Shown: positions 1 to 64,000 of the stretch, one piece after another
How positions within the stretch are numbered: the stretch's first letter is position 1
Layout of the letters: every line of letters begins with the position of its first letter
Source: an uncultured Selenomonas sp.
GTDB lineage: Bacteria; Bacillota; Negativicutes; Selenomonadales; Selenomonadaceae
Assembly: GCA_902766095.1 (NCBI GenBank)
Contig: CACXCN010000003.1
Coordinates: 1 to 64,000 of the forward strand
Reading direction: 5' to 3'
DNA length: 64,000 bases
Position numbers and translations under genes: made by a program
Notes under the pieces: generated by a model
Databases searched by the model: none
What the model was told of the DNA's origin: nothing
Seen by the model: only the letters and a program-made list of their open reading frames with translations

Positions 1-316
1 CAAAGATACTTGCGACAAGATCGTAGTCCTGGTTCAGATCCTGCAGCGCGATATTCTGATAGAGGAAAATCATTTTCTTCATGTCCAGACCAAGCTCTCT
101 GCCCTGCTGATAAATCTCCGGGCTGTGCAGCGTGATTACGATGACCGCATCGTAATCTCTTTTGGTGAGCTCCGCCGGACGAATGACCGGCTTTCCCAAC
201 CATTCTTTTTTCCGTGCATCATTATCCACGAAAGCAGTCACCTGCTCAACCGCAAGATATCTGCCCAGAACTTTCCCCGTAAGCCTGCCCGTTCCCCATA
301 CATATAGGTTCATCAT
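1..316 (-). CDS. Rossmann-like N-terminal domain of a glycan-locus protein, 3' part outside window
   Basis: This is the first 105 codons of a gene that runs off the left edge. It starts at the tandem ATG ATG at 316-311, placed a few bases after GAGGAGG. The protein opens MMNLYVWGTGRLTGK, a beta-strand followed by a glycine-rich turn, and then has a helix and AFVDNDARKKEWLGKPV. That pattern is the NAD- or ligand-binding Rossmann half seen in front of methyltransferases and in CapD/FlaA1-type sensor domains of polysaccharide loci. It sits 17 bases after the TagD-like gene, so it is probably in the same operon. The catalytic part is not visible, so the reaction cannot be named. Confidence 0.7.
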   Translation of the reverse strand, partial: MMNLYVWGTGRLTGKVLGRYLAVEQVTAFVDNDARKKEWLGKPVIRPAELTKRDYDAVIVITLHSPEIYQQGRELGLDMKKMIFLYQNIALQDLNQDYDLVASIF

Positions 317-333
317 GATCCTCCTCATCGTAT

Positions 334-748
334 TCATAGCGATATTCCTCCCCAATACTTCAAGTCTCTCTTGATTTGTGACGAACTGATTTCTGGTGTT
401 CTCGGAAGATAAACAACCTCTACTCCCTCTTCCCGAAGATAATCAAACTTTCCCTTCCAGTCATCTCCCATAACAAACACATCCACCCCCCCCGAATTTT
501 CTGACATCTTCTCTTTTCTGCTCCCAGCAAGTTTCCGGAATAACCAAATCTACGTAACGAATTGCTTCCAATAATAGTTTTCGCTGCTGATAAGAGAAAA
601 AACACTCTTTATGTTTCTTTTCGCGGTTAAACTCATCTGTAGAAAGCCCTACAATCAAGTAATCCCCTAGGGCTTTTGCTCTCCGCAACAAATTGATATG
701 TCCGAAATGCAATAAATCAAAAGTGCCATACGTAATGACCGTCTTCAT
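334..748 (-). pseudogene. TagD-like glycerol-3-phosphate cytidylyltransferase, frameshifted in a G8 tract
   Basis: The reading frame from ATG 748 gives a typical TagD-family start: YGTFDLLHFGHINLLRRAK, with the HxGH nucleotide-binding motif. Such enzymes make CDP-glycerol from CTP and glycerol-3-phosphate. The frame breaks at a run of eight G (plus-strand C at 486-493). Removing one G restores the expected continuation, VDVFVMGDDWKGKFDYLREEG and then the family signature RTPEISSSQIKR, ending at a TGA at 336-334. The repaired protein would have 137 residues, the normal family length. As read, the product stops after 95 residues and lacks the RTxGISxT-like end. The upstream site GAGGGATAATC supports the start. 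The cause could be sequencing error, a fixed mutation or a phase-variable tract. A related domain is in the fused gene at 2680-4050. Confidence 0.8.
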
Positions 749-750
749 GA

Positions 751-1959
751 TTATCCCTCAATCCATTCCATGACTTTATTGGCTGCACATCGACATGCAT
801 CACCTTGTTCTCGCACGCCAAGGCTCTGCAAAAACGCATGAACTGCAGAATCATACGATGCTTTATCGAATTCCAAAATATTTCGTAAAAGTTCTTCCTC
901 TTGCTCTGCAAATGGATATGGTAACGCCTTCATATCAAAATAAAGACGATTTCTATCAGATTGATAAGTGCCCAAATCATCGGCATAAATAAATACCGGC
1001 ATGCCTATAAAACTAGCATCAAAGGCAAGGGATGAATAATCTGTCATTAATACATCTGTCGCTGCCATAATCTCATATACATCAGGGTACTGACTAACAT
1101 CGAAAATACAAGCTGTGTCCCCGCTATTCAGGGGAAATGCCTCCATATGAGCCGCTACCTGAGGATGCAATCGCAACATAAGATACCAAGGCTTATGCGT
1201 TTTCTCCTGCAATACCGACAACACACGAGAAAAATCGAGATTCAGCCGTTCTGCTTCAACATGTCGTCGCCTCTGCTGACTTCCTGCACGAAAAGTAGGG
1301 GCAAAAAGCAACAATCCGGCATTGCTAGGTATATGATATTCTTCTCTGATTTTCTCTTTCCATTTCGCACGATCATGGAACAGAATATCGCATCGTGGTG
1401 ACCCTGTCCGCAATTTTTCGCCCTGATAATATAATGCCCGTTCAATCATTGCCTCGTTCCAATCAGAATTCGTCAACCACACATTTATCATCGAAGAATC
1501 CTGACGGCTTACTATTTCAGCTATACGTGGCATTTTCCCGCCCCTATCTGCTCCTAGTGGCTTAAAAGCCAAAGGGCCATGCCATGTCTGCATATAGTAT
1601 TGCCCTCTCCGCTTCACTGTTCCATAAGGTTTGCGATGGCAGTCCACCCAAACTTTCGCAGTACTGTACTCATAAGCACGGCTCATCAGAGTATTGGGGG
1701 CTTTGCGGATGTATGAGGGGAACTCTTTCCTCATATCGTTGACCAACCAGACCAGTTCAAGCTCCGGATAATGGGCATGGAGATATTCGGCGATAGCCTT
1801 TGGGTTGTCGCCATACCCGCCCATTCCTTCTGTAGAGCAAAACACGATTTTATTTTTCTGTATGGGATGCCGCAGAGCTTCATAATGGAATACCATTCGG
1901 CTGGCGAACGCTTTCATGCGGCGATAAATGATATAAGCTTCGGTAATTATGTTTTCCAT
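751..1959 (-). CDS. CDP-glycerol glycerophosphotransferase family protein (TagB/TagF-like)
   Basis: The enzyme should transfer glycerol-phosphate (or another polyol-phosphate) from its CDP form to a glycan acceptor at the cytoplasmic face of the membrane. Visible family marks are TWHGPLAFKPLG in the N-terminal GT-B half, MLRLHP and TDYSSLAFDASFIGMPV in the C-terminal half. They match the His and Ser/Asp motifs of the CDP-glycerol glycerophosphotransferase family. The open frame extends upstream to 2088, but those residues are Arg/His-rich shadow of the next gene. The start chosen is ATG 1959 (MENIITEAYIIYRRM), after GGGGGAAAAAG, giving 402 residues. It overlaps the end of the phosphodiesterase gene by 13 bases, which implies coupled translation. 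The polyol is an inference from the two cytidylyltransferase domains next door. Confidence 0.85.
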   Translation of the reverse strand: MENIITEAYIIYRRMKAFASRMVFHYEALRHPIQKNKIVFCSTEGMGGYGDNPKAIAEYLHAHYPELELVWLVNDMRKEFPSYIRKAPNTLMSRAYEYSTAKVWVDCHRKPYGTVKRRGQYYMQTWHGPLAFKPLGADRGGKMPRIAEIVSRQDSSMINVWLTNSDWNEAMIERALYYQGEKLRTGSPRCDILFHDRAKWKEKIREEYHIPSNAGLLLFAPTFRAGSQQRRRHVEAERLNLDFSRVLSVLQEKTHKPWYLMLRLHPQVAAHMEAFPLNSGDTACIFDVSQYPDVYEIMAATDVLMTDYSSLAFDASFIGMPVFIYADDLGTYQSDRNRLYFDMKALPYPFAEQEEELLRNILEFDKASYDSAVHAFLQSLGVREQGDACRCAANKVMEWIEG

Positions 1960-2687
1960 CGTTTTGCTTTTTCCCCCGTATCCGGGCAATCGGTGATGAT
2001 GCCGTCGACGCCTAGCGCTATGAGCTGTTTCATGCGATCGCGGTTGTCGACAGTCCATGTGTTGACCGTCAGGCCCCAGTCGTGCCATTTTTTGACGCGT
2101 TCGGCGGTGACGATCTGCTCCCAGGGATGAATGGCCGAGGCATCGAGTGCCCGGATGTCCTCGGGCAGTACGAAGTCGCTGCTGCAGAGGATGGCGATCT
2201 TTGCTGTGCGGTCGGCCTCCCGCAATTTGCGCAGGGAGCCGATGCTAAAGGAGGAGTATAGGACGCGGTCCGCGAGGCCATAGCCTCGAACCATCTCAGC
2301 GGTTGCGGCCTCGAGTCCCGGATAGTCATAGGCACCGGTCTTTAGCTCGATGTTGAGCTGGAAGTCATACTTTCCCATGAAATCCAGGAACTCTTGCAGC
2401 GTCGGTATCTCTACAAAGCCGAATTCCTCGTGGACGCTGCAAAAGTTAAACGCCTTGAGCTCCGCGAGCGTGTAGGCGCGGACGGCGCCCTCTCCATCAC
2501 TGGTCCGATCGATGGTTTCGTCGTGGCAGATGACGATCTCGCCGTCGCGCGAGAACTGCACATCGAGCTCGATGCCGTCTGCGCCCATTTCCACAGCCTT
2601 GTGGAACGCAGGCATGGTATTTTCCGGAGCGTACTGCTTATCCCATCCACCAGCACCGCGATGTGCCCAGATTTTTGTCTCAGCCAA
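1947..2687 (-). CDS. Glycerophosphodiester phosphodiesterase
   Basis: This is a GDPD-family TIM-barrel hydrolase of 246 residues, close to the UgpQ length. It carries the expected active-site strings: WAHRGAGG near residue 8, PENTMPAF near 22, GIELDVQFSRDGEIVICHDE at about 38-57 with the catalytic His, and IDRTSDGEG. The family cleaves glycerophosphodiesters to glycerol-3-phosphate and an alcohol. Within this cluster it could supply glycerol-3-phosphate for CDP-glycerol synthesis, or trim glycerophosphate from the glycan. No signal peptide is seen, so it is probably cytoplasmic. The start is TTG at 2687, preceded at good distance by GGAGGGAGAAG inside the end of the upstream gene, with an 8-base overlap. 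The context is a tight operon with the genes on both sides. Confidence 0.88.
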   Translation of the reverse strand: MAETKIWAHRGAGGWDKQYAPENTMPAFHKAVEMGADGIELDVQFSRDGEIVICHDETIDRTSDGEGAVRAYTLAELKAFNFCSVHEEFGFVEIPTLQEFLDFMGKYDFQLNIELKTGAYDYPGLEAATAEMVRGYGLADRVLYSSFSIGSLRKLREADRTAKIAILCSSDFVLPEDIRALDASAIHPWEQIVTAERVKKWHDWGLTVNTWTVDNRDRMKQLIALGVDGIITDCPDTGEKAKRWKT

Positions 2688-4050
2688 TGACTTCTCCCTC
2701 CTTGATCGGCGTCTGCCTTCTCCAGTCGAGGAACTTTTCCATGATATCGGCGAAGGCGACGGATTCGTTCCGCGTCAGCTTGAAGCCGCCGCGCGGATTG
2801 CCGTTGATGGCGGAGACGAAGTCACTGAGCTCATAGCGCAGGCCATCGCCGAGGTATTTGGTGAATACTTTCTCGTTCTGCGTGAAATCTTCATAGCAGA
2901 GCTCAAATTCGGTTGTCTTCCACCACGGTGCCGGCACGAAGATATAGCCGCGCGTCCCCGATATCAGCAGATGGCCGTCGGACTTCACCTTCAGTCCGGT
3001 CTTGGCAGTCGCCAGGCTGTGCGCGTAGTCGAAATACGCCTTGGTATAGAGATCCACGCCGTTGGCCGCCTTGAAGCAGGTGAAGCGAATATCCTGGTAA
3101 TCGCTCCCGAGCAGCTTGATGATGGGCAGCAGCGTGTAGCTCCCATACTCGGTAAAGCTGCCGCCATAGTCCGCATTCGTCAGCTCGCGTCTCGTATCAT
3201 CGGGGAATATGCGTGTAAAGCAGGACTCGACATCCCGAATCTCACCGATAACGCCGCTCTGCAGCATGGAGAGCAGACGGATGAAGCCCGGCGTATAAGC
3301 CGTCTTTATGGCCTCCATCAGGATGCAGCCATTTTTCTCAGCCAGTTCGAACAGTTCCTCGGCTTCCTCTTTGCGGAGCGCCATCGGCTTTTCACAGAGG
3401 ACATGCTTGCCGTGCTCCAGAGCCCGCTTCGCGTAGGCGTAGTGGAACTGGTGCGGCGTGCATATATCCACGGCATCTACATGCTCGTAGAATTCTTCCT
3501 CGTCGGCTGTAGAGAACTCCAGCTCGAACTCCTCCGCGAACCGTCTGGCGCTCTCGTGATGGAGGTTATATACCCCGACGAGCTCCATGCCGCTGACGTA
3601 TCTCGCCTCCGGCACGAACCGCTTGGCGATGCGTCCGCTGCCGATCAGCCCCATGCGGATGATCTTGTGATTGTGGATACGCTTCATCGTGCTGGAGATG
3701 CCCTTCGTCCGCTCCAGATACCGCACCTCGCAGAAATCCTTCAGATAATCGAACTTCCCCTGCCAATCGGATCCGAGGACGAAGATATCGATATTGTATT
3801 TCTGTATATCTTCGACTTTCTGTCCGACGTGATCCTCGACGATGACCTCATCAGCAAAACCGGTTTTTTTGACGTTCTCGATGCGCGTCATCAGGGAGTC
3901 TACGACATTGAGCTTGCCTCGCGCCTGATCGAAGCTCTCTGTCGTCACTCCGACGATCAGATAGTCTCCCAGCGCCTTGGCCCGCTCGAGCAAGCGATAA
4001 TGTCCCTCATGGAAGAGGTCGAACGTCCCATAGGTGATTACTTTTTTCAT
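2680..4050 (-). CDS. Fusion: TagD-like cytidylyltransferase + Gfo/Idh/MocA oxidoreductase
   Basis: Two enzymes lie in one chain of 456 residues. Residues 1 to about 130 are a cytidylyltransferase with YGTFDLFHEGH (HEGH at 14-17), VLGSDWQGKFDYLKDF and the RTKGISST signature near 114-121. Residues 133-456 are a Gfo/Idh/MocA NAD(P)-dependent dehydrogenase, with the nucleotide-binding turn MGLIGSGRIAKRF and the classic EKP at 220-222. The plausible job is to make a sugar or keto compound into a polyol (or the reverse) and activate a polyol-phosphate as its CDP derivative, by analogy with the separate TarI/TarJ pair, though those belong to other families. Substrate is not visible in the sequence. 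It overlaps the phosphodiesterase gene by 8 bases and probably feeds the transferase at 751-1959. Confidence 0.88.
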   Translation of the reverse strand: MKKVITYGTFDLFHEGHYRLLERAKALGDYLIVGVTTESFDQARGKLNVVDSLMTRIENVKKTGFADEVIVEDHVGQKVEDIQKYNIDIFVLGSDWQGKFDYLKDFCEVRYLERTKGISSTMKRIHNHKIIRMGLIGSGRIAKRFVPEARYVSGMELVGVYNLHHESARRFAEEFELEFSTADEEEFYEHVDAVDICTPHQFHYAYAKRALEHGKHVLCEKPMALRKEEAEELFELAEKNGCILMEAIKTAYTPGFIRLLSMLQSGVIGEIRDVESCFTRIFPDDTRRELTNADYGGSFTEYGSYTLLPIIKLLGSDYQDIRFTCFKAANGVDLYTKAYFDYAHSLATAKTGLKVKSDGHLLISGTRGYIFVPAPWWKTTEFELCYEDFTQNEKVFTKYLGDGLRYELSDFVSAINGNPRGGFKLTRNESVAFADIMEKFLDWRRQTPIKEGEVIG

Positions 4051-4065
4051 TCTCTACCATCCCTT

Positions 4066-4089
4066 CAGCATAGCCGCCAGACTATGCTG
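4066..4089 (-). other. Short intergenic hairpin
   Basis: CAGCATAG (4066-4073) and CTATGCTG (4082-4089) form a perfect 8-bp stem with an 8-base loop in the 52-base gap between the large GT-B gene and the fused cytidylyltransferase gene. No T-run follows on the minus strand, so it is unlikely to be a complete terminator. It may slow or protect the transcript. Confidence 0.4.
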
Positions 4090-4102
4090 TCCATTGTCCT
4101 GC

Positions 4103-6616
4103 TCAATAGGCCTCCGCTAATCTGTCTAACACGAACTGAATGACCTTTTCGCCACAATCGCCATCAGCACTAGCATTCACACCCCGGAAAGCAGCCAGCT
4201 GCTTCTCCTTGTCGAATGGCTGTCCGCATATCTGACCGCGCAGGAAATGCGGCAACGTATTGAATGCCCCCTCCTCACAGCCATAGCGCATCCAGCTGGC
4301 GATACATCCGAAGCCGGGGCTGTGCTGGGCAGCCTTCTCCGGGTCGATGCTGATTTCCGCTTCCTGGCAGCTGCCCGTCGCGAAATCCAGCTCATACAGT
4401 CTGCGCTCGCCGTAATCGAAATATCTGTATTTCATATCGCCATCATCGGGCAGGAACAGGCCGTTCATGTAATACAGATAGTAGTTATTCCTGCTCGGCT
4501 TGTCATGCTGCATGGCGGCCGGCAGGAGCCATTCCTCAGCTGCGCCTGTCTGACGATCGACTGCCAGCAGCATATTCCCCCAGCAGGGAGCCAGCATGAC
4601 TTTATCCTGAGTAAAGGCGGCCGAGCTGAATGGTCTCAACATGCACTCGATCCCCGTAGGGAAATGATGACAGATGAAATCTGGTTTCTGGAGATCATGT
4701 ACTCCCCATTGCCCTGTCACAGGATTCCAATATATCAAAGCCAGCCCTGCATAGGGCAAAAGCCAAATGAGATCAGCGACCGGGTCATAGGCCATGGCCA
4801 GGCAGCCGCTATAGCCATTGATGTTAAACTCCAGCGATTGTGTCTCCATGGTCTCGACATCCACGATCAGGACATGCGCATCGACTGGAGAGGCGATCAG
4901 CAGTTTCTCCTGATGCCAGTCGCACCATCCGCCCGGCAGCCATTCGACGCCCACCTGACGGACGATTTCATCATAATGTCCCTTCAGAAAAGCCAGCTCG
5001 TCATTTCGCATATCCAGCCGCACGAGCCACGGATAGCGCAAGGGCCGCAGAAATATGTAGTGCCCTACCTCCAAGGCCGCACTAAACAGCCCTGGTTGGG
5101 AAGTGAGCTGCGGCAGCGGAATTTTCTTTATGATATCTCCATCTCTCATGACCAAGATATCGTGAGCCTCGAACGGGCATATGTACAGGCGGTCTTCGTA
5201 CGGCACTATGGCACCATACTGCATCCCGCTGGTATACTCGCTAAGCCGACGAGCAAAATGGAAATGATGACCATCCTCGGCCTGATAGAGATGATTATGG
5301 GCCGTCAGCATCCAGTTGCGTTCCGGAGCATTGATGATGGTCTCTCCGCGCCAGTCAGCGGCTTCCGGTTCCCGGTTGAGTAAGTTATTCAAAGCGAATA
5401 TCGGTTTCCCGCTCACACCGAATAGCGAGGTGATACTCGTGCCTATATCACCTACATAGGCATCGGACAGCGCCACTGTCTGATCCACATCTGGCGTATC
5501 ATCGTAAATGCCGAAATCCGTCTGCAAAAACCAATCCTTCAGTCGCTGAAACTCTGCATAGTACTCGGAACGCATAGAACGGAACGTCGACTCCAGCAGC
5601 GGATGCGGACGCCAGAGCAGACAGGCTTCCGGGCATTGCTGGAAGCAGTGGAATACGTACTTCATCTTCTGCAGGAAGCGATGTGTGTCCTGCAGCATGC
5701 CCCCCAGGCTTGTATTGTAGAAATAGATTTTCCGTCCAGCCATCTTTTCCCGCCAGGCTACCGGAGGCTCCGGCGGTGCTGCACACAGTCGCAGGACTTT
5801 ATCGAATTTCGGCGAGCCCAGCGGCAGTATCTTTTCGCGCGGGATGGCTTCATCGTAAAGCTGTGCTATTTCCTCTGACTGGGCGATGATGTAATCGACA
5901 TTGGCAAAAGCCGGACAGCTGGCCTGGACATCCCCCATATAGCCAGCCGTACTGAAATACGGTATATATACCAGTATATTGCAGCATTTCTTCAGCTGGT
6001 CGCTGTAGTAGGCGCTATCGACGCTCGTGACGGCATTGCAGTTGTCATAGGGATTGTGGAAAAATATGACATCCGGATGCAAGCTTGGGAGGTCGATGGT
6101 GCGGCAGTCTACGACCGGGACGTATTCCGGGTATTCATGCAGCTCGTAGTGCCATTCGGCACAGGTACCATCAGGATTGCGATCGGCGTAGGGGATAGGC
6201 ATGACGATGGCCTCGACATCATCCTGCTCCTTGGCCGCCTGCCAGACACTCTCGAGGCTGTCCCACATGGAGGCTTTATACGGCAGGAACATGACGATTT
6301 TCTTCGCACGCTCGGTCGCAAGCATTTTCTGGGTGTAGGCGATGATCTCGTCGAGCAGCTGGCATATAGCAGCGAGCTCACTTGGCTGATTGCCTGTGGG
6401 CAGGGCCTTTATGGCCTGCTCTAGTCCCATGATGATGTCGCTGTATCTCTGCTGCTCATGCGGCGTGAGGGCCGTATCCGAGATGTGCTGCATCATCCGC
6501 ACGATGCCATGTGCCTCGCGCAGCGGCGCGGCGCTCTGCCTTGCCCTGGCGCGAGCGACTTTGCGCGCGAGCATCTGGAGCTGGCTCGCGAGTTTTTCCT
6601 TCGTGCTGTTCTGCAT
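4103..6616 (-). CDS. GT-B fold CDP-glycerol transferase-like protein with beta-propeller-like C-terminal half
   Basis: This long protein of 837 residues has two visible parts. After a basic, helical N-terminal stretch (about 1-100) comes a GT-B-like region. It has IVMFLPYKASMWDSLESVW, later LLWRPHP, and DAYVGDIGTSITSLFGVSGK, which resemble the His and Asp/Ser motifs of CDP-glycerol glycerophosphotransferases. From about residue 470 to the end there are repeated short beta-rich, Trp/Tyr-rich segments (PYEDRLYICPFEAHD, HYIFLRPLRYPWLVRL, DPVADLIWLLPYAGL). They look like propeller blades, perhaps a glycan-binding module. The start at ATG 6616 is chosen because AGGGAGG lies 7-8 bases upstream; the upstream ATG at 6637 has no such site. 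No signal peptide or membrane segment is seen. The role in glycan phosphodiester assembly is an inference from fold and neighbours. Confidence 0.65.
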   Translation of the reverse strand: MQNSTKEKLASQLQMLARKVARARARQSAAPLREAHGIVRMMQHISDTALTPHEQQRYSDIIMGLEQAIKALPTGNQPSELAAICQLLDEIIAYTQKMLATERAKKIVMFLPYKASMWDSLESVWQAAKEQDDVEAIVMPIPYADRNPDGTCAEWHYELHEYPEYVPVVDCRTIDLPSLHPDVIFFHNPYDNCNAVTSVDSAYYSDQLKKCCNILVYIPYFSTAGYMGDVQASCPAFANVDYIIAQSEEIAQLYDEAIPREKILPLGSPKFDKVLRLCAAPPEPPVAWREKMAGRKIYFYNTSLGGMLQDTHRFLQKMKYVFHCFQQCPEACLLWRPHPLLESTFRSMRSEYYAEFQRLKDWFLQTDFGIYDDTPDVDQTVALSDAYVGDIGTSITSLFGVSGKPIFALNNLLNREPEAADWRGETIINAPERNWMLTAHNHLYQAEDGHHFHFARRLSEYTSGMQYGAIVPYEDRLYICPFEAHDILVMRDGDIIKKIPLPQLTSQPGLFSAALEVGHYIFLRPLRYPWLVRLDMRNDELAFLKGHYDEIVRQVGVEWLPGGWCDWHQEKLLIASPVDAHVLIVDVETMETQSLEFNINGYSGCLAMAYDPVADLIWLLPYAGLALIYWNPVTGQWGVHDLQKPDFICHHFPTGIECMLRPFSSAAFTQDKVMLAPCWGNMLLAVDRQTGAAEEWLLPAAMQHDKPSRNNYYLYYMNGLFLPDDGDMKYRYFDYGERRLYELDFATGSCQEAEISIDPEKAAQHSPGFGCIASWMRYGCEEGAFNTLPHFLRGQICGQPFDKEKQLAAFRGVNASADGDCGEKVIQFVLDRLAEAY

Positions 6617-6943
6617 ACAGCATCCTCCCTGATCCATCTGTCTCTAGGCATACGAAAAGGCTGTCGCGGATGGCATGGATATATCCTGCGCATCGCACGA
6701 CAGCCTCTGGGCTGAGTGTTCTGTTGCACAAAGTGAGCATCTGCACCTATGCGCAGATGCCCGGCCTACCATTGACCATTCGCCATTGCCTGTACTGACT
6801 ATATTATTTATATCGTCAGTGTAGCGGGGATGATTAAGAATCCCCTTGATATATGTATTCGCCTCAGGACGGGAAAACCCTTTTTTGCAGGTCAGTCCGG
6901 GGGCATTTGTCATGGCGAATGGTAATCGGCAGTCTAGCTGCAG
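6617..6943. other. Gene-free stretch with hairpins and a 12-bp inverted repeat
   Basis: No convincing gene is seen in these 327 bases. The stretch holds three inverted repeats. AGGCTGTCG and CGACAGCCT (within 6657-6706) form a 9-bp stem with a long loop, followed on the minus strand by TTTTCG, like a weak terminator or attenuator before the gene at 4103. GCATCTGC and GCAGATGC (about 6738-6761) form an 8-bp stem. ACCATTCGCCAT (6775-6786) and ATGGCGAATGGT (6912-6923) form a 12-bp inverted repeat around about 125 bases. The first two could end transcription from the AAA/PD-(D/E)XK gene. Confidence 0.5.
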
Positions 6944-8623
6944 CTAGTCGCGTGCTATATAGACATGCTTACCGCAGAAGGCGATACCGTAACACCAGAT
7001 GTTCTCCACGCCGGATTCTTTCAGTTCCGTAGTATAGGCTTTCTCCTCGATCTGCGCGAGCGCCTCTTGCGCCCTGGTCTCCATATCCTCGGGCGTCTCG
7101 GCGACCTTGAATTCCATCACGACGCCGGGGTTAGCTGTGTCGCGCGGCACCAAAGCGAGGTCGAACCTACCGTAGCCGCTCTCGCGGTTCGACTTCACCT
7201 CATAGCGGCGGCCGATGGCCAGCATGGCTACGAGTCCGAGCATGAAGCCATGGTAGAAGCTCTCCCGGTTCGCCGTGTCGTACGTGCTCACAATCCTCAG
7301 CAGGATTTTCTGCAGCCGCTTCTCAAACTCCGCGATATGCCCATGGAACAGACTGCGCCGGAGAATAACGAACTCATTGATATCCAGTCCAGTGGCGATA
7401 TGCTTCATGATTTCGCTTGAAAATACCGACCGTATCTCTCGGTTCGGTATGCGCAGCTCGTAGGTGCTATAGCCATCATCGTCATCCTGCGCCTCGCTGA
7501 CCACCGTGAGATAGCCCGTCGTCAGTAGGAGCGTATAAAGTGCGCTGTCGCTATACCGCAGGTCGCTGTACACGATGCGTTCATCAACCTGCGTCCAGAC
7601 CGTTCCTCCCTCCAGCAGCGTCCGCATCTCCTGCAGCCGGTCAGCGCCAGCTTCTTCCAGCATGTCCTGCAGGATGCCGTTTGATGAGGTATTCATCCAG
7701 TAGGCACTGGGCTTGTTATTCTTGCGGAAGAAGTATATGACTGACCAGGGATTATAGATCTCGCTCTCGCCGAAGCGGTAGCCATCATACCAATCCTTTA
7801 TTACAGGAAGTTGTTCTGGATGTCCCAGATCATGCGCCATTTTCTCTACTTCGGCGTACGTGAAGCCAAAGACATCGCTATACGTATCGCTGAGCACGGA
7901 GCAGACTTCGAGATTGTTGAGGTCACTGAATATGCTCTCCTTCCCTACGCGCAGCACACCGGTGAGGATGGCGAAGTCCAGATACGGATTGCCCTTCAGC
8001 GCATTGCCAAGGAAGTTCTTCATGAAGGCGATGCCTTCGTCATAGTAGCCGCATTCCCAGCTGTTCTGGATGGGCACATCGTACTCGTCGAGAAGCAGGA
8101 TAATGGGACGACCATAGGCCTGTTGAAGGAACTTGCAGAGCTTCAGCAGGCTTAGCTCCAGATCGACCTTGTCAGCCTTATAGTTTTTTACCCGCTCAAA
8201 GTAATCGAGGTCGGCCGGATCTAGTGCTGCATTGCTTACAGCCTCCGCATGACTGCGGTAAAGCTCACCCATTGTATTACTGAAGTTTTGCAGCAGTTCG
8301 GCAAACGTCGGCTGCTTCAACCCCCGCAGCGTCAGGAATATCGTCGGCGACCCACCCCGGCGCGCCAAGTACTCAGTTCCAGCTCTGTCGATAGCCAGAC
8401 CATCGAAAAGATGCTCTGTCTCGTCCTTTTTCTCGATGGAAAAGAAGTAGTCCAGCATGCTCATGGTCAGCGTCTTGCCGAACCGTCGCGGCCGCGTGAT
8501 CAGCGTGACCGCGCTATGACCATCAATGAGCTGGCGGATGAAGTCCGTCTTGTCCACCAGATAATAATCCTCGCGTAGTTTCTTGAAGTCATCGATGCCA
8601 ATCGGCATGTTCCGCTTCATCAT
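6944..8623 (-). CDS. AAA-ATPase-like / PD-(D/E)XK nuclease family protein
   Basis: The protein belongs to the widespread family with an N-terminal AAA-ATPase-like domain (PF09820 type) and a C-terminal PD-(D/E)XK nuclease-like domain (PF08011 type). Visible are PIGIDDFKKLREDYYLVDKT at the start, the Walker A-like TRPRRFGKTLTMSML near residue 45, LLLDEYDVPIQNSW as Walker B, and at the end YGRFDLALVPRD followed by GVVMEFKVAET, the D...E-x-K core. The cellular role of this family is not established. It shares no theme with the glycan genes around it and may be a mobile or defence-type passenger. ATG 8623 is preferred over the GTG at 8629 because GAGGGGAG is better spaced from it. Length is 559 residues, normal for the family. 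Confidence 0.85.
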   Translation of the reverse strand: MMKRNMPIGIDDFKKLREDYYLVDKTDFIRQLIDGHSAVTLITRPRRFGKTLTMSMLDYFFSIEKKDETEHLFDGLAIDRAGTEYLARRGGSPTIFLTLRGLKQPTFAELLQNFSNTMGELYRSHAEAVSNAALDPADLDYFERVKNYKADKVDLELSLLKLCKFLQQAYGRPIILLLDEYDVPIQNSWECGYYDEGIAFMKNFLGNALKGNPYLDFAILTGVLRVGKESIFSDLNNLEVCSVLSDTYSDVFGFTYAEVEKMAHDLGHPEQLPVIKDWYDGYRFGESEIYNPWSVIYFFRKNNKPSAYWMNTSSNGILQDMLEEAGADRLQEMRTLLEGGTVWTQVDERIVYSDLRYSDSALYTLLLTTGYLTVVSEAQDDDDGYSTYELRIPNREIRSVFSSEIMKHIATGLDINEFVILRRSLFHGHIAEFEKRLQKILLRIVSTYDTANRESFYHGFMLGLVAMLAIGRRYEVKSNRESGYGRFDLALVPRDTANPGVVMEFKVAETPEDMETRAQEALAQIEEKAYTTELKESGVENIWCYGIAFCGKHVYIARD

Positions 8624-8649
8624 GGCCACTCCCCTCTATGGTTCACGCC

Positions 8650-10254
8650 TTAGTCGTCTTTGCTCAGTTTCTGAAACGTCTTCGCCTGAGTCGAAGATTT
8701 ATTCGCATGCTCCATATAGTAGCGTTCCTCCTCTGGCAAATTATCTCTGTCAAGGTACCAGGGCAGATGACGCAGCCATAGTCTGCCTGTCGTGCGAACG
8801 GCATAGAACAGGCTGTAATGGCGGATAGGCCGGTATAGTGCGAATGTCGTATCGACTGGTGCGAAGTAAACATTCTTTTCCAACGGCACCTTGTAAAAGT
8901 TCTGATGTTCTGCCTGTACATTTTCTTTGTCCCAGAAAGTTATGTCGCTATATTCGATACCGAGCCCAGCTTTTTCAACCATAGGATAGCGCTGCAACAA
9001 GCGGAACAGACGCAGCAATACATCTGCCGGACAGTCATCGACCGGCACTACATCTGAGTCTGTATAGGCATATACGGTCTTTATCTGCAGCTTATCAAGT
9101 ATTCCCGACAGCCATATGGCTATATGACCGAGATTGGGGAGATAGATAACACGTATATTCGGATGATTAGCTATGCTGGCATAGTAGTCAAGCAGGGGCG
9201 GGTAGGTAGAAGCATTATCGAGGATATAAATGCAACGATAGCCCGCACGCAGCAACCATTCCACGAGTCTACGCAAATATGTGACACGGTCACGCGAATT
9301 GATAAATATAGGGATATCGCGCCAGCCAATGCCGTGTGGCAAACGAAGCGGCTCACGCGGCAGCATATCCAGCGAATGGTAGCCCTGTTCCTCTGCTTTG
9401 TTTATGGCTGCCTGATAACGTATCGTCTCGTCATCAATGCCACTGTGCTGAAACAATGCCCGAGCGGTATCGAATTTACCGAGACAGGCATAGGCTACCC
9501 CCATATACTTGAGGACATCGTAAAACAAACTCATACGGAATCTCCGTACCAGCCGCATCCATTCTCCCATATAGGCCAATGCTGCCAACGGCCTTCCCTG
9601 ATATAGCTCTGATATGCCGACAAAGGCTAGTGCTTGATAGCCGCCGCTGATAATGCCACAAGCATCATCAGCCGGTGTCAGCAAAAGTTTGAGCATATTA
9701 TTCATTATGATATTAGCAGCACTATAGACATCATATGTGCTCATAGCATGCTGATAAGCTTGCTGCGTCTCCATTGATAGAGAAGCAGCCGCTGCATCGG
9801 CATACACCACCAATCTCTCATGTACAGCGGTATCATCTCCGTAGCGCATATGCCCGCCAGATATGATGTGCTGCTTGAGTATTGTGAGCAACTCCTCACT
9901 ATCCGGTATTTTTCGGTAATCGCCGAGCAGGACGATTTCATGATACACCTGCCCATCGATAGCCTGGCGCACCGCCGCAATATCGAGCGTTGCCTCACTC
10001 ATGCTGCCCTCTGCTGGACCGACGTATGTCATATGAATATTCGAACGCGTCAGTCGCTCACCGAGACGACTCCCTGTGAGCCCTTGCACTTCGAGACCAG
10101 GGTACCGGTTCAGTAAATCATATACGTTACCGCCTAACCCAGCATTGACTAGCAACAGACGCGTGCCAGGTGTCAGTTGTTCCGGCAACAATCCCTTGAT
10201 GATGTCATCAGTATAGCCATCGCACAGTATCTCACTTATACCGCTTTTACCCAT
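8650..10254 (-). CDS. Glycosyltransferase (GT-A type) with N-terminal Rossmann-like and helical regions
   Basis: The chain of 534 residues has three parts. Residues 1-160 look Rossmann-like (LLLVNAGLGGNVYDLL, EIVLLGDYRKIPDSEELL), similar to a methyltransferase fold without clear SAM motifs. Residues 165-290 are helical and TPR-like. Residues 310-534 are a GT-A domain with IPIFINSRDRVTYLRRLVEW, a nucleotide-sugar strand ILDNAST, and a likely metal-binding DSD at 399-401 in VYAYTDSDVVP. It should add a sugar to a growing glycan in the cytoplasm; donor and acceptor cannot be read from the sequence. The start has GGAGAG 9 bases upstream, and an extended -10 promoter lies at 10321-10329, so a new transcript may begin here inside the array. 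Confidence 0.75.
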   Translation of the reverse strand: MGKSGISEILCDGYTDDIIKGLLPEQLTPGTRLLLVNAGLGGNVYDLLNRYPGLEVQGLTGSRLGERLTRSNIHMTYVGPAEGSMSEATLDIAAVRQAIDGQVYHEIVLLGDYRKIPDSEELLTILKQHIISGGHMRYGDDTAVHERLVVYADAAAASLSMETQQAYQHAMSTYDVYSAANIIMNNMLKLLLTPADDACGIISGGYQALAFVGISELYQGRPLAALAYMGEWMRLVRRFRMSLFYDVLKYMGVAYACLGKFDTARALFQHSGIDDETIRYQAAINKAEEQGYHSLDMLPREPLRLPHGIGWRDIPIFINSRDRVTYLRRLVEWLLRAGYRCIYILDNASTYPPLLDYYASIANHPNIRVIYLPNLGHIAIWLSGILDKLQIKTVYAYTDSDVVPVDDCPADVLLRLFRLLQRYPMVEKAGLGIEYSDITFWDKENVQAEHQNFYKVPLEKNVYFAPVDTTFALYRPIRHYSLFYAVRTTGRLWLRHLPWYLDRDNLPEEERYYMEHANKSSTQAKTFQKLSKDD

Positions 10255-10320
10255 AATAACACTCTCCTCTACTGCGACATGACTATATCATCAATCATAC
10301 AGCTTTCCTAATCACCTATC

Positions 10321-10329
10321 ATTATACCA
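10321..10329 (-). promoter_or_regulatory. Extended -10 promoter upstream of the glycosyltransferase gene
   Basis: On the minus strand the bases read TGGTATAAT, a perfect -10 hexamer with the TGn extension. No good -35 hexamer is present at 16-18 bases, which is typical of extended -10 promoters. It lies about 67 bases before the ATG at 10254 in a 159-base gap. Confidence 0.55.
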
Positions 10330-10413
10330 TACATCACAGCCAGGCAGGCTGGCTTTCCACGCTGACGCCTTATTCCAGCTCTCCCGTCAGCCTGGCGGTG
10401 CTCTTCCAGCATA

Positions 10414-11976
10414 TCATTCCCACAAGGCTGCTATAGCTCCTGGCAGTAGCAGCTGCCACAGTGCAGCATAATCAGCACTGACTGCAGTGAGGCATTTTGT
10501 CAGCCAGCCAGTCTGCTCCAGCACATAGCGACGGAAAAGTATATCAGACAAATGAGCCGAGGGCCAGCAATGCAGCCTGCGCAAGCCCTGCAACATATCT
10601 GTGCCGTCGCCGAGCAGCAGAGGCTGCCCCTGGCTGTCGAGATCAATGAATTGCTGCTCGTCACTCCGTTCTCCATTCGCCATAACGAATGACGGCTCTG
10701 GCTGAGTGAGAAGGACCGTAGCCATAGAGCGCCAGCGGGCCATATCGATTTCATCGCCGGCCAGCAGATACTGCACCAGCTCGCCCTGCACCATGTCTGA
10801 GAGGATATTCGCGAGCTCGGTGGCCTCTCTGCCGATAGCCAGATATATGGCCATATCTTCAGGCTGTCTCTCGAGGAATTCTGTCAGCTGCTGCTCGGTT
10901 CCATCATCCAGCGCTACTGTCGGATTGATTGCTACTATATATTGCAATGTATCGTAGCTCAGCTGCTCTACGCTATGCAGTGTCCGTGCGAGTGCTGCCA
11001 TATCCCCCATATAGAACATGACGATGGTAATGAGACGCTCCTGATCGAGGGCATCGCGCTGGGCGCTGGCATCGGCTATGGCCTCAGCCGTCAGCAACAT
11101 GCGCCGCCGGGCGCTGGCAGTAGTACTGACAGCCGTATAACGCAGCCCGATTTCGCCCCACTCGTGCGGCAGGCTGACCTGTGTGGGCTCCATGAGACGT
11201 GGCAACTGTACGTGGCCGGTACTCACATATTCCTCGAAGACCTTGCGCCAGTGATTCGCCATGCGCGTGTGCCGCGAGTATTTCGCAACGTTCGTGAGCC
11301 AGCCGCTCACAGCCTTTGCCGCTACCTGAGCCTCGCTGCGCCAAGGGAAATGCGCGATGCGCAGTCCCGGTATCGTGGCTGCCTGCAGGGCCTCGGTGTG
11401 CCCGTCTTCTCCCATGATGAGGCAGAGATGATTGCCCTGAGCTATGGTCAGCCCCGTCGCTGCTGCGGCCTCGCGTCCCACGACCACTTTCTCGAGGGTA
11501 CTATTCATCTGACGCTCGCGTCGTGCTCCATTCAGGATGAATTTCTCAGGCTCCCATGGCTCGGTCTGGTAGTTCACCCAACGCAACGAATGCACCTTGC
11601 CACTGTCGAGCTGCTGCAATCTCAACCGAGCTGCCGCCAGTGTCTCCGCCGAATCAGCTACTATCAGCTCATCGGCATCGAGTGCCACAACGATATCACA
11701 GCCATCGGCAAAAGCTTGCTGCATAAGGGCCGTCACGCACTCGGCCTGTCGCTGCGCCATAGTGCTGATATGCGTTACCGTGAGCGGCAGGCCTTCGGCT
11801 GCCAGGGCGCGCAATATCTCCGGTGTCCGATCGGTACTACGGTGCTCGACGATGTACAGTGCATCCACCAGCCGCAGATGATGACGCACGAACCCCTCGA
11901 TGATGTCCTCCTCGTCACGTACCATCGCCACTATCGCCACGCGACGTGGTAAGCTTGTATTATCGTGTAATGACAT
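10414..11976 (-). CDS. GT2-type glycosyltransferase, paralogue of 17624-19201
   Basis: The first 250 residues form a GT2-like (PF13704-type) domain: VAIVAMVRDEEDIIEGFVRH, then a nucleotide-sugar strand with HRSTDRT in place of the usual DxGSxDGT, and the metal-binding LDADE at 99-103. A second half (about 300-520) has another alternating fold (LITIVMFYMGDMAALARTL...) that looks like a degenerate second GT2 domain without a DxD. The gene at 17624-19201 has the same layout, so the two come from a duplication. The start follows GGAGGGCATAGTCG. It lies 13 bases after the methyltransferase/GT fusion in one transcription unit. The sugar is unknown. Confidence 0.8.
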   Translation of the reverse strand: MSLHDNTSLPRRVAIVAMVRDEEDIIEGFVRHHLRLVDALYIVEHRSTDRTPEILRALAAEGLPLTVTHISTMAQRQAECVTALMQQAFADGCDIVVALDADELIVADSAETLAAARLRLQQLDSGKVHSLRWVNYQTEPWEPEKFILNGARRERQMNSTLEKVVVGREAAAATGLTIAQGNHLCLIMGEDGHTEALQAATIPGLRIAHFPWRSEAQVAAKAVSGWLTNVAKYSRHTRMANHWRKVFEEYVSTGHVQLPRLMEPTQVSLPHEWGEIGLRYTAVSTTASARRRMLLTAEAIADASAQRDALDQERLITIVMFYMGDMAALARTLHSVEQLSYDTLQYIVAINPTVALDDGTEQQLTEFLERQPEDMAIYLAIGREATELANILSDMVQGELVQYLLAGDEIDMARWRSMATVLLTQPEPSFVMANGERSDEQQFIDLDSQGQPLLLGDGTDMLQGLRRLHCWPSAHLSDILFRRYVLEQTGWLTKCLTAVSADYAALWQLLLPGAIAALWE

Positions 11977-11989
11977 CGACTATGCCCTC

Positions 11990-13519
11990 CTATGAAATCC
12001 CACCAACATGCACATGGCGCAGCTTCGTCATGCGCCTGCGACGCTCCAGTTCGAGCTCATCCCTGTGGGCGAGCAATTCGCGGTAGGCATATATGCGCTC
12101 CTCGTAGTGATTCGCGAGCATCCTGTTCTCCCGGACATAGGCATAGGCCAGCTGAGCCGTCTCCCAGCGCAGCAAAGGATTCTCTATGAGCAGTGATAGC
12201 AGCTGGCGGAGCTCGCGCAGATCGTGATAGAGGAATCCTGTCCGGCCATCACGCAATGTGCGGGCATAGACCGTAGGTGCAGCCAGTGCTACCGTTCCGC
12301 AGGACGCTGCCTCGATGAATTTCAGATCGGATTTGAGCCGGTTGAAGGGCGTATCTCGCAGCGGCAGCAGGGCGATGTCCGCCTGCTGCATGGCTGCAAG
12401 ATATGTATCATAGGGTGCAATCTCTCCATCGCTGCCGCCGAAGTATTCCTTGTTTTCCGCTCTGAGCGCATCATAGAATTCGCGATTGCCCACTACGAGG
12501 AAGGATAGCCGTGCCCCATAACGCTGGATGGCTTCATCCAATACTGGCATGATTTCCTGCCAGTCCTCGCGACGATTGATAGCGCCGAAGAAAATGGTAG
12601 CATGGTCCGATGTGAGATCAGGTTGCCGGAGCGGCGGCAGGCTCGCCACCTGGTTCTCGACAGTCAGTACATAGGGATTGTACTCGCGGAATACATCGGC
12701 CAGCGCCGGCGTCGAGGTCTGGACGACATGGACACCGACGAATGCACTATAGGCAGGATCCGTGTGCCAGTGAAAGGGAGCATCATCAAACTCGTTTATG
12801 AGCAGACGGTGCTCCCCTGCCAGAGCCGAGAATACCGCCTCGGCATTCTCGCTATTATTCAAGTGACAGCGCTGTATCATGCATATCTGCTCGTCACCTC
12901 TGAGCCGGCTCACATCCGGATAGCCATATTTCTCCCGTATGATCACGCCCGGCTCCGTATTGCAGCAGATTGTTGGCAGAGTAGTGCGTATGTGGGCCGT
13001 TATCGGCTCGGCTGCAAATGTATGTATCCGCAGTGGTGGAGCCATCGTGCGGAATAGCCGGATTACAGTCATATCTATCCAGCTCATGCGCGAATAGCCT
13101 TGCAGCGGCAGTCCGGTCAGGGCCCCCTCCAACCAATCCTTGGAGTCCGCTGCTCCGGCTGTCAGCACTATCTGGCCATCTTGCGAGAGAAATCCACAAA
13201 AATAAGCCAGACGCCCCGCAGCCTCGCGCTCGTGTCCGCGCCAAAAGGCACCATGTATCATGATGCAGTCGAGCTCATCGAGACCATAACGTGATAGATC
13301 TATATCCCAATCCTTCTCCACTGCCGCCCGGTCCAGCACCTTGGCCGCCTGCCGCAGCTTGTCCCTATCGCTATCGATACCGAAATAGCGGCACTCAGGC
13401 TGTATCTCCTTGAATCGCCTGCCGGTCACGCCCACTCCACAGCCCATCTCCAGCACGCTCCGGGCACGCGGCGGTATGAGACCGGCAAGTGATAGCTCCG
13501 CGTCTGTCATCAAGTCCAT
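11990..13519 (-). CDS. Fusion: SAM methyltransferase + GT-B glycosyltransferase
   Basis: About residues 1-170 are a class I methyltransferase: SVLEMGCGVGVTGRRFKE is SAM motif I, followed by FGIDSDRDKLRQA. About residues 185-509 are a GT-B glycosyltransferase of the family-1 type, with IFFGAINRREDWQEIMPVL, LSFLVVGNREF and the C-terminal PLRDTPFNRLKSDLKFIEAA motif that holds the nucleotide sugar. The protein probably adds a sugar and methylates it or a neighbour; order and substrate are unknown. The open frame goes up to ATG 13543, but ATG 13519 (MDLMTDAELS) has AGGAG and AAAGGA upstream while the former has GGAG only two bases away, so 13519 is preferred. Ten bases separate it from the GT9 gene upstream. 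Confidence 0.8.
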   Translation of the reverse strand: MDLMTDAELSLAGLIPPRARSVLEMGCGVGVTGRRFKEIQPECRYFGIDSDRDKLRQAAKVLDRAAVEKDWDIDLSRYGLDELDCIMIHGAFWRGHEREAAGRLAYFCGFLSQDGQIVLTAGAADSKDWLEGALTGLPLQGYSRMSWIDMTVIRLFRTMAPPLRIHTFAAEPITAHIRTTLPTICCNTEPGVIIREKYGYPDVSRLRGDEQICMIQRCHLNNSENAEAVFSALAGEHRLLINEFDDAPFHWHTDPAYSAFVGVHVVQTSTPALADVFREYNPYVLTVENQVASLPPLRQPDLTSDHATIFFGAINRREDWQEIMPVLDEAIQRYGARLSFLVVGNREFYDALRAENKEYFGGSDGEIAPYDTYLAAMQQADIALLPLRDTPFNRLKSDLKFIEAASCGTVALAAPTVYARTLRDGRTGFLYHDLRELRQLLSLLIENPLLRWETAQLAYAYVRENRMLANHYEERIYAYRELLAHRDELELERRRRMTKLRHVHVGGIS

Positions 13520-13552
13520 TCCTTTCCTGCTCCTAAATCGCATTCTCCAAAA

Positions 13553-14863
13553 TCATATATAGTGTACTGTACTATCTCCCTGAGCCATCATCTGGCAAAG
13601 CAGCCGGAAGCCCTCTAGCACATGCCTGACTGTTATCGTGGCGATACAATGCTGTTCGTCGGAGTGATTGCAGCCACTCAGCCGACCGCTCATCTGTCGG
13701 CAGTCATCGAGAGCCCGCTCGGCGAGCACTACGACGCTCGGGACTTGATAGGGCGCAAATGATACCGGGAAGCTCCACGGCTGCAGGGGTATCTCCCGTG
13801 GCCAGCAGTTCGGCTCGAGTACTGGCACGCCACAGGCCGCCGCTATATGAGCGGGACCTGTATCGTTGCCGATGTACATGCTGCATTCATTTATCACAGC
13901 CACCGTTTCAGTCAGCTTCAGCCGTCCCGTGAAATCGTACACCCGCCCCCTCGGCAGCGCCCCGGCCATATAGCTGGCGGCCCCGCTATCACCGGAGCCC
14001 CCCACCAATAGGAAGCGTGTCCTGGCCTGCTGGATGAGTATGCGCTGCAGCAGCTGGGCATAGCTCGCCACCGGCCATTGTTTGTTCCGCACCGTTCCGC
14101 CGACTGATACAGCTATCAGGCGGTACGCAGCGCCATTCTCTGACAGCAGCCCGGCATCACGCAGCATTTCCTGAGCCCGCTCGGTCGCAGCCTGGTCAGT
14201 CCAGGCCTCGATGGAGCGGTCGGCTACAGGGCTATAGAGCATAGCGTCAAATACTGCCAGATGCCGGTCGACGATATGGCACGCATCAGCGGCAATCGGC
14301 AACCAATCCGTAATGAAGCCATCCCACTCCTCCCTGCTCCCCCAGGGAACGCTCATGTAGTAGGGCGCCCGTGCCGCGATACGCCGCCGCGCCCCCATGA
14401 TGTAGGCCAAGAGATAAGCCTGCACGTATACAGAGCAGACAAAGGCCATATCGAAGCGTCGCTCAATCAGATGATGCGACGCGATGAACTGCACCATGAG
14501 CGGATAGGAATAGGCAAAATCATGCTCGAGAAAATCAGCCGGACCGACTGCCACTTCGTCCACATAGGGACAGGCTGCTGCCATATCCCGCACACGCTCA
14601 TCGCATATCAAGGTGATATGCGATACTGGATATAATCTGCGCAGCTCGCGTAGACAGGGCGATGTCAGGATAAAGTCGCCAATAGCGCTGTCGACAATGA
14701 TCGCTATGCGCGCTAGTCCACCATTGCCCGACTTCTGCAGCTGCCTTTTCTCTAGCATCGGTTCCAGGCGCCGCATTAGTTCAGCGGCAGAAAATTTTTC
14801 TGCCGTAAAAATTTCTCTGCCGTAATCTACTAAAATCTTTGCTACATCGTCCAAATAATTCAC
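13553..14863 (-). CDS. GT9 family heptosyltransferase-like glycosyltransferase
   Basis: A glycosyltransferase of the ADP-heptose:LPS heptosyltransferase family (GT9, GT-B fold). Marks are IAIIVDSAIGDFILTSPCLR at about 52-71, with the flexible-loop Asp, IAVSVGGTVRNKQWP, FLLVGGSGDSGAA, and SMYIGNDTGPAHIAAACGVP, the nucleotide-binding signature. A helical extension of about 50 residues precedes the usual start, as also in the neighbour at 14901. The family moves heptose from ADP-heptose; relatives can use other sugars. The start is uncertain: GTG 14863 lies only two bases after GGGGAG, and a TTG at 14854 has better spacing. It is in one operon with the genes on both sides and is a paralogue of the next gene. 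Confidence 0.85.
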   Translation of the reverse strand: MNYLDDVAKILVDYGREIFTAEKFSAAELMRRLEPMLEKRQLQKSGNGGLARIAIIVDSAIGDFILTSPCLRELRRLYPVSHITLICDERVRDMAAACPYVDEVAVGPADFLEHDFAYSYPLMVQFIASHHLIERRFDMAFVCSVYVQAYLLAYIMGARRRIAARAPYYMSVPWGSREEWDGFITDWLPIAADACHIVDRHLAVFDAMLYSPVADRSIEAWTDQAATERAQEMLRDAGLLSENGAAYRLIAVSVGGTVRNKQWPVASYAQLLQRILIQQARTRFLLVGGSGDSGAASYMAGALPRGRVYDFTGRLKLTETVAVINECSMYIGNDTGPAHIAAACGVPVLEPNCWPREIPLQPWSFPVSFAPYQVPSVVVLAERALDDCRQMSGRLSGCNHSDEQHCIATITVRHVLEGFRLLCQMMAQGDSTVHYI

Positions 14864-14900
14864 TTCTCCCCAGCATGATTGCCGTTATAGAAAAACTGTA

Positions 14901-16190
14901 TCAGTCCCTCTGCAACTCGAGGCACTGGCTAGCCAGTGCCTCGAAGGCTGCGACTATCGCCTCGGGCGGTATCGTCGCTATGCAGTGTGCTACGGGCGAG
15001 ATGCAGCCGCCGTAGACGAGCACCTCGCGGCAGCGGCCTATGGCATGCTCAGGCCGCAGAGCGACATAGGGCGTCTGCCAGGGTGCGAAGCGGCAGACAC
15101 TGCTGAATATCGGTGAGAGCGCATTATCCTTGTCGAGCGGATCGCGTGAGAACTCGATCACCGGTTTCCTGGCTGCGGCGGCCATGTGCATGACACCGGT
15201 GTCATTGCCTATATACATGTCCGACTGGGCCACGACAGCCTCCGTCTCGGGCAGACTCAGCCGCCCGCAGAGGTCCAGCAGCACCATCCCCGGCAGTAGG
15301 CCAGCCAGCTCCTGTGCCTCCGCTTGCTCTGCCATACCACCTACTACTATGCAGGCTACATTGTAGCGACGGGCGATCTCGCGCAGGCCTATAGCCAGTT
15401 TCGGCAGCGGGTATTTTCGCGTAGCAGCTCCCGCCCCGATACCGACGATGATGCGCAGACTATCCCCGGGCAGATCGCTCAGCATCCGTTCTGCTTTCAC
15501 GGCAGCAGACGTACCATACCAGAGCTCGAGTGACTTATCCTCTGCCGGGCACCCCAAAGCCTCGAGCAGATAGAATATGCGCGCCACCTCGTGCGTATAT
15601 TGTCTGGGTGTCAGTACCGCCTGGGTCAGCAGGCACTCGGTCGGACTCGGCTCTGCCGGATAGCCATAGATCTCGAATACCCGGTCACCGAAATCAACGC
15701 GCTCGCGGGCTCCGCTCAGATACAGCAGGCATCGCCGATAGTCGCGGTACTCCGGCCCCCACATCTTCGCAATGGCCAGCGTGAAACGCCGTGGCCATAT
15801 CTGCTCCCGCAGCACCGGCTCCATGGCTGCGAGATCTCTGACATCGCATTCCCCGGCCAGCGGTATCAGCTCATTGATATACGGGCATTCCGCCACCAGC
15901 GGTATGAGCTGAGGCCGGACGAGCGCCGCTATGAAGGAGCGCGGATGCGAGCGCCGCAGCTCGCGCAGAAAGCCGCTCGTGAGCACCGTATCACCGATGG
16001 CATCGATGAGCAACACCAGGATTGACGGCACGGCCAGCTTATCAGTCGTCGCATTCCGATACCCGGCCGCTGCGAATTTCGGTTCCAGTCGTTCTTTCAT
16101 ATGCCGGCCATCTGCCATGCCACCAGTATGCAGTCGATTCAGCTCCGCATGTACAGACTGCTCCAAAGCTATCATTCTCGTATCACTCAT
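14901..16190 (-). CDS. GT9 family heptosyltransferase-like glycosyltransferase
   Basis: This second GT9 protein has 429 residues. It shows ILVLLIDAIGDTVLTSGFLR near 58-77, IIVGIGAGAATRKYPLPKLA for the donor-binding half, and DMYIGNDTGVMHMAAAARKP. The layout, including the N-terminal helical extension, matches its neighbour at 13553, so they are tandem duplicates that may act one after the other. The start is ATG 16190 with AAGAGA about 9 bases upstream. The 221-base gap before it contains no gene; a TATGAT-like -10 is present in it without a convincing -35. A heptose acceptor on a protein glycan rather than LPS is suggested only by the neighbouring autotransporter-type heptosyltransferase. 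Confidence 0.85.
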   Translation of the reverse strand: MSDTRMIALEQSVHAELNRLHTGGMADGRHMKERLEPKFAAAGYRNATTDKLAVPSILVLLIDAIGDTVLTSGFLRELRRSHPRSFIAALVRPQLIPLVAECPYINELIPLAGECDVRDLAAMEPVLREQIWPRRFTLAIAKMWGPEYRDYRRCLLYLSGARERVDFGDRVFEIYGYPAEPSPTECLLTQAVLTPRQYTHEVARIFYLLEALGCPAEDKSLELWYGTSAAVKAERMLSDLPGDSLRIIVGIGAGAATRKYPLPKLAIGLREIARRYNVACIVVGGMAEQAEAQELAGLLPGMVLLDLCGRLSLPETEAVVAQSDMYIGNDTGVMHMAAAARKPVIEFSRDPLDKDNALSPIFSSVCRFAPWQTPYVALRPEHAIGRCREVLVYGGCISPVAHCIATIPPEAIVAAFEALASQCLELQRD

Positions 16191-16411
16191 ACTATCGTTC
16201 TCTTCATCCTATCTTGCCGCACGCCAGGCAAGCTCTTCTCTCAGAAACATATGCCATAACGCCGTATGCTATTTACTCCGACTGTCTGATGTCGCTGATG
16301 ATTCCTATCCCCTTTGCCCAGCTATTCACTCTGATGTCATCATAGCAAAGAAATCACCTGGTCCTAGCAGGATATGCCGAGCAACTGACTGTTCCGCTGA
16401 GCATTCACGCA

Positions 16412-17527
16412 TCATCTCTGCAGTTCCTGCATAAAGGCAGCCTTATTCTCCTGCGGCGTTGTCGTCGGCCGGCCGAGATCAGCCCTGGCACCGATTGCCG
16501 ACTTGACCTCGAGGAATACCGTTCCGGCTGCGTCCTTGGCTGACTGCAGAGCCTCGGCCAGCTCGTTTTCATCCTTGGCCGAGTAGACGGCAGTGTAACC
16601 GCAGGCTCTGGCTATGCCCATCATATCGGCGTTGCCCGCTACCGTCGGCATACCGCCCACCGTCTCATGCGCGCCATTATTGATGAGCACATGGATGAGG
16701 TTCTGCGGCTTTTGCGCACCGATGACCGCCAAGGCCCCCATGTGCATGAGGGTCGCGCCATCGCCATCGATGCACCACACCCGCCGCGTGCTGTGCAGGG
16801 CGATGCCTAGCGCTATCGAGGAGCTATGCCCCATCGAGCCGACAGTCAGGAAATCATGGCCGTGTCCCTCGCCCCTAGCCTCGCGTATCTCGAAAAGCTC
16901 GCGGCTGGCCTTGCCAGTCGTCGATACGATGATATCATCGCCTGCGGCTGCGACAATCTGCCGCAGTATATCCTCACGCTTCATACTGTTGCCATTGCGG
17001 TACACGACTTTCTCGTCATACGTCAGCGCGCCTTTTTCTACGACGAAGGCCACATCCTTGCCCATCTGCAGTTCCTGCCGATAGCCTCGCATCACTTCAT
17101 CTAACTCTACGGATGTGGTGTCCTTCGTTATGACGAAGTTCCTGATATCCATGACATCGAGCAGTTTCCGTGTGACCTGCCCCTGATATACATGCTGCGG
17201 TTCATCCTTCACTCCCGGCTCGCCGCGCCAACCGATGACGAATATCATCGGTATGGCATAGACCTTATCGGAGAGCAGCGAGGCCACCGGATTTATGATA
17301 TTCCCCTCGCCGCTGTTCTGCATATAGACGACCGGCACACGTCCCGTAGCGAGATGATACCCCGCCGCCAGGGCTGCACAGTTGCCCTCGTTAGCCGCTA
17401 TGATATGATGATGCCTATCGATACCATAGGTATTCATCAGATAGTTACACAGCGGTTTCAACTGTGAGTCCGGTACGCCGGTGTAGAAATCGGCCCCGAG
17501 AATGTTTACGAATTCCTCAATCTTCAT
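16412..17527 (-). CDS. ppd: Phosphonopyruvate decarboxylase
   Basis: A thiamine-diphosphate enzyme of 371 residues that turns phosphonopyruvate into phosphonoacetaldehyde and CO2, the step that pulls the unfavourable PEP mutase reaction forward. It opens with FYTGVPDSQLKPL, typical of the family, and has HHIIAANEGNCAALAAGYHL with the catalytic Glu. The TDP/Mg motif begins GDGATLMHMGALAVIG and ends NN, near residues 255-283. The enzyme is cytoplasmic. Its partners PEP mutase and AEP transaminase are 7-11 kb away at 26165 and 24873, with unrelated glycosyltransferases between. The split of the pathway is unusual, because the three genes are normally adjacent. Start: ATG 17527 after AGGAGTAACGGCT. 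Confidence 0.92.
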   Translation of the reverse strand: MKIEEFVNILGADFYTGVPDSQLKPLCNYLMNTYGIDRHHHIIAANEGNCAALAAGYHLATGRVPVVYMQNSGEGNIINPVASLLSDKVYAIPMIFVIGWRGEPGVKDEPQHVYQGQVTRKLLDVMDIRNFVITKDTTSVELDEVMRGYRQELQMGKDVAFVVEKGALTYDEKVVYRNGNSMKREDILRQIVAAAGDDIIVSTTGKASRELFEIREARGEGHGHDFLTVGSMGHSSSIALGIALHSTRRVWCIDGDGATLMHMGALAVIGAQKPQNLIHVLINNGAHETVGGMPTVAGNADMMGIARACGYTAVYSAKDENELAEALQSAKDAAGTVFLEVKSAIGARADLGRPTTTPQENKAAFMQELQR

Positions 17528-17623
17528 AGCCGTTACTCCTATATATCATGGTCTGACTAAAAAGCTCATTTTACGAGACAATCCCTGGTGCCATCCCCCA
17601 TTTGCCATTGACTGACACGCATC

Positions 17624-19201
17624 TCATAGCAATCCGCCTGTATAAATACACAGAAAGTGTGTTCCCGTCTGCAGTTTTTCCAATATTTTCAATCCATCCA
17701 CCCTGCCATCCTGCATTGCCTCCAGCAGCCAGCCTGACTTAGCCAAAGTGGCGCGCCTGAACAACAGGTCCGAGATATTCAGAATCATATCAGATCGTTG
17801 CTGCATCACCTGATACAGCGTCTGCATGGCTATTAAGGATATGCTTGCTCCCATCAGAGCACTATCGATGCCAAACACACGGCGCCATGAATCCGTCAGC
17901 CTCGCTATGACATTTTCTTCCTCATTGGCCTGCATTGCTGCCATCATACTACGCAGAGCCGAATTATCCAGCACCTGCCCCGGCCACAGCCAGGCCACGA
18001 AATCACCATCGACCGTCTCTTCCAGCCGCTGCGCTATCTCCCGCTGCCACTTCGTTCTTTCGTCAGCCTCACTCGAGCACAAATATATGGATATATCATC
18101 GGGCTGTGCCTCTAGCAGGCTGAGCAGATGTTTCTCCTCAGCAGCGGTCACCCCCATCATCTCGATGACCACATATTGCACATCATCGTACGGGTACCGG
18201 ACAGCGCTGCTGATGCTGGCCTCAAAGTCATCATACAGACCAGGAACATACGGCAGTATGAGCGTCAGCCGGCCAACTGAGTGATGCTCTATAGCCAGTT
18301 CATTGGCTATGTTTTGGGCCGTCAGCATGACATTGTACAGGCCCCGAACCGGATTCACGCCCGTGTATTTCAGTGGGAGCCGGCACCACTCCTCTGGTAA
18401 ATCATAGGCTACCGCATTCTCAATGGGCGGCAGAGAGACATGCCCTGTGGTGGCGAATTCCTTAAAGCCACCAGACCAATGAATCGCGTACATAGTGGCA
18501 GTTGTATATCTCATTACATTGTTCAGCCAGCCGGCTACCACCTTACTCACCATCTGCTGCTCACTGCGGTAAGCAAAATGCGCCAACATAAGTTTTTCTA
18601 TATGATTGGCTGCAATGGGTCTGAAGTTTCCATATTCGTCAGCAGCAGCTGCTGATACCATATGATTGCCAGCGTCCATCTTGAGATGCCTATGCTGCCA
18701 TATATCAGCGCCTACCAATACCTTCCTTAATTTGATACTGGGGTCCTGCTCCCGATAGGCTCCATCGAGTATGAATTCATTCTCCCGCCAGTTATCAGTC
18801 CTGGATAGATAGTACGCCCAATCATAAATATGATCAGGAGAGAGGTTTTGAAGATATGCCCGGCACTCCGCTATGCTCATCCCTGTCCTCGGCACGAGCA
18901 TCTCATCAGCATCCAGAGCCGCCACCAGTTGGCAGCCATCGGCGATGCTGATATTCACCAGCTCGGTCATGACCTCTTTCTGCATATACTGCATGTCATC
19001 GAGCCGACATATCCTGAGCGGCAGGCCCTCAGCAACCAGCGCCTGCAGTATATCGTATGTCCGATCGGTACTGCAATGGTCAGCGATATACATCGCATCG
19101 AATATGCGCAAATGATGGCGCACGAAGCCCTCTATGACATCCTCCTCATTGCGCACCATCGATACTGCTGCCAGTCGGCAGGCAAATCTGTCAGTCTTCA
19201 C
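17624..19201 (-). CDS. GT2-type glycosyltransferase, paralogue of 10414-11976
   Basis: The 525-residue chain begins LAAVSMVRNEEDVIEGFVRH and has HCSTDRTYDIL and LDADE at 96-100, the GT2 donor and metal sites. The order of segments and the MVRDEED/MVRNEED, FVRHHLR and GWLxNV strings match the protein at 10414. The C-terminal half (about 310-525) again looks like a second, DxD-less GT2 fold. It starts at GTG 19201, 6 bases after GGGGGA. It should act in the cytoplasm on the same glycan. Two copies with different downstream halves suggest two related linkages. Substrates are not visible. Confidence 0.8.
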   Translation of the reverse strand: MKTDRFACRLAAVSMVRNEEDVIEGFVRHHLRIFDAMYIADHCSTDRTYDILQALVAEGLPLRICRLDDMQYMQKEVMTELVNISIADGCQLVAALDADEMLVPRTGMSIAECRAYLQNLSPDHIYDWAYYLSRTDNWRENEFILDGAYREQDPSIKLRKVLVGADIWQHRHLKMDAGNHMVSAAAADEYGNFRPIAANHIEKLMLAHFAYRSEQQMVSKVVAGWLNNVMRYTTATMYAIHWSGGFKEFATTGHVSLPPIENAVAYDLPEEWCRLPLKYTGVNPVRGLYNVMLTAQNIANELAIEHHSVGRLTLILPYVPGLYDDFEASISSAVRYPYDDVQYVVIEMMGVTAAEEKHLLSLLEAQPDDISIYLCSSEADERTKWQREIAQRLEETVDGDFVAWLWPGQVLDNSALRSMMAAMQANEEENVIARLTDSWRRVFGIDSALMGASISLIAMQTLYQVMQQRSDMILNISDLLFRRATLAKSGWLLEAMQDGRVDGLKILEKLQTGTHFLCIYTGGLL

Positions 19202-19239
19202 GTCAATCCCCCACTATCTTGCGCTAAACAATATCATTA

Positions 19240-20598
19240 TTATTTTTCCGCCAGGATGTACCACTGATAGGCGTCCAGGTCGAAGGGCTGCGCTCCATTC
19301 CGCAGGAATGGCAGCAATGCTTCGCGCAGACGCGTCTGCTCCTGATTCAGAGGAACCTTGTTACAGCCGAGTTCTCTCATATGGTACCCCGCCTGAGTCA
19401 CGAGCTCGACAGCCTCATTGCGGGCAAAGAACCGTAAATGTGTGCGATCTAATATGCCAGCACTCACATACTGCCAGTGGGCGCTGAGCATCTCCTCGAT
19501 GACGGATATATGTGATACATTCGGCAGACTGATGACGATGCGCCCGCCAGGACGCGTATACTCGTACATCCGCCGTACCATCGCCCAAGGATCGCGCAGG
19601 TGCTCCAGGATGTCTCCCATCATGACCGCTGAGAACCGGTTCCGCCACTCTGGCTTGTCAAGAGTCTCGATATCTATATTCTCCACCGGAGCAAATGTCG
19701 ATGCGATAGCCGCCGAATTCGGGTCGAGCTCGATGCCATGCAAGTCAGCTGCCGGATTCGCATCGTGCACATACATGAGGTCCATACCGCAGGCACAGCC
19801 GGCCACGAGCATAGAGAAGTCACTAGCGGTATAGTCCAGATGATTCAGCATATCGCGACGCATATGCAGCGAATATCCGGGCCTGATATGCCACTGCCGG
19901 GCCAACAACAGCTGCCCGTCCCTTTCGTCGGCAGCTATCTGGTCAGCATCCCTGGTCTCACCAGCCTGCACATAGGCCCCTGGGCAGCGCCGGACCGCCC
20001 AGCCCGCCTGCCAGAGACGGATAGCCAGATCCAGGAAGCCCTCCCGGTAGTCGCCATACAGCTCGCGCACTCCGCCGACGTCTTGCCAGGCGGAGCATCG
20101 CAGCAGCATGCAATGCCCCTCCAGGAATACTGTCGCCTCATCCGGCTCCACGGGCCGCGCCTCTGCGGCAGACTCGAGCTCGTTCAGATCGCGGCATTCG
20201 ATGCCTGACACATTGTTGTATACCCAATAGGCCGCACTGCACATGGCATACACTGCTCCTGCCTTGGCTCTCTGTCCCGCATACCCATCGAGCGCCTTGC
20301 GCAGGCGGCTCCATGTGACCTGCGGTATCAGCGTTCCTCCTCGCAGAACTAATATATTCTCTCCGTGTGCGCTGGCGATGCCCTCATTGAGCGAGGCCAT
20401 CCAGCCTTTTTTTTCGGTATGATGTATGAGCCGCACGGCCTCCACCGCTGCAAGCCAGTCTGCCGTACCATCTTTGGAGCCATCATCGACGACGATATAC
20501 TCTCCGGCTGCATCACCGATTGTCTCGCCGAGCACAGCCAGCGTATCCTGCAGCAGCGGTAGTTCATCGCGCGTTATTATGACTACGCTTGTATCCAT
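19240..20598 (-). CDS. Fusion: GT2 glycosyltransferase + SAM methyltransferase
   Basis: Residues 1-225 are a GT2 domain with SVVIITRDELPLLQDTL, IVVDDGSKDGTADW, and WMASLNEGIASAHGENILVL. Residues 255-452 are a class I methyltransferase: LVAGCACGMDLMYV in motif I position, HGIELDPNS as motif II, VMMGDILEHLRDPWAMV, and RPGGRIVISLPN. The fusion order is reversed compared with the methyltransferase-GT protein at 11990. Such proteins add and cap or tailor sugars. The start is well set by GGAGGTCGAAG before ATG 20598, and 20 bases separate it from the heptosyltransferase gene upstream. Substrate unknown. Confidence 0.82.
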   Translation of the reverse strand: MDTSVVIITRDELPLLQDTLAVLGETIGDAAGEYIVVDDGSKDGTADWLAAVEAVRLIHHTEKKGWMASLNEGIASAHGENILVLRGGTLIPQVTWSRLRKALDGYAGQRAKAGAVYAMCSAAYWVYNNVSGIECRDLNELESAAEARPVEPDEATVFLEGHCMLLRCSAWQDVGGVRELYGDYREGFLDLAIRLWQAGWAVRRCPGAYVQAGETRDADQIAADERDGQLLLARQWHIRPGYSLHMRRDMLNHLDYTASDFSMLVAGCACGMDLMYVHDANPAADLHGIELDPNSAAIASTFAPVENIDIETLDKPEWRNRFSAVMMGDILEHLRDPWAMVRRMYEYTRPGGRIVISLPNVSHISVIEEMLSAHWQYVSAGILDRTHLRFFARNEAVELVTQAGYHMRELGCNKVPLNQEQTRLREALLPFLRNGAQPFDLDAYQWYILAEK

Positions 20599-20618
20599 CT
20601 TCGACCTCCATTAGTCCT

Positions 20619-21848
20619 TTAGTTTTTTGCTATATCTTCCCGCAGTTGCTCCACCCGCTGCATTACCATCCTTGGCGTTATCAGCTTCGAACACTCAAGC
20701 TCTTTATCCGTCCCAGCATGGCGCGGGCAGAATGATTTGAGGAATTCCTCGTCCAGGGCGTTGAAACAGCTGCCGCAGGACAATGGGTTCCAGACGCGAT
20801 AGGGTGTAGCAAATTCGTACCAGGGCCACGAGAAGCCGCAAATCAGCACGACCGGACAGCCGGCCATATGCGCGAGGTGCGAGAGGCCGCTGCCGAGGCC
20901 GATAAAGAACTCGGCATGCGCCAGCATATCGGCACGATCAGTCAGTGGACGTGCTCCCGTGAAGTCCTCGGCCCCCTCAGGCATATCTACCTTATATGGC
21001 CCGCTGCTCTGTGTCCTTTCCTTATCGATGCAGAGCACCCGATACCCCATTTTTTTGAGCTCTCCTACTACTATCTCCCAGCCGCCCGGATATTGCCAGC
21101 ACTTATTCACGCCGCTGGCCTGCACGCCGATGCATACATAGGGCTCCGCAAGCCCGACAGGCCGCGGCCCGGCCGGCCATCTGATCGGATGTGCCGGACG
21201 GTCGAGACCGCAGATGAGCTGCCCCACGCGCTCCATCGGCACCTGACGGCCATCTATGGGGAGATAGTTCGGCGCATCGATGCCGAAACCGAAGTAGAAT
21301 GTCGCATAGGTATCGTCATCGATATGCTCCTGCAGCGGCAGATCCGGGTAAACGCGTTTCACCAAACCATGCAGATGATTATGCATGAAGCAGGTAGCCC
21401 GGATGCCATATCGCTGCTGCATAGCAGCGATATACGGCAGGAATACCACCGTATCACCGATGGCACCGCTCACGTTGATGAAATGCACCTTCGTCCCTGG
21501 CTCGAGTGTGAATACGTGCGCGAGCACCAGCTCGCCCGCTTGCCAGACCTCGACTTGCCAGTGGATGTAGTACTTCTCGACCGAGATGAGCAGTACATCA
21601 GAGGCATCCTCATCGAGGAATACCTTGCATGAATCATAGTCGGATATACGCACATGATAGTCTCCCTGCGGCACCTGCAGCCGCAGACCGCAGTTGAAAT
21701 CAAGCCGGAGCCCTGGCACCGCTGTCTCACCGGTCACATCGCCGAGCATAGCCTCGAGCCGTGCGAAGAAAACCATCTGCTCCTGGAAGAATCGCTGAAT
21801 GTCGGTATGTATATACTCGCGGCACGAGAAATAGCGCACTTCTTGCAC
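20619..21848 (-). CDS. Autotransporter-type O-heptosyltransferase (BAHT family, TibC/AAH-like)
   Basis: The family (TIGR04414 type, known from TibC and AAH) uses ADP-heptose to glycosylate serines of protein substrates in the cytoplasm. Seen here are SGAIGDTVVFLPYIAAMQQR at 127-146, GVQASGVNKCWQYPGGWEIV at 241-260, and IGLGSGLSHLAHMAGCPVVL. A four-cysteine set at residues 358, 361, 374 and 386 (CGSC...C...C) matches the iron-binding finger described for this family. An N-terminal region of about 110 residues with beta-strand character corresponds to the extra domain of TibC. The start is GTG 21848, behind AGGAGGTAGTAAGCCC. No autotransporter gene is in the window, so the protein target here must be elsewhere or different, for instance flagellin. 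Confidence 0.85.
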   Translation of the reverse strand: MQEVRYFSCREYIHTDIQRFFQEQMVFFARLEAMLGDVTGETAVPGLRLDFNCGLRLQVPQGDYHVRISDYDSCKVFLDEDASDVLLISVEKYYIHWQVEVWQAGELVLAHVFTLEPGTKVHFINVSGAIGDTVVFLPYIAAMQQRYGIRATCFMHNHLHGLVKRVYPDLPLQEHIDDDTYATFYFGFGIDAPNYLPIDGRQVPMERVGQLICGLDRPAHPIRWPAGPRPVGLAEPYVCIGVQASGVNKCWQYPGGWEIVVGELKKMGYRVLCIDKERTQSSGPYKVDMPEGAEDFTGARPLTDRADMLAHAEFFIGLGSGLSHLAHMAGCPVVLICGFSWPWYEFATPYRVWNPLSCGSCFNALDEEFLKSFCPRHAGTDKELECSKLITPRMVMQRVEQLREDIAKN

Positions 21849-21855
21849 GGGCTTA

Positions 21856-22410
21856 CTACCTCCTATGATGATCTTTGCTTATTTCCTCGGCTATATCAGA
21901 GCCATACTCCTGGAGGAATTTCTGCCTGTCAGCCTCATATCCCTCTACTGACGGCTCTACACTATTGTGCATACATAGCGGTCTCGTCTGAGGTAGTACC
22001 ACGGTTTGGAAATGCTGTCGCCGGAACTCGTAGGCCTGAGAGACATCGTAGAAATGCCATCCCCGAAAGAGATCTGTGCGCCAAGGCATATCGTACTGCG
22101 TAGCGAGCAACAATCCATCGAGAGCTGCTGCATTCTGGCTGCTTTTCCGGTCACATCTATATACATAGTTCCGGAATTCCCCCGTAATCTTATCCCGTAT
22201 CGAACCGATTTTCTCCCCCTCCCACCAGATACCATTGGCTGGCATATTGCGAGCTCCGACTACACCAGCCAGGCCATACTCAGGATGGCGACGAAACTCC
22301 CGCACGAGCCTCACGAGGAACTCCCTATCTGTTATCCAGACATCCTGATGCAGGTATATCTTGTACTTTGCATCTGAGCACTCCATAGCCTGCTGGTAGC
22401 CAGCCGTCAT
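21856..22410 (-). CDS. GT2-type (PF13712-like) glycosyltransferase, C-terminal piece of a split gene
   Basis: This 184-residue frame carries most of a PF13712-type GT2 domain: MTAGYQQAMECSDAKYKIY, LHQDVWITDREFLVRLV (the DxD-like site), GVVGARNMPANGIWWEG, FRGWHFYDVSQAYEF and a late MHN. It lacks the N-terminal 60-80 residues that bind the nucleotide. Its ATG overlaps the stop of the preceding frame as ATGA (22410-22407), so the two pieces could be translated in coupled fashion. The family match of this piece differs from that of the first piece, so the locus looks like a fusion of two genes out of frame rather than a simple point frameshift. Whether the product is active is doubtful. Confidence 0.65.
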   Translation of the reverse strand: MTAGYQQAMECSDAKYKIYLHQDVWITDREFLVRLVREFRRHPEYGLAGVVGARNMPANGIWWEGEKIGSIRDKITGEFRNYVYRCDRKSSQNAAALDGLLLATQYDMPWRTDLFRGWHFYDVSQAYEFRRQHFQTVVLPQTRPLCMHNSVEPSVEGYEADRQKFLQEYGSDIAEEISKDHHRR

Positions 22411-22646
22411 CGACTCTTGGGAAAACCAGCATTTTGGCGATTGAATATTACTTTTATATCATCAGCCCGTTCCTGCTCCTCGCGCAGCCATTGCGCTGAG
22501 CCATCTGTCGAGGCATTGTCTACTATGATCAGCTCATAGCTGCCCGCGGCCGTATGCCGCCTGATGCTGGCTATACATACCTGCAGGTATGCGAGGGTAT
22601 TGTAGCTTAGTATGACTATGCTGGTCAAATGCTCACAGCCTTTCAT
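22407..22646 (-). CDS. GT2 glycosyltransferase N-terminal fragment
   Basis: The 79-residue frame holds only the start of a standard GT2 (PF00535) domain: LTSIVILSYNTLAYLQVCIA, LIIVDNASTDGSAQWL and VIFNRQNAGFPK, where it ends in SR-stop. In full-length relatives NxGFPK is followed by GCNQGI and the DxD strand. Here the other reading frame takes over with a different GT family. No Shine-Dalgarno site is seen before ATG 22646, unlike nearly every other gene in the window. It is therefore probably a remnant, although the ATGA overlap would allow coupled translation with the next piece. Confidence 0.6.
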   Translation of the reverse strand: MKGCEHLTSIVILSYNTLAYLQVCIASIRRHTAAGSYELIIVDNASTDGSAQWLREEQERADDIKVIFNRQNAGFPKSR

Positions 22647-22670
22647 ATAAAGTGTGAAATCTGCTATAAT
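22642..22670 (+). promoter_or_regulatory. Sigma-A-type promoter for the plus-strand glycosyltransferase
   Basis: TTCATA (22642-22647) and a perfect TATAAT (22665-22670) are separated by 17 bases, about 55 bases before the ATG at 22727. The -35 matches 4 of 6 consensus bases. The site lies in the 80-base gap between divergent genes. Confidence 0.6.
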
Positions 22671-22726
22671 ATCTATATCGAATAAATGACGTCCACGATA
22701 AAACTCATGTGAGATAAGGATTTATC

Positions 22727-23938
22727 ATGAAAAAGAAAGTCATCGTCTTTAGCAGCCGCATCACCCATCCGGCCGTATGGCCGAACACGGTGAGTCTCGC
22801 CCAAGCCATAGCTTCCCTAGGTTTCTCCGTCGAGCTATGCGATATAAACGCTAACGGCTTCAAAGACCTCTATCGCTGTCTGAGCATCATCCAGGAATAC
22901 CCTGACAGCCTAGCCTTCACACTAGGCATAGCCGACTGCGGGCTGAAAGCCCCCGATAGCAACTATAACTGGCAGCCGGTTCCCCGTCCGGCGGCCATAC
23001 CGCATGTAGCCTTCCTGTTCGACACTCCATATAATGAAGGAGCGGTCCGCGGTACTATGCAACACAGCATGCCCAGACTCATGCTGACGATGATGGATCG
23101 TGACTCGCTACGGTACATGGATACTTTCTATCCGGAAACGCATAAGATATTCCTGCCCGTGGCCGGTACCGAGGCTGACGCCGACATCGATGAGCTGATG
23201 AGCCGCCCCCGTCCCATCGGCCTGCTCTACTGCGCGAGCAACTGGGGCATCGATATCGTGCGAGCCTGGCACCTGCCCGACTGGACGGATGCCGCCGCTG
23301 TCCCTCTGCTCGACGATGTCGCCGAGTACATGATGACGCACCCCGTCACGACCGTGCGGGCCTTTGAAACCATACTGCATACACGCGGGCTCGACGAGCC
23401 GGAATATATGCGCCATATGCAGCCCTATTTCTGGCCCATGCTGCGCTATATAAAGCCGTATCGCCGCCAGAAGGGTCTATCCCTGCTGGTCGGGCACGAT
23501 ATACCGGTCCATGTCATCGGCGACTACTGGAAGGACACCCCATTTGCGCAGAAGCTGGCCATCCATCCGCGGGTGAGCTATGACGAATTCCTCCAGCTCA
23601 TCGGCCAGGCCAAAGCCATATTCAGCGACATGGGCGAATTCAACAACGGCGGCCACGAGCGCGTCTTCACGGCCATGCTGCACGGCACAGCCGTCGTGAG
23701 CGAATACAGCCGGTATCTGGCCGAAGAATTCACTGCGGGCAAGGATATCATATTCTATGACTTCGACAAGCGTACCAAAAATCTATCGCTCATACCGCAG
23801 CTACTCAGCGATGACGCCTATCGCGGGTCCATGGTGCGCCGCGCCTACCAGAAAGCTTACGCTCGCCATCGCTGGCTGAACCGTGCCCGCGCCCTAGTAG
23901 ATGCTTTGGCGCTGCTGTATCCGGAGCGCTTTGTCTAG
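22727..23938 (+). CDS. GT-B glycosyltransferase (GT1-like C-terminal domain), paralogue of 31888-33105
   Basis: One of only two plus-strand genes in the island. The chain of 403 residues opens KKVIVFSSRITHPAVWPN and has a C-terminal half typical of the PF13524 group: VHVIGDYWKDTPFA, RVSYDEFLQLIGQAKAIFSD, and GGHERVFTAMLHGTAVVSEY, which binds the nucleotide sugar. It ends LYPERFV. The gene at 31888 matches it along its length, strongly near the end (RVFTAMLHG, SEYSxYLAEEF, ARHRWxNRA, LLYPERF). The start has TAAGGAT 7-8 bases upstream and its own promoter. It faces the LicD gene with only 20 bases between and no terminator in the gap. Donor unknown. Confidence 0.8.
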   Translation: MKKKVIVFSSRITHPAVWPNTVSLAQAIASLGFSVELCDINANGFKDLYRCLSIIQEYPDSLAFTLGIADCGLKAPDSNYNWQPVPRPAAIPHVAFLFDTPYNEGAVRGTMQHSMPRLMLTMMDRDSLRYMDTFYPETHKIFLPVAGTEADADIDELMSRPRPIGLLYCASNWGIDIVRAWHLPDWTDAAAVPLLDDVAEYMMTHPVTTVRAFETILHTRGLDEPEYMRHMQPYFWPMLRYIKPYRRQKGLSLLVGHDIPVHVIGDYWKDTPFAQKLAIHPRVSYDEFLQLIGQAKAIFSDMGEFNNGGHERVFTAMLHGTAVVSEYSRYLAEEFTAGKDIIFYDFDKRTKNLSLIPQLLSDDAYRGSMVRRAYQKAYARHRWLNRARALVDALALLYPERFV

Positions 23939-23958
23939 GCAGTTCTGATTGGGCACTT

Positions 23959-24861
23959 TTACCCGCTTATCCCTCTGATTCTCTGTCCATACTCGATGTA
24001 GGATATGTCCGGACTCATCTCTGTACCGAGATGAGCGCAGCCGCCGGCCTCTCCGCGGACGAATTTATGATAGTCGCCGTAGGTACGAGTTAGCACTTCA
24101 TCATAGCCTGCAGGCACCGGGACCTCTATCATTTCAAATGGCATGTATTCCACTTCCTGGAAAGCCTCACGTGGCATAGCTTTCCAGGGATTTTCTGTGC
24201 CCTGCATCTCGTAGCCGGTGAAGTTCACCTGCCTTGATTTTCCGAAATGATTTGCCAGTAATGTTTCTATATCCGCAAATTTATCAACTGCTTTTTCAGT
24301 CATAAAATGCCTCAGCGCACTTTCACTCAGCCTGTTTTGTCCCTTAGCAATCATGTTGTTCATTGCATCTGGCTGAGTCATCGCTATGAATAGCTCAACG
24401 ACAGCGCTGATAAGTCCCCGTCCCTCCTGTACTCCGTCGGGGGCATCATCCAGAGGGAATATGTCGATGAACATACCTTGATGGTACTCGAGTGGCAGAT
24501 CATGCTCCCAAGCCGTGGTACGGCTGTCGCGTATTTTCGAATACAGCAAAAACCGCCCTGTATGATGCCAATTATCCCAGTAAAAAGGTTCCTTAATTTC
24601 CTCTATAGCAATCTTACAGAAACGCTCATAATCCGGCCGCAACATGAATACGTCAACATCGTCATCCCAAGGAACGAAACCATGATGCCGCACGGCGCCG
24701 AGCAGCGTACCATAGGCGGAAAACCAGCGGATATCGTGGCGCCGACATATATCGTCGAGCACCGTGAGCATTTCTATTTCCTTTTCCCAGATACGTTTGC
24801 GAGTCACCGAGACGAGGAACCCGCTCCGTATCTCATCCCTATCTATATCCTTGATATACAT
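23959..24861 (-). CDS. LicD family phosphotransferase
   Basis: LicD proteins move a phospho-substituent, classically phosphocholine from CDP-choline, onto glycan sugars. Here the donor is probably CMP-AEP, because the AEP pathway and a cytidylyltransferase are in the same cluster. The 300-residue chain has the nucleotidyltransferase-fold core: WFSAYGTLLGAVRHHGFVPW followed by DDDVDVFMLRPDYERF, then GMFIDIFPLDDAPDG. The DDDVDVF triad is the metal site. ATG 24861 is preferred to ATG 24867, since AAGGAG lies 7 bases before the former and only one base before the latter. It starts 12 bases after the AEP transaminase gene, in one operon with it. Acceptor sugar unknown. Confidence 0.85.
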   Translation of the reverse strand: MYIKDIDRDEIRSGFLVSVTRKRIWEKEIEMLTVLDDICRRHDIRWFSAYGTLLGAVRHHGFVPWDDDVDVFMLRPDYERFCKIAIEEIKEPFYWDNWHHTGRFLLYSKIRDSRTTAWEHDLPLEYHQGMFIDIFPLDDAPDGVQEGRGLISAVVELFIAMTQPDAMNNMIAKGQNRLSESALRHFMTEKAVDKFADIETLLANHFGKSRQVNFTGYEMQGTENPWKAMPREAFQEVEYMPFEMIEVPVPAGYDEVLTRTYGDYHKFVRGEAGGCAHLGTEMSPDISYIEYGQRIRGISG

Positions 24862-24872
24862 ACTCATGCTCC

Positions 24873-25991
24873 TTAATGTACCGGCACTGAAACACCAATA
24901 TGCTCTAATGCCTCGCGGAAGATGACAAAGAATCTCTCTATATCAGCCGCTGTGATAGCGCCGAGAGCGCAGAGACGGAACGTGCCGAGCTGCTGCATCT
25001 TGCCAGGATAAATGGTGAAGCCGCGGGCATAGCAGTAGTCGTGCACCTGCTCGAAATCCCAATGCGCATCATCTGGGTAGCGCACTGCGGCCACGAGGCC
25101 GGACTGATACTCGCGCGGCAATACCTCCCGAAATCCGAGCTCTGCGAGGCCCTCGTGTATCGCTTCCATCGTCTGCTCATGGCGCTGCCATTTGCCCGCC
25201 TCACCCTCAGCGAGGTATTCCTGCAGTGCCTGTCTGGCAGCATATATGGCCTGAACGGGCGGCGTAAAGCGCATCTGCCCGCTGCGCTCGAATGACTCAT
25301 ACTGCAGGTAGATATTGCTGTAGTACGAGTGGCGCGGAAAGGCTTGCGAGGCCCGGACATAGTCGGTCCGACCTATGACGAAGGACAGCCCCGTCATGGC
25401 CTGGATGCCCTTCTGCGCCGAGCTCATGCAGAAGTCGAGATTATCCCGCTCGATGTCGATGGGCCGCATCGCGAGCGTGGATATCGTATCGGCCACCATC
25501 CAGGCGCCATGCTCGTGAGCCAGCCTGCCAATCTCGCGAATGGGATTCAAGAGGCCAGTGCCGGTCTCCTGATGCGTGATGTAGACAGCAGAGATATCTT
25601 CATCGGCCTCTAGTGCCTGTTCTACTTTGGCAAGGTCGGCCGGCCTGTCTATAGGCAGTTCCAGCTCCACATAGGGTACACTGCAGGCCTCAGCTATCTC
25701 GACCGCCCGCGATGTGTAGGATCCATTATTGAGGAAAAGTATCTTCTTTCCCGCAGGCACGAGCGAGGTCACGCAAGCCTCGACCATGAGCGTACCGGAG
25801 CCGCAGAAGAGCACGCAGCTGTATTTCTCCGGCGCAGCATGCACGATTTGCAGCAGGCCCTGTCCGAGCTCGCGCATCACCTTGCCGAATTCAGCCTCGC
25901 GGGGACAGATATCCGGCACGACCTGGGCCATCTTCACCGTGTCAGTCGTCGTGGCCGGCCCCGGGTTCAGCAGTATCTTTCTTTCTATCAT
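24873..25991 (-). CDS. phnW: 2-aminoethylphosphonate--pyruvate transaminase
   Basis: A class V PLP aminotransferase of 372 residues that interconverts phosphonoacetaldehyde + alanine and AEP + pyruvate. In this setting, with PEP mutase and phosphonopyruvate decarboxylase, it runs towards AEP. It opens KILLNPGPATTTDTVKMAQV, has FCGSGTLMVEACVTSLVP, YITHQETGTGLLNPI and SSAQKGIQAMTGLSFVIGR, where the Lys is the PLP Schiff-base residue. The enzyme is cytoplasmic. It follows the 50-residue frame by only 2 bases, so it is probably translated in coupled fashion from it. No phnX (phosphonatase) is present, which argues against a breakdown pathway. Confidence 0.92.
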   Translation of the reverse strand: MIERKILLNPGPATTTDTVKMAQVVPDICPREAEFGKVMRELGQGLLQIVHAAPEKYSCVLFCGSGTLMVEACVTSLVPAGKKILFLNNGSYTSRAVEIAEACSVPYVELELPIDRPADLAKVEQALEADEDISAVYITHQETGTGLLNPIREIGRLAHEHGAWMVADTISTLAMRPIDIERDNLDFCMSSAQKGIQAMTGLSFVIGRTDYVRASQAFPRHSYYSNIYLQYESFERSGQMRFTPPVQAIYAARQALQEYLAEGEAGKWQRHEQTMEAIHEGLAELGFREVLPREYQSGLVAAVRYPDDAHWDFEQVHDYCYARGFTIYPGKMQQLGTFRLCALGAITAADIERFFVIFREALEHIGVSVPVH

Positions 25992-25993
25992 TT

Positions 25994-26146
25994 TTAGTAA
26001 TTGCCTTTCTGGCGAGTGAACACCACATGATAAATGTCAAAGCCATCCATGCGCTTGAGCGCCGACAGCACTGCTTTCTTATCCTGCCAGTCCACGTCTG
26101 CCAGCTGATTCTGGCGCTTGTTCCAGATTTCCTTCCATTCGGCCAT
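25994..26146 (-). CDS. Small 50-residue protein between PEP mutase and AEP transaminase genes
   Basis: A short frame with a strong site, AGGAGGAGATTCA, before ATG 26146. It ends two bases before phnW and begins 18 bases after the PEP mutase stop, so it fills the gap between these two genes. The product starts MAEWKEIWNKRQNQLADVDW, is rich in Trp and Lys, and contains LKRMDGFDIYHVV. This resembles the extreme N-terminus of some class I methyltransferases (xxEWxxIWNxR ... LxxLDGFD), so it may be a relic of one. It may also be a real small protein kept for coupling. No signal peptide or membrane segment. Confidence 0.7.
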   Translation of the reverse strand: MAEWKEIWNKRQNQLADVDWQDKKAVLSALKRMDGFDIYHVVFTRQKGNY

Positions 26147-26164
26147 TGAATCTCCTCCTATCCG

Positions 26165-27463
26165 TCAGAGCTCATCGATGAGCGTGATGATATCCCGTAT
26201 CGGCATGAGATACTTCGCTGCCTCGAGTGCCCTATGATGCTCGAGGATGCTCCTGGCCGTCCGCTCCATGGCTGGAAAGGCACTGCGCGTGAGCTGATTC
26301 GCGTAGATGACTATCTTCGCACCATGCTGCGCGAGCTCCTGCTCGGTGTACTGGGAGAATGACGTCGGCACTACTACGAGCGGTATGTCGGGATAGGATT
26401 TATGGAAGTACTTGCAGAATTCGAATAGGTCCTGCGGCTCCTTCTGACGCGAATGAATCATGATGCCATCGGCGCCGGCCTTCACATATGCCTCCGCCCG
26501 CCGCAGGGCATCGCCGAGCCCCTTCTCGAGTATGAGGCTCTCGATGCGCGCGATAATCATGAAATCATCGGTGCGTTGCACGGCCTTGCCGGCCGCTATC
26601 TTCTGACAGAAATGCTCGATGGTGTCCTGCGTCTGCTTGACCTCGGTGCCGAAAAGCGAGTTCTTCTTGAGCCCCGTCTTGTCCTCGAGGATGACAGCCG
26701 AGACGCCCATGCGCTCGAGTGTGCGCACATTATAGACGAAGTGCTCGATAAGACCGCCGGTATCAGCATCGAGTATGATGGGCTTCGTCGTCACGTCGAG
26801 CACGTCGTCTATCGTGCGTATGCGTGAGGACATATCGACAAGCTCGATATCCGGCTTGCCCTTCGCCGTAGAATCACAAAGGCTCGAAATCCACATCGCA
26901 TCGAACTGATCGAGACCGCCGTCATGCTCGACAACCGTCTTCTCAGCTATAAGTCCTGTGAGACCGCTATGCACCTCGAGTGTCTTGACGACCGGCAGCA
27001 TATCGATGAGCTTGCGCAGCCGCCCGCGGCGGAACTCCGGCATGGCCAGTTTCTCGCGCATGCGATCGTCTATCTTCTTTACCTCATCATTATAAGTATA
27101 GGGCACCTCGATGAGCTGCCCGCCATATTTTGCCAGACAGGCCACGACATTGTCGCGGATGGCCCGCTCGGGGCCGTTCTGCCAGTTATCGCCATGTACG
27201 ACATAATCTGGCCGCAGCTCATCGATAATCCCGTCATACATAATCTGCTGCTGCACCACGACCTCATCTACTTCTGGTTCCTGCCGCAGCAGCTCGATGC
27301 GTTCCTCCAGCGATATGGTCGGAAACCGATTGTAGCGCACCATCTCACTATCGCAGAGCACACCTGCCACCACGCGGCCGAGCTTGGCGGCCTCGCGCAG
27401 TATATGGCGATGTCCCTCATGAATCACATCGGTGCAAAAGCACGCATAGACTGTCTTTGCCAT
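26165..27463 (-). CDS. pepM: Phosphoenolpyruvate mutase with N-terminal cytidylyltransferase-like domain
   Basis: PEP mutase makes the C-P bond: phosphoenolpyruvate to phosphonopyruvate. The C-terminal part (about residues 155-425) is an isocitrate-lyase-fold barrel with the mutase signature EDKTGLKKNS (near 260-269), distinguishing it from lyases. LDADTGG binds the metal. The first 135 residues are a nucleotidyltransferase domain with CFCTDVIHEGHRHILREAAK (HEGH), like the TagD/glycerol-3-phosphate cytidylyltransferase group. Such fusions are known in phosphonate loci; the extra domain may activate a phosphonate with CTP. The start at ATG 27463 has AGGTGAAGAGG in front; an upstream GTG at 27472 is less likely. 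Length 432. First gene of the AEP block after the PntC-like gene. Confidence 0.92.
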   Translation of the reverse strand: MAKTVYACFCTDVIHEGHRHILREAAKLGRVVAGVLCDSEMVRYNRFPTISLEERIELLRQEPEVDEVVVQQQIMYDGIIDELRPDYVVHGDNWQNGPERAIRDNVVACLAKYGGQLIEVPYTYNDEVKKIDDRMREKLAMPEFRRGRLRKLIDMLPVVKTLEVHSGLTGLIAEKTVVEHDGGLDQFDAMWISSLCDSTAKGKPDIELVDMSSRIRTIDDVLDVTTKPIILDADTGGLIEHFVYNVRTLERMGVSAVILEDKTGLKKNSLFGTEVKQTQDTIEHFCQKIAAGKAVQRTDDFMIIARIESLILEKGLGDALRRAEAYVKAGADGIMIHSRQKEPQDLFEFCKYFHKSYPDIPLVVVPTSFSQYTEQELAQHGAKIVIYANQLTRSAFPAMERTARSILEHHRALEAAKYLMPIRDIITLIDEL

Positions 27464-27495
27464 CCTCTTCACCTACCATTGCCATTTATATGCCA

Positions 27496-28191
27496 TTATC
27501 TATAGGAGCTATCCAAAGCCTGCAGCTCGGCCAGCGTATCTATCTCGACTACGTCTGTTTTGCTGCACTGTCTGATATATATGGAAAACTCCTCTGGAAA
27601 ATACTCCAGTGCCACTTGGTCCCAGTAGAGCTGCCAATTCCGCTTATCGGCAAACAGCTTCTCCGTACGCTCCGCGAGCCGCTGGCCGTCGGCTGCGGTC
27701 CAATACGATATGCCGACCATCTGCTGGCAGTTCTCGCCGCCCACCGCTATTTTCTTTATCCTATTATATGAATCGGTAAAAAAGCACCAGTCATCAGTCT
27801 TTTCTACCGGTATCGCGAGATAATTCGAACGCGACTGCTCGGCCTCTATGAGCTCGCCGCACCGCAGGAGCAGATCGCTCTCGATGATATAGGCATTCTG
27901 TACCCGCTCCCCGGCCACATAGATGGAGGATATATTGTTCGCCTGCTCGTAGTAAGGATTGTCGAGCACTGTCACCATGGGATATTTCTGCTGCAGCACC
28001 GCGAATTTCTCTCTGCGATAGCCGCAGACTATGTATATCTCGCGAATGCCCGCCGCTACTACCGCATCGAGGAGTGTCTCGATAATGCGCCTGCCGTTCA
28101 CCGGCACGAGCGGCTTCGGCAGTTTATCCGTCACCGGTGCCATGCGTGTGCCTTTGCCTGCCGCCAAGAATATCGCGCGTTCTACCTTCAT
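27496..28191 (-). CDS. CTP:phosphonate/phosphocholine cytidylyltransferase (PntC/LicC-like)
   Basis: A sugar-nucleotidyltransferase-fold protein of 231 residues. The N-terminal LAAGKGTRMAPVTDKLPKPL is the CTP-binding loop. LIEAEQ and IVCGYRREKF follow the LicC pattern, and there is a NPYYEQANNISSIYVA strand as in LicC-type enzymes that activate phosphocholine or AEP. With the full AEP route and a LicD gene in the same operon, the likely reaction is CTP + AEP to CMP-AEP + PPi. LicC proper would need choline genes (licA/licB), which are absent. The start is fixed by AGGAGGTAATCGG before ATG 28191. Confidence is high for the family and moderate for the substrate. Confidence 0.85.
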   Translation of the reverse strand: MKVERAIFLAAGKGTRMAPVTDKLPKPLVPVNGRRIIETLLDAVVAAGIREIYIVCGYRREKFAVLQQKYPMVTVLDNPYYEQANNISSIYVAGERVQNAYIIESDLLLRCGELIEAEQSRSNYLAIPVEKTDDWCFFTDSYNRIKKIAVGGENCQQMVGISYWTAADGQRLAERTEKLFADKRNWQLYWDQVALEYFPEEFSIYIRQCSKTDVVEIDTLAELQALDSSYR

Positions 28192-28291
28192 CCGATTACC
28201 TCCTATCCCTTGTTGCCACGCCTAGCTGTTCATCTCCTCTGCAGCATCGCCATGAAAGTTTGTCGTGCTTCGAAATCGTCTACCTGCATAG

Positions 28292-30445
28292 TCAATCACT
28301 CCCCTGTATCCAGCGGATGCCCTGGTCATGGACGTGGCGCGCGATATAGCCCGCCAGATGCATGTAGTAATCGCGCCGCTCCGGCGTATCAGTGTCGCCA
28401 TAGCTGCCATCTCGGTTCAATATGCGACATTCGGCTCCATCTAGGTTCACCGTACCGTCATTGCGCAACGGCTCGCGGCTTTGCAGTATCATCTGGTCGC
28501 GCTCTGTACGCAGGCATAGGGTATACTTCTGCCCTGGATATATGACATAGCTGGCCGTGAAATCACGCTTCTGCCCGCCCAAGGCCGCTGGCAGGTTGCC
28601 ATCGGCCGAGTGTCCCTCGAGTCCGGCATTGTGCAGCGTGATATCGTAGAAATCCACCGTGCTCGTGAGCTCGTCGCTCACGCGGCCACGGGCGGGGATG
28701 CCGCTGCCCCGCAGCATTAGCGCTGCATGATTCGAGTAATCGCTCACCAGCAGCGGCACCGGCGTAGCAGTGCCGAGACGGTATATGCCAGTACCGTGGT
28801 CGGAGTATAGCTGCACGACATATTCCGACTCGCTGTAGTTCGCCTCGATATATTCGTAGAGGACTTCGAGATTCCTATCCATCATCCGGATATAGTGATC
28901 CACCCCCTCCACATAGTAGGGAATGTTTCCCTCGATATTTACGCTGGCCTTGTATTCCTGCGTGGCCAGCCTATCTCCCAGCGGCAGATGTGCCTGCGTG
29001 GCCATTCCGACCCGATAGTCCGGCATAGGCCATGAATGCGGGTCATCGATATGCAGGAAAATGAACTGGTCGCACTCCGATAGCGCCTCGAGCTGCACGA
29101 TGGTCCTGCTTACTCCCTCATAGGCCTTGTTGTCGTATGACTTTATTAGCAGCCGATCATAGCCCCGCGTCACGCCGTCATAGACATTGCCGCCATCGCT
29201 CATGAGATTCATGCAGTAGTAGCCAGCCTCGTGCATGCGCTCAGCCAGAGTCCTTATCTCCGGGCCTATCCCGACCGCACAGCGCTCATTGAATACCTGC
29301 GACTCGGCCGGATAGAGACCTGTCTCGAGCGTCGCCAGCGACGGGAAGGTATACTCACTGACCGAATAGTGCTTATCGAATACAATGCCTTTTTGGAAGA
29401 ATCTGCAGGTATTCGGCATGAGCTCGGCAAAGCGCGGCCCGACGTGCTCCCAGCATAGAGCATCGGTCAGTATGTTCAGGATGACTTTTCTGCGTTTGGG
29501 ACTATGCCCCAGCCGTATCGGCTGGCCGACCACCATATCCTGTTCCGAGGATATGCGTGTGTCTTTGTCGATACGATAGTAGCTGTAGTTCCAGCGCCCC
29601 GGCAGCGTTATTTCCTTTTGCTGTCCGTCGAAGTCAAACTTCAACCTCTGGCCAGCCGCTGTGGTCGCCACGGGCAGTATGCAGATCCCCTCTGGATGCA
29701 ATTCCTCTGTCCGCGTGGTATGCGAGCGCTGCAAATCGAATATCGTTCCCACGCAGGTGTTCTCGATAAATTCCTCGTCATGGCGCAATTTCTTCACCAC
29801 ATGCTCCATGTTCAACGAGGTAGTGGTACCGTGCGGGTATATGCCGACGAAATACGACTCCCGGTCGTCCTGCCAGACGGCGGGCAGATACTCGCCGACG
29901 AATATATCCTCGCGGAAAGCGGCGCCCTGCTCTGCCATATAGGCCCTGCGTGTGGCTATTGGTGCATAGTTCGCTATGCCACTGCCGAGGGAAAACATGT
30001 CGAACACTTGTTGCAGCTGCGCCTGCTCCATCGGCAGGTCCACATCCCCCGGACAGAATCTATGGATCAGCCCCGCAAAGTATGCGGCGTAATCGTAGCG
30101 ATGCATCTGCCGGTAGCAGGCGGTCAGTACCCTCCAGACAACCAGATTTACCCTGCGCCGGGCAAAGGCCTGCAGACCGTACTCCAGCGCCACCTCATAG
30201 TTATCATGTGCCAGTGCATACAGGCTATAGAATATGGCGAAATGCTCCGTATGCGGGCTGAGCTCGCGATACCTGATAATCAAGCGCAGATAGTCATCAT
30301 CGTACTGCTCCTGAGCTACCATTTGCTGCAGCTTCAGGAATAGTGACTGCAGCTCGGTAGTGTTTCCAGCTACACCATGCGTCACTGTGCCTAGTTGGTT
30401 CAATCCTATTCTCAAAATAAGGTTCCTATCTGTCAGTCCTACCAT
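28292..30445 (-). CDS. Alkaline-phosphatase-superfamily transferase/hydrolase with Thr nucleophile and TPR-like N-terminus
   Basis: A 717-residue soluble protein. Residues 30-155 are helical, TPR-like. Residues 318-620 show the alkaline phosphatase/sulfatase fold: VILNILTDALCWEHV with metal Asp328, YTFPSLATLETGLYP at 365-379, IFLHIDDPHSW near 462-471, and LYSDHGTGIY with Asp549-His550. In sulfatases the CxPSR motif carries the nucleophile Cys; here it reads T-F-P-S-L, with Thr366 in the nucleophile place and no Arg. Thr is used by phosphoethanolamine and phosphoglycerol transferases (EptA, LtaS), so a phospho-transfer or phosphodiesterase role on the glycan is more likely than sulfate ester cleavage. 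Unlike EptA and LtaS it has no membrane segments. ATG 30445 has GAGG only two bases away, so the start is not certain. Confidence 0.72.
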   Translation of the reverse strand: MVGLTDRNLILRIGLNQLGTVTHGVAGNTTELQSLFLKLQQMVAQEQYDDDYLRLIIRYRELSPHTEHFAIFYSLYALAHDNYEVALEYGLQAFARRRVNLVVWRVLTACYRQMHRYDYAAYFAGLIHRFCPGDVDLPMEQAQLQQVFDMFSLGSGIANYAPIATRRAYMAEQGAAFREDIFVGEYLPAVWQDDRESYFVGIYPHGTTTSLNMEHVVKKLRHDEEFIENTCVGTIFDLQRSHTTRTEELHPEGICILPVATTAAGQRLKFDFDGQQKEITLPGRWNYSYYRIDKDTRISSEQDMVVGQPIRLGHSPKRRKVILNILTDALCWEHVGPRFAELMPNTCRFFQKGIVFDKHYSVSEYTFPSLATLETGLYPAESQVFNERCAVGIGPEIRTLAERMHEAGYYCMNLMSDGGNVYDGVTRGYDRLLIKSYDNKAYEGVSRTIVQLEALSECDQFIFLHIDDPHSWPMPDYRVGMATQAHLPLGDRLATQEYKASVNIEGNIPYYVEGVDHYIRMMDRNLEVLYEYIEANYSESEYVVQLYSDHGTGIYRLGTATPVPLLVSDYSNHAALMLRGSGIPARGRVSDELTSTVDFYDITLHNAGLEGHSADGNLPAALGGQKRDFTASYVIYPGQKYTLCLRTERDQMILQSREPLRNDGTVNLDGAECRILNRDGSYGDTDTPERRDYYMHLAGYIARHVHDQGIRWIQGSD

Positions 30446-30449
30446 TGCC

Positions 30450-31724
30450 TCAACGCTTTATCAGTATACAGCTCCCCTTTATCACGGCGGCCAGCTCGAC
30501 GTTCATGCCGATGGCATTTATATTCTCCGAGTAGCCGTCCCTATGCTCGGGTATCTTTGCCGCGGCCACGCGCATGATGCGCTCACACACTGTATAGGCA
30601 TCGATATCGCAATCAGCGTAGCCACCTGCCTCATAGTGTGGCAAGTCGAGTGATGTCTCCATGTCCTCGAGTATGTAGACACCGCCGCTCGGCAGTGACT
30701 CGAACAACGTAAACAGAGCTACAATCTGATGGCTCCAGACATGCGAAGCATCATCGATGATGATCTGGGGATGCAGGTTGCTTAGCTCCCGCAGAGCATC
30801 AATGCGGCTCAAGTCCTTGATCAGGATATGGATGCGCTCCGTCGCATACTGCTTGCACCTTTCATCTATATCAACACCGTATATCTCGGCATAGGGAAAG
30901 TATCGTTCCCACATCCTCTCGCTGGCACCGGTGAATACCCCAAGCTCCAGCAGAGTTATATGACGATGGCGGAATTTCTTTAAAAAGAACTCGTATTTCG
31001 CTAGATAATTATGCAGGAACAAGGCTTTGTCCGTCATCGTATCGAGCCCGATATCCATCAGCTCAATCAGATTGTGGAAATAGCCCAGCTGCGTGCGCTC
31101 CTGCCGCTTGACACACCGGCGGGCCCGACAGGAGTACACCGGCACATCATCACACCGCACCGACGCATGTTCGCTCTGTCGTACGAGTACGAGTGCCAGC
31201 TCCGAGTGCTGCGCATCCTCGGCCACCATCTCCGTCTGAAAACCAGCAAACAGTTGTTCCGCCGTCTCGCGATTGAAGCGCCACTCATCCTCACTCGCCC
31301 ATATCGGCAGCAGAGTCGTCACTCTCACATCCATCACAGGCTGGCGCAGGATGACGACCAACCGCCCTCCCTCAGAGACAAGCGACCGCAGGGAATCGGC
31401 CATCGCCCAAACATCAGCTGACTGTTCGAGGACATTCATAGCGAAGACGATATCGTAACTTCTGTCACCTGCACTGGTTCTCAATGTATCTATTGCACCA
31501 TCGTCCCGCTGCCAAAACTGCGAAATGACTCTTGTCTCACGCACACCGGCGGCCCGCATCAGGTTCGCTACATAATCACCACATCGCAACTCCGACAAAT
31601 TAAAGCAGGCCGCGAGCCCGCTCTCATGTCTCCAGTCAGATTCTACGGCGCCATCTGCCGAGAAAATCGCTTTTATGATGTATGCATCAAACCTTGTTAG
31701 GAACATTTCTTGCCAAGTATCCAT
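30450..31724 (-). CDS. Double methyltransferase-domain protein
   Basis: Two class I SAM-methyltransferase-like domains in 424 residues. The first (about 1-190) has a fold with VANLMRAAGVRET, YDIVFAMNVLEQSADVWAMA and EGGRLVVILRQP, but a weak motif I. The second (about 220-424) has TLLELGVFTGASERMWERYF as motif I, YGVDIDERCK as motif II, IIIDDASHVWSHQIVAL and GGVYILEDMETS, the pattern of sugar O-methyltransferases related to the PF13578/cephalosporin hydroxylase-like group. Expected role: O-methylation of glycan sugars in the cytoplasm. The start ATG 31724 follows GAGGTAGATGAG; the further upstream ATG at 31760 has no site. It lies 4 bases before the alkaline-phosphatase-superfamily gene, so they are co-transcribed. 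Confidence 0.75.
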   Translation of the reverse strand: MDTWQEMFLTRFDAYIIKAIFSADGAVESDWRHESGLAACFNLSELRCGDYVANLMRAAGVRETRVISQFWQRDDGAIDTLRTSAGDRSYDIVFAMNVLEQSADVWAMADSLRSLVSEGGRLVVILRQPVMDVRVTTLLPIWASEDEWRFNRETAEQLFAGFQTEMVAEDAQHSELALVLVRQSEHASVRCDDVPVYSCRARRCVKRQERTQLGYFHNLIELMDIGLDTMTDKALFLHNYLAKYEFFLKKFRHRHITLLELGVFTGASERMWERYFPYAEIYGVDIDERCKQYATERIHILIKDLSRIDALRELSNLHPQIIIDDASHVWSHQIVALFTLFESLPSGGVYILEDMETSLDLPHYEAGGYADCDIDAYTVCERIMRVAAAKIPEHRDGYSENINAIGMNVELAAVIKGSCILIKR

Positions 31725-31887
31725 CTCATCTACCTCGCCCAACTGCCAGCAACACGCCATTCATCTTATATTATTTTCTACAGCCGCATAGGAAATCCTG
31801 CCTGCAAATCTACTGTCCAAGAGCAGGATTTCACACATTCAACGCGAATAGATAGCTATACACCTGCAACTAGGAGGATAATCTACC

Positions 31888-33105
31888 ATGCGGAATAAAA
31901 TCATAGTCTACGGCAACAGCCGCCCCGGCCTGCACCCTGCCATCTGGCCTAATATACAGAGTCTGGCGCTGGGCTTCCAGCAGCTTGGCTACGAGGTATT
32001 GCTCTGCGATATATCTAGCAACAGATCATTCGTCTACTGTCTCGACCATCTGCTGACCAAGGATGATATCACATTCTCGGTCGGCTTCAACGGCTGTGGT
32101 CTGTGCGCCAACATACAGGAAATCGGTCCGGAGGAACTCTTCATTTATCGTAATCTCGACACACCGCATGTATCGGTGCTGCTCGATGTCCCCTACAACT
32201 CCTGCGCCAGTGGTCCTGAAGCCGCGGTAAAAAACCATATCGTGACACTGCTCGACCGCGATGCTGGTGAATATCTTCACCATACATTCCCCCAAAAGCA
32301 CATGCACCAACTATTCCTGCCGCTCGGCGGCACGGAGTCAGCGCTATCGCTAGAGGAACTGCTGACCAGAGAACGTCCCTACGATGTGGTCGTCAGCTCA
32401 TCGTTCTGGTTCGATGCCGAGCTCAGGCCCATCTGGGAAGCAGCGGATTTCCCGTTCCCTGCCATGATTCCCTTGCTCAATGATGTCGTCGACTATATGA
32501 AGGCCTATCCGGTCAACACCCCGACAGCCGTGTGCCATGTGCTGCACGACCGTGGTCTCTACGACGAGGAATACATGGTGCAGATGACGAAATTCTACTG
32601 GCCCATACTTTCCTATATGAAGATGTGGCGCAGACAGCGGTCCATGGAATTCCTCGTACAGAATGACATCCCGGTCGATGTATTCGGTGGCAACTGGGAC
32701 CATGTGCCATTTGCGGACAAGCTGCGTATCCATGGAAGGGTATCCTACGCCGAGACACTCGATATCTTCTCTAAAGCAAAAATCGTCTACCAGGACAATG
32801 CTGAGTTCAACAATGGCGCTCACGACCGCGTATTCACGGCCATGCTGCACGGCGCCGCCGTCATGAGCGAGTACAGCCAGTACCTGGCTGAGGAATTCGT
32901 CGACGGACAGGAACTGATGTTGTTCGACTGGCAAAACGGTATGGAGCAGGTACGCAGGCTCCCCGCTCTGCTGGCCGATGAGCCGCGCCGCCAGGAAATG
33001 GTCCTGCAAGCCTATAAAAAGGCCACAGCTCGTCACCGGTGGGTGAACCGCGCCCAAAGCATTAGCGAAGCTGTACATCTGCTGTATCCAGAAAGATTTA
33101 TATGA
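31888..33105 (+). CDS. GT-B glycosyltransferase (GT1-like C-terminal domain), paralogue of 22727-23938
   Basis: The second plus-strand gene of the island, 405 residues. It opens KIIVYGNSRPGLHPAIWPN and has VDVFGGNWDHVPFADKL, RVSYAETLDIFSKAKIVYQD, GAHDRVFTAMLHGAAVMSEY and ends LLYPERFI, following its paralogue at 22727 from end to end. Both genes point the same way and bracket the LicD/AEP/methyltransferase block. AGGAGGATAATCTACC precedes the ATG. No clear -35/-10 pair stands out in the 160-base divergent gap. A strong hairpin terminator at 33111 follows. Sugar donor unknown. Confidence 0.8.
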   Translation: MRNKIIVYGNSRPGLHPAIWPNIQSLALGFQQLGYEVLLCDISSNRSFVYCLDHLLTKDDITFSVGFNGCGLCANIQEIGPEELFIYRNLDTPHVSVLLDVPYNSCASGPEAAVKNHIVTLLDRDAGEYLHHTFPQKHMHQLFLPLGGTESALSLEELLTRERPYDVVVSSSFWFDAELRPIWEAADFPFPAMIPLLNDVVDYMKAYPVNTPTAVCHVLHDRGLYDEEYMVQMTKFYWPILSYMKMWRRQRSMEFLVQNDIPVDVFGGNWDHVPFADKLRIHGRVSYAETLDIFSKAKIVYQDNAEFNNGAHDRVFTAMLHGAAVMSEYSQYLAEEFVDGQELMLFDWQNGMEQVRRLPALLADEPRRQEMVLQAYKKATARHRWVNRAQSISEAVHLLYPERFI

Positions 33106-33110
33106 GATAC

Positions 33111-33155
33111 GAGCGAGGGGCATCACACCAAATCATGGTACGATGCCCCTCGCTC
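33111..33155. terminator. Bidirectional hairpin terminator between convergent genes
   Basis: A perfect 14-bp stem: GAGCGAGGGGCATC (33111-33124) and GATGCCCCTCGCTC (33142-33155) with a 17-base loop. It begins 6 bases after the stop of the plus-strand glycosyltransferase and ends 8 bases before the stop of the minus-strand DUF5672 gene. The T-run is weak in both directions. Confidence 0.75.
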
Positions 33156-33162
33156 TATATAG

Positions 33163-34386
33163 TTAAACGATGTCTAGTGACCGCATAGCCTTAGCCGTTT
33201 CCAACTGCAGTGCATCATATAGCGAGCTGCTCTCCGGCTGCGCCTTGGCTACATGCAGCAGCAGCACTGCCTCCTGAATCTTTTCTCTGGTGTAACCGTT
33301 CGACACGAGACAGCGCCGTATACACTCAAGCAGAGCCTGACGCAGCAACACTCCAACGGCCTCATCTCCCTGTGGCACTACTATGGCTGCATCGCGCCAG
33401 CGTGAGGAATGCCATAGCGACAAGCGATACAGATACGTGAATTCCTGATTCATATCACTCCAGATGGGATTCTGCTCGCTACAAGTGCTGAGCCAGCCTG
33501 CCGTCATGCTCAACGCTGCCGAGTACTCTCCCCGACGGATGAGGCCATAGAGCTGCCATACCGGCATGGCCAGACGCCGTTGCCAAAGCAGTTTCGTGCG
33601 TCGCTGCCATCCGGTTACCCATCGTTGATGGCGCTTCCCCATGAGCTTGGTCCTCGGCGGCCCTAATAGGATTCCGGCTGCCTTCTCGATAATAGGATTC
33701 CATATATCAGGCGGCGCACACCTTTCCCAGGCATGACAGCCAAAGGGACGCCAGCCGGTTTTAAGGCGCCGATATACATGTTGCACGTCGTCCTGCAACG
33801 AGAATTCGAGCGCCTCATACAGCGGAGCCACGCGGAAATCAATGTCCCGCCGCATGCCGCAGTAGGCGAAGAAAGAATCCTCACAGGGAAGAAACACGTC
33901 CTTCAGGGGATGACCATCTGGCAAAGTTGCAAACAATCCTGCTGCCCGCTGGCAGGCTGCTACTCGGCGCAACGAAAAGCCACCATTACCGACCTTGGTA
34001 CCGAGCAACAGCCATGGCTCCTCTCCTCGCACCGGTGCCCCTATATAATCGTAGCCCAGCTCACAGAACTCCAGCAAGCGGTCAGCAAAAACGAAGCCAT
34101 CGGTCTGGTAAAGCAGTATGTACTCATAATCGCGGAAGCGCTCGTAAAAGAGTGGCTGCAGCATGAGCAGACTATACGACATGACACTGGTGAACCACTC
34201 GTCGTCGAAGTGCTCGACCGCGAAGCCCTCTCCAAGTTCCCCAAGGTCCAGCTGCAACGACTGCGGAGCCACGAATATGCGCGGATAGCGGCCAAGCACT
34301 CTTTGCAGCTGGCACAGCGACACCCGTTCCGTTTTCTTGAGTTTATTCGTGTATATGGGGACTACCACTGCCACCTTTTTCTTCAT
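33163..34386 (-). CDS. DUF5672 domain protein, probable glycosyltransferase
   Basis: The first 230 residues match the DUF5672 pattern: VAVVVPIYTNKLKKTERVSL, YEYILLYQTDGFVFADRLLE, ELGYDYIGAPVRGE, GNGGFSLRRVAAC, EDSFFAYC, and FGCHAWER. The domain has the layout of a GT-A glycosyltransferase: a strand, then QTDGFVF in the DxD place and a GxxFLR-like acceptor site. It is common in glycan clusters, but its chemistry is not established. The rest (about 250-407) is helical with no recognised domain. The start has AAAGGTTGG 7 bases upstream. It follows the TPR gene by 21 bases, so it is in the operon that reads from the GT41 genes. Confidence 0.7.
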   Translation of the reverse strand: MKKKVAVVVPIYTNKLKKTERVSLCQLQRVLGRYPRIFVAPQSLQLDLGELGEGFAVEHFDDEWFTSVMSYSLLMLQPLFYERFRDYEYILLYQTDGFVFADRLLEFCELGYDYIGAPVRGEEPWLLLGTKVGNGGFSLRRVAACQRAAGLFATLPDGHPLKDVFLPCEDSFFAYCGMRRDIDFRVAPLYEALEFSLQDDVQHVYRRLKTGWRPFGCHAWERCAPPDIWNPIIEKAAGILLGPPRTKLMGKRHQRWVTGWQRRTKLLWQRRLAMPVWQLYGLIRRGEYSAALSMTAGWLSTCSEQNPIWSDMNQEFTYLYRLSLWHSSRWRDAAIVVPQGDEAVGVLLRQALLECIRRCLVSNGYTREKIQEAVLLLHVAKAQPESSSLYDALQLETAKAMRSLDIV

Positions 34387-34407
34387 ATGCCAACCTTTCT
34401 ACTCCGA

Positions 34408-35391
34408 TTACTTCTTCAGGTAGGCCAGCAGCAGAAAATCCGTCTCCGGCAGCCGTGCAGCGACCTGCCATGCGAGGTCCGCCTTCCCCTGGTCTTTCAG
34501 CAGTACCGCCATATTCCGGATAGTGGTTGCCGATTGGCCATCTATCGTGAGGGCCTGCTTGAGCTCTTGCTGCGCAGCCTCAAGATCACCAGCAGCATAA
34601 TGCGCACCGGCGAAATTGTTGAGCAGACACACCTTGGCAGCCAACGCTATATCTGCAGCCATAACCTGCTCGACCTCGGCTTCAATATCTGTCCCGTTCG
34701 CCAGCGGTTCAGCTACAGTCTCTGCTGATGTCACCGGCTCCTCCGCCTGGTTGACCGGTTCAGATTCCGCGATAACGGCATCCTCGATGTCCGACCCGAC
34801 TCCGGTCTGCGATGCCCCGTCTACCGTCGCTACGTCCACATGCATGAACGCTGCTATATGCGGAAAATCCTTTGCTATGTGCTCTGGATCATTCTGCGCA
34901 TAGTAGTCGAGGATATCCTCGACATCATCGTGCTGCTCCGTCGTAAGCTGATCAGCGTAATGCTCGAGCACGAAGTCGAATATGGCCAGACCGTCATCGC
35001 TGCGGTCCTCAAGCATGCAGATGCGGGCCAGCAGGATACGCGTCTCCACATCCTGTGGAGCGAACTGAAGGGTATCGTTCACGAGTGCGGCTGCTCGCAC
35101 GTAGTCACCCTGCATGAAATAGCTGTAGGCACCGAGGTACAGAGCTTTCGGATCATAGCATTTGTCCTCAATCAGCTCTGTCAAGTCTTGCAGTACGCCG
35201 AGGAAATCATCGTTATCGAATTTCTCCTGCATACGTTCTATCGTCCCAGCTGGTGCCGTTCCTGCCTGCATTTTTGCTTCCTCCATCTTCCTCATCTCCA
35301 TCTGCTGCTCGGCTTTTCCCTTTCGTGCAGTATCAGCGGCGGATACCTTTTTGTTCCGGCTCTTTCTAAGTCTCCTGCTGGCTCTGCTCAT
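34408..35391 (-). CDS. TPR-repeat protein with basic N-terminus and acidic linker
   Basis: A 327-residue protein of no known catalytic type. Residues 1-45 are very basic and coiled-coil-like (SRASRRLRKSRNKK...KAEQQMEMRKMEEAKMQ). Residues 50-165 hold TPR-like helix pairs (DPKALYLGAYSYFMQGDYVR, ETRILLARICMLEDRSDDG). Residues 185-235 are an acidic, low-complexity linker, and two more TPR units follow (LLNNFAGAHYAAGDLEAAQQ, IRNMAVLLKDQGKADLAW). In this position it could be a scaffold or chaperone for the GT41 proteins, whose own TPRs bind protein substrates. That is inference. The Shine-Dalgarno GGAAAGG is rather far (about 13 bases) from ATG 35391. Confidence 0.65.
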   Translation of the reverse strand: MSRASRRLRKSRNKKVSAADTARKGKAEQQMEMRKMEEAKMQAGTAPAGTIERMQEKFDNDDFLGVLQDLTELIEDKCYDPKALYLGAYSYFMQGDYVRAAALVNDTLQFAPQDVETRILLARICMLEDRSDDGLAIFDFVLEHYADQLTTEQHDDVEDILDYYAQNDPEHIAKDFPHIAAFMHVDVATVDGASQTGVGSDIEDAVIAESEPVNQAEEPVTSAETVAEPLANGTDIEAEVEQVMAADIALAAKVCLLNNFAGAHYAAGDLEAAQQELKQALTIDGQSATTIRNMAVLLKDQGKADLAWQVAARLPETDFLLLAYLKK

Positions 35392-35482
35392 ATCTATATC
35401 ATACCTTTCCTGATTAGTAGTTTTACTATTACCTTATTTGTTATTCGACATCAGGTCGATATTTCCTCTCAGACTCCGCCAT

Positions 35483-36970
35483 CTACTGCTGTCTCAGCCA
35501 GCTCTGCCAGATTTCCTTATATAGTCTCTCGAGTGCACGCACATAGCCCTTCGCATCCATGAGTGGTGTATGACGCAGCATTTGCGGCAGCTGATCATGT
35601 AGCCCCTGCAGTAGCTCGCGGTCCTGCGCGAGCTGCACCGCCCGCTCGATATAGCCCGCATCATCCGGTGACGCTAGCTCCCCCAGGCCGACATTCATGA
35701 GTATGCTATAGCCGAAACGTGTACCATGACGGCTGCCGTAGCGCGAGATAACCGGCACCCCCATGTAGAGTGCATCGCAGGTCGTGCCGCCACCCGTGTA
35801 GGGATAGGTGTCGAGAGCTATATCCACATCATTGTAGCGCTCCAGGTAGTCCAATCCGGACTTGTCGATGTCCACGCGCGCCATGTCGATTCCGGTCTTC
35901 TCCAATTTGCGACGCAGGTTGCTTTCGTACTCCGCCTCATCAAGCGAGCTCTTTATGAGCAGGCGGCTCCCCGGTACGCGACGCAATATCTCGGCCCAGA
36001 GCCGCAGCTGCTCGGCTGTCATCTTGTGGTAATTATTGAAACTGCCGAAGACTATGGGCTCATGCACATGGTAGGGCCTCTGCGCCCGGAGTGCTCGTAT
36101 CGACGGCGTATAGCATAGATGCGAGTGCGGCATCCGCAACAGCTGCTCGGCAAAATCGGCCTCGTGCTCCCCCGGCGGGTCGCAGTAGGGATCGCTCAGG
36201 AAATAGTCCACAGCATGGCTCCCCGAGGTGCTCATGTAGCCGATGCCGGCCACCTGCACCGGCGCCGGACGGTAGCTCATGATCTGCATGGTCGGCCCGC
36301 CGAGGCAGTGGACATTCGTATCGAATAGGATGTCTATCTCGTCGTCATAGATGGCCTGCGCCATCTCGTGCGGCTCCATATCCTCATTGAAGCACCGCAG
36401 CCTCACGCCCCACTCCTGCATGGAGTGCGTCACACCGTCCTGCCTGTCCTCGAGGCTATAGGCATAGATCTCGAAATCCTGCCGGTCGTATATGGCGAAT
36501 AGCTGGATGAGGAAGAAGCTCGTAACGCCCTCGCAGAAATGCGGACTCAGGTAGCCGATGCGCAGGCGCGCATGGCGATGGCGAGTTCGCGCATGCGGCA
36601 GCGGCAACGACTGCTGCGCCACGGCCGCGAACATGTCGTACAGGAATGACCTCTCGCGCAGCTCAGCATCGGTCGTGCTGACAAGGTAATGCAGGCCGAA
36701 TATATGGTTCGAGAGCTGGCGCTGCTGCGTCATGATCGGCTGGCCGGCCGGCATATTGAGCGCCTGCCAGGCATACTGCTCGGCCTGCTCCAGCTCATCG
36801 AGCCCGCGGCAGCAGTCAGCCAGACGATAGAGGATGGCCCATCGCTCATCCGGTGCCAGGGAGCCATCCTGCAGCTTCCGTTGCAGATAGTTGCGGGCAC
36901 CACGCAGATTCCTCTGCTCTATCATTTGATTGGCCCGCTCGAACACCCGGCCCAGCTTCTTCCTGTTCAT
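35483..36970 (-). CDS. SPINDLY/GT41 family protein O-glycosyltransferase
   Basis: GT41 enzymes put GlcNAc (or a related sugar) on Ser/Thr of proteins. The 495-residue protein has an N-terminal helical/TPR region (1-125) and a GT41 domain (about 135-495). The nucleotide-sugar parts are intact: SFNNYHKMTAEQLRLWAEIL with the UDP-binding Lys and LDTYPYTGGGTTCDALYMGV. In the first strand, LRIGYLSPHFCEGVTSFF, the position held by the conserved His of OGT (GNH) is Gly. The start is ATG 36970, whose ATGA overlaps the stop of the next gene upstream and which has GGAGGAGGG in front; the longer frame from 37009 is disfavoured. Last of three GT41 genes in a row. Confidence 0.82.
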   Translation of the reverse strand: MNRKKLGRVFERANQMIEQRNLRGARNYLQRKLQDGSLAPDERWAILYRLADCCRGLDELEQAEQYAWQALNMPAGQPIMTQQRQLSNHIFGLHYLVSTTDAELRERSFLYDMFAAVAQQSLPLPHARTRHRHARLRIGYLSPHFCEGVTSFFLIQLFAIYDRQDFEIYAYSLEDRQDGVTHSMQEWGVRLRCFNEDMEPHEMAQAIYDDEIDILFDTNVHCLGGPTMQIMSYRPAPVQVAGIGYMSTSGSHAVDYFLSDPYCDPPGEHEADFAEQLLRMPHSHLCYTPSIRALRAQRPYHVHEPIVFGSFNNYHKMTAEQLRLWAEILRRVPGSRLLIKSSLDEAEYESNLRRKLEKTGIDMARVDIDKSGLDYLERYNDVDIALDTYPYTGGGTTCDALYMGVPVISRYGSRHGTRFGYSILMNVGLGELASPDDAGYIERAVQLAQDRELLQGLHDQLPQMLRHTPLMDAKGYVRALERLYKEIWQSWLRQQ

Positions 36971-38466
36971 CGCACCACGCCCTCCTCCGCCTGTGCCTGC
37001 TGCCGCCATCTGTCAAATACCTGCCGGTAAACCTGCTCGACCTCGCTGAGATAGAGGCGCGCATTCATGAGCGGCGACTCGCGCATCATCTGCGGCAGCT
37101 GCTCATGCAACGCTGTGAGCAGCTGCCGGTCCTGGGCTAGCGCCACAGCTCGCTCGATATAACCCGCGAGATCTGGCGCTGCGAGCTCACCGAGGCCGAC
37201 ATTCATGAGCAGCGAATAGCCGAAGCGCGAGCCATGGCGCCGACCATAGCGCGTGACGACCGGTACCCCCATATAGAGCGCATCACAAGTCGTACCGCCG
37301 CCCGTATAGGGGTAGGTATCGAGCATGATGTCGACGGCTGTATAGCGATTGAAGAAATCATCCGATGGCCCCTCCATGGTCAGTCGTTCCTCGGGAATGC
37401 CGGCCGCCAGCATGCGGCGGTGCATTTCCTTCATCTGGTAGTGGCTCCGCGAGGTATTCTTGGCTAGCAGGCGAGCCTCCGGTACGCGCCGCAATATCTC
37501 GGCCCAGCCCGCGAGCATTTCATCGCTTATCTTATTGAAGTTGTTGAAGCTCGCGAATACTATCTGCTCATGCGGCTGCCATTTCTCATGTACCCGCAGG
37601 ACTCGCGCCGATGGCGTATAGCAGAAATGCGAGTGTGACAGCCGGATGATCTCCTCGGCAAAATCTTCATCATGCAGTCCCGGGGGATCGAGATACTGGT
37701 CTCCGAGGAAGTAATCGATGACCTTCGTGCCCGAGGTCGACATGTAGCCGATACCGGATATCTGTACCGGGGCCGGCTTGTAGCAAAGCACACGCAGGGT
37801 ATGACCGCCCGAGACATGCACCTCGAGATCGAACATGATATCTATCTCATCGTCGTAAATGACCTGTGCGATATCGTGGATGTTCTGCCCCTCCTGGAAG
37901 AGCCGCACAATCTGCACATGCTCACGCACCTGCTTATAAACGGCATCTATACAACCATCATCCAGCACATAGACATACACCTCGAACTCGTCGCGATTGT
38001 AGGCTGTCATGAGCTGCATGTAGAAGAGACTAAGCACGCCATGCCCCATCTGGTTCATGATGTAGCCGATGCGCAGTTTTGCGTGCTGATGACGGCGCAG
38101 GGGATGCTGGAACTGGACCGCCGTCTGAGCAAACTTATCATATAGGAAGGACGTCTCGCGCAGTTCCTCATCACTGAGATCAGGCAAATAGTGCAGGTTG
38201 AACAGAAAATTGCTGAGCATCTCTTCCTGCCGCTCGCGCTGCAGCCCTTCGACTGCATTCAGCGATTTCCAGACGGCCGCTTTCCAACGCGGCCAATCGC
38301 CAAGCTTGAAGTAGGCACCTGCATACTGCTGATATACAGCCCACATGTCCGTTTTCTGAAATATTCCCCCCCGCATCATGGATTGCAGCTTCGATATTGC
38401 CATAAGCGGCTGCAATTCAATCAGTTTACTCAGTCCCTGCAGTTTATCCTTTGCCGTTTTCTCCAC
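36967..38466 (-). CDS. SPINDLY/GT41 family protein O-glycosyltransferase
   Basis: A 499-residue paralogue of its two neighbours. It has the helical N-terminal part (1-125), LRIGYIMNQMGHGVLSLFYM, ISGIGYMSTSGTKVIDYFLG, ASFNNFNKISDEMLAGWAEI with the UDP-binding Lys, and LDTYPYTGGGTTCDALYMGV. The OGT His position again reads Gly, with a His one residue earlier. Predicted activity is transfer of a sugar from a UDP donor to Ser/Thr of a protein substrate, most simply flagellin. The start is GTG 38466, about 10 bases after AGAGGA; it overlaps the end of the double GT41 gene by 23 bases and its stop overlaps the next gene by 4, so the three are coupled. Confidence 0.85.
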   Translation of the reverse strand: MEKTAKDKLQGLSKLIELQPLMAISKLQSMMRGGIFQKTDMWAVYQQYAGAYFKLGDWPRWKAAVWKSLNAVEGLQRERQEEMLSNFLFNLHYLPDLSDEELRETSFLYDKFAQTAVQFQHPLRRHQHAKLRIGYIMNQMGHGVLSLFYMQLMTAYNRDEFEVYVYVLDDGCIDAVYKQVREHVQIVRLFQEGQNIHDIAQVIYDDEIDIMFDLEVHVSGGHTLRVLCYKPAPVQISGIGYMSTSGTKVIDYFLGDQYLDPPGLHDEDFAEEIIRLSHSHFCYTPSARVLRVHEKWQPHEQIVFASFNNFNKISDEMLAGWAEILRRVPEARLLAKNTSRSHYQMKEMHRRMLAAGIPEERLTMEGPSDDFFNRYTAVDIMLDTYPYTGGGTTCDALYMGVPVVTRYGRRHGSRFGYSLLMNVGLGELAAPDLAGYIERAVALAQDRQLLTALHEQLPQMMRESPLMNARLYLSEVEQVYRQVFDRWRQQAQAEEGVVR

Positions 38467-41400
38467 GAACTACCATCCTCTGCCATAGATATATATACTG
38501 CTCTTCGAGCTCGGCCACATACTGCTTCGTATTCATCAGCGGCGCTCCCATCATCATGCTGCGCAGATTCCGATGCAGGACATCGAGCAGATCAGCATCG
38601 CGCGCGAGTGCCACGGCCCGGGCTACATACTCAGTGGGCGTTGCCACTGCCAGCTCACCGACACCGGCATTCATCAGTATCGAGAGCCCCAGGCGGTCGC
38701 CATGGCGCCGCCCGTAGAGCGATACGACCGGCACGCCCATATAGAGCGCATCGCAGGTCGTCCCGCCGCCCACATAGGGATAGGTATCGAGCGCGATATC
38801 GACATCGAGGTAGCGCTCCATGTAGTTGGCAGTCGTTCCCTCAATCTCCACGCGGCTCATGTCGAGTCCCAGCGCCGCCAGCCGCTCGTACTCCGCGAGA
38901 CAGCCCTGCGGTGTATTGGCCTGCGGATTCTTGAGCAGGAGCCGGCTGCCCGGCACCGCCTGCATGATCTCCCGCCATAGTCCTATCATCTTATCGGTGA
39001 TTTTGCTGTAGCGGTTAAATACGCCGAACGTGACATAGCCCTTCGCGCGACAAGGTGCGCCAACCGGCTCTGGCACATCGCTGCGTCCGGTATAGCAGAA
39101 CTGGCTCGTGAGCCGCACAGGCCGCTCATGGAGTCCGGCCCATGTATCAGCCTCATCCTCTGGCGGATCGGCATAGCTATCAGTGATGAAGCCATCGACA
39201 CCTCTGAGGCCCGTAGGATGGATGTACCCGATGCCGGCCAGCTGCACCGGCGCCGGTCTATAGGCCAACACTGGCAGTCCGCCGCCAGCCACATGTCCCG
39301 CGAGGTCGACGAGCACATCGATGCCATCATCGCGGATGCGCCTCGCGAGGCCCGCATAGTCATCCCGCCTGCCGGAGCAGTCCACATAGTGATTTACGGC
39401 CCCGCGCACGAGCTCCGTGAAACCATCCTGACGCGAATTCAACGCATAGGCATAAATTTCGAAAGCATCCGTCGTATGTCCCACCAGCAGCTGATAGTAA
39501 AAATAGAACATGACCTGATTGCGGAAATCCGGCGATAAATAACCGATGCGCAGGCGATGGTCAGGACGTGCTGCAAGGCGCTGCGAAAGCTCGATCGGAC
39601 TGAGCTCCGGCAGAATCTCTGCATCCCTGAGCAAATCGTTGTAGCCCATATGGGCCGCATTGAGCGCCCGGATATCCTCGGTCGTGTCACCAGCATAGTG
39701 GTGCATGGTCAGCAGGGCTGAGCTGTACATGTGGCAGCGGTCGGGCAAATGCTCCGCTGCCTGCGAGGCCCGCATATAGTCCGCGGCCCCAGCCTCATTC
39801 TCTCCCATACCGCTCTCGCCATGGGCCAGCTTGGCCAGCAGATCCATGCGGAAGTCACTCGGTGCAGACGACTCGGCAACAGTCCCCAGCTCCTGCAGGC
39901 CCTGCCGGGCTGCATCACGGCATCCCACGAAATTGCCGAGGCTCATGCGGGCCTCGGCCAGCATGCGATAGAGCTCCGCGCGATGCTCTGTATCGTAGGC
40001 TAGCGCCTGCTGCAGCCACCAGCTCGTACGGCCCCAGTCATGCCTAGTATTCCGGCTGCGCTCATACTGTGCCATCGCTCCAGCTGCATAGGCCATAGCC
40101 AGATTCCTTTTATCCGCGGTACCCGCTATGATTTCAAGCGCTAGCTGACGCACCTGATTCCAATCATCAGTCTGTGAACAGCTCTGCAGGCGCAGACATT
40201 TCTCAGCGATATCCATAGCTCGTGCGGCCTCCGGCATGTCGGCCTCGACATAGTCCAGCCAGATACGCATATAGGCCTGCTCGACTGCCGCCATGTAGTC
40301 GGCCGACTGCATGACCGGTGACCTCTGCATATCCCAGCGCAGCGTATCGTGATAGCGGCAGAGCCTCTCCGTGTCGTGGGCCAGCTCCACGGCTATCCTT
40401 ATATACTCAGCCACATCCGCTGCACAGAGCTCCTCGTGGCCGACATTCGTGAGCAGCGAGCCGCCGAAGCGCGCCCCATGCCGCTCTCCGACGAGTGTTA
40501 CGACCGGCACGCCCATGTAGAGCGCATCGCACGTCGTACCGCCGCCCGGATATGGGAACGTATCGAGTGCGATATCCATCTCATGATAGTGCCGCAGGTA
40601 CTTTGGCTCCTGCTCCCCCAGAATCACACGGGCAAGGTCGATACCAGCCGCAGCTATGCGCTTTTTTGCGGCCTCGGCCGTATAAGGCTTGTTGAATACC
40701 GCCGCTTTCAGATAGAGGCGGCTGTCCGGCACCTGGCGCATGATCTCGCTCCAGACCTGCAGCACCGCATCAGATACCTTGGCGAAATTATTGAAGCTGC
40801 CGAACGTGATATAACCATTTCGGCGGCAGGGAGCCGGACCGGGATAGTCAGGCGCATCGTGCCACATGAAGCAGAAATGGCTCTGCGGCAGCCGCAGCAG
40901 TTTCTCCACAAACCATTTGTCATTCGGCTCAGGTACATCCTCAGGATCGGTATAATGGTCGGCGAGGAAATAATCTACTGCCGGTAGTCCCGTCGTGCCG
41001 AAATAGCCGATACCGGATACCTGTACAGGTGCTGGCTTGCAGGCCAGTACGGGCAGGAAGTTATTCGCGGTGTGTCCGGCCAGGTCTATCAGGATATCGA
41101 TCTCATCAGCGTGCACGATTCTCGCCACCTCGTCCGGTGGCAGGCCGCGCACATTGCGCCACTTGTCCGTGATGGCGGCGAATTCGCGGCTTGCTCCATC
41201 CTCCAGGCAATCGGTATAGCAGTAGACCTCGAACAGCTCGTGGTCATACGAGTGAAAGAAGGCATAGCTGAAGAAGGCCACAACGTGGAAATGCAGGTCG
41301 GGCGATATGTAGCCGAGCCGCAGCTTGCCCCGCTTCTGCCAGCGTGCCTTGAGCTTCGCTCGGTCGTATCCATAGGGCTTGATAGCCGCGAACAGCTTGC

Positions 41401-41959
41401 CGTAGCCGATGGCTGCCTCATACATGAATTCCGGCGGCTTCGCGAGATAGTGCAGATTGAACAGGTAGTTGCTGTACTCCGCAGCCTTGCCGTGCGCGAG
41501 GTCCTTGTAGTCGCTCGACCTACGAAATAGCTCCACAGCCTGCTCTATGCGACCGAGCTGGCGGCAAAGCGTCGCATAGATACTGCAGGCTGCACCACGA
41601 TACCACTCGGGCATGGACTCATCCGCCAGCGCTGCCTGCAGGTGCTGCTCAGCAGCTGCTCCATCATCGGCCAGCAGGGCCACGCGTCCGAGGTAGAACT
41701 GCGCCACGCCATCCATCGGTCCCCAGACAGATGCTCTGCCGAAATGTGCTGCATAGTCTGCGGCTATCTGTGCTGCCCGCGCGGGCCCGCCCTGCCCGTC
41801 GATCAAGGCGGCCAGGATGGCCTCATACATGCGGCGGTCCGACGGCTGCGCCGCATAGAGCGCCTCGGCCAGCTGCAGGGCTTCGGCCCAGTCGCGCCGG
41901 TCCATGGCTGCCGTCAGATCATTGAATAGCTGTAGTTTCTCGCGATAGGTCATCATCAT
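38444..41959 (-). CDS. Tandem double-domain SPINDLY/GT41 protein O-glycosyltransferase
   Basis: At 1171 residues this is about twice the size of its neighbours and contains two full TPR + GT41 units. Unit 1 has TPR-like helices at 1-190 and a GT41 domain at about 212-570, with GYISPDLHFHVV including His225 in the OGT active-site place, the UDP-binding Lys394, and PYPGGGTTCDALYMG. Unit 2 has helices at about 590-795 and a GT41 domain at about 802-1160, with GYLSPDFRNQVM where Gln815 replaces the His, and VFNRYSKIT and PYVGGGTTCDALYMG intact. One domain may start the glycan and the other extend or bind. ATG 41953 (third Met) has the best spacing to GGAG, so the first two Met may not be used. 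First of three GT41 genes. Confidence 0.85.
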   Translation of the reverse strand: MMMTYREKLQLFNDLTAAMDRRDWAEALQLAEALYAAQPSDRRMYEAILAALIDGQGGPARAAQIAADYAAHFGRASVWGPMDGVAQFYLGRVALLADDGAAAEQHLQAALADESMPEWYRGAACSIYATLCRQLGRIEQAVELFRRSSDYKDLAHGKAAEYSNYLFNLHYLAKPPEFMYEAAIGYGKLFAAIKPYGYDRAKLKARWQKRGKLRLGYISPDLHFHVVAFFSYAFFHSYDHELFEVYCYTDCLEDGASREFAAITDKWRNVRGLPPDEVARIVHADEIDILIDLAGHTANNFLPVLACKPAPVQVSGIGYFGTTGLPAVDYFLADHYTDPEDVPEPNDKWFVEKLLRLPQSHFCFMWHDAPDYPGPAPCRRNGYITFGSFNNFAKVSDAVLQVWSEIMRQVPDSRLYLKAAVFNKPYTAEAAKKRIAAAGIDLARVILGEQEPKYLRHYHEMDIALDTFPYPGGGTTCDALYMGVPVVTLVGERHGARFGGSLLTNVGHEELCAADVAEYIRIAVELAHDTERLCRYHDTLRWDMQRSPVMQSADYMAAVEQAYMRIWLDYVEADMPEAARAMDIAEKCLRLQSCSQTDDWNQVRQLALEIIAGTADKRNLAMAYAAGAMAQYERSRNTRHDWGRTSWWLQQALAYDTEHRAELYRMLAEARMSLGNFVGCRDAARQGLQELGTVAESSAPSDFRMDLLAKLAHGESGMGENEAGAADYMRASQAAEHLPDRCHMYSSALLTMHHYAGDTTEDIRALNAAHMGYNDLLRDAEILPELSPIELSQRLAARPDHRLRIGYLSPDFRNQVMFYFYYQLLVGHTTDAFEIYAYALNSRQDGFTELVRGAVNHYVDCSGRRDDYAGLARRIRDDGIDVLVDLAGHVAGGGLPVLAYRPAPVQLAGIGYIHPTGLRGVDGFITDSYADPPEDEADTWAGLHERPVRLTSQFCYTGRSDVPEPVGAPCRAKGYVTFGVFNRYSKITDKMIGLWREIMQAVPGSRLLLKNPQANTPQGCLAEYERLAALGLDMSRVEIEGTTANYMERYLDVDIALDTYPYVGGGTTCDALYMGVPVVSLYGRRHGDRLGLSILMNAGVGELAVATPTEYVARAVALARDADLLDVLHRNLRSMMMGAPLMNTKQYVAELEEQYIYLWQRMVVRGENGKG

Positions 41960-41989
41960 GCTCCATCCGTCTTATTTTCTCCGATGCTG

Positions 41990-42090
41990 AGGGGCGCTAA
42001 GACTCCCGCCTCTTCAGGCGGGAGATAAGCGCCCCTAAAGCCCTGGGTAAGTTCGACTAAATTCATAGGGAGTAAAAACTCCCTATGAAT
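41990..42090. mobile_element. Pair of strong hairpins, possible solo end of an IS200/IS605-type element
   Basis: The gap between two glycosyltransferase genes holds a two-part hairpin at 41990-42036 and a perfect 13-bp hairpin at 42061-42090. The first has arms AGGGGCGCT/AGCGCCCCT outside and CTCCCGCCT/AGGCGGGAG inside. The second has arms ATTCATAGGGAGT/ACTCCCTATGAAT around AAAA. Between them lies a GGGTAAGTTCGACTAAATTCA-like stretch. The arrangement resembles the 3' ends of IS200/IS605 TnpB elements as I remember them, where the hairpins form the right end and the omega RNA. No tnpA or tnpB is present. The alternative is an ordinary terminator or processing site for the minus-strand operon; no long T-run follows. 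Confidence 0.4.
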
Positions 42091-42100
42091 AAGTCTCACT

Positions 42101-43591
42101 TTATCTCATCATCCCGGCGTAATGCCAGCGCTCGCGGGGCGGTATCAGGGCGCAGATACCATCTGCCTGGCCCGACCATGTGGCGAGTCCATAGATCTGC
42201 CGCAGCTCTGCGGCTGCCTGGCAGGCGGCCGCCCGATAGCGACCCGCTGCCATCAGCGCGCTATCACTCGTGAGGCTGCGCCCCGCATGGCGCGCGTAGT
42301 ATATATAGACAGCTCCGCCGTGGCACTGCGCGAGCTCCTGGGCGAGCCAGCCCGCATCATGCCGTACATCGTAAAGACCATTCAATATCTCGATGATATC
42401 CGTCTCCGTCGCCCCGATATCCCGCAGCAGGGCGAGAAAGTCTCCGAGCAGGCCGCTATGATGCGGATGACGCTGCAGACCGGCCAGAAAATGCTGCTGT
42501 GCCTCATCCCGATCTCCGCGCAGCTGGCAAAGCTGGCCCAGCCGCCAGTCCACCGAGGGCAGCAGCCGTTCGGCATTGTCGATGAGTGCCGTCACGCTGA
42601 CCGACTGGCTGTTGCCCGCCTGACGCTCGCACTGCTGCTCCCTTTGCCGCCGCTCATGCAGGGTGAGCCCCTGCCTGAGCAATTCCTCCGCCGTCAGATA
42701 GTCACCTAGCTCATAGAGCCAGAGTCCCTGCATGAGCACGAACTCGGCATCCTCAGGACAGGCTGCCCGAGCCGCCGTAAGCGCCGCCTGCGTCTCTGCC
42801 TCGGGGAACTTCCCCTCGATGCAGGAGCTCGTCCATATCTCATAGGCCCGCCCCCGATTGTCCTCTGATAGCTCGGGATAGCTCAGCAGCTGCCGCGCAT
42901 AACCGATAGCCTTGCGATACTCGCCGAGGCCATAGGCGATATCCATGAGATAGCCATAATCGAGCGGCTCGGGTGCCCCCTGACGCTCTATCTTCGCCTG
43001 CATGAGCGCGAGATTGCGTCGCATCTTCTGCTGCGCCACGCTTGTCGAGTAGCCCGTATGGTAGATCGTGATATCATCGGCCAGCAGGCGCACGCTGTCC
43101 GCCGGTATGGTCAGCGACTCATGGATGGCTCCCGCATAGCGTATATCCGGACGATGGCGGAATATGCGCTGCTGGATGATGGCCGAGCTCACGCGCCAGC
43201 CCGCATCGACATCTACATTCACGAGGCGGCACAATATCCCAAGCGTCTGCGGGCTTTGTTCTGCCTGCCGCAGCAGCGGCCGGATGCGTGGCCGCGACTC
43301 CGGCGTGAAATACTCATCCGCATCGAGGAACAGAATCCAGCGCCCGCGGGCCTGATCGAGCGCATAGTTCTTCGCCGCCGCGAAATCGTCAATCCAGGTA
43401 AAGTGAAATACACGCGCCCCCGCCTGCTCGGCCAGGGCAACCGTCGCATCCGTGCTGCCAGTATCGACGACTATGAGCTCATCGGCTACCTCACGCATGG
43501 AGTCAAGCCAGCGTGGCAGGTTGCATTCCTCGTTCTTCGCGATGACGCAGGCCGAGACCATGACATCGTTTTTCTTTTCCTGCTTCCTCAT
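42101..43591 (-). CDS. GT2 glycosyltransferase with C-terminal TPR-like region
   Basis: The protein (496 residues from ATG 43591) starts with a GT2 domain of about 230 residues: VSACVIAKNEECNLPRWLDS, LIVVDTGSTDATV, WIDDFAAAKNYALDQA and the metal-binding LFLDADEYF. HTGYSTSVAQQKMRRNLALM follows, as in SunS-like protein glycosyltransferases. The remainder (240-496) is TPR-like helices (YGLGEYRKAIGYARQLL, MQGLWLYELGDYLTAEELL, HFLAGLQRHPHHSGLL). GT2 joined to TPR suggests a protein rather than lipid acceptor. The start overlaps the stop of the upstream gene as ATGA and has GGAGGAGAGAGC before it; the longer frame to 43672 is a shadow. Donor unknown. Confidence 0.82.
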   Translation of the reverse strand: MRKQEKKNDVMVSACVIAKNEECNLPRWLDSMREVADELIVVDTGSTDATVALAEQAGARVFHFTWIDDFAAAKNYALDQARGRWILFLDADEYFTPESRPRIRPLLRQAEQSPQTLGILCRLVNVDVDAGWRVSSAIIQQRIFRHRPDIRYAGAIHESLTIPADSVRLLADDITIYHTGYSTSVAQQKMRRNLALMQAKIERQGAPEPLDYGYLMDIAYGLGEYRKAIGYARQLLSYPELSEDNRGRAYEIWTSSCIEGKFPEAETQAALTAARAACPEDAEFVLMQGLWLYELGDYLTAEELLRQGLTLHERRQREQQCERQAGNSQSVSVTALIDNAERLLPSVDWRLGQLCQLRGDRDEAQQHFLAGLQRHPHHSGLLGDFLALLRDIGATETDIIEILNGLYDVRHDAGWLAQELAQCHGGAVYIYYARHAGRSLTSDSALMAAGRYRAAACQAAAELRQIYGLATWSGQADGICALIPPRERWHYAGMMR

Positions 43592-46326
43592 GCTCTCTCC
43601 TCCGCACTCCAAGCCTGATAGGCCGCGAGACTGCGCTCTGGGCAGCCAGCCTCGGCGGCGCGGGCAAAGCACTCCGCAGCCCCGGGCTGGCGCAGTCGAT
43701 AGAGCGACACACCCACGCGATACCAGAACTCGCCATCGGCTGCTGCCGCCGGGACACAGCCCAGCAGCTCGAAGGCCGCTGCCAAGGCTCCCTTCCCCTG
43801 CAGCTCGGCCGCCGCCCGCTCCACCAGCGCCCAGTCCGGCGCGAAGTCAGCCGCGAGCTCAGCATAGCGCGACCAATCCGGCAGCGTCGCAGCGCTACCC
43901 TGCGCGAGTGCCATCAGGCCCGACTGCCAGGCATCGAAATGTCCGCCTGTGAGTGCCTGACTGCTGCCCGCCGCCCGCAGCAATACGCGCTGCAGCGGCT
44001 CTGGCAGTACATCTGAGGCGGCGAGCCAGGCCTCCCGGTCTGCCTCAGCGACCGGTATCTGATAGTATAGCGCGGCAAACAGTTCGCGCAGCACCTGCCC
44101 GAAGGCCTGGGGCAGCTCCGAGGTCACCTGATTCCGCTCCCCCGCGGCCGCAAGCTGCACGAGATGCGAAGCCGGTATATCGGGCCCGTCCTCCAGGGCA
44201 GCCAGGGCTGCCTGTACGTCCCAGTGCCCGCGCTCACGCGCCCAGCCCATCAACTGCTCGCGGTCTGCCTGACCGAGCCCTGCCCAACGTTCCGACAGCT
44301 TTTTCGCCAGGCTATCCCCGCTGCCAGCCCCAGCATACCAGTCATCAAATGATTGGAAAGCCTCGAGCCTGTCCAGCTCCTGCTGATACTCTGTCTCCTG
44401 TGGATAGGCCTCCAGAGCGCTGCGGGCCGCAGCTATCCGCTCTGCCTCGGGCCGTCCCGCCAGCCGCAGGGACGACAGCCATACCGAATACATCTCCCGC
44501 TGGCCTGCGACGAACTCCGGTCCTCGCTTTATGGCCAGCTCGGCATAATGCGCCGCAAGCTCGTACTCCGCCAGTCCGTAGCAGGTACTGGCCAGGTAGC
44601 GCCAATGACGCGGCTGCTCGCCGTGCGCCTTTATATCGGCCTCGAGCAGTACGAGATTGCGCCGTGCCTTGGTCACGGCTTTGCTCGTCGCATAGCCCGT
44701 ATGGCAGACAGCCAAGGCCGGTAGGAGCGTCTGAGCTGGCACAGCGCTCAGGCTGCCATCCGGCTGGATATCATACACTGCCTCATGCACATGTCCGATG
44801 AAGCGACGTCCGTCTCTTGCCCGCCAGAGGCGCAGCAACGGCACGCGGTCGATTTCCTCGCCGAGACGGTCCGTATCGACGTTTATGAGCGGCACCTGGA
44901 CTCCCTGCACGGCGCCCGGCAGCAGCTGCAGCAGGCCGCGCACGCGCTCCGGGTGATAGAAGCGCTCATCGGCATCGAGGAATACGTACCAATGCTCAGC
45001 CTCCGGCACAGCTGCCGCAGCAGCGAGAACTGCGTTTTTCGCCGCCGCAAAGTCAAAATCAGCCGCGTTCCCCAAGCTCAGATCCAATACCTTGGCCCCA
45101 GCCGCACGTACCAAGTCAGCACTGCCATCACCTGAGCCGGTGTCGCCGACCACGATCTCATCGGCGAATTGCTGAGCGTCTGCGAGCCAATCCGGCAGGA
45201 CAGCCGCCTCGTCCTGACAGATGAGTCCGGCTGTGATGAATACCTGACGCTGCTGCGCCTGACGTATATGCATGAGCAGCTGCTGTACCTGCTCGCGCTG
45301 CGCGGCCGTGAACTGGCGCGGCTCGAGCGAATTGGCTGGCTGATGAATAGCTAAGGCCCGCTCGAGTGCCTGACCGGCCGCGGCCAGCTCGCCGACGCTG
45401 AGCAAGGCACCGCCATACTCAGCCGCGAGCTCCGGCAGCTCCGGGAAGTCCTGCACAGCCTGGCGGGCCAGCCTGAGCCGCGCCTCGAGCAGCTCGTACT
45501 GCCTGAGGCCCTCCGTCTGTTCGAGTTTCCTCGCTATGACGCCGAGAGCCAGATGGTAGGACCGGCTCGCAAAGACCACGTTGCGGCGTCCCTGAGCGAT
45601 ATCGAGCCGGGCATAGCGCAGAGCGGCGTCCATATCGTCTACACCGCGACAGGCCTCGGCCAGATACATGTAGAGCCTGCCCGCCGCTGCCTGTCGTTCC
45701 TCTGGAGTCGCCAGTTTCTGTGCTTCCTGCAGTTCCTGCTGCAGGATACGCAGATTCCGCTCTGCCTTCGGGCGGTTCACCTCTCTGGCATAGCCCGTAT
45801 GATAAAGCAGCAGCTCCCCGCGTGGCACCAGGGCCAGGCCATCAAGTGGCTGCCCACCATCGCGCAGCTCCTCATGGATGCGCCCCATATAGCGGCGTCC
45901 CGGCCGCAGGGCAAAGATGCGCAGATTCGGCTCCTCGCTGAGCACCTCGCCCGTCGCTGTCTCTAGACTCACACGGCTGACGAGCAGAGCCGATTTGCCT
46001 GCTGTCTCCGCTCTGGTGATGACGTTGCGTATATTACCTGCCGTCTCCGCACTGAAATACTCATCGGCATCGAGGAATATGACCCAGTCCGTATCCGGTG
46101 TCAGGCGGCTGAGCTCGCCCAAAGCGAAATTACGGGCGGCAGCAAAATCATCGCACCAAGCGAAGTGGCGAACCACAGCCCCGAGATCCTGCGCTGTCTT
46201 CACTGTCGCATCCTGCGAGCCTGTGTCTATCACTAGCAGCTGATTGTAGCACTCACGCAAGCTGGCAATCGAGCGTCGCAGATTCGTCGCCTCGTTGCGC
46301 ACGATGTAACAGGCAGCTATGTTCAT
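43588..46326 (-). CDS. Tandem double GT2 glycosyltransferase with TPR-like regions
   Basis: The 912 residues hold two GT2 domains of the same kind as the next gene. Domain 1 (about 1-230) has IAACYIVRNEATNLRRSIAS, LLVIDTGSQDATV, WCDDFAAARNFALGEL and FLDADEYF. Domain 2 (about 365-590) has ITAGLICQDEAAVLPDWLAD, IVVGDTGSGDGSADL, FDFAAAKNAVLA and VFLDADERF. Helical TPR-like stretches lie between them and in the last 300 residues. It may add two sugars in succession to a protein. It is the first gene of the glycan operon downstream of flagellin, begins at ATG 46326 after GGAGGGAAATCA, and overlaps the next gene by 4 bases. Donor sugars are unknown. Confidence 0.82.
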   Translation of the reverse strand: MNIAACYIVRNEATNLRRSIASLRECYNQLLVIDTGSQDATVKTAQDLGAVVRHFAWCDDFAAARNFALGELSRLTPDTDWVIFLDADEYFSAETAGNIRNVITRAETAGKSALLVSRVSLETATGEVLSEEPNLRIFALRPGRRYMGRIHEELRDGGQPLDGLALVPRGELLLYHTGYAREVNRPKAERNLRILQQELQEAQKLATPEERQAAAGRLYMYLAEACRGVDDMDAALRYARLDIAQGRRNVVFASRSYHLALGVIARKLEQTEGLRQYELLEARLRLARQAVQDFPELPELAAEYGGALLSVGELAAAGQALERALAIHQPANSLEPRQFTAAQREQVQQLLMHIRQAQQRQVFITAGLICQDEAAVLPDWLADAQQFADEIVVGDTGSGDGSADLVRAAGAKVLDLSLGNAADFDFAAAKNAVLAAAAAVPEAEHWYVFLDADERFYHPERVRGLLQLLPGAVQGVQVPLINVDTDRLGEEIDRVPLLRLWRARDGRRFIGHVHEAVYDIQPDGSLSAVPAQTLLPALAVCHTGYATSKAVTKARRNLVLLEADIKAHGEQPRHWRYLASTCYGLAEYELAAHYAELAIKRGPEFVAGQREMYSVWLSSLRLAGRPEAERIAAARSALEAYPQETEYQQELDRLEAFQSFDDWYAGAGSGDSLAKKLSERWAGLGQADREQLMGWARERGHWDVQAALAALEDGPDIPASHLVQLAAAGERNQVTSELPQAFGQVLRELFAALYYQIPVAEADREAWLAASDVLPEPLQRVLLRAAGSSQALTGGHFDAWQSGLMALAQGSAATLPDWSRYAELAADFAPDWALVERAAAELQGKGALAAAFELLGCVPAAAADGEFWYRVGVSLYRLRQPGAAECFARAAEAGCPERSLAAYQAWSAEERA

Positions 46327-46340
46327 TGATTTCCCTCCCG

Positions 46341-46414
46341 AAAGCCTTCCCTTTTTCCCTTACTACACCTCTTTCGTCAGCTGCGCTGACACCTTCCCCA
46401 TAGGGGAAGGCTTT
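46341..46414. repeat. REP/MITE-like palindromic intergenic element
   Basis: A 74-base unit bounded by AAAGCCTTCCC (46341-46351) and GGGAAGGCTTT (46404-46414), with an inner palindrome GTCAGC-tgc-GCTGAC (46376-46390) and a small hairpin CCTTCCCC-ata-GGGGAAGG (46392-46410). The order of motifs resembles a class of short repeats common between genes of gut Firmicutes. It sits between the flagellin terminator and the ribosome-binding site of the first glycan gene. Confidence 0.55.
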
Positions 46415-46438
46415 ATATTACATATTCGCCATGTATAG

Positions 46439-46467
46439 AAAAAACCCTCTCCCATACGGGAGAGGGT
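46439..46467 (-). terminator. Rho-independent terminator of the flagellin gene
   Basis: On the minus strand ACCCTCTCCC-gtat-GGGAGAGGGT forms a 10-bp perfect stem with a 4-base loop, followed by TTTTTT. It lies about 40 bases after the flagellin stop and separates flagellin from the glycan operon. Confidence 0.92.
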
Positions 46468-46505
46468 CATAGCTACTGTAGTAACTACTATCCGTGAGAT
46501 AGGGA

Positions 46506-47831
46506 TTACTGGAGCAGGCTGAGAACGGACGAGCTGTTCTGGTTGGCCTGCGACAGCATGGACTGTGCAGCCTGGAGCAGGACGTTGTTCTTCGTGTACT
46601 CCGTCATCTCTTTCGCCATATCGGCGTCGCGGATGGTGGACTCCGAGCTCTGGACGTTCTCGGAAGCCGTGGTCAAGTTGCTGCTGGTGTACTCGAGGCG
46701 GGACTCAACGGAACCAATGGTGGTTTGCTGGTCGAGGGCCTTCTGTACAGCGTTGTCGAGCACGTTGATCGCAGCATTCGCCTGCTTCTGCGTACCGATC
46801 TGGATGGTCTTGCCCGTCGAGGACTGGAGGCCGAGCGCCTCAGCGCGCATATCGGTCAGACCGACCTTGATGCTCTGGTTAGCTTTCGTGCCGATCTGCA
46901 ACGATATCGCATTGTCCTCCGACTTGTTCTGAGCGCGAATCGATTCGGAGAAGTTATCAAGCACAGCATTGATGGACTTCTGCTCTGCGCCTTGCGTGTT
47001 AGTAACAGCAAAGGTTACACCAGAAATCTGGCCAGCCACACCGGATGTAGCCGCCTGAATCGTCAGCGCATTGCCGCGATCAGCCGTGTAGACGGTATCA
47101 CCAGCGATATCCTTACCGATGACAGCGGTCGAGCCGCTCGTCTTCATGTATTTGGAGATAGCTACCGTTGAGCCGCCACCGACAGCACTCTTGCTGAGGA
47201 GATCATCCAAGCCATTCGCGCCGATCTGCATCGAAGTCGTGTAGGTCGTGCCCTCATTGACGAACGACACCGAGATGGAATACGTCGAGTTGATGTTCAG
47301 GCTGTTGCCATTGCGGTCAGTCATCGCCGTCAGATCCGTAGTCCACTCAGTCGTGCTATTCAGGCTCTCATTCGTCATAGCCGTCGTCGTCTGCGTGACG
47401 TGAGCGTTCTTCGAACCATCAACGAGGTACTTGCCGTTGAACGTGACGTTCGCGTTGTCGTTGATCTGGTCGATGCTCTGGTCGAGCTCTTTCTGGATCG
47501 TAGCGCGGTCGCTGTCGGTGTTCGAATCGTTGGCTGCGTTGATGACTTTCTCTTTGAGGGTCTTCAGGATATCGACGGTGCTGGAGACAGCGCCCTCGGC
47601 GACCTTCATCATGCTGGTGCCATTCTGGGTGTTGCTGTTCGCCTGGTCGAGGCCGCGGATCTGGACGCGCATGCGCTCAGATATTGCATACCCCGAAGCG
47701 TCATCAGCAGCGCTGTTGATCTTCATGCCCGAGGAAACCTTCTGCAGGCTCTTCGAGAGTGCCGACGAGTTCTTGTTCAACGTGTTCAGCGTGGAGATTG
47801 CCGACATGTTGTTCTTTACTACCATTGCCAT
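46506..47831 (-). CDS. fliC: Flagellin
   Basis: The filament subunit, exported by the flagellar type III system and polymerised outside the cell. The conserved ends are clear: MVVKNNMSAISTLNTLNKNS and VSSGMKINSAADDASGYAIS at the N-terminus; STIRDADMAKEMTEYTKNNV and LLQAAQSMLSQANQNSSSVL at the C-terminus. The 441-residue length implies a moderate variable domain (about 140-310). Residues 146-201 are very rich in Ser/Thr (24 of 56), a plausible field for O-glycosylation by the GT41/GT2 proteins next door. At the usual TLR5 contact (QRVRELAV in Salmonella) it reads KTLKEKVI. GGGAGGAATTTATC precedes ATG 47831. It is monocistronic, with a sigma-28 promoter at 47999-48024 and a strong terminator at 46439. 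Confidence 0.96.
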   Translation of the reverse strand: MAMVVKNNMSAISTLNTLNKNSSALSKSLQKVSSGMKINSAADDASGYAISERMRVQIRGLDQANSNTQNGTSMMKVAEGAVSSTVDILKTLKEKVINAANDSNTDSDRATIQKELDQSIDQINDNANVTFNGKYLVDGSKNAHVTQTTTAMTNESLNSTTEWTTDLTAMTDRNGNSLNINSTYSISVSFVNEGTTYTTSMQIGANGLDDLLSKSAVGGGSTVAISKYMKTSGSTAVIGKDIAGDTVYTADRGNALTIQAATSGVAGQISGVTFAVTNTQGAEQKSINAVLDNFSESIRAQNKSEDNAISLQIGTKANQSIKVGLTDMRAEALGLQSSTGKTIQIGTQKQANAAINVLDNAVQKALDQQTTIGSVESRLEYTSSNLTTASENVQSSESTIRDADMAKEMTEYTKNNVLLQAAQSMLSQANQNSSSVLSLLQ

Positions 47832-47907
47832 GATAAATTCCTCCCTGATACTTTAGAGAATTTGTTATGTACGAGCATCCCTGCCCGTTTTGTCTTTTTT
47901 TATAATA

Positions 47908-47972
47908 GCAAGCTGTTCCGTCGGGGTCACCGGCTGCTAGCTGACCGATGGCTGCCATCCCTAGCAGCTTGC
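47908..47972 (-). other. Structured 5' leader of flagellin mRNA
   Basis: Two pairings can form in the leader. GCAAGCTG (47908-47915) pairs with CAGCTTGC (47965-47972), and GCTGCTAG (47933-47940) with CTAGCAGC (47961-47968). They share bases in the AGC of the right arm, so they would compete. The leader is about 150 bases from promoter to ATG, long for a flagellin gene, and suggests post-transcriptional control. Confidence 0.45.
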
Positions 47973-47998
47973 GTATTACCATTTGCCTTACACTTTAT

Positions 47999-48024
47999 AT
48001 ATCGGATGTCGCGGACGGAACTTA
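47999..48024 (-). promoter_or_regulatory. Sigma-28 (FliA/SigD) promoter of flagellin
   Basis: On the minus strand TAAG, 15 bases, then CCGATAT. This matches the TAAA-N15-CCGATAT flagellar sigma factor consensus at all but one of the 11 specified bases. It lies about 168 bases before the flagellin ATG and just downstream of the rng stop. Confidence 0.85.
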
Positions 48025-48089
48025 ATACCCTTTCGATAATTTTTTTCGTCATTTTCAGCCGCGGTCACTATGGACTGCTATCTACAGGC

Positions 48090-49532
48090 TCAGCTCTGCG
48101 ACAGGATGGAGTATGTCTCAGGGTGCAGGTCCGGCTTCGCGGTCACCTTGATATCGGTACCATACTTCGCCGCGAGGTTCAGCAGCAGCGGACTCGCGGC
48201 GAGCTCGCTGGCGACGCTCGGTGCGACCTCTATATTGTAGCCGTGCGGGGCGTGCGAGCGCGCCTCCATCTGCCGGATGTCGCGGCTGATGCGGATGCTG
48301 ACGGTCTCCGTCGACTCGATATAGCCGCGCCCCTGGCAGACGGGGCACTCGGTGTAGACGATGCCGGCCAGGTTCTGGCGCGATTTCTTGCGCGTGATCT
48401 CGACGAGGCCGAGCGGCGTGATGTCGACGACGTTCATCTTCGTGCGGTCGGCCTTGCCGTGCTCGCGCAGGTAGGCGAGCAGGCTTTCCTTCTGCGCGTC
48501 GGTCTCCATATCGATGAAATCGATGATGATGATGCCGCCGATGTCGCGCAGACGTATCTGGCGCAGTATCTCCGCCGCCGCCTCGATATTCGCATGGTAG
48601 ACGGTATCGGCGAGGTTCGACTGGCCGACATAGCTGCCGGTATTGACATCGATGACCGTCAGCGCCTCCGTCTTATCGATGACGAGGAAGCCGCCCGACG
48701 GCAGCTCGACCTGGCGGGCGCTGAGGCTCTCGATGATGCGGTCGAGCCCGTAGCTGCGGAACAGCGGCTCCGTGCCCTCGTAAAGCTGGACGCGGTCTAC
48801 GAGCTCCGGCGACAGGTGCTCGATGAGCTCGCGGGCGCGCTGCGCCTCGCGGCGGTCATCGATGAGCAAGGTATCGACATCGGGGCCGAAGGAATCGCGG
48901 ATCGTCCGGATGATGAGGTCGGCATCGCGATAGAGCAGGACGCCACCATGGCTCTTCAACCGGAAATGCGCGAGTATGCTCTGCCATAGTCCGGTCAGAT
49001 AGCGGATATCGGTGGCCATGGTCTCCTCGGTGGCACCGGCCGCGGCCGTGCGCACGATGAGTCCCATACCCTCCGGACAGAGCCGGTGCGCGATATCGAG
49101 CAGGCGGCTGCGCTCCTCCTCGGACTCGATGCGCCGCGATATGCCGACATAGGCAGCCGTAGGCATGAGGACGACGTTGCGGCCCGGCAGCGTGATATGC
49201 GTCGTGGCGCGCGGCCCTTTCGTGCCGATGGCATCCTTCGTAATCTGCACGGGCAGGTACTCGCCGATATGGATGCGCTGCGGCTGGGCAAGGCTGGCGA
49301 TGCGGTCGTGCTGGCGACCGTCGCCGATATAGAGGAAGGCGTTCTTCTCCTGCCCGATATCGACGAAGGCGGCCTGCATGCCCGGCAGGACGTTCTGGAC
49401 GTGACCTTTGTATATATTGCCAACGATATGCGAGTGTGTAGCCCGCTCGACCTCGATGGATAGCAGCTCGCCATCCTCGACGATGGCGGCGCGCGTCTCC
49501 TCCGGCGATGCTTCGACTAGTATGGATTTCAT
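48090..49532 (-). CDS. rng: Ribonuclease G/E family endoribonuclease
   Basis: An Rne/Rng family endoribonuclease for rRNA maturation and mRNA decay. It is 480 residues from ATG 49532, near the length of E. coli RNase G, so it lacks the long RNase E scaffold. An S1 domain follows the start (HSHIVGNIYKGHVQNVLPGM, AAFVDIGQEKNAFLYIGD). The DNase I-like catalytic region has VIDVNTGSYVGQ and IIIIDFIDM with the two metal-binding Asp, and the zinc link CPVCQGRG follows. AAGGAGGCTGGCGC precedes the chosen start; the six codons above it are not used. It begins 25 bases after the radical SAM fusion, the usual order in Negativicutes and Clostridia. No terminator is evident before the flagellin promoter. 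Confidence 0.95.
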   Translation of the reverse strand: MKSILVEASPEETRAAIVEDGELLSIEVERATHSHIVGNIYKGHVQNVLPGMQAAFVDIGQEKNAFLYIGDGRQHDRIASLAQPQRIHIGEYLPVQITKDAIGTKGPRATTHITLPGRNVVLMPTAAYVGISRRIESEEERSRLLDIAHRLCPEGMGLIVRTAAAGATEETMATDIRYLTGLWQSILAHFRLKSHGGVLLYRDADLIIRTIRDSFGPDVDTLLIDDRREAQRARELIEHLSPELVDRVQLYEGTEPLFRSYGLDRIIESLSARQVELPSGGFLVIDKTEALTVIDVNTGSYVGQSNLADTVYHANIEAAAEILRQIRLRDIGGIIIIDFIDMETDAQKESLLAYLREHGKADRTKMNVVDITPLGLVEITRKKSRQNLAGIVYTECPVCQGRGYIESTETVSIRISRDIRQMEARSHAPHGYNIEVAPSVASELAASPLLLNLAAKYGTDIKVTAKPDLHPETYSILSQS

Positions 49533-49557
49533 GCGCCAGCCTCCTTTCAAGTAGTTT

Positions 49558-52254
49558 TCAGACGATATCCAGCAGAGTCTTCCCCTGGCTGTAGAGGCCG
49601 GTGCGGGTGATGCGGGCCTGGGCCGGGTTCACCGGCAGGCCGTATTCATCGGCCAGCAGCTGCAATATCTCGAGCGGCTTCACGCTGCCGGACTGGGTGA
49701 TCCTGATATCCATGGCGAGCTCGGCCTGGCCGTCAGCTGCGGTCAGCTTGACGGGCTGCAGCAGGTACTGCTTCGTCTCGATGTCGCGCTTTTTCTTCGG
49801 CGTGACGCGGTGATAGACTGCCGAGGCGGCCGCATTGTAGCGCGCGACGGCCTGCTCCGCCGCACTGGCATCGCCGCCCAATGGCACCTCGATCCGGTAC
49901 GTCGCCTCATCCGTCGCCGCCATGAGCGCGGGATGACGGCCGTGGACCTGTTTCAGCCCGAGGAGCTGGACACCGGGCGGCAGGTTGTCCTGCAAGGCGT
50001 CGAATACGACCGGCTGGGCGACGTCGCGCACGAGCTCAAAATCCATGTACTCGGCCTCGCTCGTGACGCCGAGCGACAGCGCTGAGGCGAACGCTACCTT
50101 CATGTGAGGATTGAAGCCCTCGGAATAAGCCATCGGCAGATGCGCCCGGTCGAAAGCGCGGATGAACAGGTTCGCATAGTCGAGATGCGAGACGTAGCGC
50201 AGTGGCTCCCCCTTCGTGATGCGGGCGCGATAGCAGTAGAGCTCGCGCGGCTGGCCGTTCTTATGACCAGGAGCCAACGGCGGCTTTTTGCCCGGCTGCG
50301 ACTGCGACGCCGGCGGGATGAGCGATCCGCTCTCGGCATCGAGGGCCCCAGCAGTCTGCCGCAGGTCGCCCCTGGCCTGCTCCGCCGCACCGGCCTGCAG
50401 GTCAGCTGCATGGTCGATGACGGTGACGCCAAGGTTCGGGCAGATGCCGCAGGCCTGGCAGTCGCCGCGACGGCAGTCCGGTGTCAGCCGCCCGCGCATG
50501 GCATGATGCCACTCGCGCAGCAGGAATTCCTTGTTGACGCCCGGCGACGTGATCTCCCAGGGCAGCGGCTCGGCGAAATCGCGCGTGCGCTCATTGTAGT
50601 ACGCCATATCGATGCCGCATTTCGCAAAGGCCTCAACCCAGACGTCATGGCGGTAGTGATCCGTCCAGCCGTCGAACCGTGCCCCGTCCTGATACGCCTG
50701 ATAGATGACCGGCGCGAGCCGGCGGTCGCCGCGCGCGAGCACGCCCTCGATGACGGAGAGGCGGGCATCGTGGTAGTTGAACGTGATGGCGCGGTCAGTG
50801 ATATGCTCTTTGAGCAGGTGCTGACGGCGCTCGAACTCCGCGATTGGCAGCTGGCCGAACCACTGGAACGGCGTGTAGGGCTTCGGCACGAAGCAGGCGA
50901 CCGAGATGGTGACCTTGACGCCGCGGCGGCCCTTGATCTCCGTGTAGAGGTCGACGACTTTCTTCGCGAGGTCGGCGATGCCGATGATATCCTCGTCCGT
51001 CTCTGTCGGCAGCCCCATCATGAAATAGAGCTTGACCTGCTTCCAGCCCTTGCGGAAGGCGGCGCCGCAGGCTTCCATGAGGTTCTCCTCGGTGACGCCC
51101 TTGTTGATGACATCGCGCAGGCGCTGCGTGCCGGCCTCAGGTGCAAAGGTCAGGCCGGATTTCCGGACCTGCTGCATGCGCTGGGCCAGTCCGATGGAGA
51201 AGCTGTCGATGCGCAGCGATGGCAGCGAGAAGCTGACTTTCTCATCGCGGAAATCGCTCATGAGGTCGTCGACGAGCTGGTCTAGCCCTGAGTAGTCTGC
51301 CGACGAGAGCGAGGTCAGGCTCATCTCATCGTAGCCTGTGCAGGCGAAAAGTCCCCGGGCCATGTCGCGCAGGTGGCTCTCGCTGCGCTCGCGCACCGGG
51401 CGGTAGCAGATGCCTGCCTGGCAGAACCGGCAGCCGCGTGAGCAGCCGCGGAACAGCTCGAGCATGAGGCGGTTGTGCACGATGTTCATATAGGGCACGA
51501 CCGGATGCTCGACCGACGGGACGGTGTCCATGTCTTTTACGACGCGCTTGAATATGACCGGCTCGGCCTCAGACACGGTCGGATGGAGGGCGATGAAATC
51601 TCCGGCTCCACCGTCGCTGTACTCCGGTTCGTAGAACGAGGGCACGTAGACGCCGCGCACGGTCAGCAGGCGACGCAGGAAGCCGCGGCGACCGCCGGGA
51701 CGGCCTTCCCTCTTCCAGGCGATGAAGGCATCTGTCACCTCGCCCATGACCTCTTCGCCCTCGCCGATGATGAAGAAATCGAAGAAGTCAGCGATCGGCT
51801 CGACATTGTAGACGCAGGGGCCGCCACCGACGATGAACGGCATGTCTTCGCCGCGCTCGCGTGCCCAGAGCGGGATACCGGCGAGATCGAGCATGTAGAG
51901 GACGTTCGAATAGATCATCTCGTACTGCAGCGAGAATCCGAACAGATCGCAAGCCGCGAGCTCGGTATGCGTCTCGAGCGTGTAGAGCGGCATATGGCGC
52001 TCGCTCATGGCTTCGGCCATGTCAGGCCAGGGCGCATAGGTGCGCTCGACCGCCGTGTCGGGGCGCTTGTTCAATATATCGTAGAGTATGGCGAGGCCCA
52101 GGTTGCTCATGCCGACCTCGTAGACATCCGGCAGAGCCAGGGCCCAGAGGCAGTCGATCGCAGCATGGTCTTTCACCGTCTCGTTCCATTCACCGCCTGT
52201 GTAGCGGGACGGCTTCAATACCGTCTGCAGTACCTCGTGATCGAGCTTTACCAT
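49558..52254 (-). CDS. Radical SAM protein (TIGR03960) fused to DUF2344/TIGR03936 domain
   Basis: The 898-residue protein joins two parts that are separate genes in some Firmicutes. The N-terminal part (about 1-600) has a B12-binding-like region (LPDVYEVGMSNLGLAILYDI, PFIVGGGPCVYN) and a radical SAM core with GCSRGCRFCQAG (Cys at about 271, 275, 278), then LTSLSSADYSGLDQLVDDL. The C-terminal part (from about residue 660) is the DUF2344 domain: YRARITKGEPLRYVSHLDYA, MAYSEGFNPHMKVAFASALS. A Cys-rich string CRRGDCQACGICPNLG lies between and may hold another cluster. The substrate is not established; linkage to rng and ribosome genes suggests RNA or ribosome modification. ATG 52254 is chosen over TTG 52257 by the GGAGGAAATTTG spacing. 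Confidence 0.93.
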   Translation of the reverse strand: MVKLDHEVLQTVLKPSRYTGGEWNETVKDHAAIDCLWALALPDVYEVGMSNLGLAILYDILNKRPDTAVERTYAPWPDMAEAMSERHMPLYTLETHTELAACDLFGFSLQYEMIYSNVLYMLDLAGIPLWARERGEDMPFIVGGGPCVYNVEPIADFFDFFIIGEGEEVMGEVTDAFIAWKREGRPGGRRGFLRRLLTVRGVYVPSFYEPEYSDGGAGDFIALHPTVSEAEPVIFKRVVKDMDTVPSVEHPVVPYMNIVHNRLMLELFRGCSRGCRFCQAGICYRPVRERSESHLRDMARGLFACTGYDEMSLTSLSSADYSGLDQLVDDLMSDFRDEKVSFSLPSLRIDSFSIGLAQRMQQVRKSGLTFAPEAGTQRLRDVINKGVTEENLMEACGAAFRKGWKQVKLYFMMGLPTETDEDIIGIADLAKKVVDLYTEIKGRRGVKVTISVACFVPKPYTPFQWFGQLPIAEFERRQHLLKEHITDRAITFNYHDARLSVIEGVLARGDRRLAPVIYQAYQDGARFDGWTDHYRHDVWVEAFAKCGIDMAYYNERTRDFAEPLPWEITSPGVNKEFLLREWHHAMRGRLTPDCRRGDCQACGICPNLGVTVIDHAADLQAGAAEQARGDLRQTAGALDAESGSLIPPASQSQPGKKPPLAPGHKNGQPRELYCYRARITKGEPLRYVSHLDYANLFIRAFDRAHLPMAYSEGFNPHMKVAFASALSLGVTSEAEYMDFELVRDVAQPVVFDALQDNLPPGVQLLGLKQVHGRHPALMAATDEATYRIEVPLGGDASAAEQAVARYNAAASAVYHRVTPKKKRDIETKQYLLQPVKLTAADGQAELAMDIRITQSGSVKPLEILQLLADEYGLPVNPAQARITRTGLYSQGKTLLDIV

Positions 52255-52288
52255 CAAATTTCCTCCGTATCAAATAATCCTACACAGT

Positions 52289-52316
52289 AAAAAGGGGCTG
52301 CGGAGCAGCCCCTTGG
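52289..52316 (-). terminator. Rho-independent terminator of the mre-min-rodA run
   Basis: On the minus strand AAGGGGCTGC-tcc-GCAGCCCCTT followed by TTTT. It begins a few bases after the rodA stop, and marks the end of that operon before the radical SAM gene. Confidence 0.92.
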
Positions 52317-52321
52317 AAACA

Positions 52322-53425
52322 TTAGAACGACAGCTGCTTCTTCCTTAGCTGGATATTCATCAGTATCGCTATGGACATGATGTTCGTGGTCAGGGAGCTG
52401 ACGCCGTAGCTCATGAGCGGCAGCGGGATGCCGGTGACGGGCATGATGCCCATGGTCATGCCGACATTGACGAGCACGTGGAAGGCGAGCATCGAGGTAA
52501 TGCCGACGGCCAGCAGGCGTCCGAAGGTGTCGCTGGCCTCACGGGCGATCTGGATGCCGCGCCAGAGCACGACGAGATACAGGAGCAGCAGGAATGTCAC
52601 TCCCACGAAGCCGAGCTCCTCGCCGACGACGGCGAATATGAAGTCCGTATGGTTCTCCGGCAGGAAGTTCAGCTGGCTCTGCGTCCCCGCGAACAGTCCT
52701 TTGCCGAACAGCATGCCGGAGCCGATGGCGATTTTCGACTGTATGATATGGTAGCCGGATCCGAGCGGGTCGACATTCGGATCCATGAAGACCATGATGC
52801 GCATTTTCTGATAATCTTTCAGGAAATGCCATAGTACCGGTAGCATGGCGATGCCGGCACCGAATATGCCGCCGAGCAGTTTCAGGTTCACGCCGCAGGC
52901 GAATATCATGCCGAAGAATATGGCCATGAACACGAGCGATGTCCCGAGGTCTGGCTGCTTCAGTACGAGCAGGAACGGCACGCCTACATACAGGGCTATG
53001 GGCATCAGATCGTGCAGGTCGTTGATCTTCCCTACCTTGTCGTTCAATACGGTCGCCAGCGAGATGATCATGATGAGCTTCGAGAATTCGGACGGCTGGA
53101 TGCTGATCGGGCCGAGCATGATCCAGCGCTGCGCGCCCAGGGCCGAGTGGCCGAATATCATGACGGCGAGCAGCAGGACGATGTTGAATATATACAATTT
53201 GTTGCCATAGCCCTGCAGCATCTTGTAGTCGAAGTTCATGAGGAACGCGGCCAGCGCGATGTTGGCGAGCGCGAACAGGCCCTGACGCTGCACATACCAG
53301 TAGCGTTCATCACTAGGGGTATTGATATGCGTAGCACTGCCGATGATGATGAGGCTCATGCACAGTATGCCGACTGTGGCTATGAGCAGGGTGAAATCTA
53401 GACGTTTGAGATATTTCTTGTTCAT
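52322..53425 (-). CDS. rodA: Rod-shape SEDS peptidoglycan polymerase
   Basis: RodA is the membrane glycosyltransferase that polymerises lipid II during cell elongation, working with PBP2 (mrdA, 55433). The 367-residue chain is hydrophobic with about ten membrane segments. SEDS marks are LGAQRWIMLGPISIQPSEFS near 95-114, LKQPDLGTSLVFMAIFFGM, SGMLFGKGLFAGTQSQLNFL, PENHTDFIFAVVGEELGF, and the end motif GIPLPLMSYGVSSL. It begins at ATG 53425, overlapping the minE stop as ATGA, and is last in the mre-min run, followed by a strong terminator. Confidence 0.96.
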   Translation of the reverse strand: MNKKYLKRLDFTLLIATVGILCMSLIIIGSATHINTPSDERYWYVQRQGLFALANIALAAFLMNFDYKMLQGYGNKLYIFNIVLLLAVMIFGHSALGAQRWIMLGPISIQPSEFSKLIMIISLATVLNDKVGKINDLHDLMPIALYVGVPFLLVLKQPDLGTSLVFMAIFFGMIFACGVNLKLLGGIFGAGIAMLPVLWHFLKDYQKMRIMVFMDPNVDPLGSGYHIIQSKIAIGSGMLFGKGLFAGTQSQLNFLPENHTDFIFAVVGEELGFVGVTFLLLLYLVVLWRGIQIAREASDTFGRLLAVGITSMLAFHVLVNVGMTMGIMPVTGIPLPLMSYGVSSLTTNIMSIAILMNIQLRKKQLSF

Positions 53426-53685
53426 TTTCCGTGCTTCATGCGCGCCACAGGGATGTTGGCCACGAGGGCGACCGAGTCGTCATCATCGGCCAGTGAGATC
53501 TCCATGTCGTTCTGGTTTATCTCCATGTATTTCGATATTACCTGGATGATATCGGTTTTCAGATGCTCCATGACCTCAGGCGAGACATTGGCCCTATCAT
53601 GTATGAGCACGACCTTCAGGCGGTTCTTCGCTATGTCGCCTGATTTCTCTTTCTTACCGAATATCTTCATCAATGCATCTAACAT
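53422..53685 (-). CDS. minE: Cell division topological specificity factor
   Basis: MinE makes MinD release its ATP and so drives pole-to-pole movement of the division inhibitor. The 87-residue length is normal. The N-terminal anti-MinCD/membrane helix (LDALMKIFGKKEKSGDIAKN) and RLKVVLIHDRANVSPEVMEH, the beta-strand switch region, are visible, followed by the dimerisation domain LKTDIIQVISKYMEINQNDM. Presence of MinE rather than DivIVA-MinJ control fits a diderm Firmicute. GAGGAGGGATTGTC precedes the ATG. It lies 20 bases after minD and overlaps rodA by 4. Confidence 0.96.
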   Translation of the reverse strand: MLDALMKIFGKKEKSGDIAKNRLKVVLIHDRANVSPEVMEHLKTDIIQVISKYMEINQNDMEISLADDDDSVALVANIPVARMKHGK

Positions 53686-53704
53686 GACAATCCCTCCTCA
53701 AAGC

Positions 53705-54493
53705 TCAGTGACCGAATACATGTTTCAGTTTCTCGAAGAAACCCGGCTTCGGGAAGGTCATGAAGGGGATATTCTCTCCCATGAGGCGGCCGACGATGTT
53801 ACGGTAGGCCTGACCGGCCAGGGAATCGCTCATCGTGATGCAGGGCTCGCCGCGGTTCGTGCTCGTGACGACTTTCTCGTCGTCCGGCACCTGGCCGATG
53901 CAGTCGATGGACAGGATGTCATTGATATCGTCCATGCCGAGCATGTCGCCGTTCTCGACCATCTGCGGGCGGATGCGGTTCACGATGAGCTTGATCGTAT
54001 CCTTCTCGGCGCGGCCGAGCTCGCCAATGATCTTGTCAGCGTCGCGAACAGCGGATATCTCCGGCATCGTGACGACGATGGCCACATCAGCGGCCGCTAT
54101 GGCGGTCTTGAACCCCTGCTCGATGCCGGCCGGGCAATCGATGAGTATGTAATCGAACTCCTCACGCATCTCGTTGCAGAGCTTCACGAGCGCCTCCGGA
54201 TCCACCGCGGTCTTATCCTTGACCTGGGAGGTCGGCAGCAGGAAAAGGGAATCGACTTTCTTATGACGCACGAGCGCTTTCTTATACGGTACCCGTCCCT
54301 CGGTCACATCGATGAGATCGTACATGATGCGGTTCTCGAGTCCGAGCAGCAGGTCGAGGTTCCGGAGGCCCGTATCTGTATCTATGAGCACGACGCGTTT
54401 GCCGCGCATCGCGAGGCCCATGCCCAGATTTGCCGTGGTGGTCGTCTTGCCGACTCCGCCCTTGCCCGAGGTGATTACGAATATTTCGCTCAT
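53705..54493 (-). CDS. minD: Septum site-determining ATPase MinD
   Basis: A deviant Walker A ATPase that binds the membrane in its ATP form and carries MinC. The 262 residues show FVITSGKGGVGKTTTTANLG (deviant Walker A, residues about 5-20), VVLIDTDTGLRNLDLLLGLE, and DYILIDCPAGIEQGF. The C-terminal amphipathic membrane helix is present as GFFEKLKHVFGH. AAAGGACAAAGACC precedes the ATG. The gene is 80 bases after minC; no terminator is seen in the gap, so the two are co-transcribed. Confidence 0.97.
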   Translation of the reverse strand: MSEIFVITSGKGGVGKTTTTANLGMGLAMRGKRVVLIDTDTGLRNLDLLLGLENRIMYDLIDVTEGRVPYKKALVRHKKVDSLFLLPTSQVKDKTAVDPEALVKLCNEMREEFDYILIDCPAGIEQGFKTAIAAADVAIVVTMPEISAVRDADKIIGELGRAEKDTIKLIVNRIRPQMVENGDMLGMDDINDILSIDCIGQVPDDEKVVTSTNRGEPCITMSDSLAGQAYRNIVGRLMGENIPFMTFPKPGFFEKLKHVFGH

Positions 54494-54573
54494 GGTCTTT
54501 GTCCTTTCCTGTCCGTTACTACAACTACAATACGGAGTTTCTGTCTATCGCCTTTGGGATGAAATGCTGTGTT

Positions 54574-55395
54574 TCAGCGCTTGATCGGTTCTATTACGAT
54601 CTGGCCATCCTTTATCGAGGCCCGCTCGGCTCCGGCGCTCTGCTCGTTGCTGCCGGCCGGAGCGTCCGGCGAACGCGCGATGAGGCTCGCGATGCGTATC
54701 TGCGTCGGTATGAGCTGGTCCGCAACGATGAAAGCGCTCGTATCACCATAGGCCCCGGCATGGACGACGCCGCGGCAGGTACCGCGGATGTCGATGCTGC
54801 CGCCGGCGATGATCTGCGCTCCGGGATTCACATTGCCGCAGACAAGTACCGAGCTCTGCGTGCGTATCTCCTGCCCGCCGCGCAACGTGCGGTTCACGAC
54901 GACCATCTCCTGCACGGCCGGCGGCTCCGGCGCAGACTCGGCCGGTGCCGGACGGGCTGCCGGCTCCGCCGCCGTTGCTTTCGGGGCAGGGTCTGGCTCG
55001 GCTGCTGGTGCCTCTGACTGTGCGTTCTCCGCCGCTGCGACTGCTTCATTCATCCAGTTCGGCAGCGCTGTCGCAGTGGCAGCCGGCGTCTCTTGATCGA
55101 GCAGGGATGAGGCGAAGCTGTGACGCTCGTGCCCGCTGTGCGACGCCGTACCGCTCTCTAGCGGCCGGAATATGAGCCCGTACTTATGGAACAGCTTCGT
55201 GAGCTGGCTGCGCTCATCGTCCGAAAACACTTCGCGTGGGAACTGCACGAGCGTGCCGCGCAGGAAGAATCCGTTGCCATCCGTGAGCTTGGCCCGGATA
55301 TCATCATAGATACTCGCGAACGTGGCCTGCGGAGCGAATGTCAGCTGCAGGCCGCCCGCCGCACTGCCCTTGATCTTGACTATTTCCTCACTCAT
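54574..55395 (-). CDS. minC: Septum site-determining inhibitor MinC
   Basis: MinC blocks FtsZ polymerisation away from mid-cell. The chain is 273 residues. The N-terminal domain (1-105) has EIVKIKGSAAGGLQLTF and ASIYDDIRAKLTDGNGFFLR. A long Ala/Pro/Glu-rich linker lies at about 120-180 (PAAEPDPAPKATAAEPAARP), longer than in E. coli. The C-terminal beta-helix that binds MinD is clear: VVNRTLRGGQEIRTQSSVLV, GNVNPGAQIIAGGSIDIRGT, HAGAYGDTSAFIVADQLIPT. ATG 55395 is chosen by GGAGGATAAAGCGAGT; the longer frame to 55473 is not needed. The gene follows mrdA by 37 bases, linking division-site and elongation genes in one unit. Confidence 0.95.
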   Translation of the reverse strand: MSEEIVKIKGSAAGGLQLTFAPQATFASIYDDIRAKLTDGNGFFLRGTLVQFPREVFSDDERSQLTKLFHKYGLIFRPLESGTASHSGHERHSFASSLLDQETPAATATALPNWMNEAVAAAENAQSEAPAAEPDPAPKATAAEPAARPAPAESAPEPPAVQEMVVVNRTLRGGQEIRTQSSVLVCGNVNPGAQIIAGGSIDIRGTCRGVVHAGAYGDTSAFIVADQLIPTQIRIASLIARSPDAPAGSNEQSAGAERASIKDGQIVIEPIKR

Positions 55396-55432
55396 ACTCG
55401 CTTTATCCTCCTGACTGGCTGTTGCCAGCGTA

Positions 55433-57226
55433 TCACTTGTCAGCTTTCTCATCCTGTGGCTGAGCCACGCCAAACGCTGCCTCCAGTATCTTGCGCCCGA
55501 TCGGCACAGCCGACTGCGAGCCGAAGCCGCCCTGCTCGACGATGACGGCTACAACGATATTCGGATTGTCGAACGGTCCGTAGGCTACGAACCAGCCGTG
55601 GTCGCGGCCATGCGAGTTCTCGGCCGTACCGGTCTTGCCGGCGATATCGATGTTGAACCCGCGGAACGAGCTGGCCGCCGTGCCGTACTTCGTGACGTCG
55701 TGCAGTCCGTCCTGCACGAGTTTTATGACGTTCTCAGGTACATCGAGCTTCGACAGCAGTTCCGGCTCGAATTCCTTGACCGTGCTTCCGTCCGGAGCAA
55801 CGATGCGGTTCACGAGATGCGGCTTGTAGCGCTTGCCATCAGCCGCGATCTGGCTCATGACCATCGCGGCCTGCAGCGGGGTCACGAGGTTGAATCCCTG
55901 TCCGATGGCCGCATCGAACGTCTCCGACAGGTACCACTCGCCGTCTTCGAAGTTCTTCTCCTTGTAGCGGCGATTGGCGACGAGGCCATCTGCCTCGTAC
56001 GGCAGGTCGATGCCCGTGCGGGCGCCCAGACCGAACATACGCGCGTATTTCTCGAGGCGATCGATGCCCAGGCGGTTGCCCATCTCATAGAAATAGACGT
56101 TATCGGAGTGCGCGAGGGCTTCACGGAAGTTGATCCACCCCAAGGCCTCACCCTCGGAGTTGCCCTTCGGGATGATCCAGTGATGGCCGGTATCGAGGAT
56201 CTTCTCCTCCGGCGTCACAACGCCCTCGGTCAGAGCTGCCGTTCCGGTCACGATCTTGAACGTCGAGCCCGGCGGATATTCGCCGGTGATCGTCTTATTG
56301 TCCATCGGGTGGAACGGGTTAGTGTTGAGTTGGTTCCAGTATTTCGTCGATATGCCGTGCGCAAAGGCGTTCGGGTCGAACGCCGGACGACTGACCATGG
56401 CCAGGATCTCGCCCGTCTGCGGATTCATGACGACGGCAGCTGCCGCACTCGCATGAATCTGCGCCAACTGCTCATCAACCGCCTTCTCAGCGGCCAATTG
56501 CAGGTTCTTGTCGATGGTCAGCACGAGGTCGTCGCCCGGCACTGGGTCCTTGCGGCCGAGTATGGCCACTGGCTTGCCCGAGACATCGACTTCGACCTGC
56601 TCGCCGCCATCGGCGCCGCGCAGCTCTTTATCGTATACCTTCTCGAGACCGAATTTGCCTATGATGTCGCCACTCTTGTAGCCTTCATCTTTCTTCTTGG
56701 CGAGCTCTTCGTCATTGATCTCGCTGACGTAACCGAATGTATGAGCCCCCTGCTGCTTGTAGATGTAGTCGCGGATCGGCTGCACTTCTATGACGACGCC
56801 GGGGTAGTTGTCCTTCTGCTCTTCAATGATGGAGACGATATCCGGAGTGACGTCGCTCTTTATGCGTATGGGGTTGAAGCCATTGTGAGCAGCAATCTTT
56901 TCATTGATCTCCTCGACCGGCACATGCACGAGGTCGGAGATGCGCTGCTTCACATCGTCGCTGATCGGTGCCGTGAGCGGCAGCAGCGATACGGTAAAGC
57001 CCGGCCGATTCGTGACCAGGAGCTCGCCATTGCGGTCATAGAACGTACCGCGCGGAGCCGAGGCCGGTATGATGCGGATGCGGTTGCCATCCGCCAGGCT
57101 GGCATAGTACTCGCCCTCATAGACCTGCAGATAGCCTGCGCGACCTATGAGCACTGCTATGATGAGCACGATGAGCCCGCCGAGCACGCGCAGCCGCCCG
57201 GTGTAGTCATCTTCGTTGTCGCCCAA
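55433..57226 (-). CDS. mrdA: Penicillin-binding protein 2, elongation transpeptidase
   Basis: The class B PBP that cross-links peptidoglycan with RodA in lateral wall growth. The 597 residues have a cytoplasmic tail and one membrane anchor (about 11-30), a PBP dimer domain, and the transpeptidase domain. Active-site motifs are STFK at 321-324, SDN at 374-376 and KTG at 531-533. GEYPPGSTFKIVTG and IDIAGKTGTAENSHG are typical of the MrdA group. The start is TTG 57226, 7 bases after GGAGG; no ATG fits. A hairpin at 57266-57290 lies upstream, after mreD, and may lower expression of this part of the operon. Confidence 0.96.
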   Translation of the reverse strand: MGDNEDDYTGRLRVLGGLIVLIIAVLIGRAGYLQVYEGEYYASLADGNRIRIIPASAPRGTFYDRNGELLVTNRPGFTVSLLPLTAPISDDVKQRISDLVHVPVEEINEKIAAHNGFNPIRIKSDVTPDIVSIIEEQKDNYPGVVIEVQPIRDYIYKQQGAHTFGYVSEINDEELAKKKDEGYKSGDIIGKFGLEKVYDKELRGADGGEQVEVDVSGKPVAILGRKDPVPGDDLVLTIDKNLQLAAEKAVDEQLAQIHASAAAAVVMNPQTGEILAMVSRPAFDPNAFAHGISTKYWNQLNTNPFHPMDNKTITGEYPPGSTFKIVTGTAALTEGVVTPEEKILDTGHHWIIPKGNSEGEALGWINFREALAHSDNVYFYEMGNRLGIDRLEKYARMFGLGARTGIDLPYEADGLVANRRYKEKNFEDGEWYLSETFDAAIGQGFNLVTPLQAAMVMSQIAADGKRYKPHLVNRIVAPDGSTVKEFEPELLSKLDVPENVIKLVQDGLHDVTKYGTAASSFRGFNIDIAGKTGTAENSHGRDHGWFVAYGPFDNPNIVVAVIVEQGGFGSQSAVPIGRKILEAAFGVAQPQDEKADK

Positions 57227-57265
57227 TAGTGTCCCTCCAGGTTTCTATAACAATAGTAATGATAT

Positions 57266-57290
57266 AAGGAAAGGCACCCTGAAGGTGCCT
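57266..57290 (-). terminator. Weak terminator or attenuator after mreD
   Basis: On the minus strand AGGCACC-ttcag-GGTGCCT forms a 7-bp stem followed by TTCCTT. The T-run is imperfect, so partial read-through into mrdA is likely. It lies in the 86-base gap between mreD and mrdA. Confidence 0.65.
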
Positions 57291-57312
57291 CCCACGAAAG
57301 AACCATCCCCAG

Positions 57313-57813
57313 TCAGCCCTCGTATTTCTCGCTGAGCTTCTTGTCCAGCTCATACGCCAGACGATGGACCGGGTAGGCAAAAGCCAGCTGATAAATCAGC
57401 ATCGGTATCAGTATGTAGCCCATATGGTGCACCAGGTCGAACCGATAACCTAATAATAGCATAAGCAGGACCAAAATAAAATAGTTAGCTATGGTAGCTG
57501 CTACAGAGGCCATGATTGGCAGGAAGAACTGCTCCTTGAACACGCGGTCGGAGAAGCTGCCGCAGACGAGGCCGATCAGGAGGCGCGTAAAGGCATTGAC
57601 GCCCAGGAACGTGCCTGTAGAAAGGTCTTGCAGCAGCCCGACGGCAAAGCCCATGAGCGCTCCCTCGCGCACGCCGCGCAGGAATGCGAACGAGACGGTC
57701 AGGAGCAGCATGAGATCCGGGCTCACGCCATGAATCGCGAACAGGGGCAGGAACGAGGTCTGCAGTACGTACAGGAGCAGGACGAGCCCTATCAGAATAG
57801 CTATTTTCTTCAT
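57313..57813 (-). CDS. mreD: Rod shape-determining membrane protein MreD
   Basis: A small integral membrane protein of the elongasome that links MreC with RodA/PBP2. The 166 residues are mostly hydrophobic, with about five or six membrane segments (IAILIGLVLLLYVLQTSFLP, LLLTVSFAFLRG, YFILVLLMLLLGY). SPDLMLLLTVSFAFLRGVRE and MGFAVGLLQDLSTGTFLGVN are the typical MreD strings. The start ATG 57813 overlaps the mreC stop by 4 bases and has GGAGAATGAGCA in front. It is the last gene before a weak terminator. Confidence 0.95.
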   Translation of the reverse strand: MKKIAILIGLVLLLYVLQTSFLPLFAIHGVSPDLMLLLTVSFAFLRGVREGALMGFAVGLLQDLSTGTFLGVNAFTRLLIGLVCGSFSDRVFKEQFFLPIMASVAATIANYFILVLLMLLLGYRFDLVHHMGYILIPMLIYQLAFAYPVHRLAYELDKKLSEKYEG

Positions 57814-58787
57814 TGCTCATTCTCCGTCTGGGTGCTGTCGTCCTCTGCACCAGCAGCCTCTTCCGCAGCTCTCTGCTCAGCAGCCGGGTCCGTCTCCGTC
57901 CCCGGTGTCTGCTGCGGCGTCACGAACGGCTCCGGCGGAGCCTCCCGCGAGGCTACGATGACCATGACATCCTCGAGCCGCTGGAAATCGACCGCCGGCT
58001 CGAGCACTGCTATCTTCAGCAGACCACCGGCATCGTTCTTCAGCGAGGATACGATGCCCACGGCCAGTCCTTTCGGATATATGCCGCCGAAGCCGGAGGT
58101 GACGATCATGTCTCCCTCATCGACATCGGCATTCTTCGGTATGTTCACCATGCGCGGCATGGTCGGGTTGTCCATATCGCCCTCGACGATGCCGGCGACC
58201 CGGGAGTCCGGACGCTGGATCAGCGTCCCGACCGAGGAACGCGGGTCCAGGATGAGCTGGACTTTCGAGGAGTTCGGTCCCGCCTCGACGACGTGGCCGA
58301 CGAGTCCTTTCTCCGTGACGACCGGCATGTTGTTCTGGATGCCGTCCATCGTGCCGCGATTGATGACGATCATGCTCGACCACGTAGCCGACTCACGGCC
58401 GATGACGCGCGCAGCGACGAGGTCGAACTGCGAAGCCGCCTGCTTGTAGTCGAGCAGCGCCCGCAGCCGGGCATTCTCCGCCGCATACTCGCTGGCCTGC
58501 AGATTCTGCACGCGCAGCTGGGCGACCTCGTTGCGGAGCATCTTGTTCTGCTCGTGAACCGTCACGACATCCCAGATGCTGTCTGTGATGCCACGCAGCT
58601 CACCGCTGACCCAGCCGAATGCCGATTGGAACGGCGAGAGCACGAGTGAGACGGCCTGGCTCGATACCGGCACCTGGAAGCGGCCACGTGCCGCAAAGAA
58701 TATGATGCAGAACAAGCTGACGACGACAAAGACCAGAGCCCAGAACCGCCGCCGGTTATTCTTGTCTTGCCTTACTCGATTGCCCAT
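57810..58787 (-). CDS. mreC: Rod shape-determining protein MreC
   Basis: MreC spans the inner membrane once and stimulates PBP2 in the periplasm. The 325-residue chain has a membrane segment at about 15-30 (FWALVFVVVSLFCIIFFAAR), a coiled coil at about 70-110 (NKMLRNEVAQLRVQNLQASE), and the beta-barrel domains: ATWSSMIVINRGTMDGIQNN, VTEKGLVGHVVEAGPNSSKV, VTSGFGGIYPKGLAVGIVSS. A Pro/Glu/Ala-rich tail follows residue 285, longer than in E. coli and probably disordered. The start shares one base with the mreB stop (TAATG), so translation is coupled. The Shine-Dalgarno site is weak. Confidence 0.96.
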   Translation of the reverse strand: MGNRVRQDKNNRRRFWALVFVVVSLFCIIFFAARGRFQVPVSSQAVSLVLSPFQSAFGWVSGELRGITDSIWDVVTVHEQNKMLRNEVAQLRVQNLQASEYAAENARLRALLDYKQAASQFDLVAARVIGRESATWSSMIVINRGTMDGIQNNMPVVTEKGLVGHVVEAGPNSSKVQLILDPRSSVGTLIQRPDSRVAGIVEGDMDNPTMPRMVNIPKNADVDEGDMIVTSGFGGIYPKGLAVGIVSSLKNDAGGLLKIAVLEPAVDFQRLEDVMVIVASREAPPEPFVTPQQTPGTETDPAAEQRAAEEAAGAEDDSTQTENEQ

Positions 58788-59827
58788 TATTGCTTCAGCT
58801 TCTTAGAAGTCATGACCACGCGCTTCAAAAGTTCTATGTTCTCGAGTGATTTGCCCGTACCCTCGCCGACGCAGGAAAGGGCATCCTCAGATACGAGCAC
58901 CGGCATACCGGTCTCATGCGAGAGAAGCTGATCGAGGTTCGTCAGCAGAGAGCCGCCACCGGTCATCATGATGCCATGGTCCATGACATCGGCTGCGAGC
59001 TCCGGCGGAGTCTTCTCGAGCGTGCTCTTGACGGCATCGATGATCTTGTAGATCGGCTCGTCGAGAGCCTCGCGGATCTCCTTGGCCTGGATGGTCAGCG
59101 TCTTCGGCAGACCGCTCACGAGGTCACGGCCGCGGATGTCCATCGTCTTGTCCGTATCCGGGGTCACAATGGCCGTACCGATGTTGATCTTTATCTCCTC
59201 AGCGGTACGCTCACCGATCATGAGGTTGTACATGCGCTTGATGTACTGCTGGATGGCCGAGTCCATCTCATCGCCGCCGATGCGGATGGAGCAGCTCGTG
59301 ACGATACCGCCGAGCGAGATGACGGCGATCTCCGTCGTGCCACCGCCGATATCGACGACCATGTTGCCCGTCGCCTCCTCGACCGGCAGTCCGGCTCCGA
59401 TCGCAGCAGCCATCGGCTCCTCGATGAGGTATGCCTCACGAGCACCAGCCTGCTGGGCAGCATCGATGACGGCACGCTTCTCGACCTCAGTGACGCCGGA
59501 CGGCACGCCGACGACGACGCGCGGACGCACGAACGACTTCGTGTTCATGGCCTTGCGGATGAAGTATTTGAGCATGGCCTGCGTGACATCGAAGTCCGCT
59601 ATGACGCCATCCTTCATCGGGCGGATGGCGACGATGTTGCCTGGCGTGCGGCCGATCATCTGCTTGGCCTCTTCGCCTACCGCCAGCACATCCCCAGTAT
59701 CGCTCTTTATAGCCACGACAGAGGGCTCGCGCAGTACAATGCCGCGTCCCTTCACATGCACCAGCGTATTAGCCGTGCCCAGATCTATGCCCATGTCATG
59801 CGATAATCCACCAAATAAGCTCCACAT
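58787..59827 (-). CDS. mreB: Rod shape-determining actin homologue MreB
   Basis: MreB forms membrane-bound filaments that position the elongation machinery. The 346-residue length is standard. It opens [20 protein letters not shown] with phosphate motif 1, and has [60 protein letters not shown] (phosphate motif 2) and [20 protein letters not shown]. The longer frame to 59989 adds 54 residues that do not look like MreB, so ATG 59827 is used, with AAGGAGAAATTC upstream at a rather long spacing. It is the first gene of the mre-min-rodA run; a promoter lies at 59929-59957. Confidence 0.97.
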
Positions 59828-59928
59828 TGTCTTTGAATTTCTCCTTCCTCGGGACATGGCCCCGGGTAAACTATATTCTCCGCCAGACTCAGGCCGGGCG
59901 GGATTTTTTGTTGAAAAACAGCAATAAT

Positions 59929-59957
59929 ATTGTAGCACAAGTTGTCGGTTTTGTAAT
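59929..59957 (-). promoter_or_regulatory. Promoter of the mreB operon
   Basis: On the minus strand ATTACA, 17 bases, then TACAAT, with a TGn just before the -10 (TGCTACAAT). The hexamers match 4 of 6 and 5 of 6 consensus bases. It lies about 100 bases before the mreB ATG, in the 158-base gap after radC. Confidence 0.65.
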
Positions 59958-59985
59958 GGTATTTTCGCCGCCGGGGCAATTTTTT

Positions 59986-60678
59986 TCAACCGAAATAGCC
60001 AGCATCGTTCAGGCTGCAGTAGTCAGCACCGCCAATGATGATATGATCCAGCACTTCGATGTGCATGATCTTGCCAGCCTGGATCATGTTGCGCGTCATG
60101 GCGATGTCCTGACGGCTCGGCGTCGGATCGCCGCTCGGATGGTTGTGCACGAGTATGAGCGAGGCGGCATCGTAGCGCAACGCCATCCGGAACACATCGC
60201 GCGGATGAGCCACCGAGGCGGCCAGCGTCCCGCTCGTGAGTTCCTTGAATGCGCGGATATGATTATGCGTATCCAGCAGCATGACGCAGAAACTCTCATG
60301 GTCCTGATAGCGCAGCTTCGGGCTCACATAGTCAGCCGCATCCTCTGCACAACTGATCGTCTTTATGGACTGGGCCTTCGACTCGAACATGCGGAACCCC
60401 AGCTCGACTGCGGCCAGTATGGCAGCAGCCTTGGCCGGGCCGATACCCTTTATCGTCCTGAAGTCCTCGACCGTCATGTCACGTACGCCGAGCAGTCCGA
60501 TGTCCTGATAAAGGCTGAGCACTTTATCAGCTACCGTCAGTACATTTTCCTCCTGATTGCCGGTGTGCAGCAGTATCGCGAGCAGCTCGTTCGTCTTGAG
60601 CGCACGGGCCCCGCACCGCATGAGCCGCTCGCGTGGCAGCTCCTCATCCGGCATATCGCTCAACATCATCTTTCCCAT
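59986..60678 (-). CDS. radC: RadC family JAMM-domain protein
   Basis: A 230-residue member of the RadC (DUF2466) family. It has an N-terminal helix-hairpin-helix ([20 protein letters not shown]) and a JAMM metalloprotease-like domain with [14 protein letters not shown] at 178-191, where two His and one Asp would bind zinc. The old link to DNA repair in E. coli was withdrawn and the real function is unsettled. It lies between maf and mreB, the common order in Firmicutes, and overlaps maf by 13 bases. The start could be ATG 60678 or the in-frame ATG three codons later. Confidence 0.93.
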
Positions 60679-61259
60679 AGCTCCGCCCCCACTTCGCGGG
60701 CCAGCTCCGCTGTCTTGGCCAGCGGCAGTCCAACTACATTGGAATAAGAACCAGCAATCGACGTGATGAAGACCGCTGCCCGGCCCTGTATGCCATAGGC
60801 ACCGGCCTTGTCCAGCGGTTCTCCAGACTGTACATATTCCCTGATCTCAGCCTCGCTGAGCTCCCGCATCGTGACGCCGGTCGTGACGGACGCCGTGCTG
60901 CTCTCGCTGACAGCCATCCCCGGCTGGTAGCGGGCAAACGCCAGTCCCGTCGTCACCTCATGCGTGCGGCCCGAGAGCCCGGCCAGCATGCGCATCGCCT
61001 CGGCTGCATCGGCCGGCTTGCCGTATATATGGCCATCGAGAGCGACGACGGTATCGGCCCCCAGTACCCATTGTCCGGCGTTCTCCGGCTGCGCAGCCAC
61101 GGCCTCGGCCTTGGCCAGGGCATTGCGCTGCGTGAGCTCTGCCGGAGCGAGGTCATCCCCCTTGAGCTCTGGTGCCGAGCTCACCGCCACGCGGAAGCTA
61201 GCCCCGATCTGCTCGAGCAGCTCCCGCCGCCGCGGCGAGCCCGAGCCTAGTATGATCAT
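60666..61259 (-). CDS. maf: Maf-like nucleoside triphosphate pyrophosphatase
   Basis: Maf proteins hydrolyse dTTP/UTP or modified nucleotides to the monophosphates and affect septum formation when overproduced. The 197 residues show IILGSGSPRRRELLEQIGAS (the SxSPRR substrate loop, residues 5-10), ALAKAEAVA, WVLGADTVVALDGHIYGKP with the catalytic Asp, and GAYGIQGRAAVFITSIAGSY. These are YhdE-type features. GAGGGG lies 9 bases before ATG 61259. It is in tandem with radC and mreB, typical for the group. Confidence 0.94.
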   Translation of the reverse strand: MIILGSGSPRRRELLEQIGASFRVAVSSAPELKGDDLAPAELTQRNALAKAEAVAAQPENAGQWVLGADTVVALDGHIYGKPADAAEAMRMLAGLSGRTHEVTTGLAFARYQPGMAVSESSTASVTTGVTMRELSEAEIREYVQSGEPLDKAGAYGIQGRAAVFITSIAGSYSNVVGLPLAKTAELAREVGAELWER

Positions 61260-61284
61260 GACATATTCCCCCTCATATACCGCC

Positions 61285-61557
61285 TCAGTAGCGACGGAAC
61301 AGGACCAGCGCCAGTACGACGCCGATGATGCTCATGAGATTCGGCGCGAATGACAATCCCAGTGTGAGCTGTATCACATAAAGATTGATCGTGAACGGCG
61401 CGATATCGAACACCGGATACGTCGTGACGAGATAGGGCATCACGCCGGCCAGCATGTCGACCGAGCGCAGCAGTTCCCCGAGCAATCCGCCCAATATCGC
61501 ACCTATAATCACGAACAGCACACACATCCCTGTACCACGTCCGCCGAATTTTGCCAC
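61285..61557 (-). CDS. DUF4321 membrane protein
   Basis: A 90-residue hydrophobic protein matching the small DUF4321 family found beside maf/radC/mre genes in Firmicutes. It has two likely membrane segments: CVLFVIIGAILGGLLGELLR at about 12-31 and APNLMSIIGVVLALVLF at about 71-87, with a hydrophobic stretch YVIQLTLGLSF between. The start is GTG 61557 after GGAGGAGATAGCA. Function is not known; conserved linkage suggests a part in envelope or shape. Confidence 0.85.
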   Translation of the reverse strand: MAKFGGRGTGMCVLFVIIGAILGGLLGELLRSVDMLAGVMPYLVTTYPVFDIAPFTINLYVIQLTLGLSFAPNLMSIIGVVLALVLFRRY

Positions 61558-61638
61558 TGCTATCTCCTCCTGTATAATCTCTACATACTCCCGCGGATGA
61601 AGCCACCGGCCTGCACCGCGCCACCGATCCTGTCACCG

Positions 61639-63408
61639 TCATCGAGGTCCGGAATCCTTTTCTGTGGACCAGTCGGCCTTGACGCTGTTCTTGCCGCCTG
61701 ACTGCTTGGCTTCGTAAAGGGCCTTGTCCGCCTTCAGGAACAGGCTCTCCACCGTATCATCCGGTGAAGCCATGACGACACCGATACTCGTCGTGAGATG
61801 GCCGCCGTCCGGCAGCACGCAGTATTTCTTCACATGTTTGCGGATGCGCTCCGCGATCTGGACGGCCTGCTCCTTATTCACATTGATGAGGCCGACGATG
61901 AACTCGTCACCGCCCCAGCGTCCCGGGAAATCGTCGCGACGGCATATGCCCTGCAGCAGGGCCGCCACTGCCTGCAGGGCCGCGTCGCCCATGAAATGAC
62001 CATAGTTGTCGTTTATTCCCTTGAAATCGTCGATGTCGAGCATGAGCAGCGCCATCGGATTGCCGACGCGCACACCGTTGAGCGCCCGAGCGATCTGGGC
62101 ATCTGTCTCGCCGCGGTTCATGAGGGCGGTCAGATGGTCGGTCTGTGCCATTTCGCGCAGCTTCGCATTGCTGACCTCAAGCTCATGCATCGTCGTCTCG
62201 ATGAACTTCACCATATGCATGATGATAGACGTGCGCCGATCGACGGCGATAGGAGCGGGAGCGATTGCCGCAGGCATCGCCGTCTGTCCGCCCTCGCGCA
62301 GTCCCACAATTTCCAGCGTCATATTTGACACCATGATCTTCCCCGAGTGACGCATGATCTCGCCATACGCATAAAAGCCGAAGACGGGTGCATCGCGGCG
62401 GCTTAACTGCAGCTCCTTGTCCGTATCGAAGCCCAGCAGCATATGGCGCGCCATGCAGCTGATTGCCAGGATGCACTGTGGCTGGAAGCGGTGCATCTCA
62501 CGCTGTATGTCGGCCGCCCGCTCCAGGATCTCATAGGGGTCGCCATAGGAGAGCCGCACCTGCTCGCCCACATGCAGGTCAGCGCCGAATATCATGGAAC
62601 CATCCGGCAGGCAGGCCTGCGGGTGGCGCGCAATCGTCATGCCGTCGCGCTCGAAGAACAGCGGGAATGTCAGCGATTCGAGTATGAAGTCATCATCATT
62701 CTCTATGCCGAGGTATTTCCTATATATATCGATAGGACGATGCCCATCGATGCTGATGACCCGATAGGCACCATCCATTTCCGTGATGGTCATGTTGCGG
62801 CCCAGCGGCTTCCAGCCGAGGCTCGAGCGATAGTCCGCATAGAGATCAGCACCGTGGAATATGATGGCTGCCACGCCGCGCTTTAACTCCTGCTGCCCGG
62901 TGAATATCAGGCCGTCGCCTACACTGCCATCATCCGTCATCCCGCCAAAAAACGTTATAACAGCTCTGGCCTCCGAAATCGTATCCAGAAAAGCCGTCTG
63001 ATCAGAAATGGGCCCGGCTGACACCAGTCCGACGATCGCCGTATCCGGATGGGCAGTCAGGCGCTGCAGGAACTCCTGCCCCGCTGCCTGGCTGCTGCAT
63101 TTCTCGAAATCATATACAGCGATATCCACGTCCGACGATTCGAATGCGATATAGCATACGGACATATACTTCTCGTCATCGCTGCCATTCACGATATCGA
63201 ACGATGTGACGGTCCCTACGATTTCCGCCTGCGGGAAGGCTCCCTTGATGCGTCGGATCACCTGTCTGCCATCAGCTGTCAGATGGCGTGAATTTATGAA
63301 GATCAGCAGCCGGTTCACTCTCGGCAGGCCAGCCAGTCTGGCCGTCACCTCTGTCATGGAAGCCTCTAAGTCGGACTCGCTGCTGAGCCTGTATGGCATC
63401 TGTATCAT
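61639..63408 (-). CDS. FIST-domain diguanylate cyclase (GGDEF)
   Basis: A sensor-effector protein of 589 residues. The N-terminal two thirds (about 5-370) are the FIST N and FIST C domains, thought to bind small ligands such as amino acids: AIVGLVSAGPISDQTAFLDT, FFGGMTDDGSVGDGLIF, and CILAISCMARHMLLG. The C-terminal GGDEF domain has TDHLTALMNR, LMLDIDDFKGINDNYGHFMG and an intact active site RWGGDEF (GGDEF at 499-503). RRDD (490-493), five residues before it, is an intact product-inhibition I-site. No membrane segment is present. It should make c-di-GMP, a regulator of motility and surface glycans. ATG 63408 is preferred because GGGGAG lies 8 bases upstream; the GTG at 63432 lacks a site. Confidence 0.9.
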   Translation of the reverse strand: MIQMPYRLSSESDLEASMTEVTARLAGLPRVNRLLIFINSRHLTADGRQVIRRIKGAFPQAEIVGTVTSFDIVNGSDDEKYMSVCYIAFESSDVDIAVYDFEKCSSQAAGQEFLQRLTAHPDTAIVGLVSAGPISDQTAFLDTISEARAVITFFGGMTDDGSVGDGLIFTGQQELKRGVAAIIFHGADLYADYRSSLGWKPLGRNMTITEMDGAYRVISIDGHRPIDIYRKYLGIENDDDFILESLTFPLFFERDGMTIARHPQACLPDGSMIFGADLHVGEQVRLSYGDPYEILERAADIQREMHRFQPQCILAISCMARHMLLGFDTDKELQLSRRDAPVFGFYAYGEIMRHSGKIMVSNMTLEIVGLREGGQTAMPAAIAPAPIAVDRRTSIIMHMVKFIETTMHELEVSNAKLREMAQTDHLTALMNRGETDAQIARALNGVRVGNPMALLMLDIDDFKGINDNYGHFMGDAALQAVAALLQGICRRDDFPGRWGGDEFIVGLINVNKEQAVQIAERIRKHVKKYCVLPDGGHLTTSIGVVMASPDDTVESLFLKADKALYEAKQSGGKNSVKADWSTEKDSGPR

Positions 63409-63555
63409 ATTAATTACTCCCCGGCCTATCACCGTATCATCAGTCTTTCCGTAGTTGCTGATGATGGAAAGGGTTCTGTTTTTCAGTATATCATATCAAG
63501 TGAAAAACAAAAAGAGTCTTAAGGCTTTCCTCTGTAACCATAGAACAGTCCAGCA

Positions 63556-63589
63556 TATAAAGAAACCCTGACCATCCTCTAGTCAGGGT
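63556..63589 (-). terminator. Rho-independent terminator of the tRNA operon
   Basis: On the minus strand ACCCTGAC-tagaggatg-GTCAGGGT followed by TTCTTTAT. It starts about 12 bases after the CCA end of tRNA-Arg. Confidence 0.8.
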
Positions 63590-63601
63590 ATGTAGACAAA
63601 C

Positions 63602-63678
63602 TGGTGCGACTGGAGCGATTCGAACGCTCGACCCACGGTTTAGAAGACCGTTGCTCTATCCAACTGAGCTACAATCGC
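63602..63678 (-). tRNA. tRNA-Arg (anticodon TCT)
   Basis: The minus strand folds as a complete cloverleaf: acceptor GCGATTG/CAGTCGC, D-arm GCTCAGTTGGATAGAGC, anticodon arm CGGTCTTCTAAACCG with TCT in the loop, and T-arm GAGCGTTCGAATCGCTC. CCA is encoded at 63604-63602. TCT reads AGA/AGG arginine codons. It lies 5 bases after tRNA-Pro. Confidence 0.96.
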
Positions 63679-63683
63679 AAAAA

Positions 63684-63760
63684 TGGTCGGGATGACAGGA
63701 TTCGAACCTGCGACATCCTGCTCCCAAAGCAGGCGCGCTACCAAACTGCGCTACATCCCG
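63684..63760 (-). tRNA. tRNA-Pro (anticodon TGG)
   Basis: A full cloverleaf on the minus strand: acceptor CGGGATG/CATCCCG, D-arm GCGCAGTTTGGTAGCGC, anticodon arm CCTGCTTTGGGAGCAGG with TGG in the loop, and T-arm GCAGGTTCGAATCCTGT. CCA is encoded at 63686-63684. It is first in the two-tRNA operon, directly after a near-consensus promoter. Confidence 0.96.
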
Positions 63761-63774
63761 ACATGCACTAGACT

Positions 63775-63803
63775 AGTATAACTTTTTATGCGGCACCTGT
63801 CAA
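63775..63803 (-). promoter_or_regulatory. Near-consensus sigma-A promoter of the tRNA operon
   Basis: On the minus strand TTGACA (63803-63798), a 17-base spacer and TATACT (63780-63775), about 15 bases before the first base of tRNA-Pro. The -35 is perfect and the -10 matches 5 of 6. It begins just after the stop codon of the next gene. Confidence 0.88.
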
Positions 63804-63810
63804 CCCGTTT

Positions 63811-64000
63811 TCAGGCTTTTTCAAGCTCGCGGCGGTTCATCTCGCGCACGAGCATGACAGCTCCCTGCCCCAGGCCGGTCTCGCGGGCCGTGTCCTCTAC
63901 GGAATACCCGCTCATGAGCAAGGCACGGGCCTTCGCGGCTGCGGAGCCGCTCGGCTGCCCATCGGGGCTGGCCGCCGCCTCCGGCGGTGCTGCTGTCTCA
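63811..64000 (-). CDS. 3' end of an unidentified protein with a short HTH-like C-terminus
   Basis: The last 62 codons of a minus-strand gene that enters from the right edge. The visible end is first low-complexity and Ala/Pro-rich (ETAAPPEAAASPDGQPSGSA), then helical: KARALLMSGYSVEDTARETG, LGQGAVMLVREMNRRELEKA. The helical part has the spacing of a helix-turn-helix (ARALLxxGxSxxDxAxxxGLxxGxV), as at the end of some DUF6115/DUF2802-like proteins. The remainder is outside the window, so no function is given. It stops at TGA 63813-63811, 8 bases before the tRNA promoter. Confidence 0.6.
   Translation of the reverse strand, partial: ETAAPPEAAASPDGQPSGSAAAKARALLMSGYSVEDTARETGLGQGAVMLVREMNRRELEKA

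Follow-up and report, generated by a model that had tools for sequence, protein, structure and literature searches.

A TibC-like glycosyltransferase encoded in a flagellin-led island and its probable part in flagellar glycosylation

A TibC-like gene in an island that begins at flagellin

The stretch of DNA analysed here (the window, 64,000 nucleotides) carries on its minus strand an open reading frame of 409 aa (20619-21848), with a GTG start behind AGGAGG, whose product is, as its preliminary description had recognised, a relative of the autotransporter-type heptosyltransferases (BAHT). The protein scored 331.8 bits against the TIGR04414 model hepto_Aah_TibC (curated cut-off 200) and 55.6 bits against the N-terminal TibC_1st domain PF21129 (cut-off 27), and the GT9 domain was also matched. 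The gene lies in a minus-strand island that extends from the flagellin gene fliC (47831) to about position 751 and that holds, besides the features given here, a methyltransferase gene, further glycosyltransferase genes between the TibC-like and the GT9 genes, and two more on the plus strand.

46506-47831, minus strand: flagellin FliC, with which the island begins and which is the strongest acceptor candidate (PF00669 130.6 bits, PF00700 80.6 bits)
43588-46326, minus strand: GT2 glycosyltransferase directly after fliC (Pfam; same position in relatives G236, locus L134, and G002, locus L074)
42101-43672, minus strand: GT2 glycosyltransferase with a weak TPR match (Pfam)
38444-41959, minus strand: GT41 glycosyltransferase of 1171 aa, candidate flagellin-initiating enzyme (PF13844 266 bits)
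36967-38466, minus strand: GT41 glycosyltransferase
35483-37009, minus strand: GT41 glycosyltransferase
34408-35391, minus strand: TPR protein, with homologues beside clade-B genes (defined below) in relatives
33163-34386, minus strand: DUF5672 protein
28292-30445, minus strand: sulfatase-family protein
26165-27472, minus strand: phosphoenolpyruvate mutase (TIGR02320 400.5 bits, cut-off 319.55)
24873-25991, minus strand: 2-aminoethylphosphonate aminotransferase (TIGR03301 422.9 bits, cut-off 360.8)
23959-24867, minus strand: LicD-family transferase, possibly for phosphonate attachment (PF04991 138 bits)
21856-22410, minus strand: GT2 (Glyco_tranf_2_5), C-terminal part of a split gene, 7 bases upstream of the TibC-like gene
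20619-21848, minus strand: TibC-like (TIGR04414) glycosyltransferase, clade B (TIGR04414, PF21129, GT9, alignment with TibC)
19240-20598, minus strand: GT2-methyltransferase fusion, whose gene follows the TibC-like gene after 20 bases
16412-17527, minus strand: phosphonopyruvate decarboxylase (TIGR03297 469.8 bits, cut-off 312.5)
14901-16190, minus strand: GT9 enzyme, below the LPS heptosyltransferase cut-offs; a homologue adjoins clade-B genes in several relatives
13553-14863, minus strand: GT9 enzyme, below the LPS heptosyltransferase cut-offs
4103-6637, minus strand: 844-aa protein with no Pfam or NCBIfam match, recurrent at the island end
2680-4050, minus strand: cytidylyltransferase-Gfo/Idh/MocA fusion, which also recurs in this end position (84-89% identity in three genomes of genus g16)
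751-2088, minus strand: CDP-glycerol glycerophosphotransferase family

Both GT9 proteins, already named as such from the sequence, proved to be real members of that family in profile searches. A GT41 match (E 1e-15) was present in 94 of the 95 flagellated genomes of the family surveyed below and in none of the six without a flagellin match, which marks such islands as flagellar. The island also contains a 2-aminoethylphosphonate pathway (16412-17527 and 23959-28191: phosphoenolpyruvate mutase, phosphonopyruvate decarboxylase, aminoethylphosphonate aminotransferase, a nucleotidyltransferase and LicD), so that the glycan may carry aminoethylphosphonate.

Some further features of the island deserve mention. 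The split GT2 gene (21856-22649) runs over two frames, the stop codon of its N-terminal half (TGA) overlapping the start codon (ATG) of the C-terminal one; the halves may be a coupled pair, or the split may come from a frameshift or an error in the sequence. Between the glycosyltransferase genes and the 844-aa gene there is a gene with AAA-ATPase_like and PDDEXK_9 domains (6944-8629). The cytidylyltransferase-oxidoreductase fusion that adjoins the 844-aa gene is 79-89% identical at five loci of relatives (L053, L062, L132, L136, L139) and less so elsewhere.

Fold, active site and iron finger

The sequence of the solved TibC structure (4rap) matched the window protein at E 1e-64, aligned over residues 46-404. 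A monomer model built from nine input sequences (the window protein and eight relatives; pLDDT 78) was aligned to TibC over residues 31-407 and superimposed on it with Z 33 at 2.7 A over 361 residues, with 32-33% identity in the structural alignment. The nearest chain other than TibC was a GT9 enzyme (Z 19.7), and above Z 12 only TibC and GT-B folds appeared, along with three rows from NDH complexes (Z 14) that we take as a resemblance of common arrangement. Residues 358-387 of the model, the finger region, have pLDDT below 50, so the iron finger is read from the sequence. There, the four cysteines pointed out in the preliminary description (358, 361, 374 and 386) align exactly with the TibC iron ligands C339, C342, C358 and C370, and the finger appears to be intact.

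Roles of the TibC residues compared here (Asp110, Lys230, Arg286, Trp305 and the iron cysteines) are as given in the TibC paper (PMC4358343), which also describes Trp305 as binding the heptose and an Ala mutant at this position as having lost, or largely lost, activity. Most of the catalytic residues are kept in the window protein: by alignment, Asp132, Lys249 and Arg305 correspond to the catalytic base Asp110 and to the donor residues Lys230 and Arg286. Thr226 of TibC is replaced by Ser245, as in 58 of the 61 other clade-B rows, and the hydrophobic pair at the tip of the thumb (Phe265, Val266 in TibC) by Pro-Tyr, clade A being itself variable at both positions. Trp305 is His324 here, a replacement that none of the other aligned rows shows (121 in all, TibC not counted); Trp stands at this position in 59/59 clade-A rows (TibC apart) and in 61/61 other clade-B rows. 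Because the codon is CAC and lies three base changes away from TGG, His324 is no single-base error. His is the ordinary state of GT9 enzymes at this place (DTGxxH motif), and both GT9 proteins of the window have this motif with His at the corresponding position. From the sequence, the enzyme may therefore still bind heptose or may have a changed donor.

The loop between the second and the third finger cysteine has 12 residues in the window protein. It has 15 in 58 of the 59 clade-A rows (TibC apart; 14 in the remaining one) and 11-13 in 60 of the 62 clade-B rows, one of the other two having 14 and one being cut. Variation of a different kind was seen in six clade-B rows, where Glu replaces the catalytic Asp110 (L045, L059 with two genes, L065, L066 and L070, all of them island-linked loci), and in the clade-A rows L109 and L114, both of which have lost the donor residues, with N at the position of Asp110 and G at that of Lys230.

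Two clades of TibC-like enzymes

We surveyed 101 genomes of the window's family (taken as Selenomonadaceae) and found a TIGR04414 match over the cut-off in 39 of them. A tree of 78 rows (quick method, with SH-aLRT support only) placed 28 with TibC (clade A) and 50 with the window protein (clade B), the branch between them having a support of 100. With further rows added from 250 genomes searched across the class, 60 rows fell with TibC and 62 with the window protein; FastTree wrote a support of 1.0 for this branch, and the rerooted enlarged tree showed 1.0 and 0.64. A 108-aa row (L040_G085_5234) was dropped from the trees, and the enlarged one leaves out weak matches as well as any row that has stops or is no longer than 340 aa. 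L125 (G290) and the broken genes found in G119 and G152 do not appear in it. The genome G085 (L039, L040, L150) alone has 11 TIGR04414 matches, several in tandem and with fragments at contig ends.

Clade B was seen almost only in the window's family. TIGR04414 matches at E 1e-20 were found in 26 genomes outside it, 23 of which are in the enlarged tree (not with every copy), and all their rows belong to clade A. The remaining three are G290 (495 bits) and the genomes with broken genes, G119 and G152. The pieces in G119, from another family of the class (L143), form a broken clade-B-like gene in two frames. They share 51% and 34% of their residues with the window protein, and clade B may therefore extend beyond the window's family. 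Judged by these sequences, clade B is a sister clade of the autotransporter heptosyltransferases.

The two clades differ in their company. Strand-loop-strand repeats over the cut-off, the only matches counted for this feature, occurred in 9 of the 101 family genomes, every one of which belongs to the 16 that have clade A (p 5e-9), and in none of the 22 genomes with clade B only. Weaker matches were present in two clade-B-only genomes, G089 and G095, and 15/101 genomes had one at E 0.01. Autotransporter barrels, for which any match at E 0.001 was counted, are far more widespread (70 of the 101 genomes, 68 over the cut-off) and show a weak association with clade A (p 0.02) as well as with clade B (p 0.04, 27/32 vs 43/69); five clade-B genomes, that of the window included, have none. 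Genome G045, with a partial gene, is outside these association counts. Flagellin was found in 32/32 clade-B genomes and in 63/69 others (p 0.17), an association that falls short of significance because 95 of the 101 genomes are flagellated; as a genome-level test flagellation was thus uninformative.

Search for a surface target

The preliminary description had remarked on the lack of an autotransporter within 64 kb and had proposed a search of the genome for strand-loop-strand autotransporters. Its remark held up. No Pfam autotransporter match occurred among the 40 window proteins scanned, and the genome, a draft of 94 contigs that is 99.8% complete, gave no match to the autotransporter barrel PF03797, to the YadA anchor PF03895 or, up to E 10, to the strand-loop-strand repeat TIGR04415. 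At the level of these three models a distant autotransporter partner is ruled out; a wholly new type of secretion would be invisible to them. Since Trp305 and a strand-loop-strand autotransporter partner were both looked for and neither was found, we regard the window protein, with its N-terminal barrel, its four finger cysteines and its equivalents of Asp110, Lys230 and Arg286, as a clade-B TibC-like enzyme and not as a BAHT proper. The earlier picture of a BAHT that simply lacks its neighbour is somewhat off the mark, as the enzyme is part of a separate branch whose occurrence does not follow that of strand-loop-strand autotransporters.

Flagellin had also been called the only clear surface protein, which is correct for the window but not for the whole genome. 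What the genome-wide search for a distant autotransporter turned up instead was a two-partner-secretion (TPS) exoprotein of 3,695 aa. Its gene lies on contig C16 (L130, G000:C16:8000-24500) immediately behind a second flagellin gene and is accompanied by that of its ShlB transporter. The exoprotein is rich in Thr (14%) and Ser (9%) and has YDG and MBG_2 domains; its TPS domain reached 73.4 bits (cut-off 33.5), or 72 bits on the N-terminal 400 residues alone, and a scan of the whole frame listed YDG and MBG_2 but not TPS. A weaker TPS match (45.4 bits, in a 413-aa frame) lies on contig C11. With any match at E 0.001 counted, TPS domains are present in 74 of the 101 family genomes, 27/32 with clade B vs 47/69 others (p 0.10), and TPS exoproteins as the general partner of clade B were set aside for want of a significant association.

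The island in relatives

To see how often clade-B genes reside in such islands, 28 island proteins were used as queries (match of at least 80 bits) against the surroundings of over-cut-off TIGR04414 sites, namely 40 stretches (one of clade A), 17 of clade A, 10 more and G028:C203 (L176), sub-cut-off fragments being left out. An island gene was found on the same stretch at 21 of the 50 clade-B loci vs 2 of the 18 clade-A loci (p 0.02) and vs 1 of 20 evenly spaced 20-kb control stretches of G236 (p 0.003). These controls come from one genome only because G236 is a single contig, and the sole positive among them (L157) lies beside that genome's own island. For flagellin or GT41 alone the figures were 15/50 clade-B loci vs 1/18 of clade A (p 0.05) and 1/20 control stretches (p 0.03). 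Counted by genome, and here with G045 included, clade-B loci were fetched from 32, of which 20 have one or more that is linked to an island. Residence in the island follows lineage, with 8 changes on the tree vs a mean of 17 after shuffling and 0/300 shuffles reaching 8, in part because near-identical genomes share one locus.

In G236, fliC (80% identical) is followed by two GT2 genes, two GT41 genes, the TPR and DUF5672 genes, a GT2 and a TibC-like gene; then come two GT9 genes, a second TibC-like gene, further glycosyltransferase genes, a third TibC-like gene, GT41, GT9, the 844-aa gene, the fusion and the CDP-glycerol transferase. This is the plan of the window's island with three TibC-like genes. 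G236, G247, G268, G283 and G286, of a related genus, each have three clade-B matches and keep this plan as far as their fetched stretches reach; G236 is the only one whose stretch takes in fliC, all but G286 include GT41, and the third copy of G268 is an edge fragment.

No island gene was found within the stretch fetched at the other 29 clade-B loci, which include undecided cases, as at least nine of these stretches are shorter than 10 kb. One of the loci without an island gene, L176, was assigned to clade B by its nearest row (83% identical). Some sit among clear housekeeping genes, e.g. gyrA, pyrD and thrS (names read from the sequence), so that flagellin is not the whole story of clade B. 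As to a partner gene common to such stray loci, one pattern was noticed: at three g6 loci (L038, L042 and L047) a small secreted protein is encoded directly downstream of the clade-B gene, with a BsuPI domain in L047 and close similarity in the other two; the gene upstream at L038 looks like thrS. This small protein is a possible other acceptor of clade B.

Donor, acceptor and competing readings

Most of the genes for a heptose donor were located on contig C79 of the same genome, which encodes an ADP-heptose pathway with a heptose kinase (365.6 bits, cut-off 345), adenylyltransferase, 7-phosphatase and 6-epimerase, together with a second kinase-like gene (309 bits, below the cut-off of 345). 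On the acceptor side there is a precedent in ETEC H10407, an E. coli strain carrying TibC, whose flagellin is heptosylated at 14 Ser/Thr by an enzyme that the authors were unable to name (PMC5000012). TibC modifies synthetic peptides (PMC4358343). For the flagellin of Selenomonas sputigena, on the other side, rhamnose-linked O-glycans are described, not heptose (PMC13339959).

As no classical adhesin target was found in the genome and the gene is part of a flagellin-led island, the enzyme probably helps to decorate the flagellum. We consider it likely, on balance, that it is a heptosyltransferase of flagellin glycosylation acting on flagellin itself or on a flagellin-bound sugar. ADP-heptose from the cell's own pathway would be the most likely donor. 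The transfer would take place in the cytoplasm, and the heptose would go directly onto Ser/Thr of flagellin or onto a sugar put there before by a GT41 or GT2 enzyme; other enzymes of the island would then extend the chain and perhaps add aminoethylphosphonate. By position flagellin is the first candidate for the acceptor, while the three GT41 enzymes encoded near fliC are at least as good candidates for the initiation of the glycan. Of the heptose-initiated protein glycan envisaged earlier, a part in the flagellin glycan is supported by the recurrent synteny of the island; initiation by heptose is a conjecture, the GT41 genes being at least equal candidates for that step. What speaks against the flagellin reading is that 29 of the 50 clade-B loci show no island gene in their stretches, that linkage to flagellin or GT41 alone sets clade B apart from clade A at p 0.05, that clade B does not track flagellin significantly across genomes and is weakly associated with autotransporter barrels, that the heptose-binding Trp is His324 here, that the S. 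sputigena glycan is rhamnose-linked, and that the genome also encodes the TPS exoprotein.

Among the readings that compete with this one, a changed donor is suggested by His324, unique among the 121 rows and not explicable by a single-base error: with His in place of Trp305, as in the DTGxxH motif of both window GT9 proteins, and with many other glycosyltransferases encoded in the same island, the enzyme might not be a heptosyltransferase at all but use a different nucleotide sugar to extend a glycan of flagellin or of the cell surface. We think this unlikely, as the donor site is otherwise conserved, with Asp132, Lys249 and Arg305 and with the Ser245 that most of clade B shares; in any case Trp is retained in the other clade-B rows, those from islands included, so that the clade as a whole is unchanged. 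Quite improbable, in our judgement, is the reading that the acceptor is some further surface protein, not a classical autotransporter; the foremost candidate would be the C16 exoprotein, which a TibC-like ring could handle in the manner of TibA, a known acceptor that is a beta-helix (PMC4358343). The exoprotein's TPS domain, by which it would itself be a beta-helix, its ShlB partner, its Thr and Ser content, the weaker C11 match and the TPS matches in 27 of the 32 clade-B genomes are what speaks for this; but that association is not significant, five clade-B genomes have no TPS match (G040, G049, G083, G085 and G093, the last 99% complete), the TPS genes and the enzyme are on different contigs, and the genome has no TIGR04415 repeat. 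A role in LPS or capsule synthesis, with the gene in the island by chance, seems very improbable, even though the GT9 relatives are LPS heptosyltransferases and the island also has genes for a CDP-glycerol phosphotransferase and LicD. Two GT9 genes nearer to the LPS heptosyltransferase models adjoin the heptose pathway on C79 (171 and 125 bits, under the cut-offs), the island begins at fliC in the window, as does the same plan in G236, and the window protein has the N-terminal barrel of TibC and the iron-finger cysteines.

For flagellar heptosyltransfer, the reading that we prefer for the window enzyme, a broader version can be put forward tentatively for the clade, namely that clade B, a branch so far unrecognised, parted from the autotransporters and now consists of O-heptosyltransferases that modify flagellin (and, where the gene lies at a stray locus, other surface proteins), with a re-cut iron finger that would read a different acceptor.

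Comparison with known systems

With the BAHT enzymes (TibC, PDB 4rap and 4rb4, and AAH) the window protein shares the fold over its whole length, the N-terminal barrel, the four finger cysteines, the catalytic Asp and the donor Lys and Arg. It differs from them in falling into a separate clade, in its 32-33% identity to TibC, in a finger loop of 12 instead of 15 residues and in having His for Trp305, and its genome is without an autotransporter or strand-loop-strand match. For this genome, the name that NCBI gives to TIGR04414, 'autotransporter strand-loop-strand O-heptosyltransferase', points to a substrate that was not found. The LPS heptosyltransferases WaaC and WaaF (GT9) have in common with it the GT-B fold and a His at the position of TibC Trp305, but they match the window protein only from residue 119 on, without the N-terminal barrel, and with Z 17-20 vs 33 for TibC.

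Known flagellin glycosylation islands with GT41 and GT2 enzymes likewise have a glycosyltransferase cluster behind the flagellin gene; islands of the window's type differ from them in holding one to three TibC-like enzymes. In searches of an open-access library we noticed no flagellar TibC-like enzyme. If clade B heptosylates flagellin, it would provide an enzyme for a modification that has been reported in the FliC of ETEC without a settled enzyme (PMC5000012), and it would be a natural comparison for how the iron finger of TibC sets the choice of acceptor.

Follow-up and report, generated by a model that had tools for sequence, protein, structure and literature searches.

The occurrence of a flagellin gene beside a long train of glycosyltransferase genes in an uncultured Selenomonas species raises the question of whether the encoded enzymes act on this flagellin, and of what they might attach to it. 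The window analyzed here is a 64,000-nucleotide stretch of contig CACXCN010000003.1, on which all features described below lie on the minus strand unless stated otherwise. The original prediction had proposed that the flagellin, three GT41 genes and two genes combining GT2 and TPR modules, between positions 35483 and 47831, constitute a flagellin O-glycosylation locus using a sugar other than a nonulosonic acid. This proposal is supported by gene co-occurrence and linkage among relatives, by homology to the glycosyltransferase GmaR and by the published glycosylation of Selenomonas sputigena flagellin, and it is very likely, judging from the sequence, that the locus glycosylates flagellin. The proposed limits enclose the glycosyltransferase array, but the gene train extends much further, to about position 461. 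Taken as a whole, the locus is probably a Selenomonadaceae island for the O-glycosylation of flagellin in the cytoplasm, the glycan of which would be capped with 2-aminoethylphosphonate (AEP).

The flagellin (46506..47831; 441 aa) shows matches to both Flagellin_N (130.6 bits) and Flagellin_C (80.6 bits) above their cut-offs. The two GT2 and three GT41 genes follow it in the predicted order and number. The first GT2 gene (43588..46326; 912 aa) encodes a GmaR/SunS-like protein with two stretches matching the Pfam GT2 profile, and the second (42101..43672; 523 aa) a GmaR-like GT2 with weak TPRs. The best match of both among PDB structures is the glycosyltransferase domain of GmaR (22ao; E = 6.5e-22 and 4.1e-29, respectively), which transfers GlcNAc to Listeria flagellin (PMC9638930). 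Next comes a tandem GT41 protein (38444..41959; 1171 aa) with four stretches matching PF13844; as it comprises two catalytic units, the three GT41 genes supply four GT41 units, the other two (36967..38466 and 35483..37009) likewise matching PF13844 above the cut-off. These proteins recover SPINDLY first, followed by Thermobaculum OGT, XcOGT and human OGT. Beyond them lies a gene for a TPR protein (34408..35391), with TPR families above the cut-off, which recurs in the arrays of relatives and could be an adaptor. The TPR label earlier given to the glycosyltransferases holds only in part: Pfam detects no TPRs in the GT41s or the first GT2, and only sub-threshold ones in the second. However, the model of the SPINDLY-like GT41 at 35483..37009 (pLDDT 87) displays an N-terminal helical array and superposes on full-length SPINDLY, TPR part included, with a TM score of 0.83, indicating that these helices are TPR-like despite the lack of a Pfam TPR match.

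In SPINDLY and OGT, an Asp and a His from the N lobe and a Lys from the C lobe are catalytically important. At the positions of SPINDLY Asp491, His495 and Lys665, the N and C units of the tandem protein possess D/H/K and D/Q/K, and the units at 36967..38466 and 35483..37009 Q/G/K and H/G/K, respectively. By this measure one unit, the N unit of the tandem protein, looks canonical and three look altered. The altered triads count against the explanation favored here, and would be expected if the GmaR-like GT2s alone modified flagellin, the GT41s of this locus being mostly inactive remnants or scaffolds. The same reading draws on one relative with flagellin and GT2 but no GT41 (G066), and another with a GT2 beside flagellin and GT41 elsewhere (G075). 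Against it, one GT41 unit is intact, the nucleotide-binding Lys is retained in all four units, the GT41 reading frames are intact, and the full D/H/K triad is seen in 24 of the 30 flagellin-linked units of relatives, in whose arrays GT41 units are frequently fused in tandem, two or three to a protein (1079 to 1998 aa). Confinement of activity to the GT2s thus appears unlikely. In the favored explanation, TPR-type helical arms would guide both the GmaR-like GT2s and the intact GT41 unit, and these would glycosylate flagellin on Ser/Thr residues of its exposed middle domain prior to export.

The linkage of these families to flagellin was assessed in a set of 121 Selenomonadaceae genomes from 30 genera. 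Flagellin is present in 115 and GT41 in 114 of them, with GT41 in 114 of the 115 genomes that have flagellin and in none of the six that do not, which represent three whole sampled genera; the corresponding Fisher probabilities, which ignore kinship, are 2e-9 by genome and 2.5e-4 (1 in 4060) by genus. Homologs of the 523-aa GmaR-like GT2 occur in 107 of the 121 genomes and are likewise absent from all six flagellin-less ones, the eight remaining genomes without them being mostly incomplete. Of the 46 GT41 clusters in 13 contiguous genomes from six genera, 14 are less than 20 kb from a flagellin against 1.6 expected, and in 12 of these 13 genomes the largest GT41 array is separated from a flagellin by 6.4-8.5 kb, figures that again disregard kinship and reflect conserved synteny rather than thirteen independent events. 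The coordinates also place a GT2 homolog at most about 13 kb away from a flagellin in each of the 13. The GmaR-like GT2s, rather than the GT41s, are the most constant partner of flagellin.

These patterns bear directly on the possibility that the locus is a general cytoplasmic protein O-glycosylation system, whose main acceptors are autotransporters or other surface proteins and to which flagellin is adjacent by chance. Such a system would account for the TibC/Aah-family protein O-heptosyltransferase of the gene train (20619..21848; TIGR04414, 331.8 bits against a cut-off of 200; 4rap, E = 1e-64), which points to other protein acceptors and counts against the favored explanation, and for the additional GT41 genes on other contigs of the genome, in which no flagellin was detected. 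It is highly improbable, given that almost all contiguous relatives have their largest GT41 array and a GmaR-like GT2 linked to flagellin, and that both families are absent jointly with flagellin. From the observed gene content, homology, linkage, co-occurrence and catalytic residues we infer flagellin to be the acceptor. A further relative is instructive in this regard: genome G029, with flagellins spaced as SELSP_0329 and SELSP_0429, is probably that of S. sputigena, and displays in order a flagellin, a double GT2, a GT2, a triple-unit GT41, more GT41s, a TPR protein, a methyltransferase, a cytidylyltransferase, PEP mutase and four genes of the SULF-TPR type described below. The S. sputigena flagellin is reported to be heavily O-glycosylated in two papers, both citing Rath 2018 (PMC10202936, PMC13339959).

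The flagellin itself contains a Ser/Thr-rich patch, for which the 24 Ser/Thr originally counted among the 56 residues 146-201 are recovered exactly on recount. This peak is mildly unusual relative to shuffles of the central region (p ~0.025). The equivalent peak is 18 in the control E. coli K-12 FliC, which is not known as glycosylated, 19 in two further flagellins of the Selenomonas genome studied here, and 19-25, mostly near residue 145-200, in the array-linked flagellins of relatives. In the Clostridioides difficile flagellin the modifications fall between residues 133 and 212 (PMC8861647). As evidence for glycosylation the patch is modest and says little by itself; in view of the shuffles and the FliC control, Ser/Thr density was dropped as a proof of it. 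A terminator-like hairpin (46443..46468; 11-bp stem and T run) lies 3' of the flagellin, between it and the first GT2 gene, indicating that the two do not form one simple transcript, and this too counts against the favored explanation. About 170 bp upstream of the flagellin, a weak sigma-28-like promoter, TTAA-N15-TCCGATAT (47999..48025), matches exactly a pattern that was written after reading the sequence and hence fitted to it; with three matches in the window at up to two mismatches, a chance number, it was rejected as a promoter assignment.

As regards the sugar, the earlier remark that pseudaminic and legionaminic acid genes are missing holds for the entire genome, which is 99.8% complete. 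It contains no true NeuB, only partial matches of 36-49 bits compared to about 300 bits in NeuB-bearing relatives, and for lack of this type of synthase pseudaminic or legionaminic acid was rejected as the flagellin sugar of this genome. Members of the GT41 family transfer GlcNAc or fucose to Ser/Thr residues of proteins. Gmd was likewise not found in the genome (best match 71 bits), leaving GDP-fucose made via Gmd unsupported as a donor for the SPINDLY-like enzymes. RmlB is present, and dTDP-rhamnose is a possible donor. With NeuB and Gmd lacking and RmlB present, a nonulosonic acid is unlikely, and the glycan may be of the rhamnose or GlcNAc type.

Further along the train are genes for phosphonate metabolism: a LicC/PntC-like cytidylyltransferase (27496..28191), a PEP mutase fused to a cytidylyltransferase-like domain (26165..27472; TIGR02320, 400.5 bits, cut-off 319.6), an AEP transaminase (24873..25991; TIGR03301, 422.9 bits, cut-off 360.8), a LicD-family phosphotransferase (23959..24867; PF04991, 138 bits) and a phosphonopyruvate decarboxylase (16412..17527; TIGR03297, 469.8 bits, cut-off 312.5). 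The mutase, decarboxylase and transaminase all exceed curated cut-offs, and by its predicted content the train can encode a complete pathway able to make and activate AEP. The four steps catalyzed by PEP mutase, the decarboxylase, the transaminase and the cytidylyltransferase would yield CMP-AEP. The cytidylyltransferase resembles LicC (1jyk, E = 5e-32) more than PntC (6pd1 PntC-AEPT, E = 1e-11), a further point against the favored explanation. PEP mutase is present in 32 of the 121 relatives, and in nine genomes of six genera (G000, G018, G020, G029, G049, G051, G071, G086, G093) it is no more than about 30 kb away from a flagellin. The phosphonate cassette had no place in the original prediction. 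A literature search, with many subscription papers outside its reach, found no paper on phosphonate biosynthesis within a flagellin locus, and nothing relevant on Selenomonas together with aminoethylphosphonate.

Adjacent to this cassette is a gene (28292..30445) for a soluble protein combining TPRs with a PF00884 domain, here termed SULF-TPR. Its model (pLDDT 86, pTM 0.89) shows N-terminal helical repeats and an alkaline-phosphatase-superfamily core, with fold matches to sulfatases and YejM (E ~1e-15), and the fold, metal ligands and Thr/Ser nucleophile place it in that superfamily. Asp328, Thr366, Asp549 and His550 are invariant across 56 homologs. A Thr in the place of the nucleophile rules out a formylglycine sulfatase and fits a phosphotransferase; an ordinary S1 sulfatase, with the Cys/Ser nucleophile of a CxPxR-type motif, was rejected for the same reason, Thr366 being found in all 56 homologs. 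All clear relatives in the genome collection, in a scan by two peptide patterns only, are from Selenomonadaceae. SULF-TPR is encoded in 29 of 32 genomes with PEP mutase as opposed to 12 of 89 others (Fisher 4e-15). In several relatives lacking PEP mutase it occurs beside choline kinase, LicC-like and EamA (LicB-like) genes, for which reason strict specificity for AEP was rejected. The simplest reading of these contexts is that SULF-TPR and/or LicD would attach a CMP/CDP-activated small group to a glycan, the group being AEP here and probably phosphocholine in the relatives without PEP mutase. SULF-TPR lacks membrane helices, which fits a cytosolic acceptor; being soluble, it would be active in the cytosol, the compartment in which flagellin is modified ahead of its export. 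In Anaerovibrio lipolyticus its gene directly adjoins flagellin. We tentatively propose this candidate phospho/phosphono-transferase, from its sequence features, as the transferase of the AEP-capping step. More speculative still is the suggestion that phospho/phosphono-transferases of this type, soluble and cytoplasmic and built from a TPR-type arm and an alkaline-phosphatase-superfamily core, form a new family, which would move AEP, or phosphocholine in the lic-bearing relatives, from the CMP/CDP-activated form via a Thr intermediate to flagellin glycans that have yet to be exported.

Whether the AEP reaches flagellin is a separate question. The GT2/GT41 array could glycosylate flagellin while the phosphonate genes, in the half of the train from 30.4 kb down to 16 kb, are mere neighbors whose products modify LPS, capsule or a teichoic-acid-like polymer. 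In the oral Selenomonas-type genus g8, 12 genomes with PEP mutase carry the phosphonate and SULF-TPR genes far from flagellin, so that LPS or some other glycan may be what receives AEP; polymer loci commonly contain LicD and CDP-glycerol-type genes, and most Ppm/PntC loci are tied to cell-surface glycans (PMC6697681). Weighing against this are the proximity of PEP mutase to flagellin in six genera, the compact order flagellin-GT2-GT41-TPR-SULF-TPR-PEP mutase in Anaerovibrio slackiae, the chemical precedent in C. difficile, and the solubility and TPR-type N-terminus of SULF-TPR, unlike membrane-bound periplasmic transferases. A destination other than flagellin is less likely than not, though by no means remote. 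Conversely, that AEP ends up on the flagellin glycan of this locus, which we infer from these contexts, is about evenly balanced. Under the preferred explanation, LicD and/or SULF-TPR would move AEP from CMP-AEP to this glycan.

The remaining genes of the train suggest further elaboration of the glycan. Between the TPR and SULF-TPR genes are those for a DUF5672 protein (33163..34386; PF18922, 145 bits), a GT-B glycosyltransferase of the Glyco_trans_1_2 type on the plus strand (31888..33105) and a methyltransferase (30450..31760). Beyond LicD, domain matches identify another plus-strand Glyco_trans_1_2 GT-B enzyme (22727..23938), a Glyco_tranf_2_5 GT2-type glycosyltransferase (21856..22410), a GT2-methyltransferase fusion (19240..20598), a GT2-type glycosyltransferase (17624..19201), two heptosyltransferase-type GT9 genes (13553..16190; PF01075), and a methyltransferase-GT1 fusion with a GT2-type gene (10414..13543). 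These glycosyltransferases, methyltransferases and GT9/TibC-type enzymes might extend and diversify the glycan. A complete phosphonate pathway is predicted in a conserved flagellin-modification neighborhood of rumen, gut and oral bacteria, along with an uncharacterized candidate transferase family, so that both the source of the phosphonate on capped flagella and the enzymes involved can be tested directly. If the proposed role of SULF-TPR is true, flagella would bear genetically encoded C-P bonds. This is also of relevance to S. sputigena; the heavily glycosylated flagellin of that species has been considered in the context of dental caries and periodontitis.

The above architectures are reminiscent of several characterized systems. 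Like GmaR of Listeria monocytogenes, a GT2 flagellin O-GlcNAc transferase and antirepressor, the enzymes here have a GT2 domain followed by helical repeats; there is no evidence here for the antirepressor part, and the present locus differs further in having a gene with two GT2 domains and, next in order, the GT41 arrays. The flagellin islands of enterobacteria (De Maayer and Cowan 2016, PMC4875605) share a SPINDLY-type GT41 next to flagellin and variable tailoring genes. In those islands, however, GT2 and GT41 are mutually exclusive, whereas here they occur together, with GT41s as tandem fusions, and phosphonate genes, which do not figure in the text of that study, are present. FlmG of Caulobacter (PMC7591256) is likewise a cytoplasmic two-part enzyme, with a flagellin-binding N-terminal domain and a transferase, but it uses pseudaminic acid, and the present genome lacks NeuB. 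The C. difficile type A flagellin glycan carries 2-AEP on GlcNAc, the source of which is unknown as that organism has no PEP mutase homolog (PMC8861647), whereas here a full AEP pathway lies beside flagellin. The PntC/LicD phosphonate-tailoring loci (PMC6697681) combine PEP mutase, decarboxylase, AEP transaminase, nucleotidyltransferase and LicD, as does this train; their description mentions no flagella, sulfatase or alkaline phosphatase, in contrast to the linkage here to flagellin and to the soluble SULF-TPR. What appears to be new in the present locus is the combination of GmaR-like and SPINDLY-like enzymes with a putative phosphonate-capping cassette and a candidate transferase family.

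The window gene at 20619-21848 scores above the curated cut-off for the TibC/Aah family of protein O-heptosyltransferases, a sequence assignment that suggests further protein acceptors or, alternatively, heptose on the flagellin. As for the OGT/SPINDLY-type glycosyltransferases (GT41), giant proteins of 1683-1998 aa with three catalytic units each are encoded directly after the flagellin and GT2 genes in relatives (L092:6305-12301, L100:13826-18877 and L052:14144-19207). The genome to which the window belongs additionally has three single GT41 genes, on contigs C60, C37 and C6, that are not near flagellins, and a few such solo genes are likewise present in contiguous relatives.

Within the run of glycan genes downstream of flagellin, an AAA-ATPase_like/PDDEXK_9 gene (6944-8629) is found, as are two long proteins (8650-10254 and 4103-6637) with no matches in Pfam or NCBIfam. 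In related genomes (L059, L072, L089, L099, L114) the 8650-10254 protein turns up again near genes for 2-aminoethylphosphonate, LicD or SULF-TPR, a soluble TPR and alkaline-phosphatase-superfamily protein that is a candidate phospho/phosphono-transferase.

In oral Selenomonas (L118, L121, L123, L124) SULF-TPR paralogs form tandem arrays, with up to eight per genome, which adjoin PEP mutase or phosphonopyruvate decarboxylase and lie distant from flagellin. In relatives without PEP mutase (L082, L083, L087, L089) choline kinase, LicC-like and EamA genes accompany the SULF-TPR gene, which suggests that the cassette has a phosphocholine variant.
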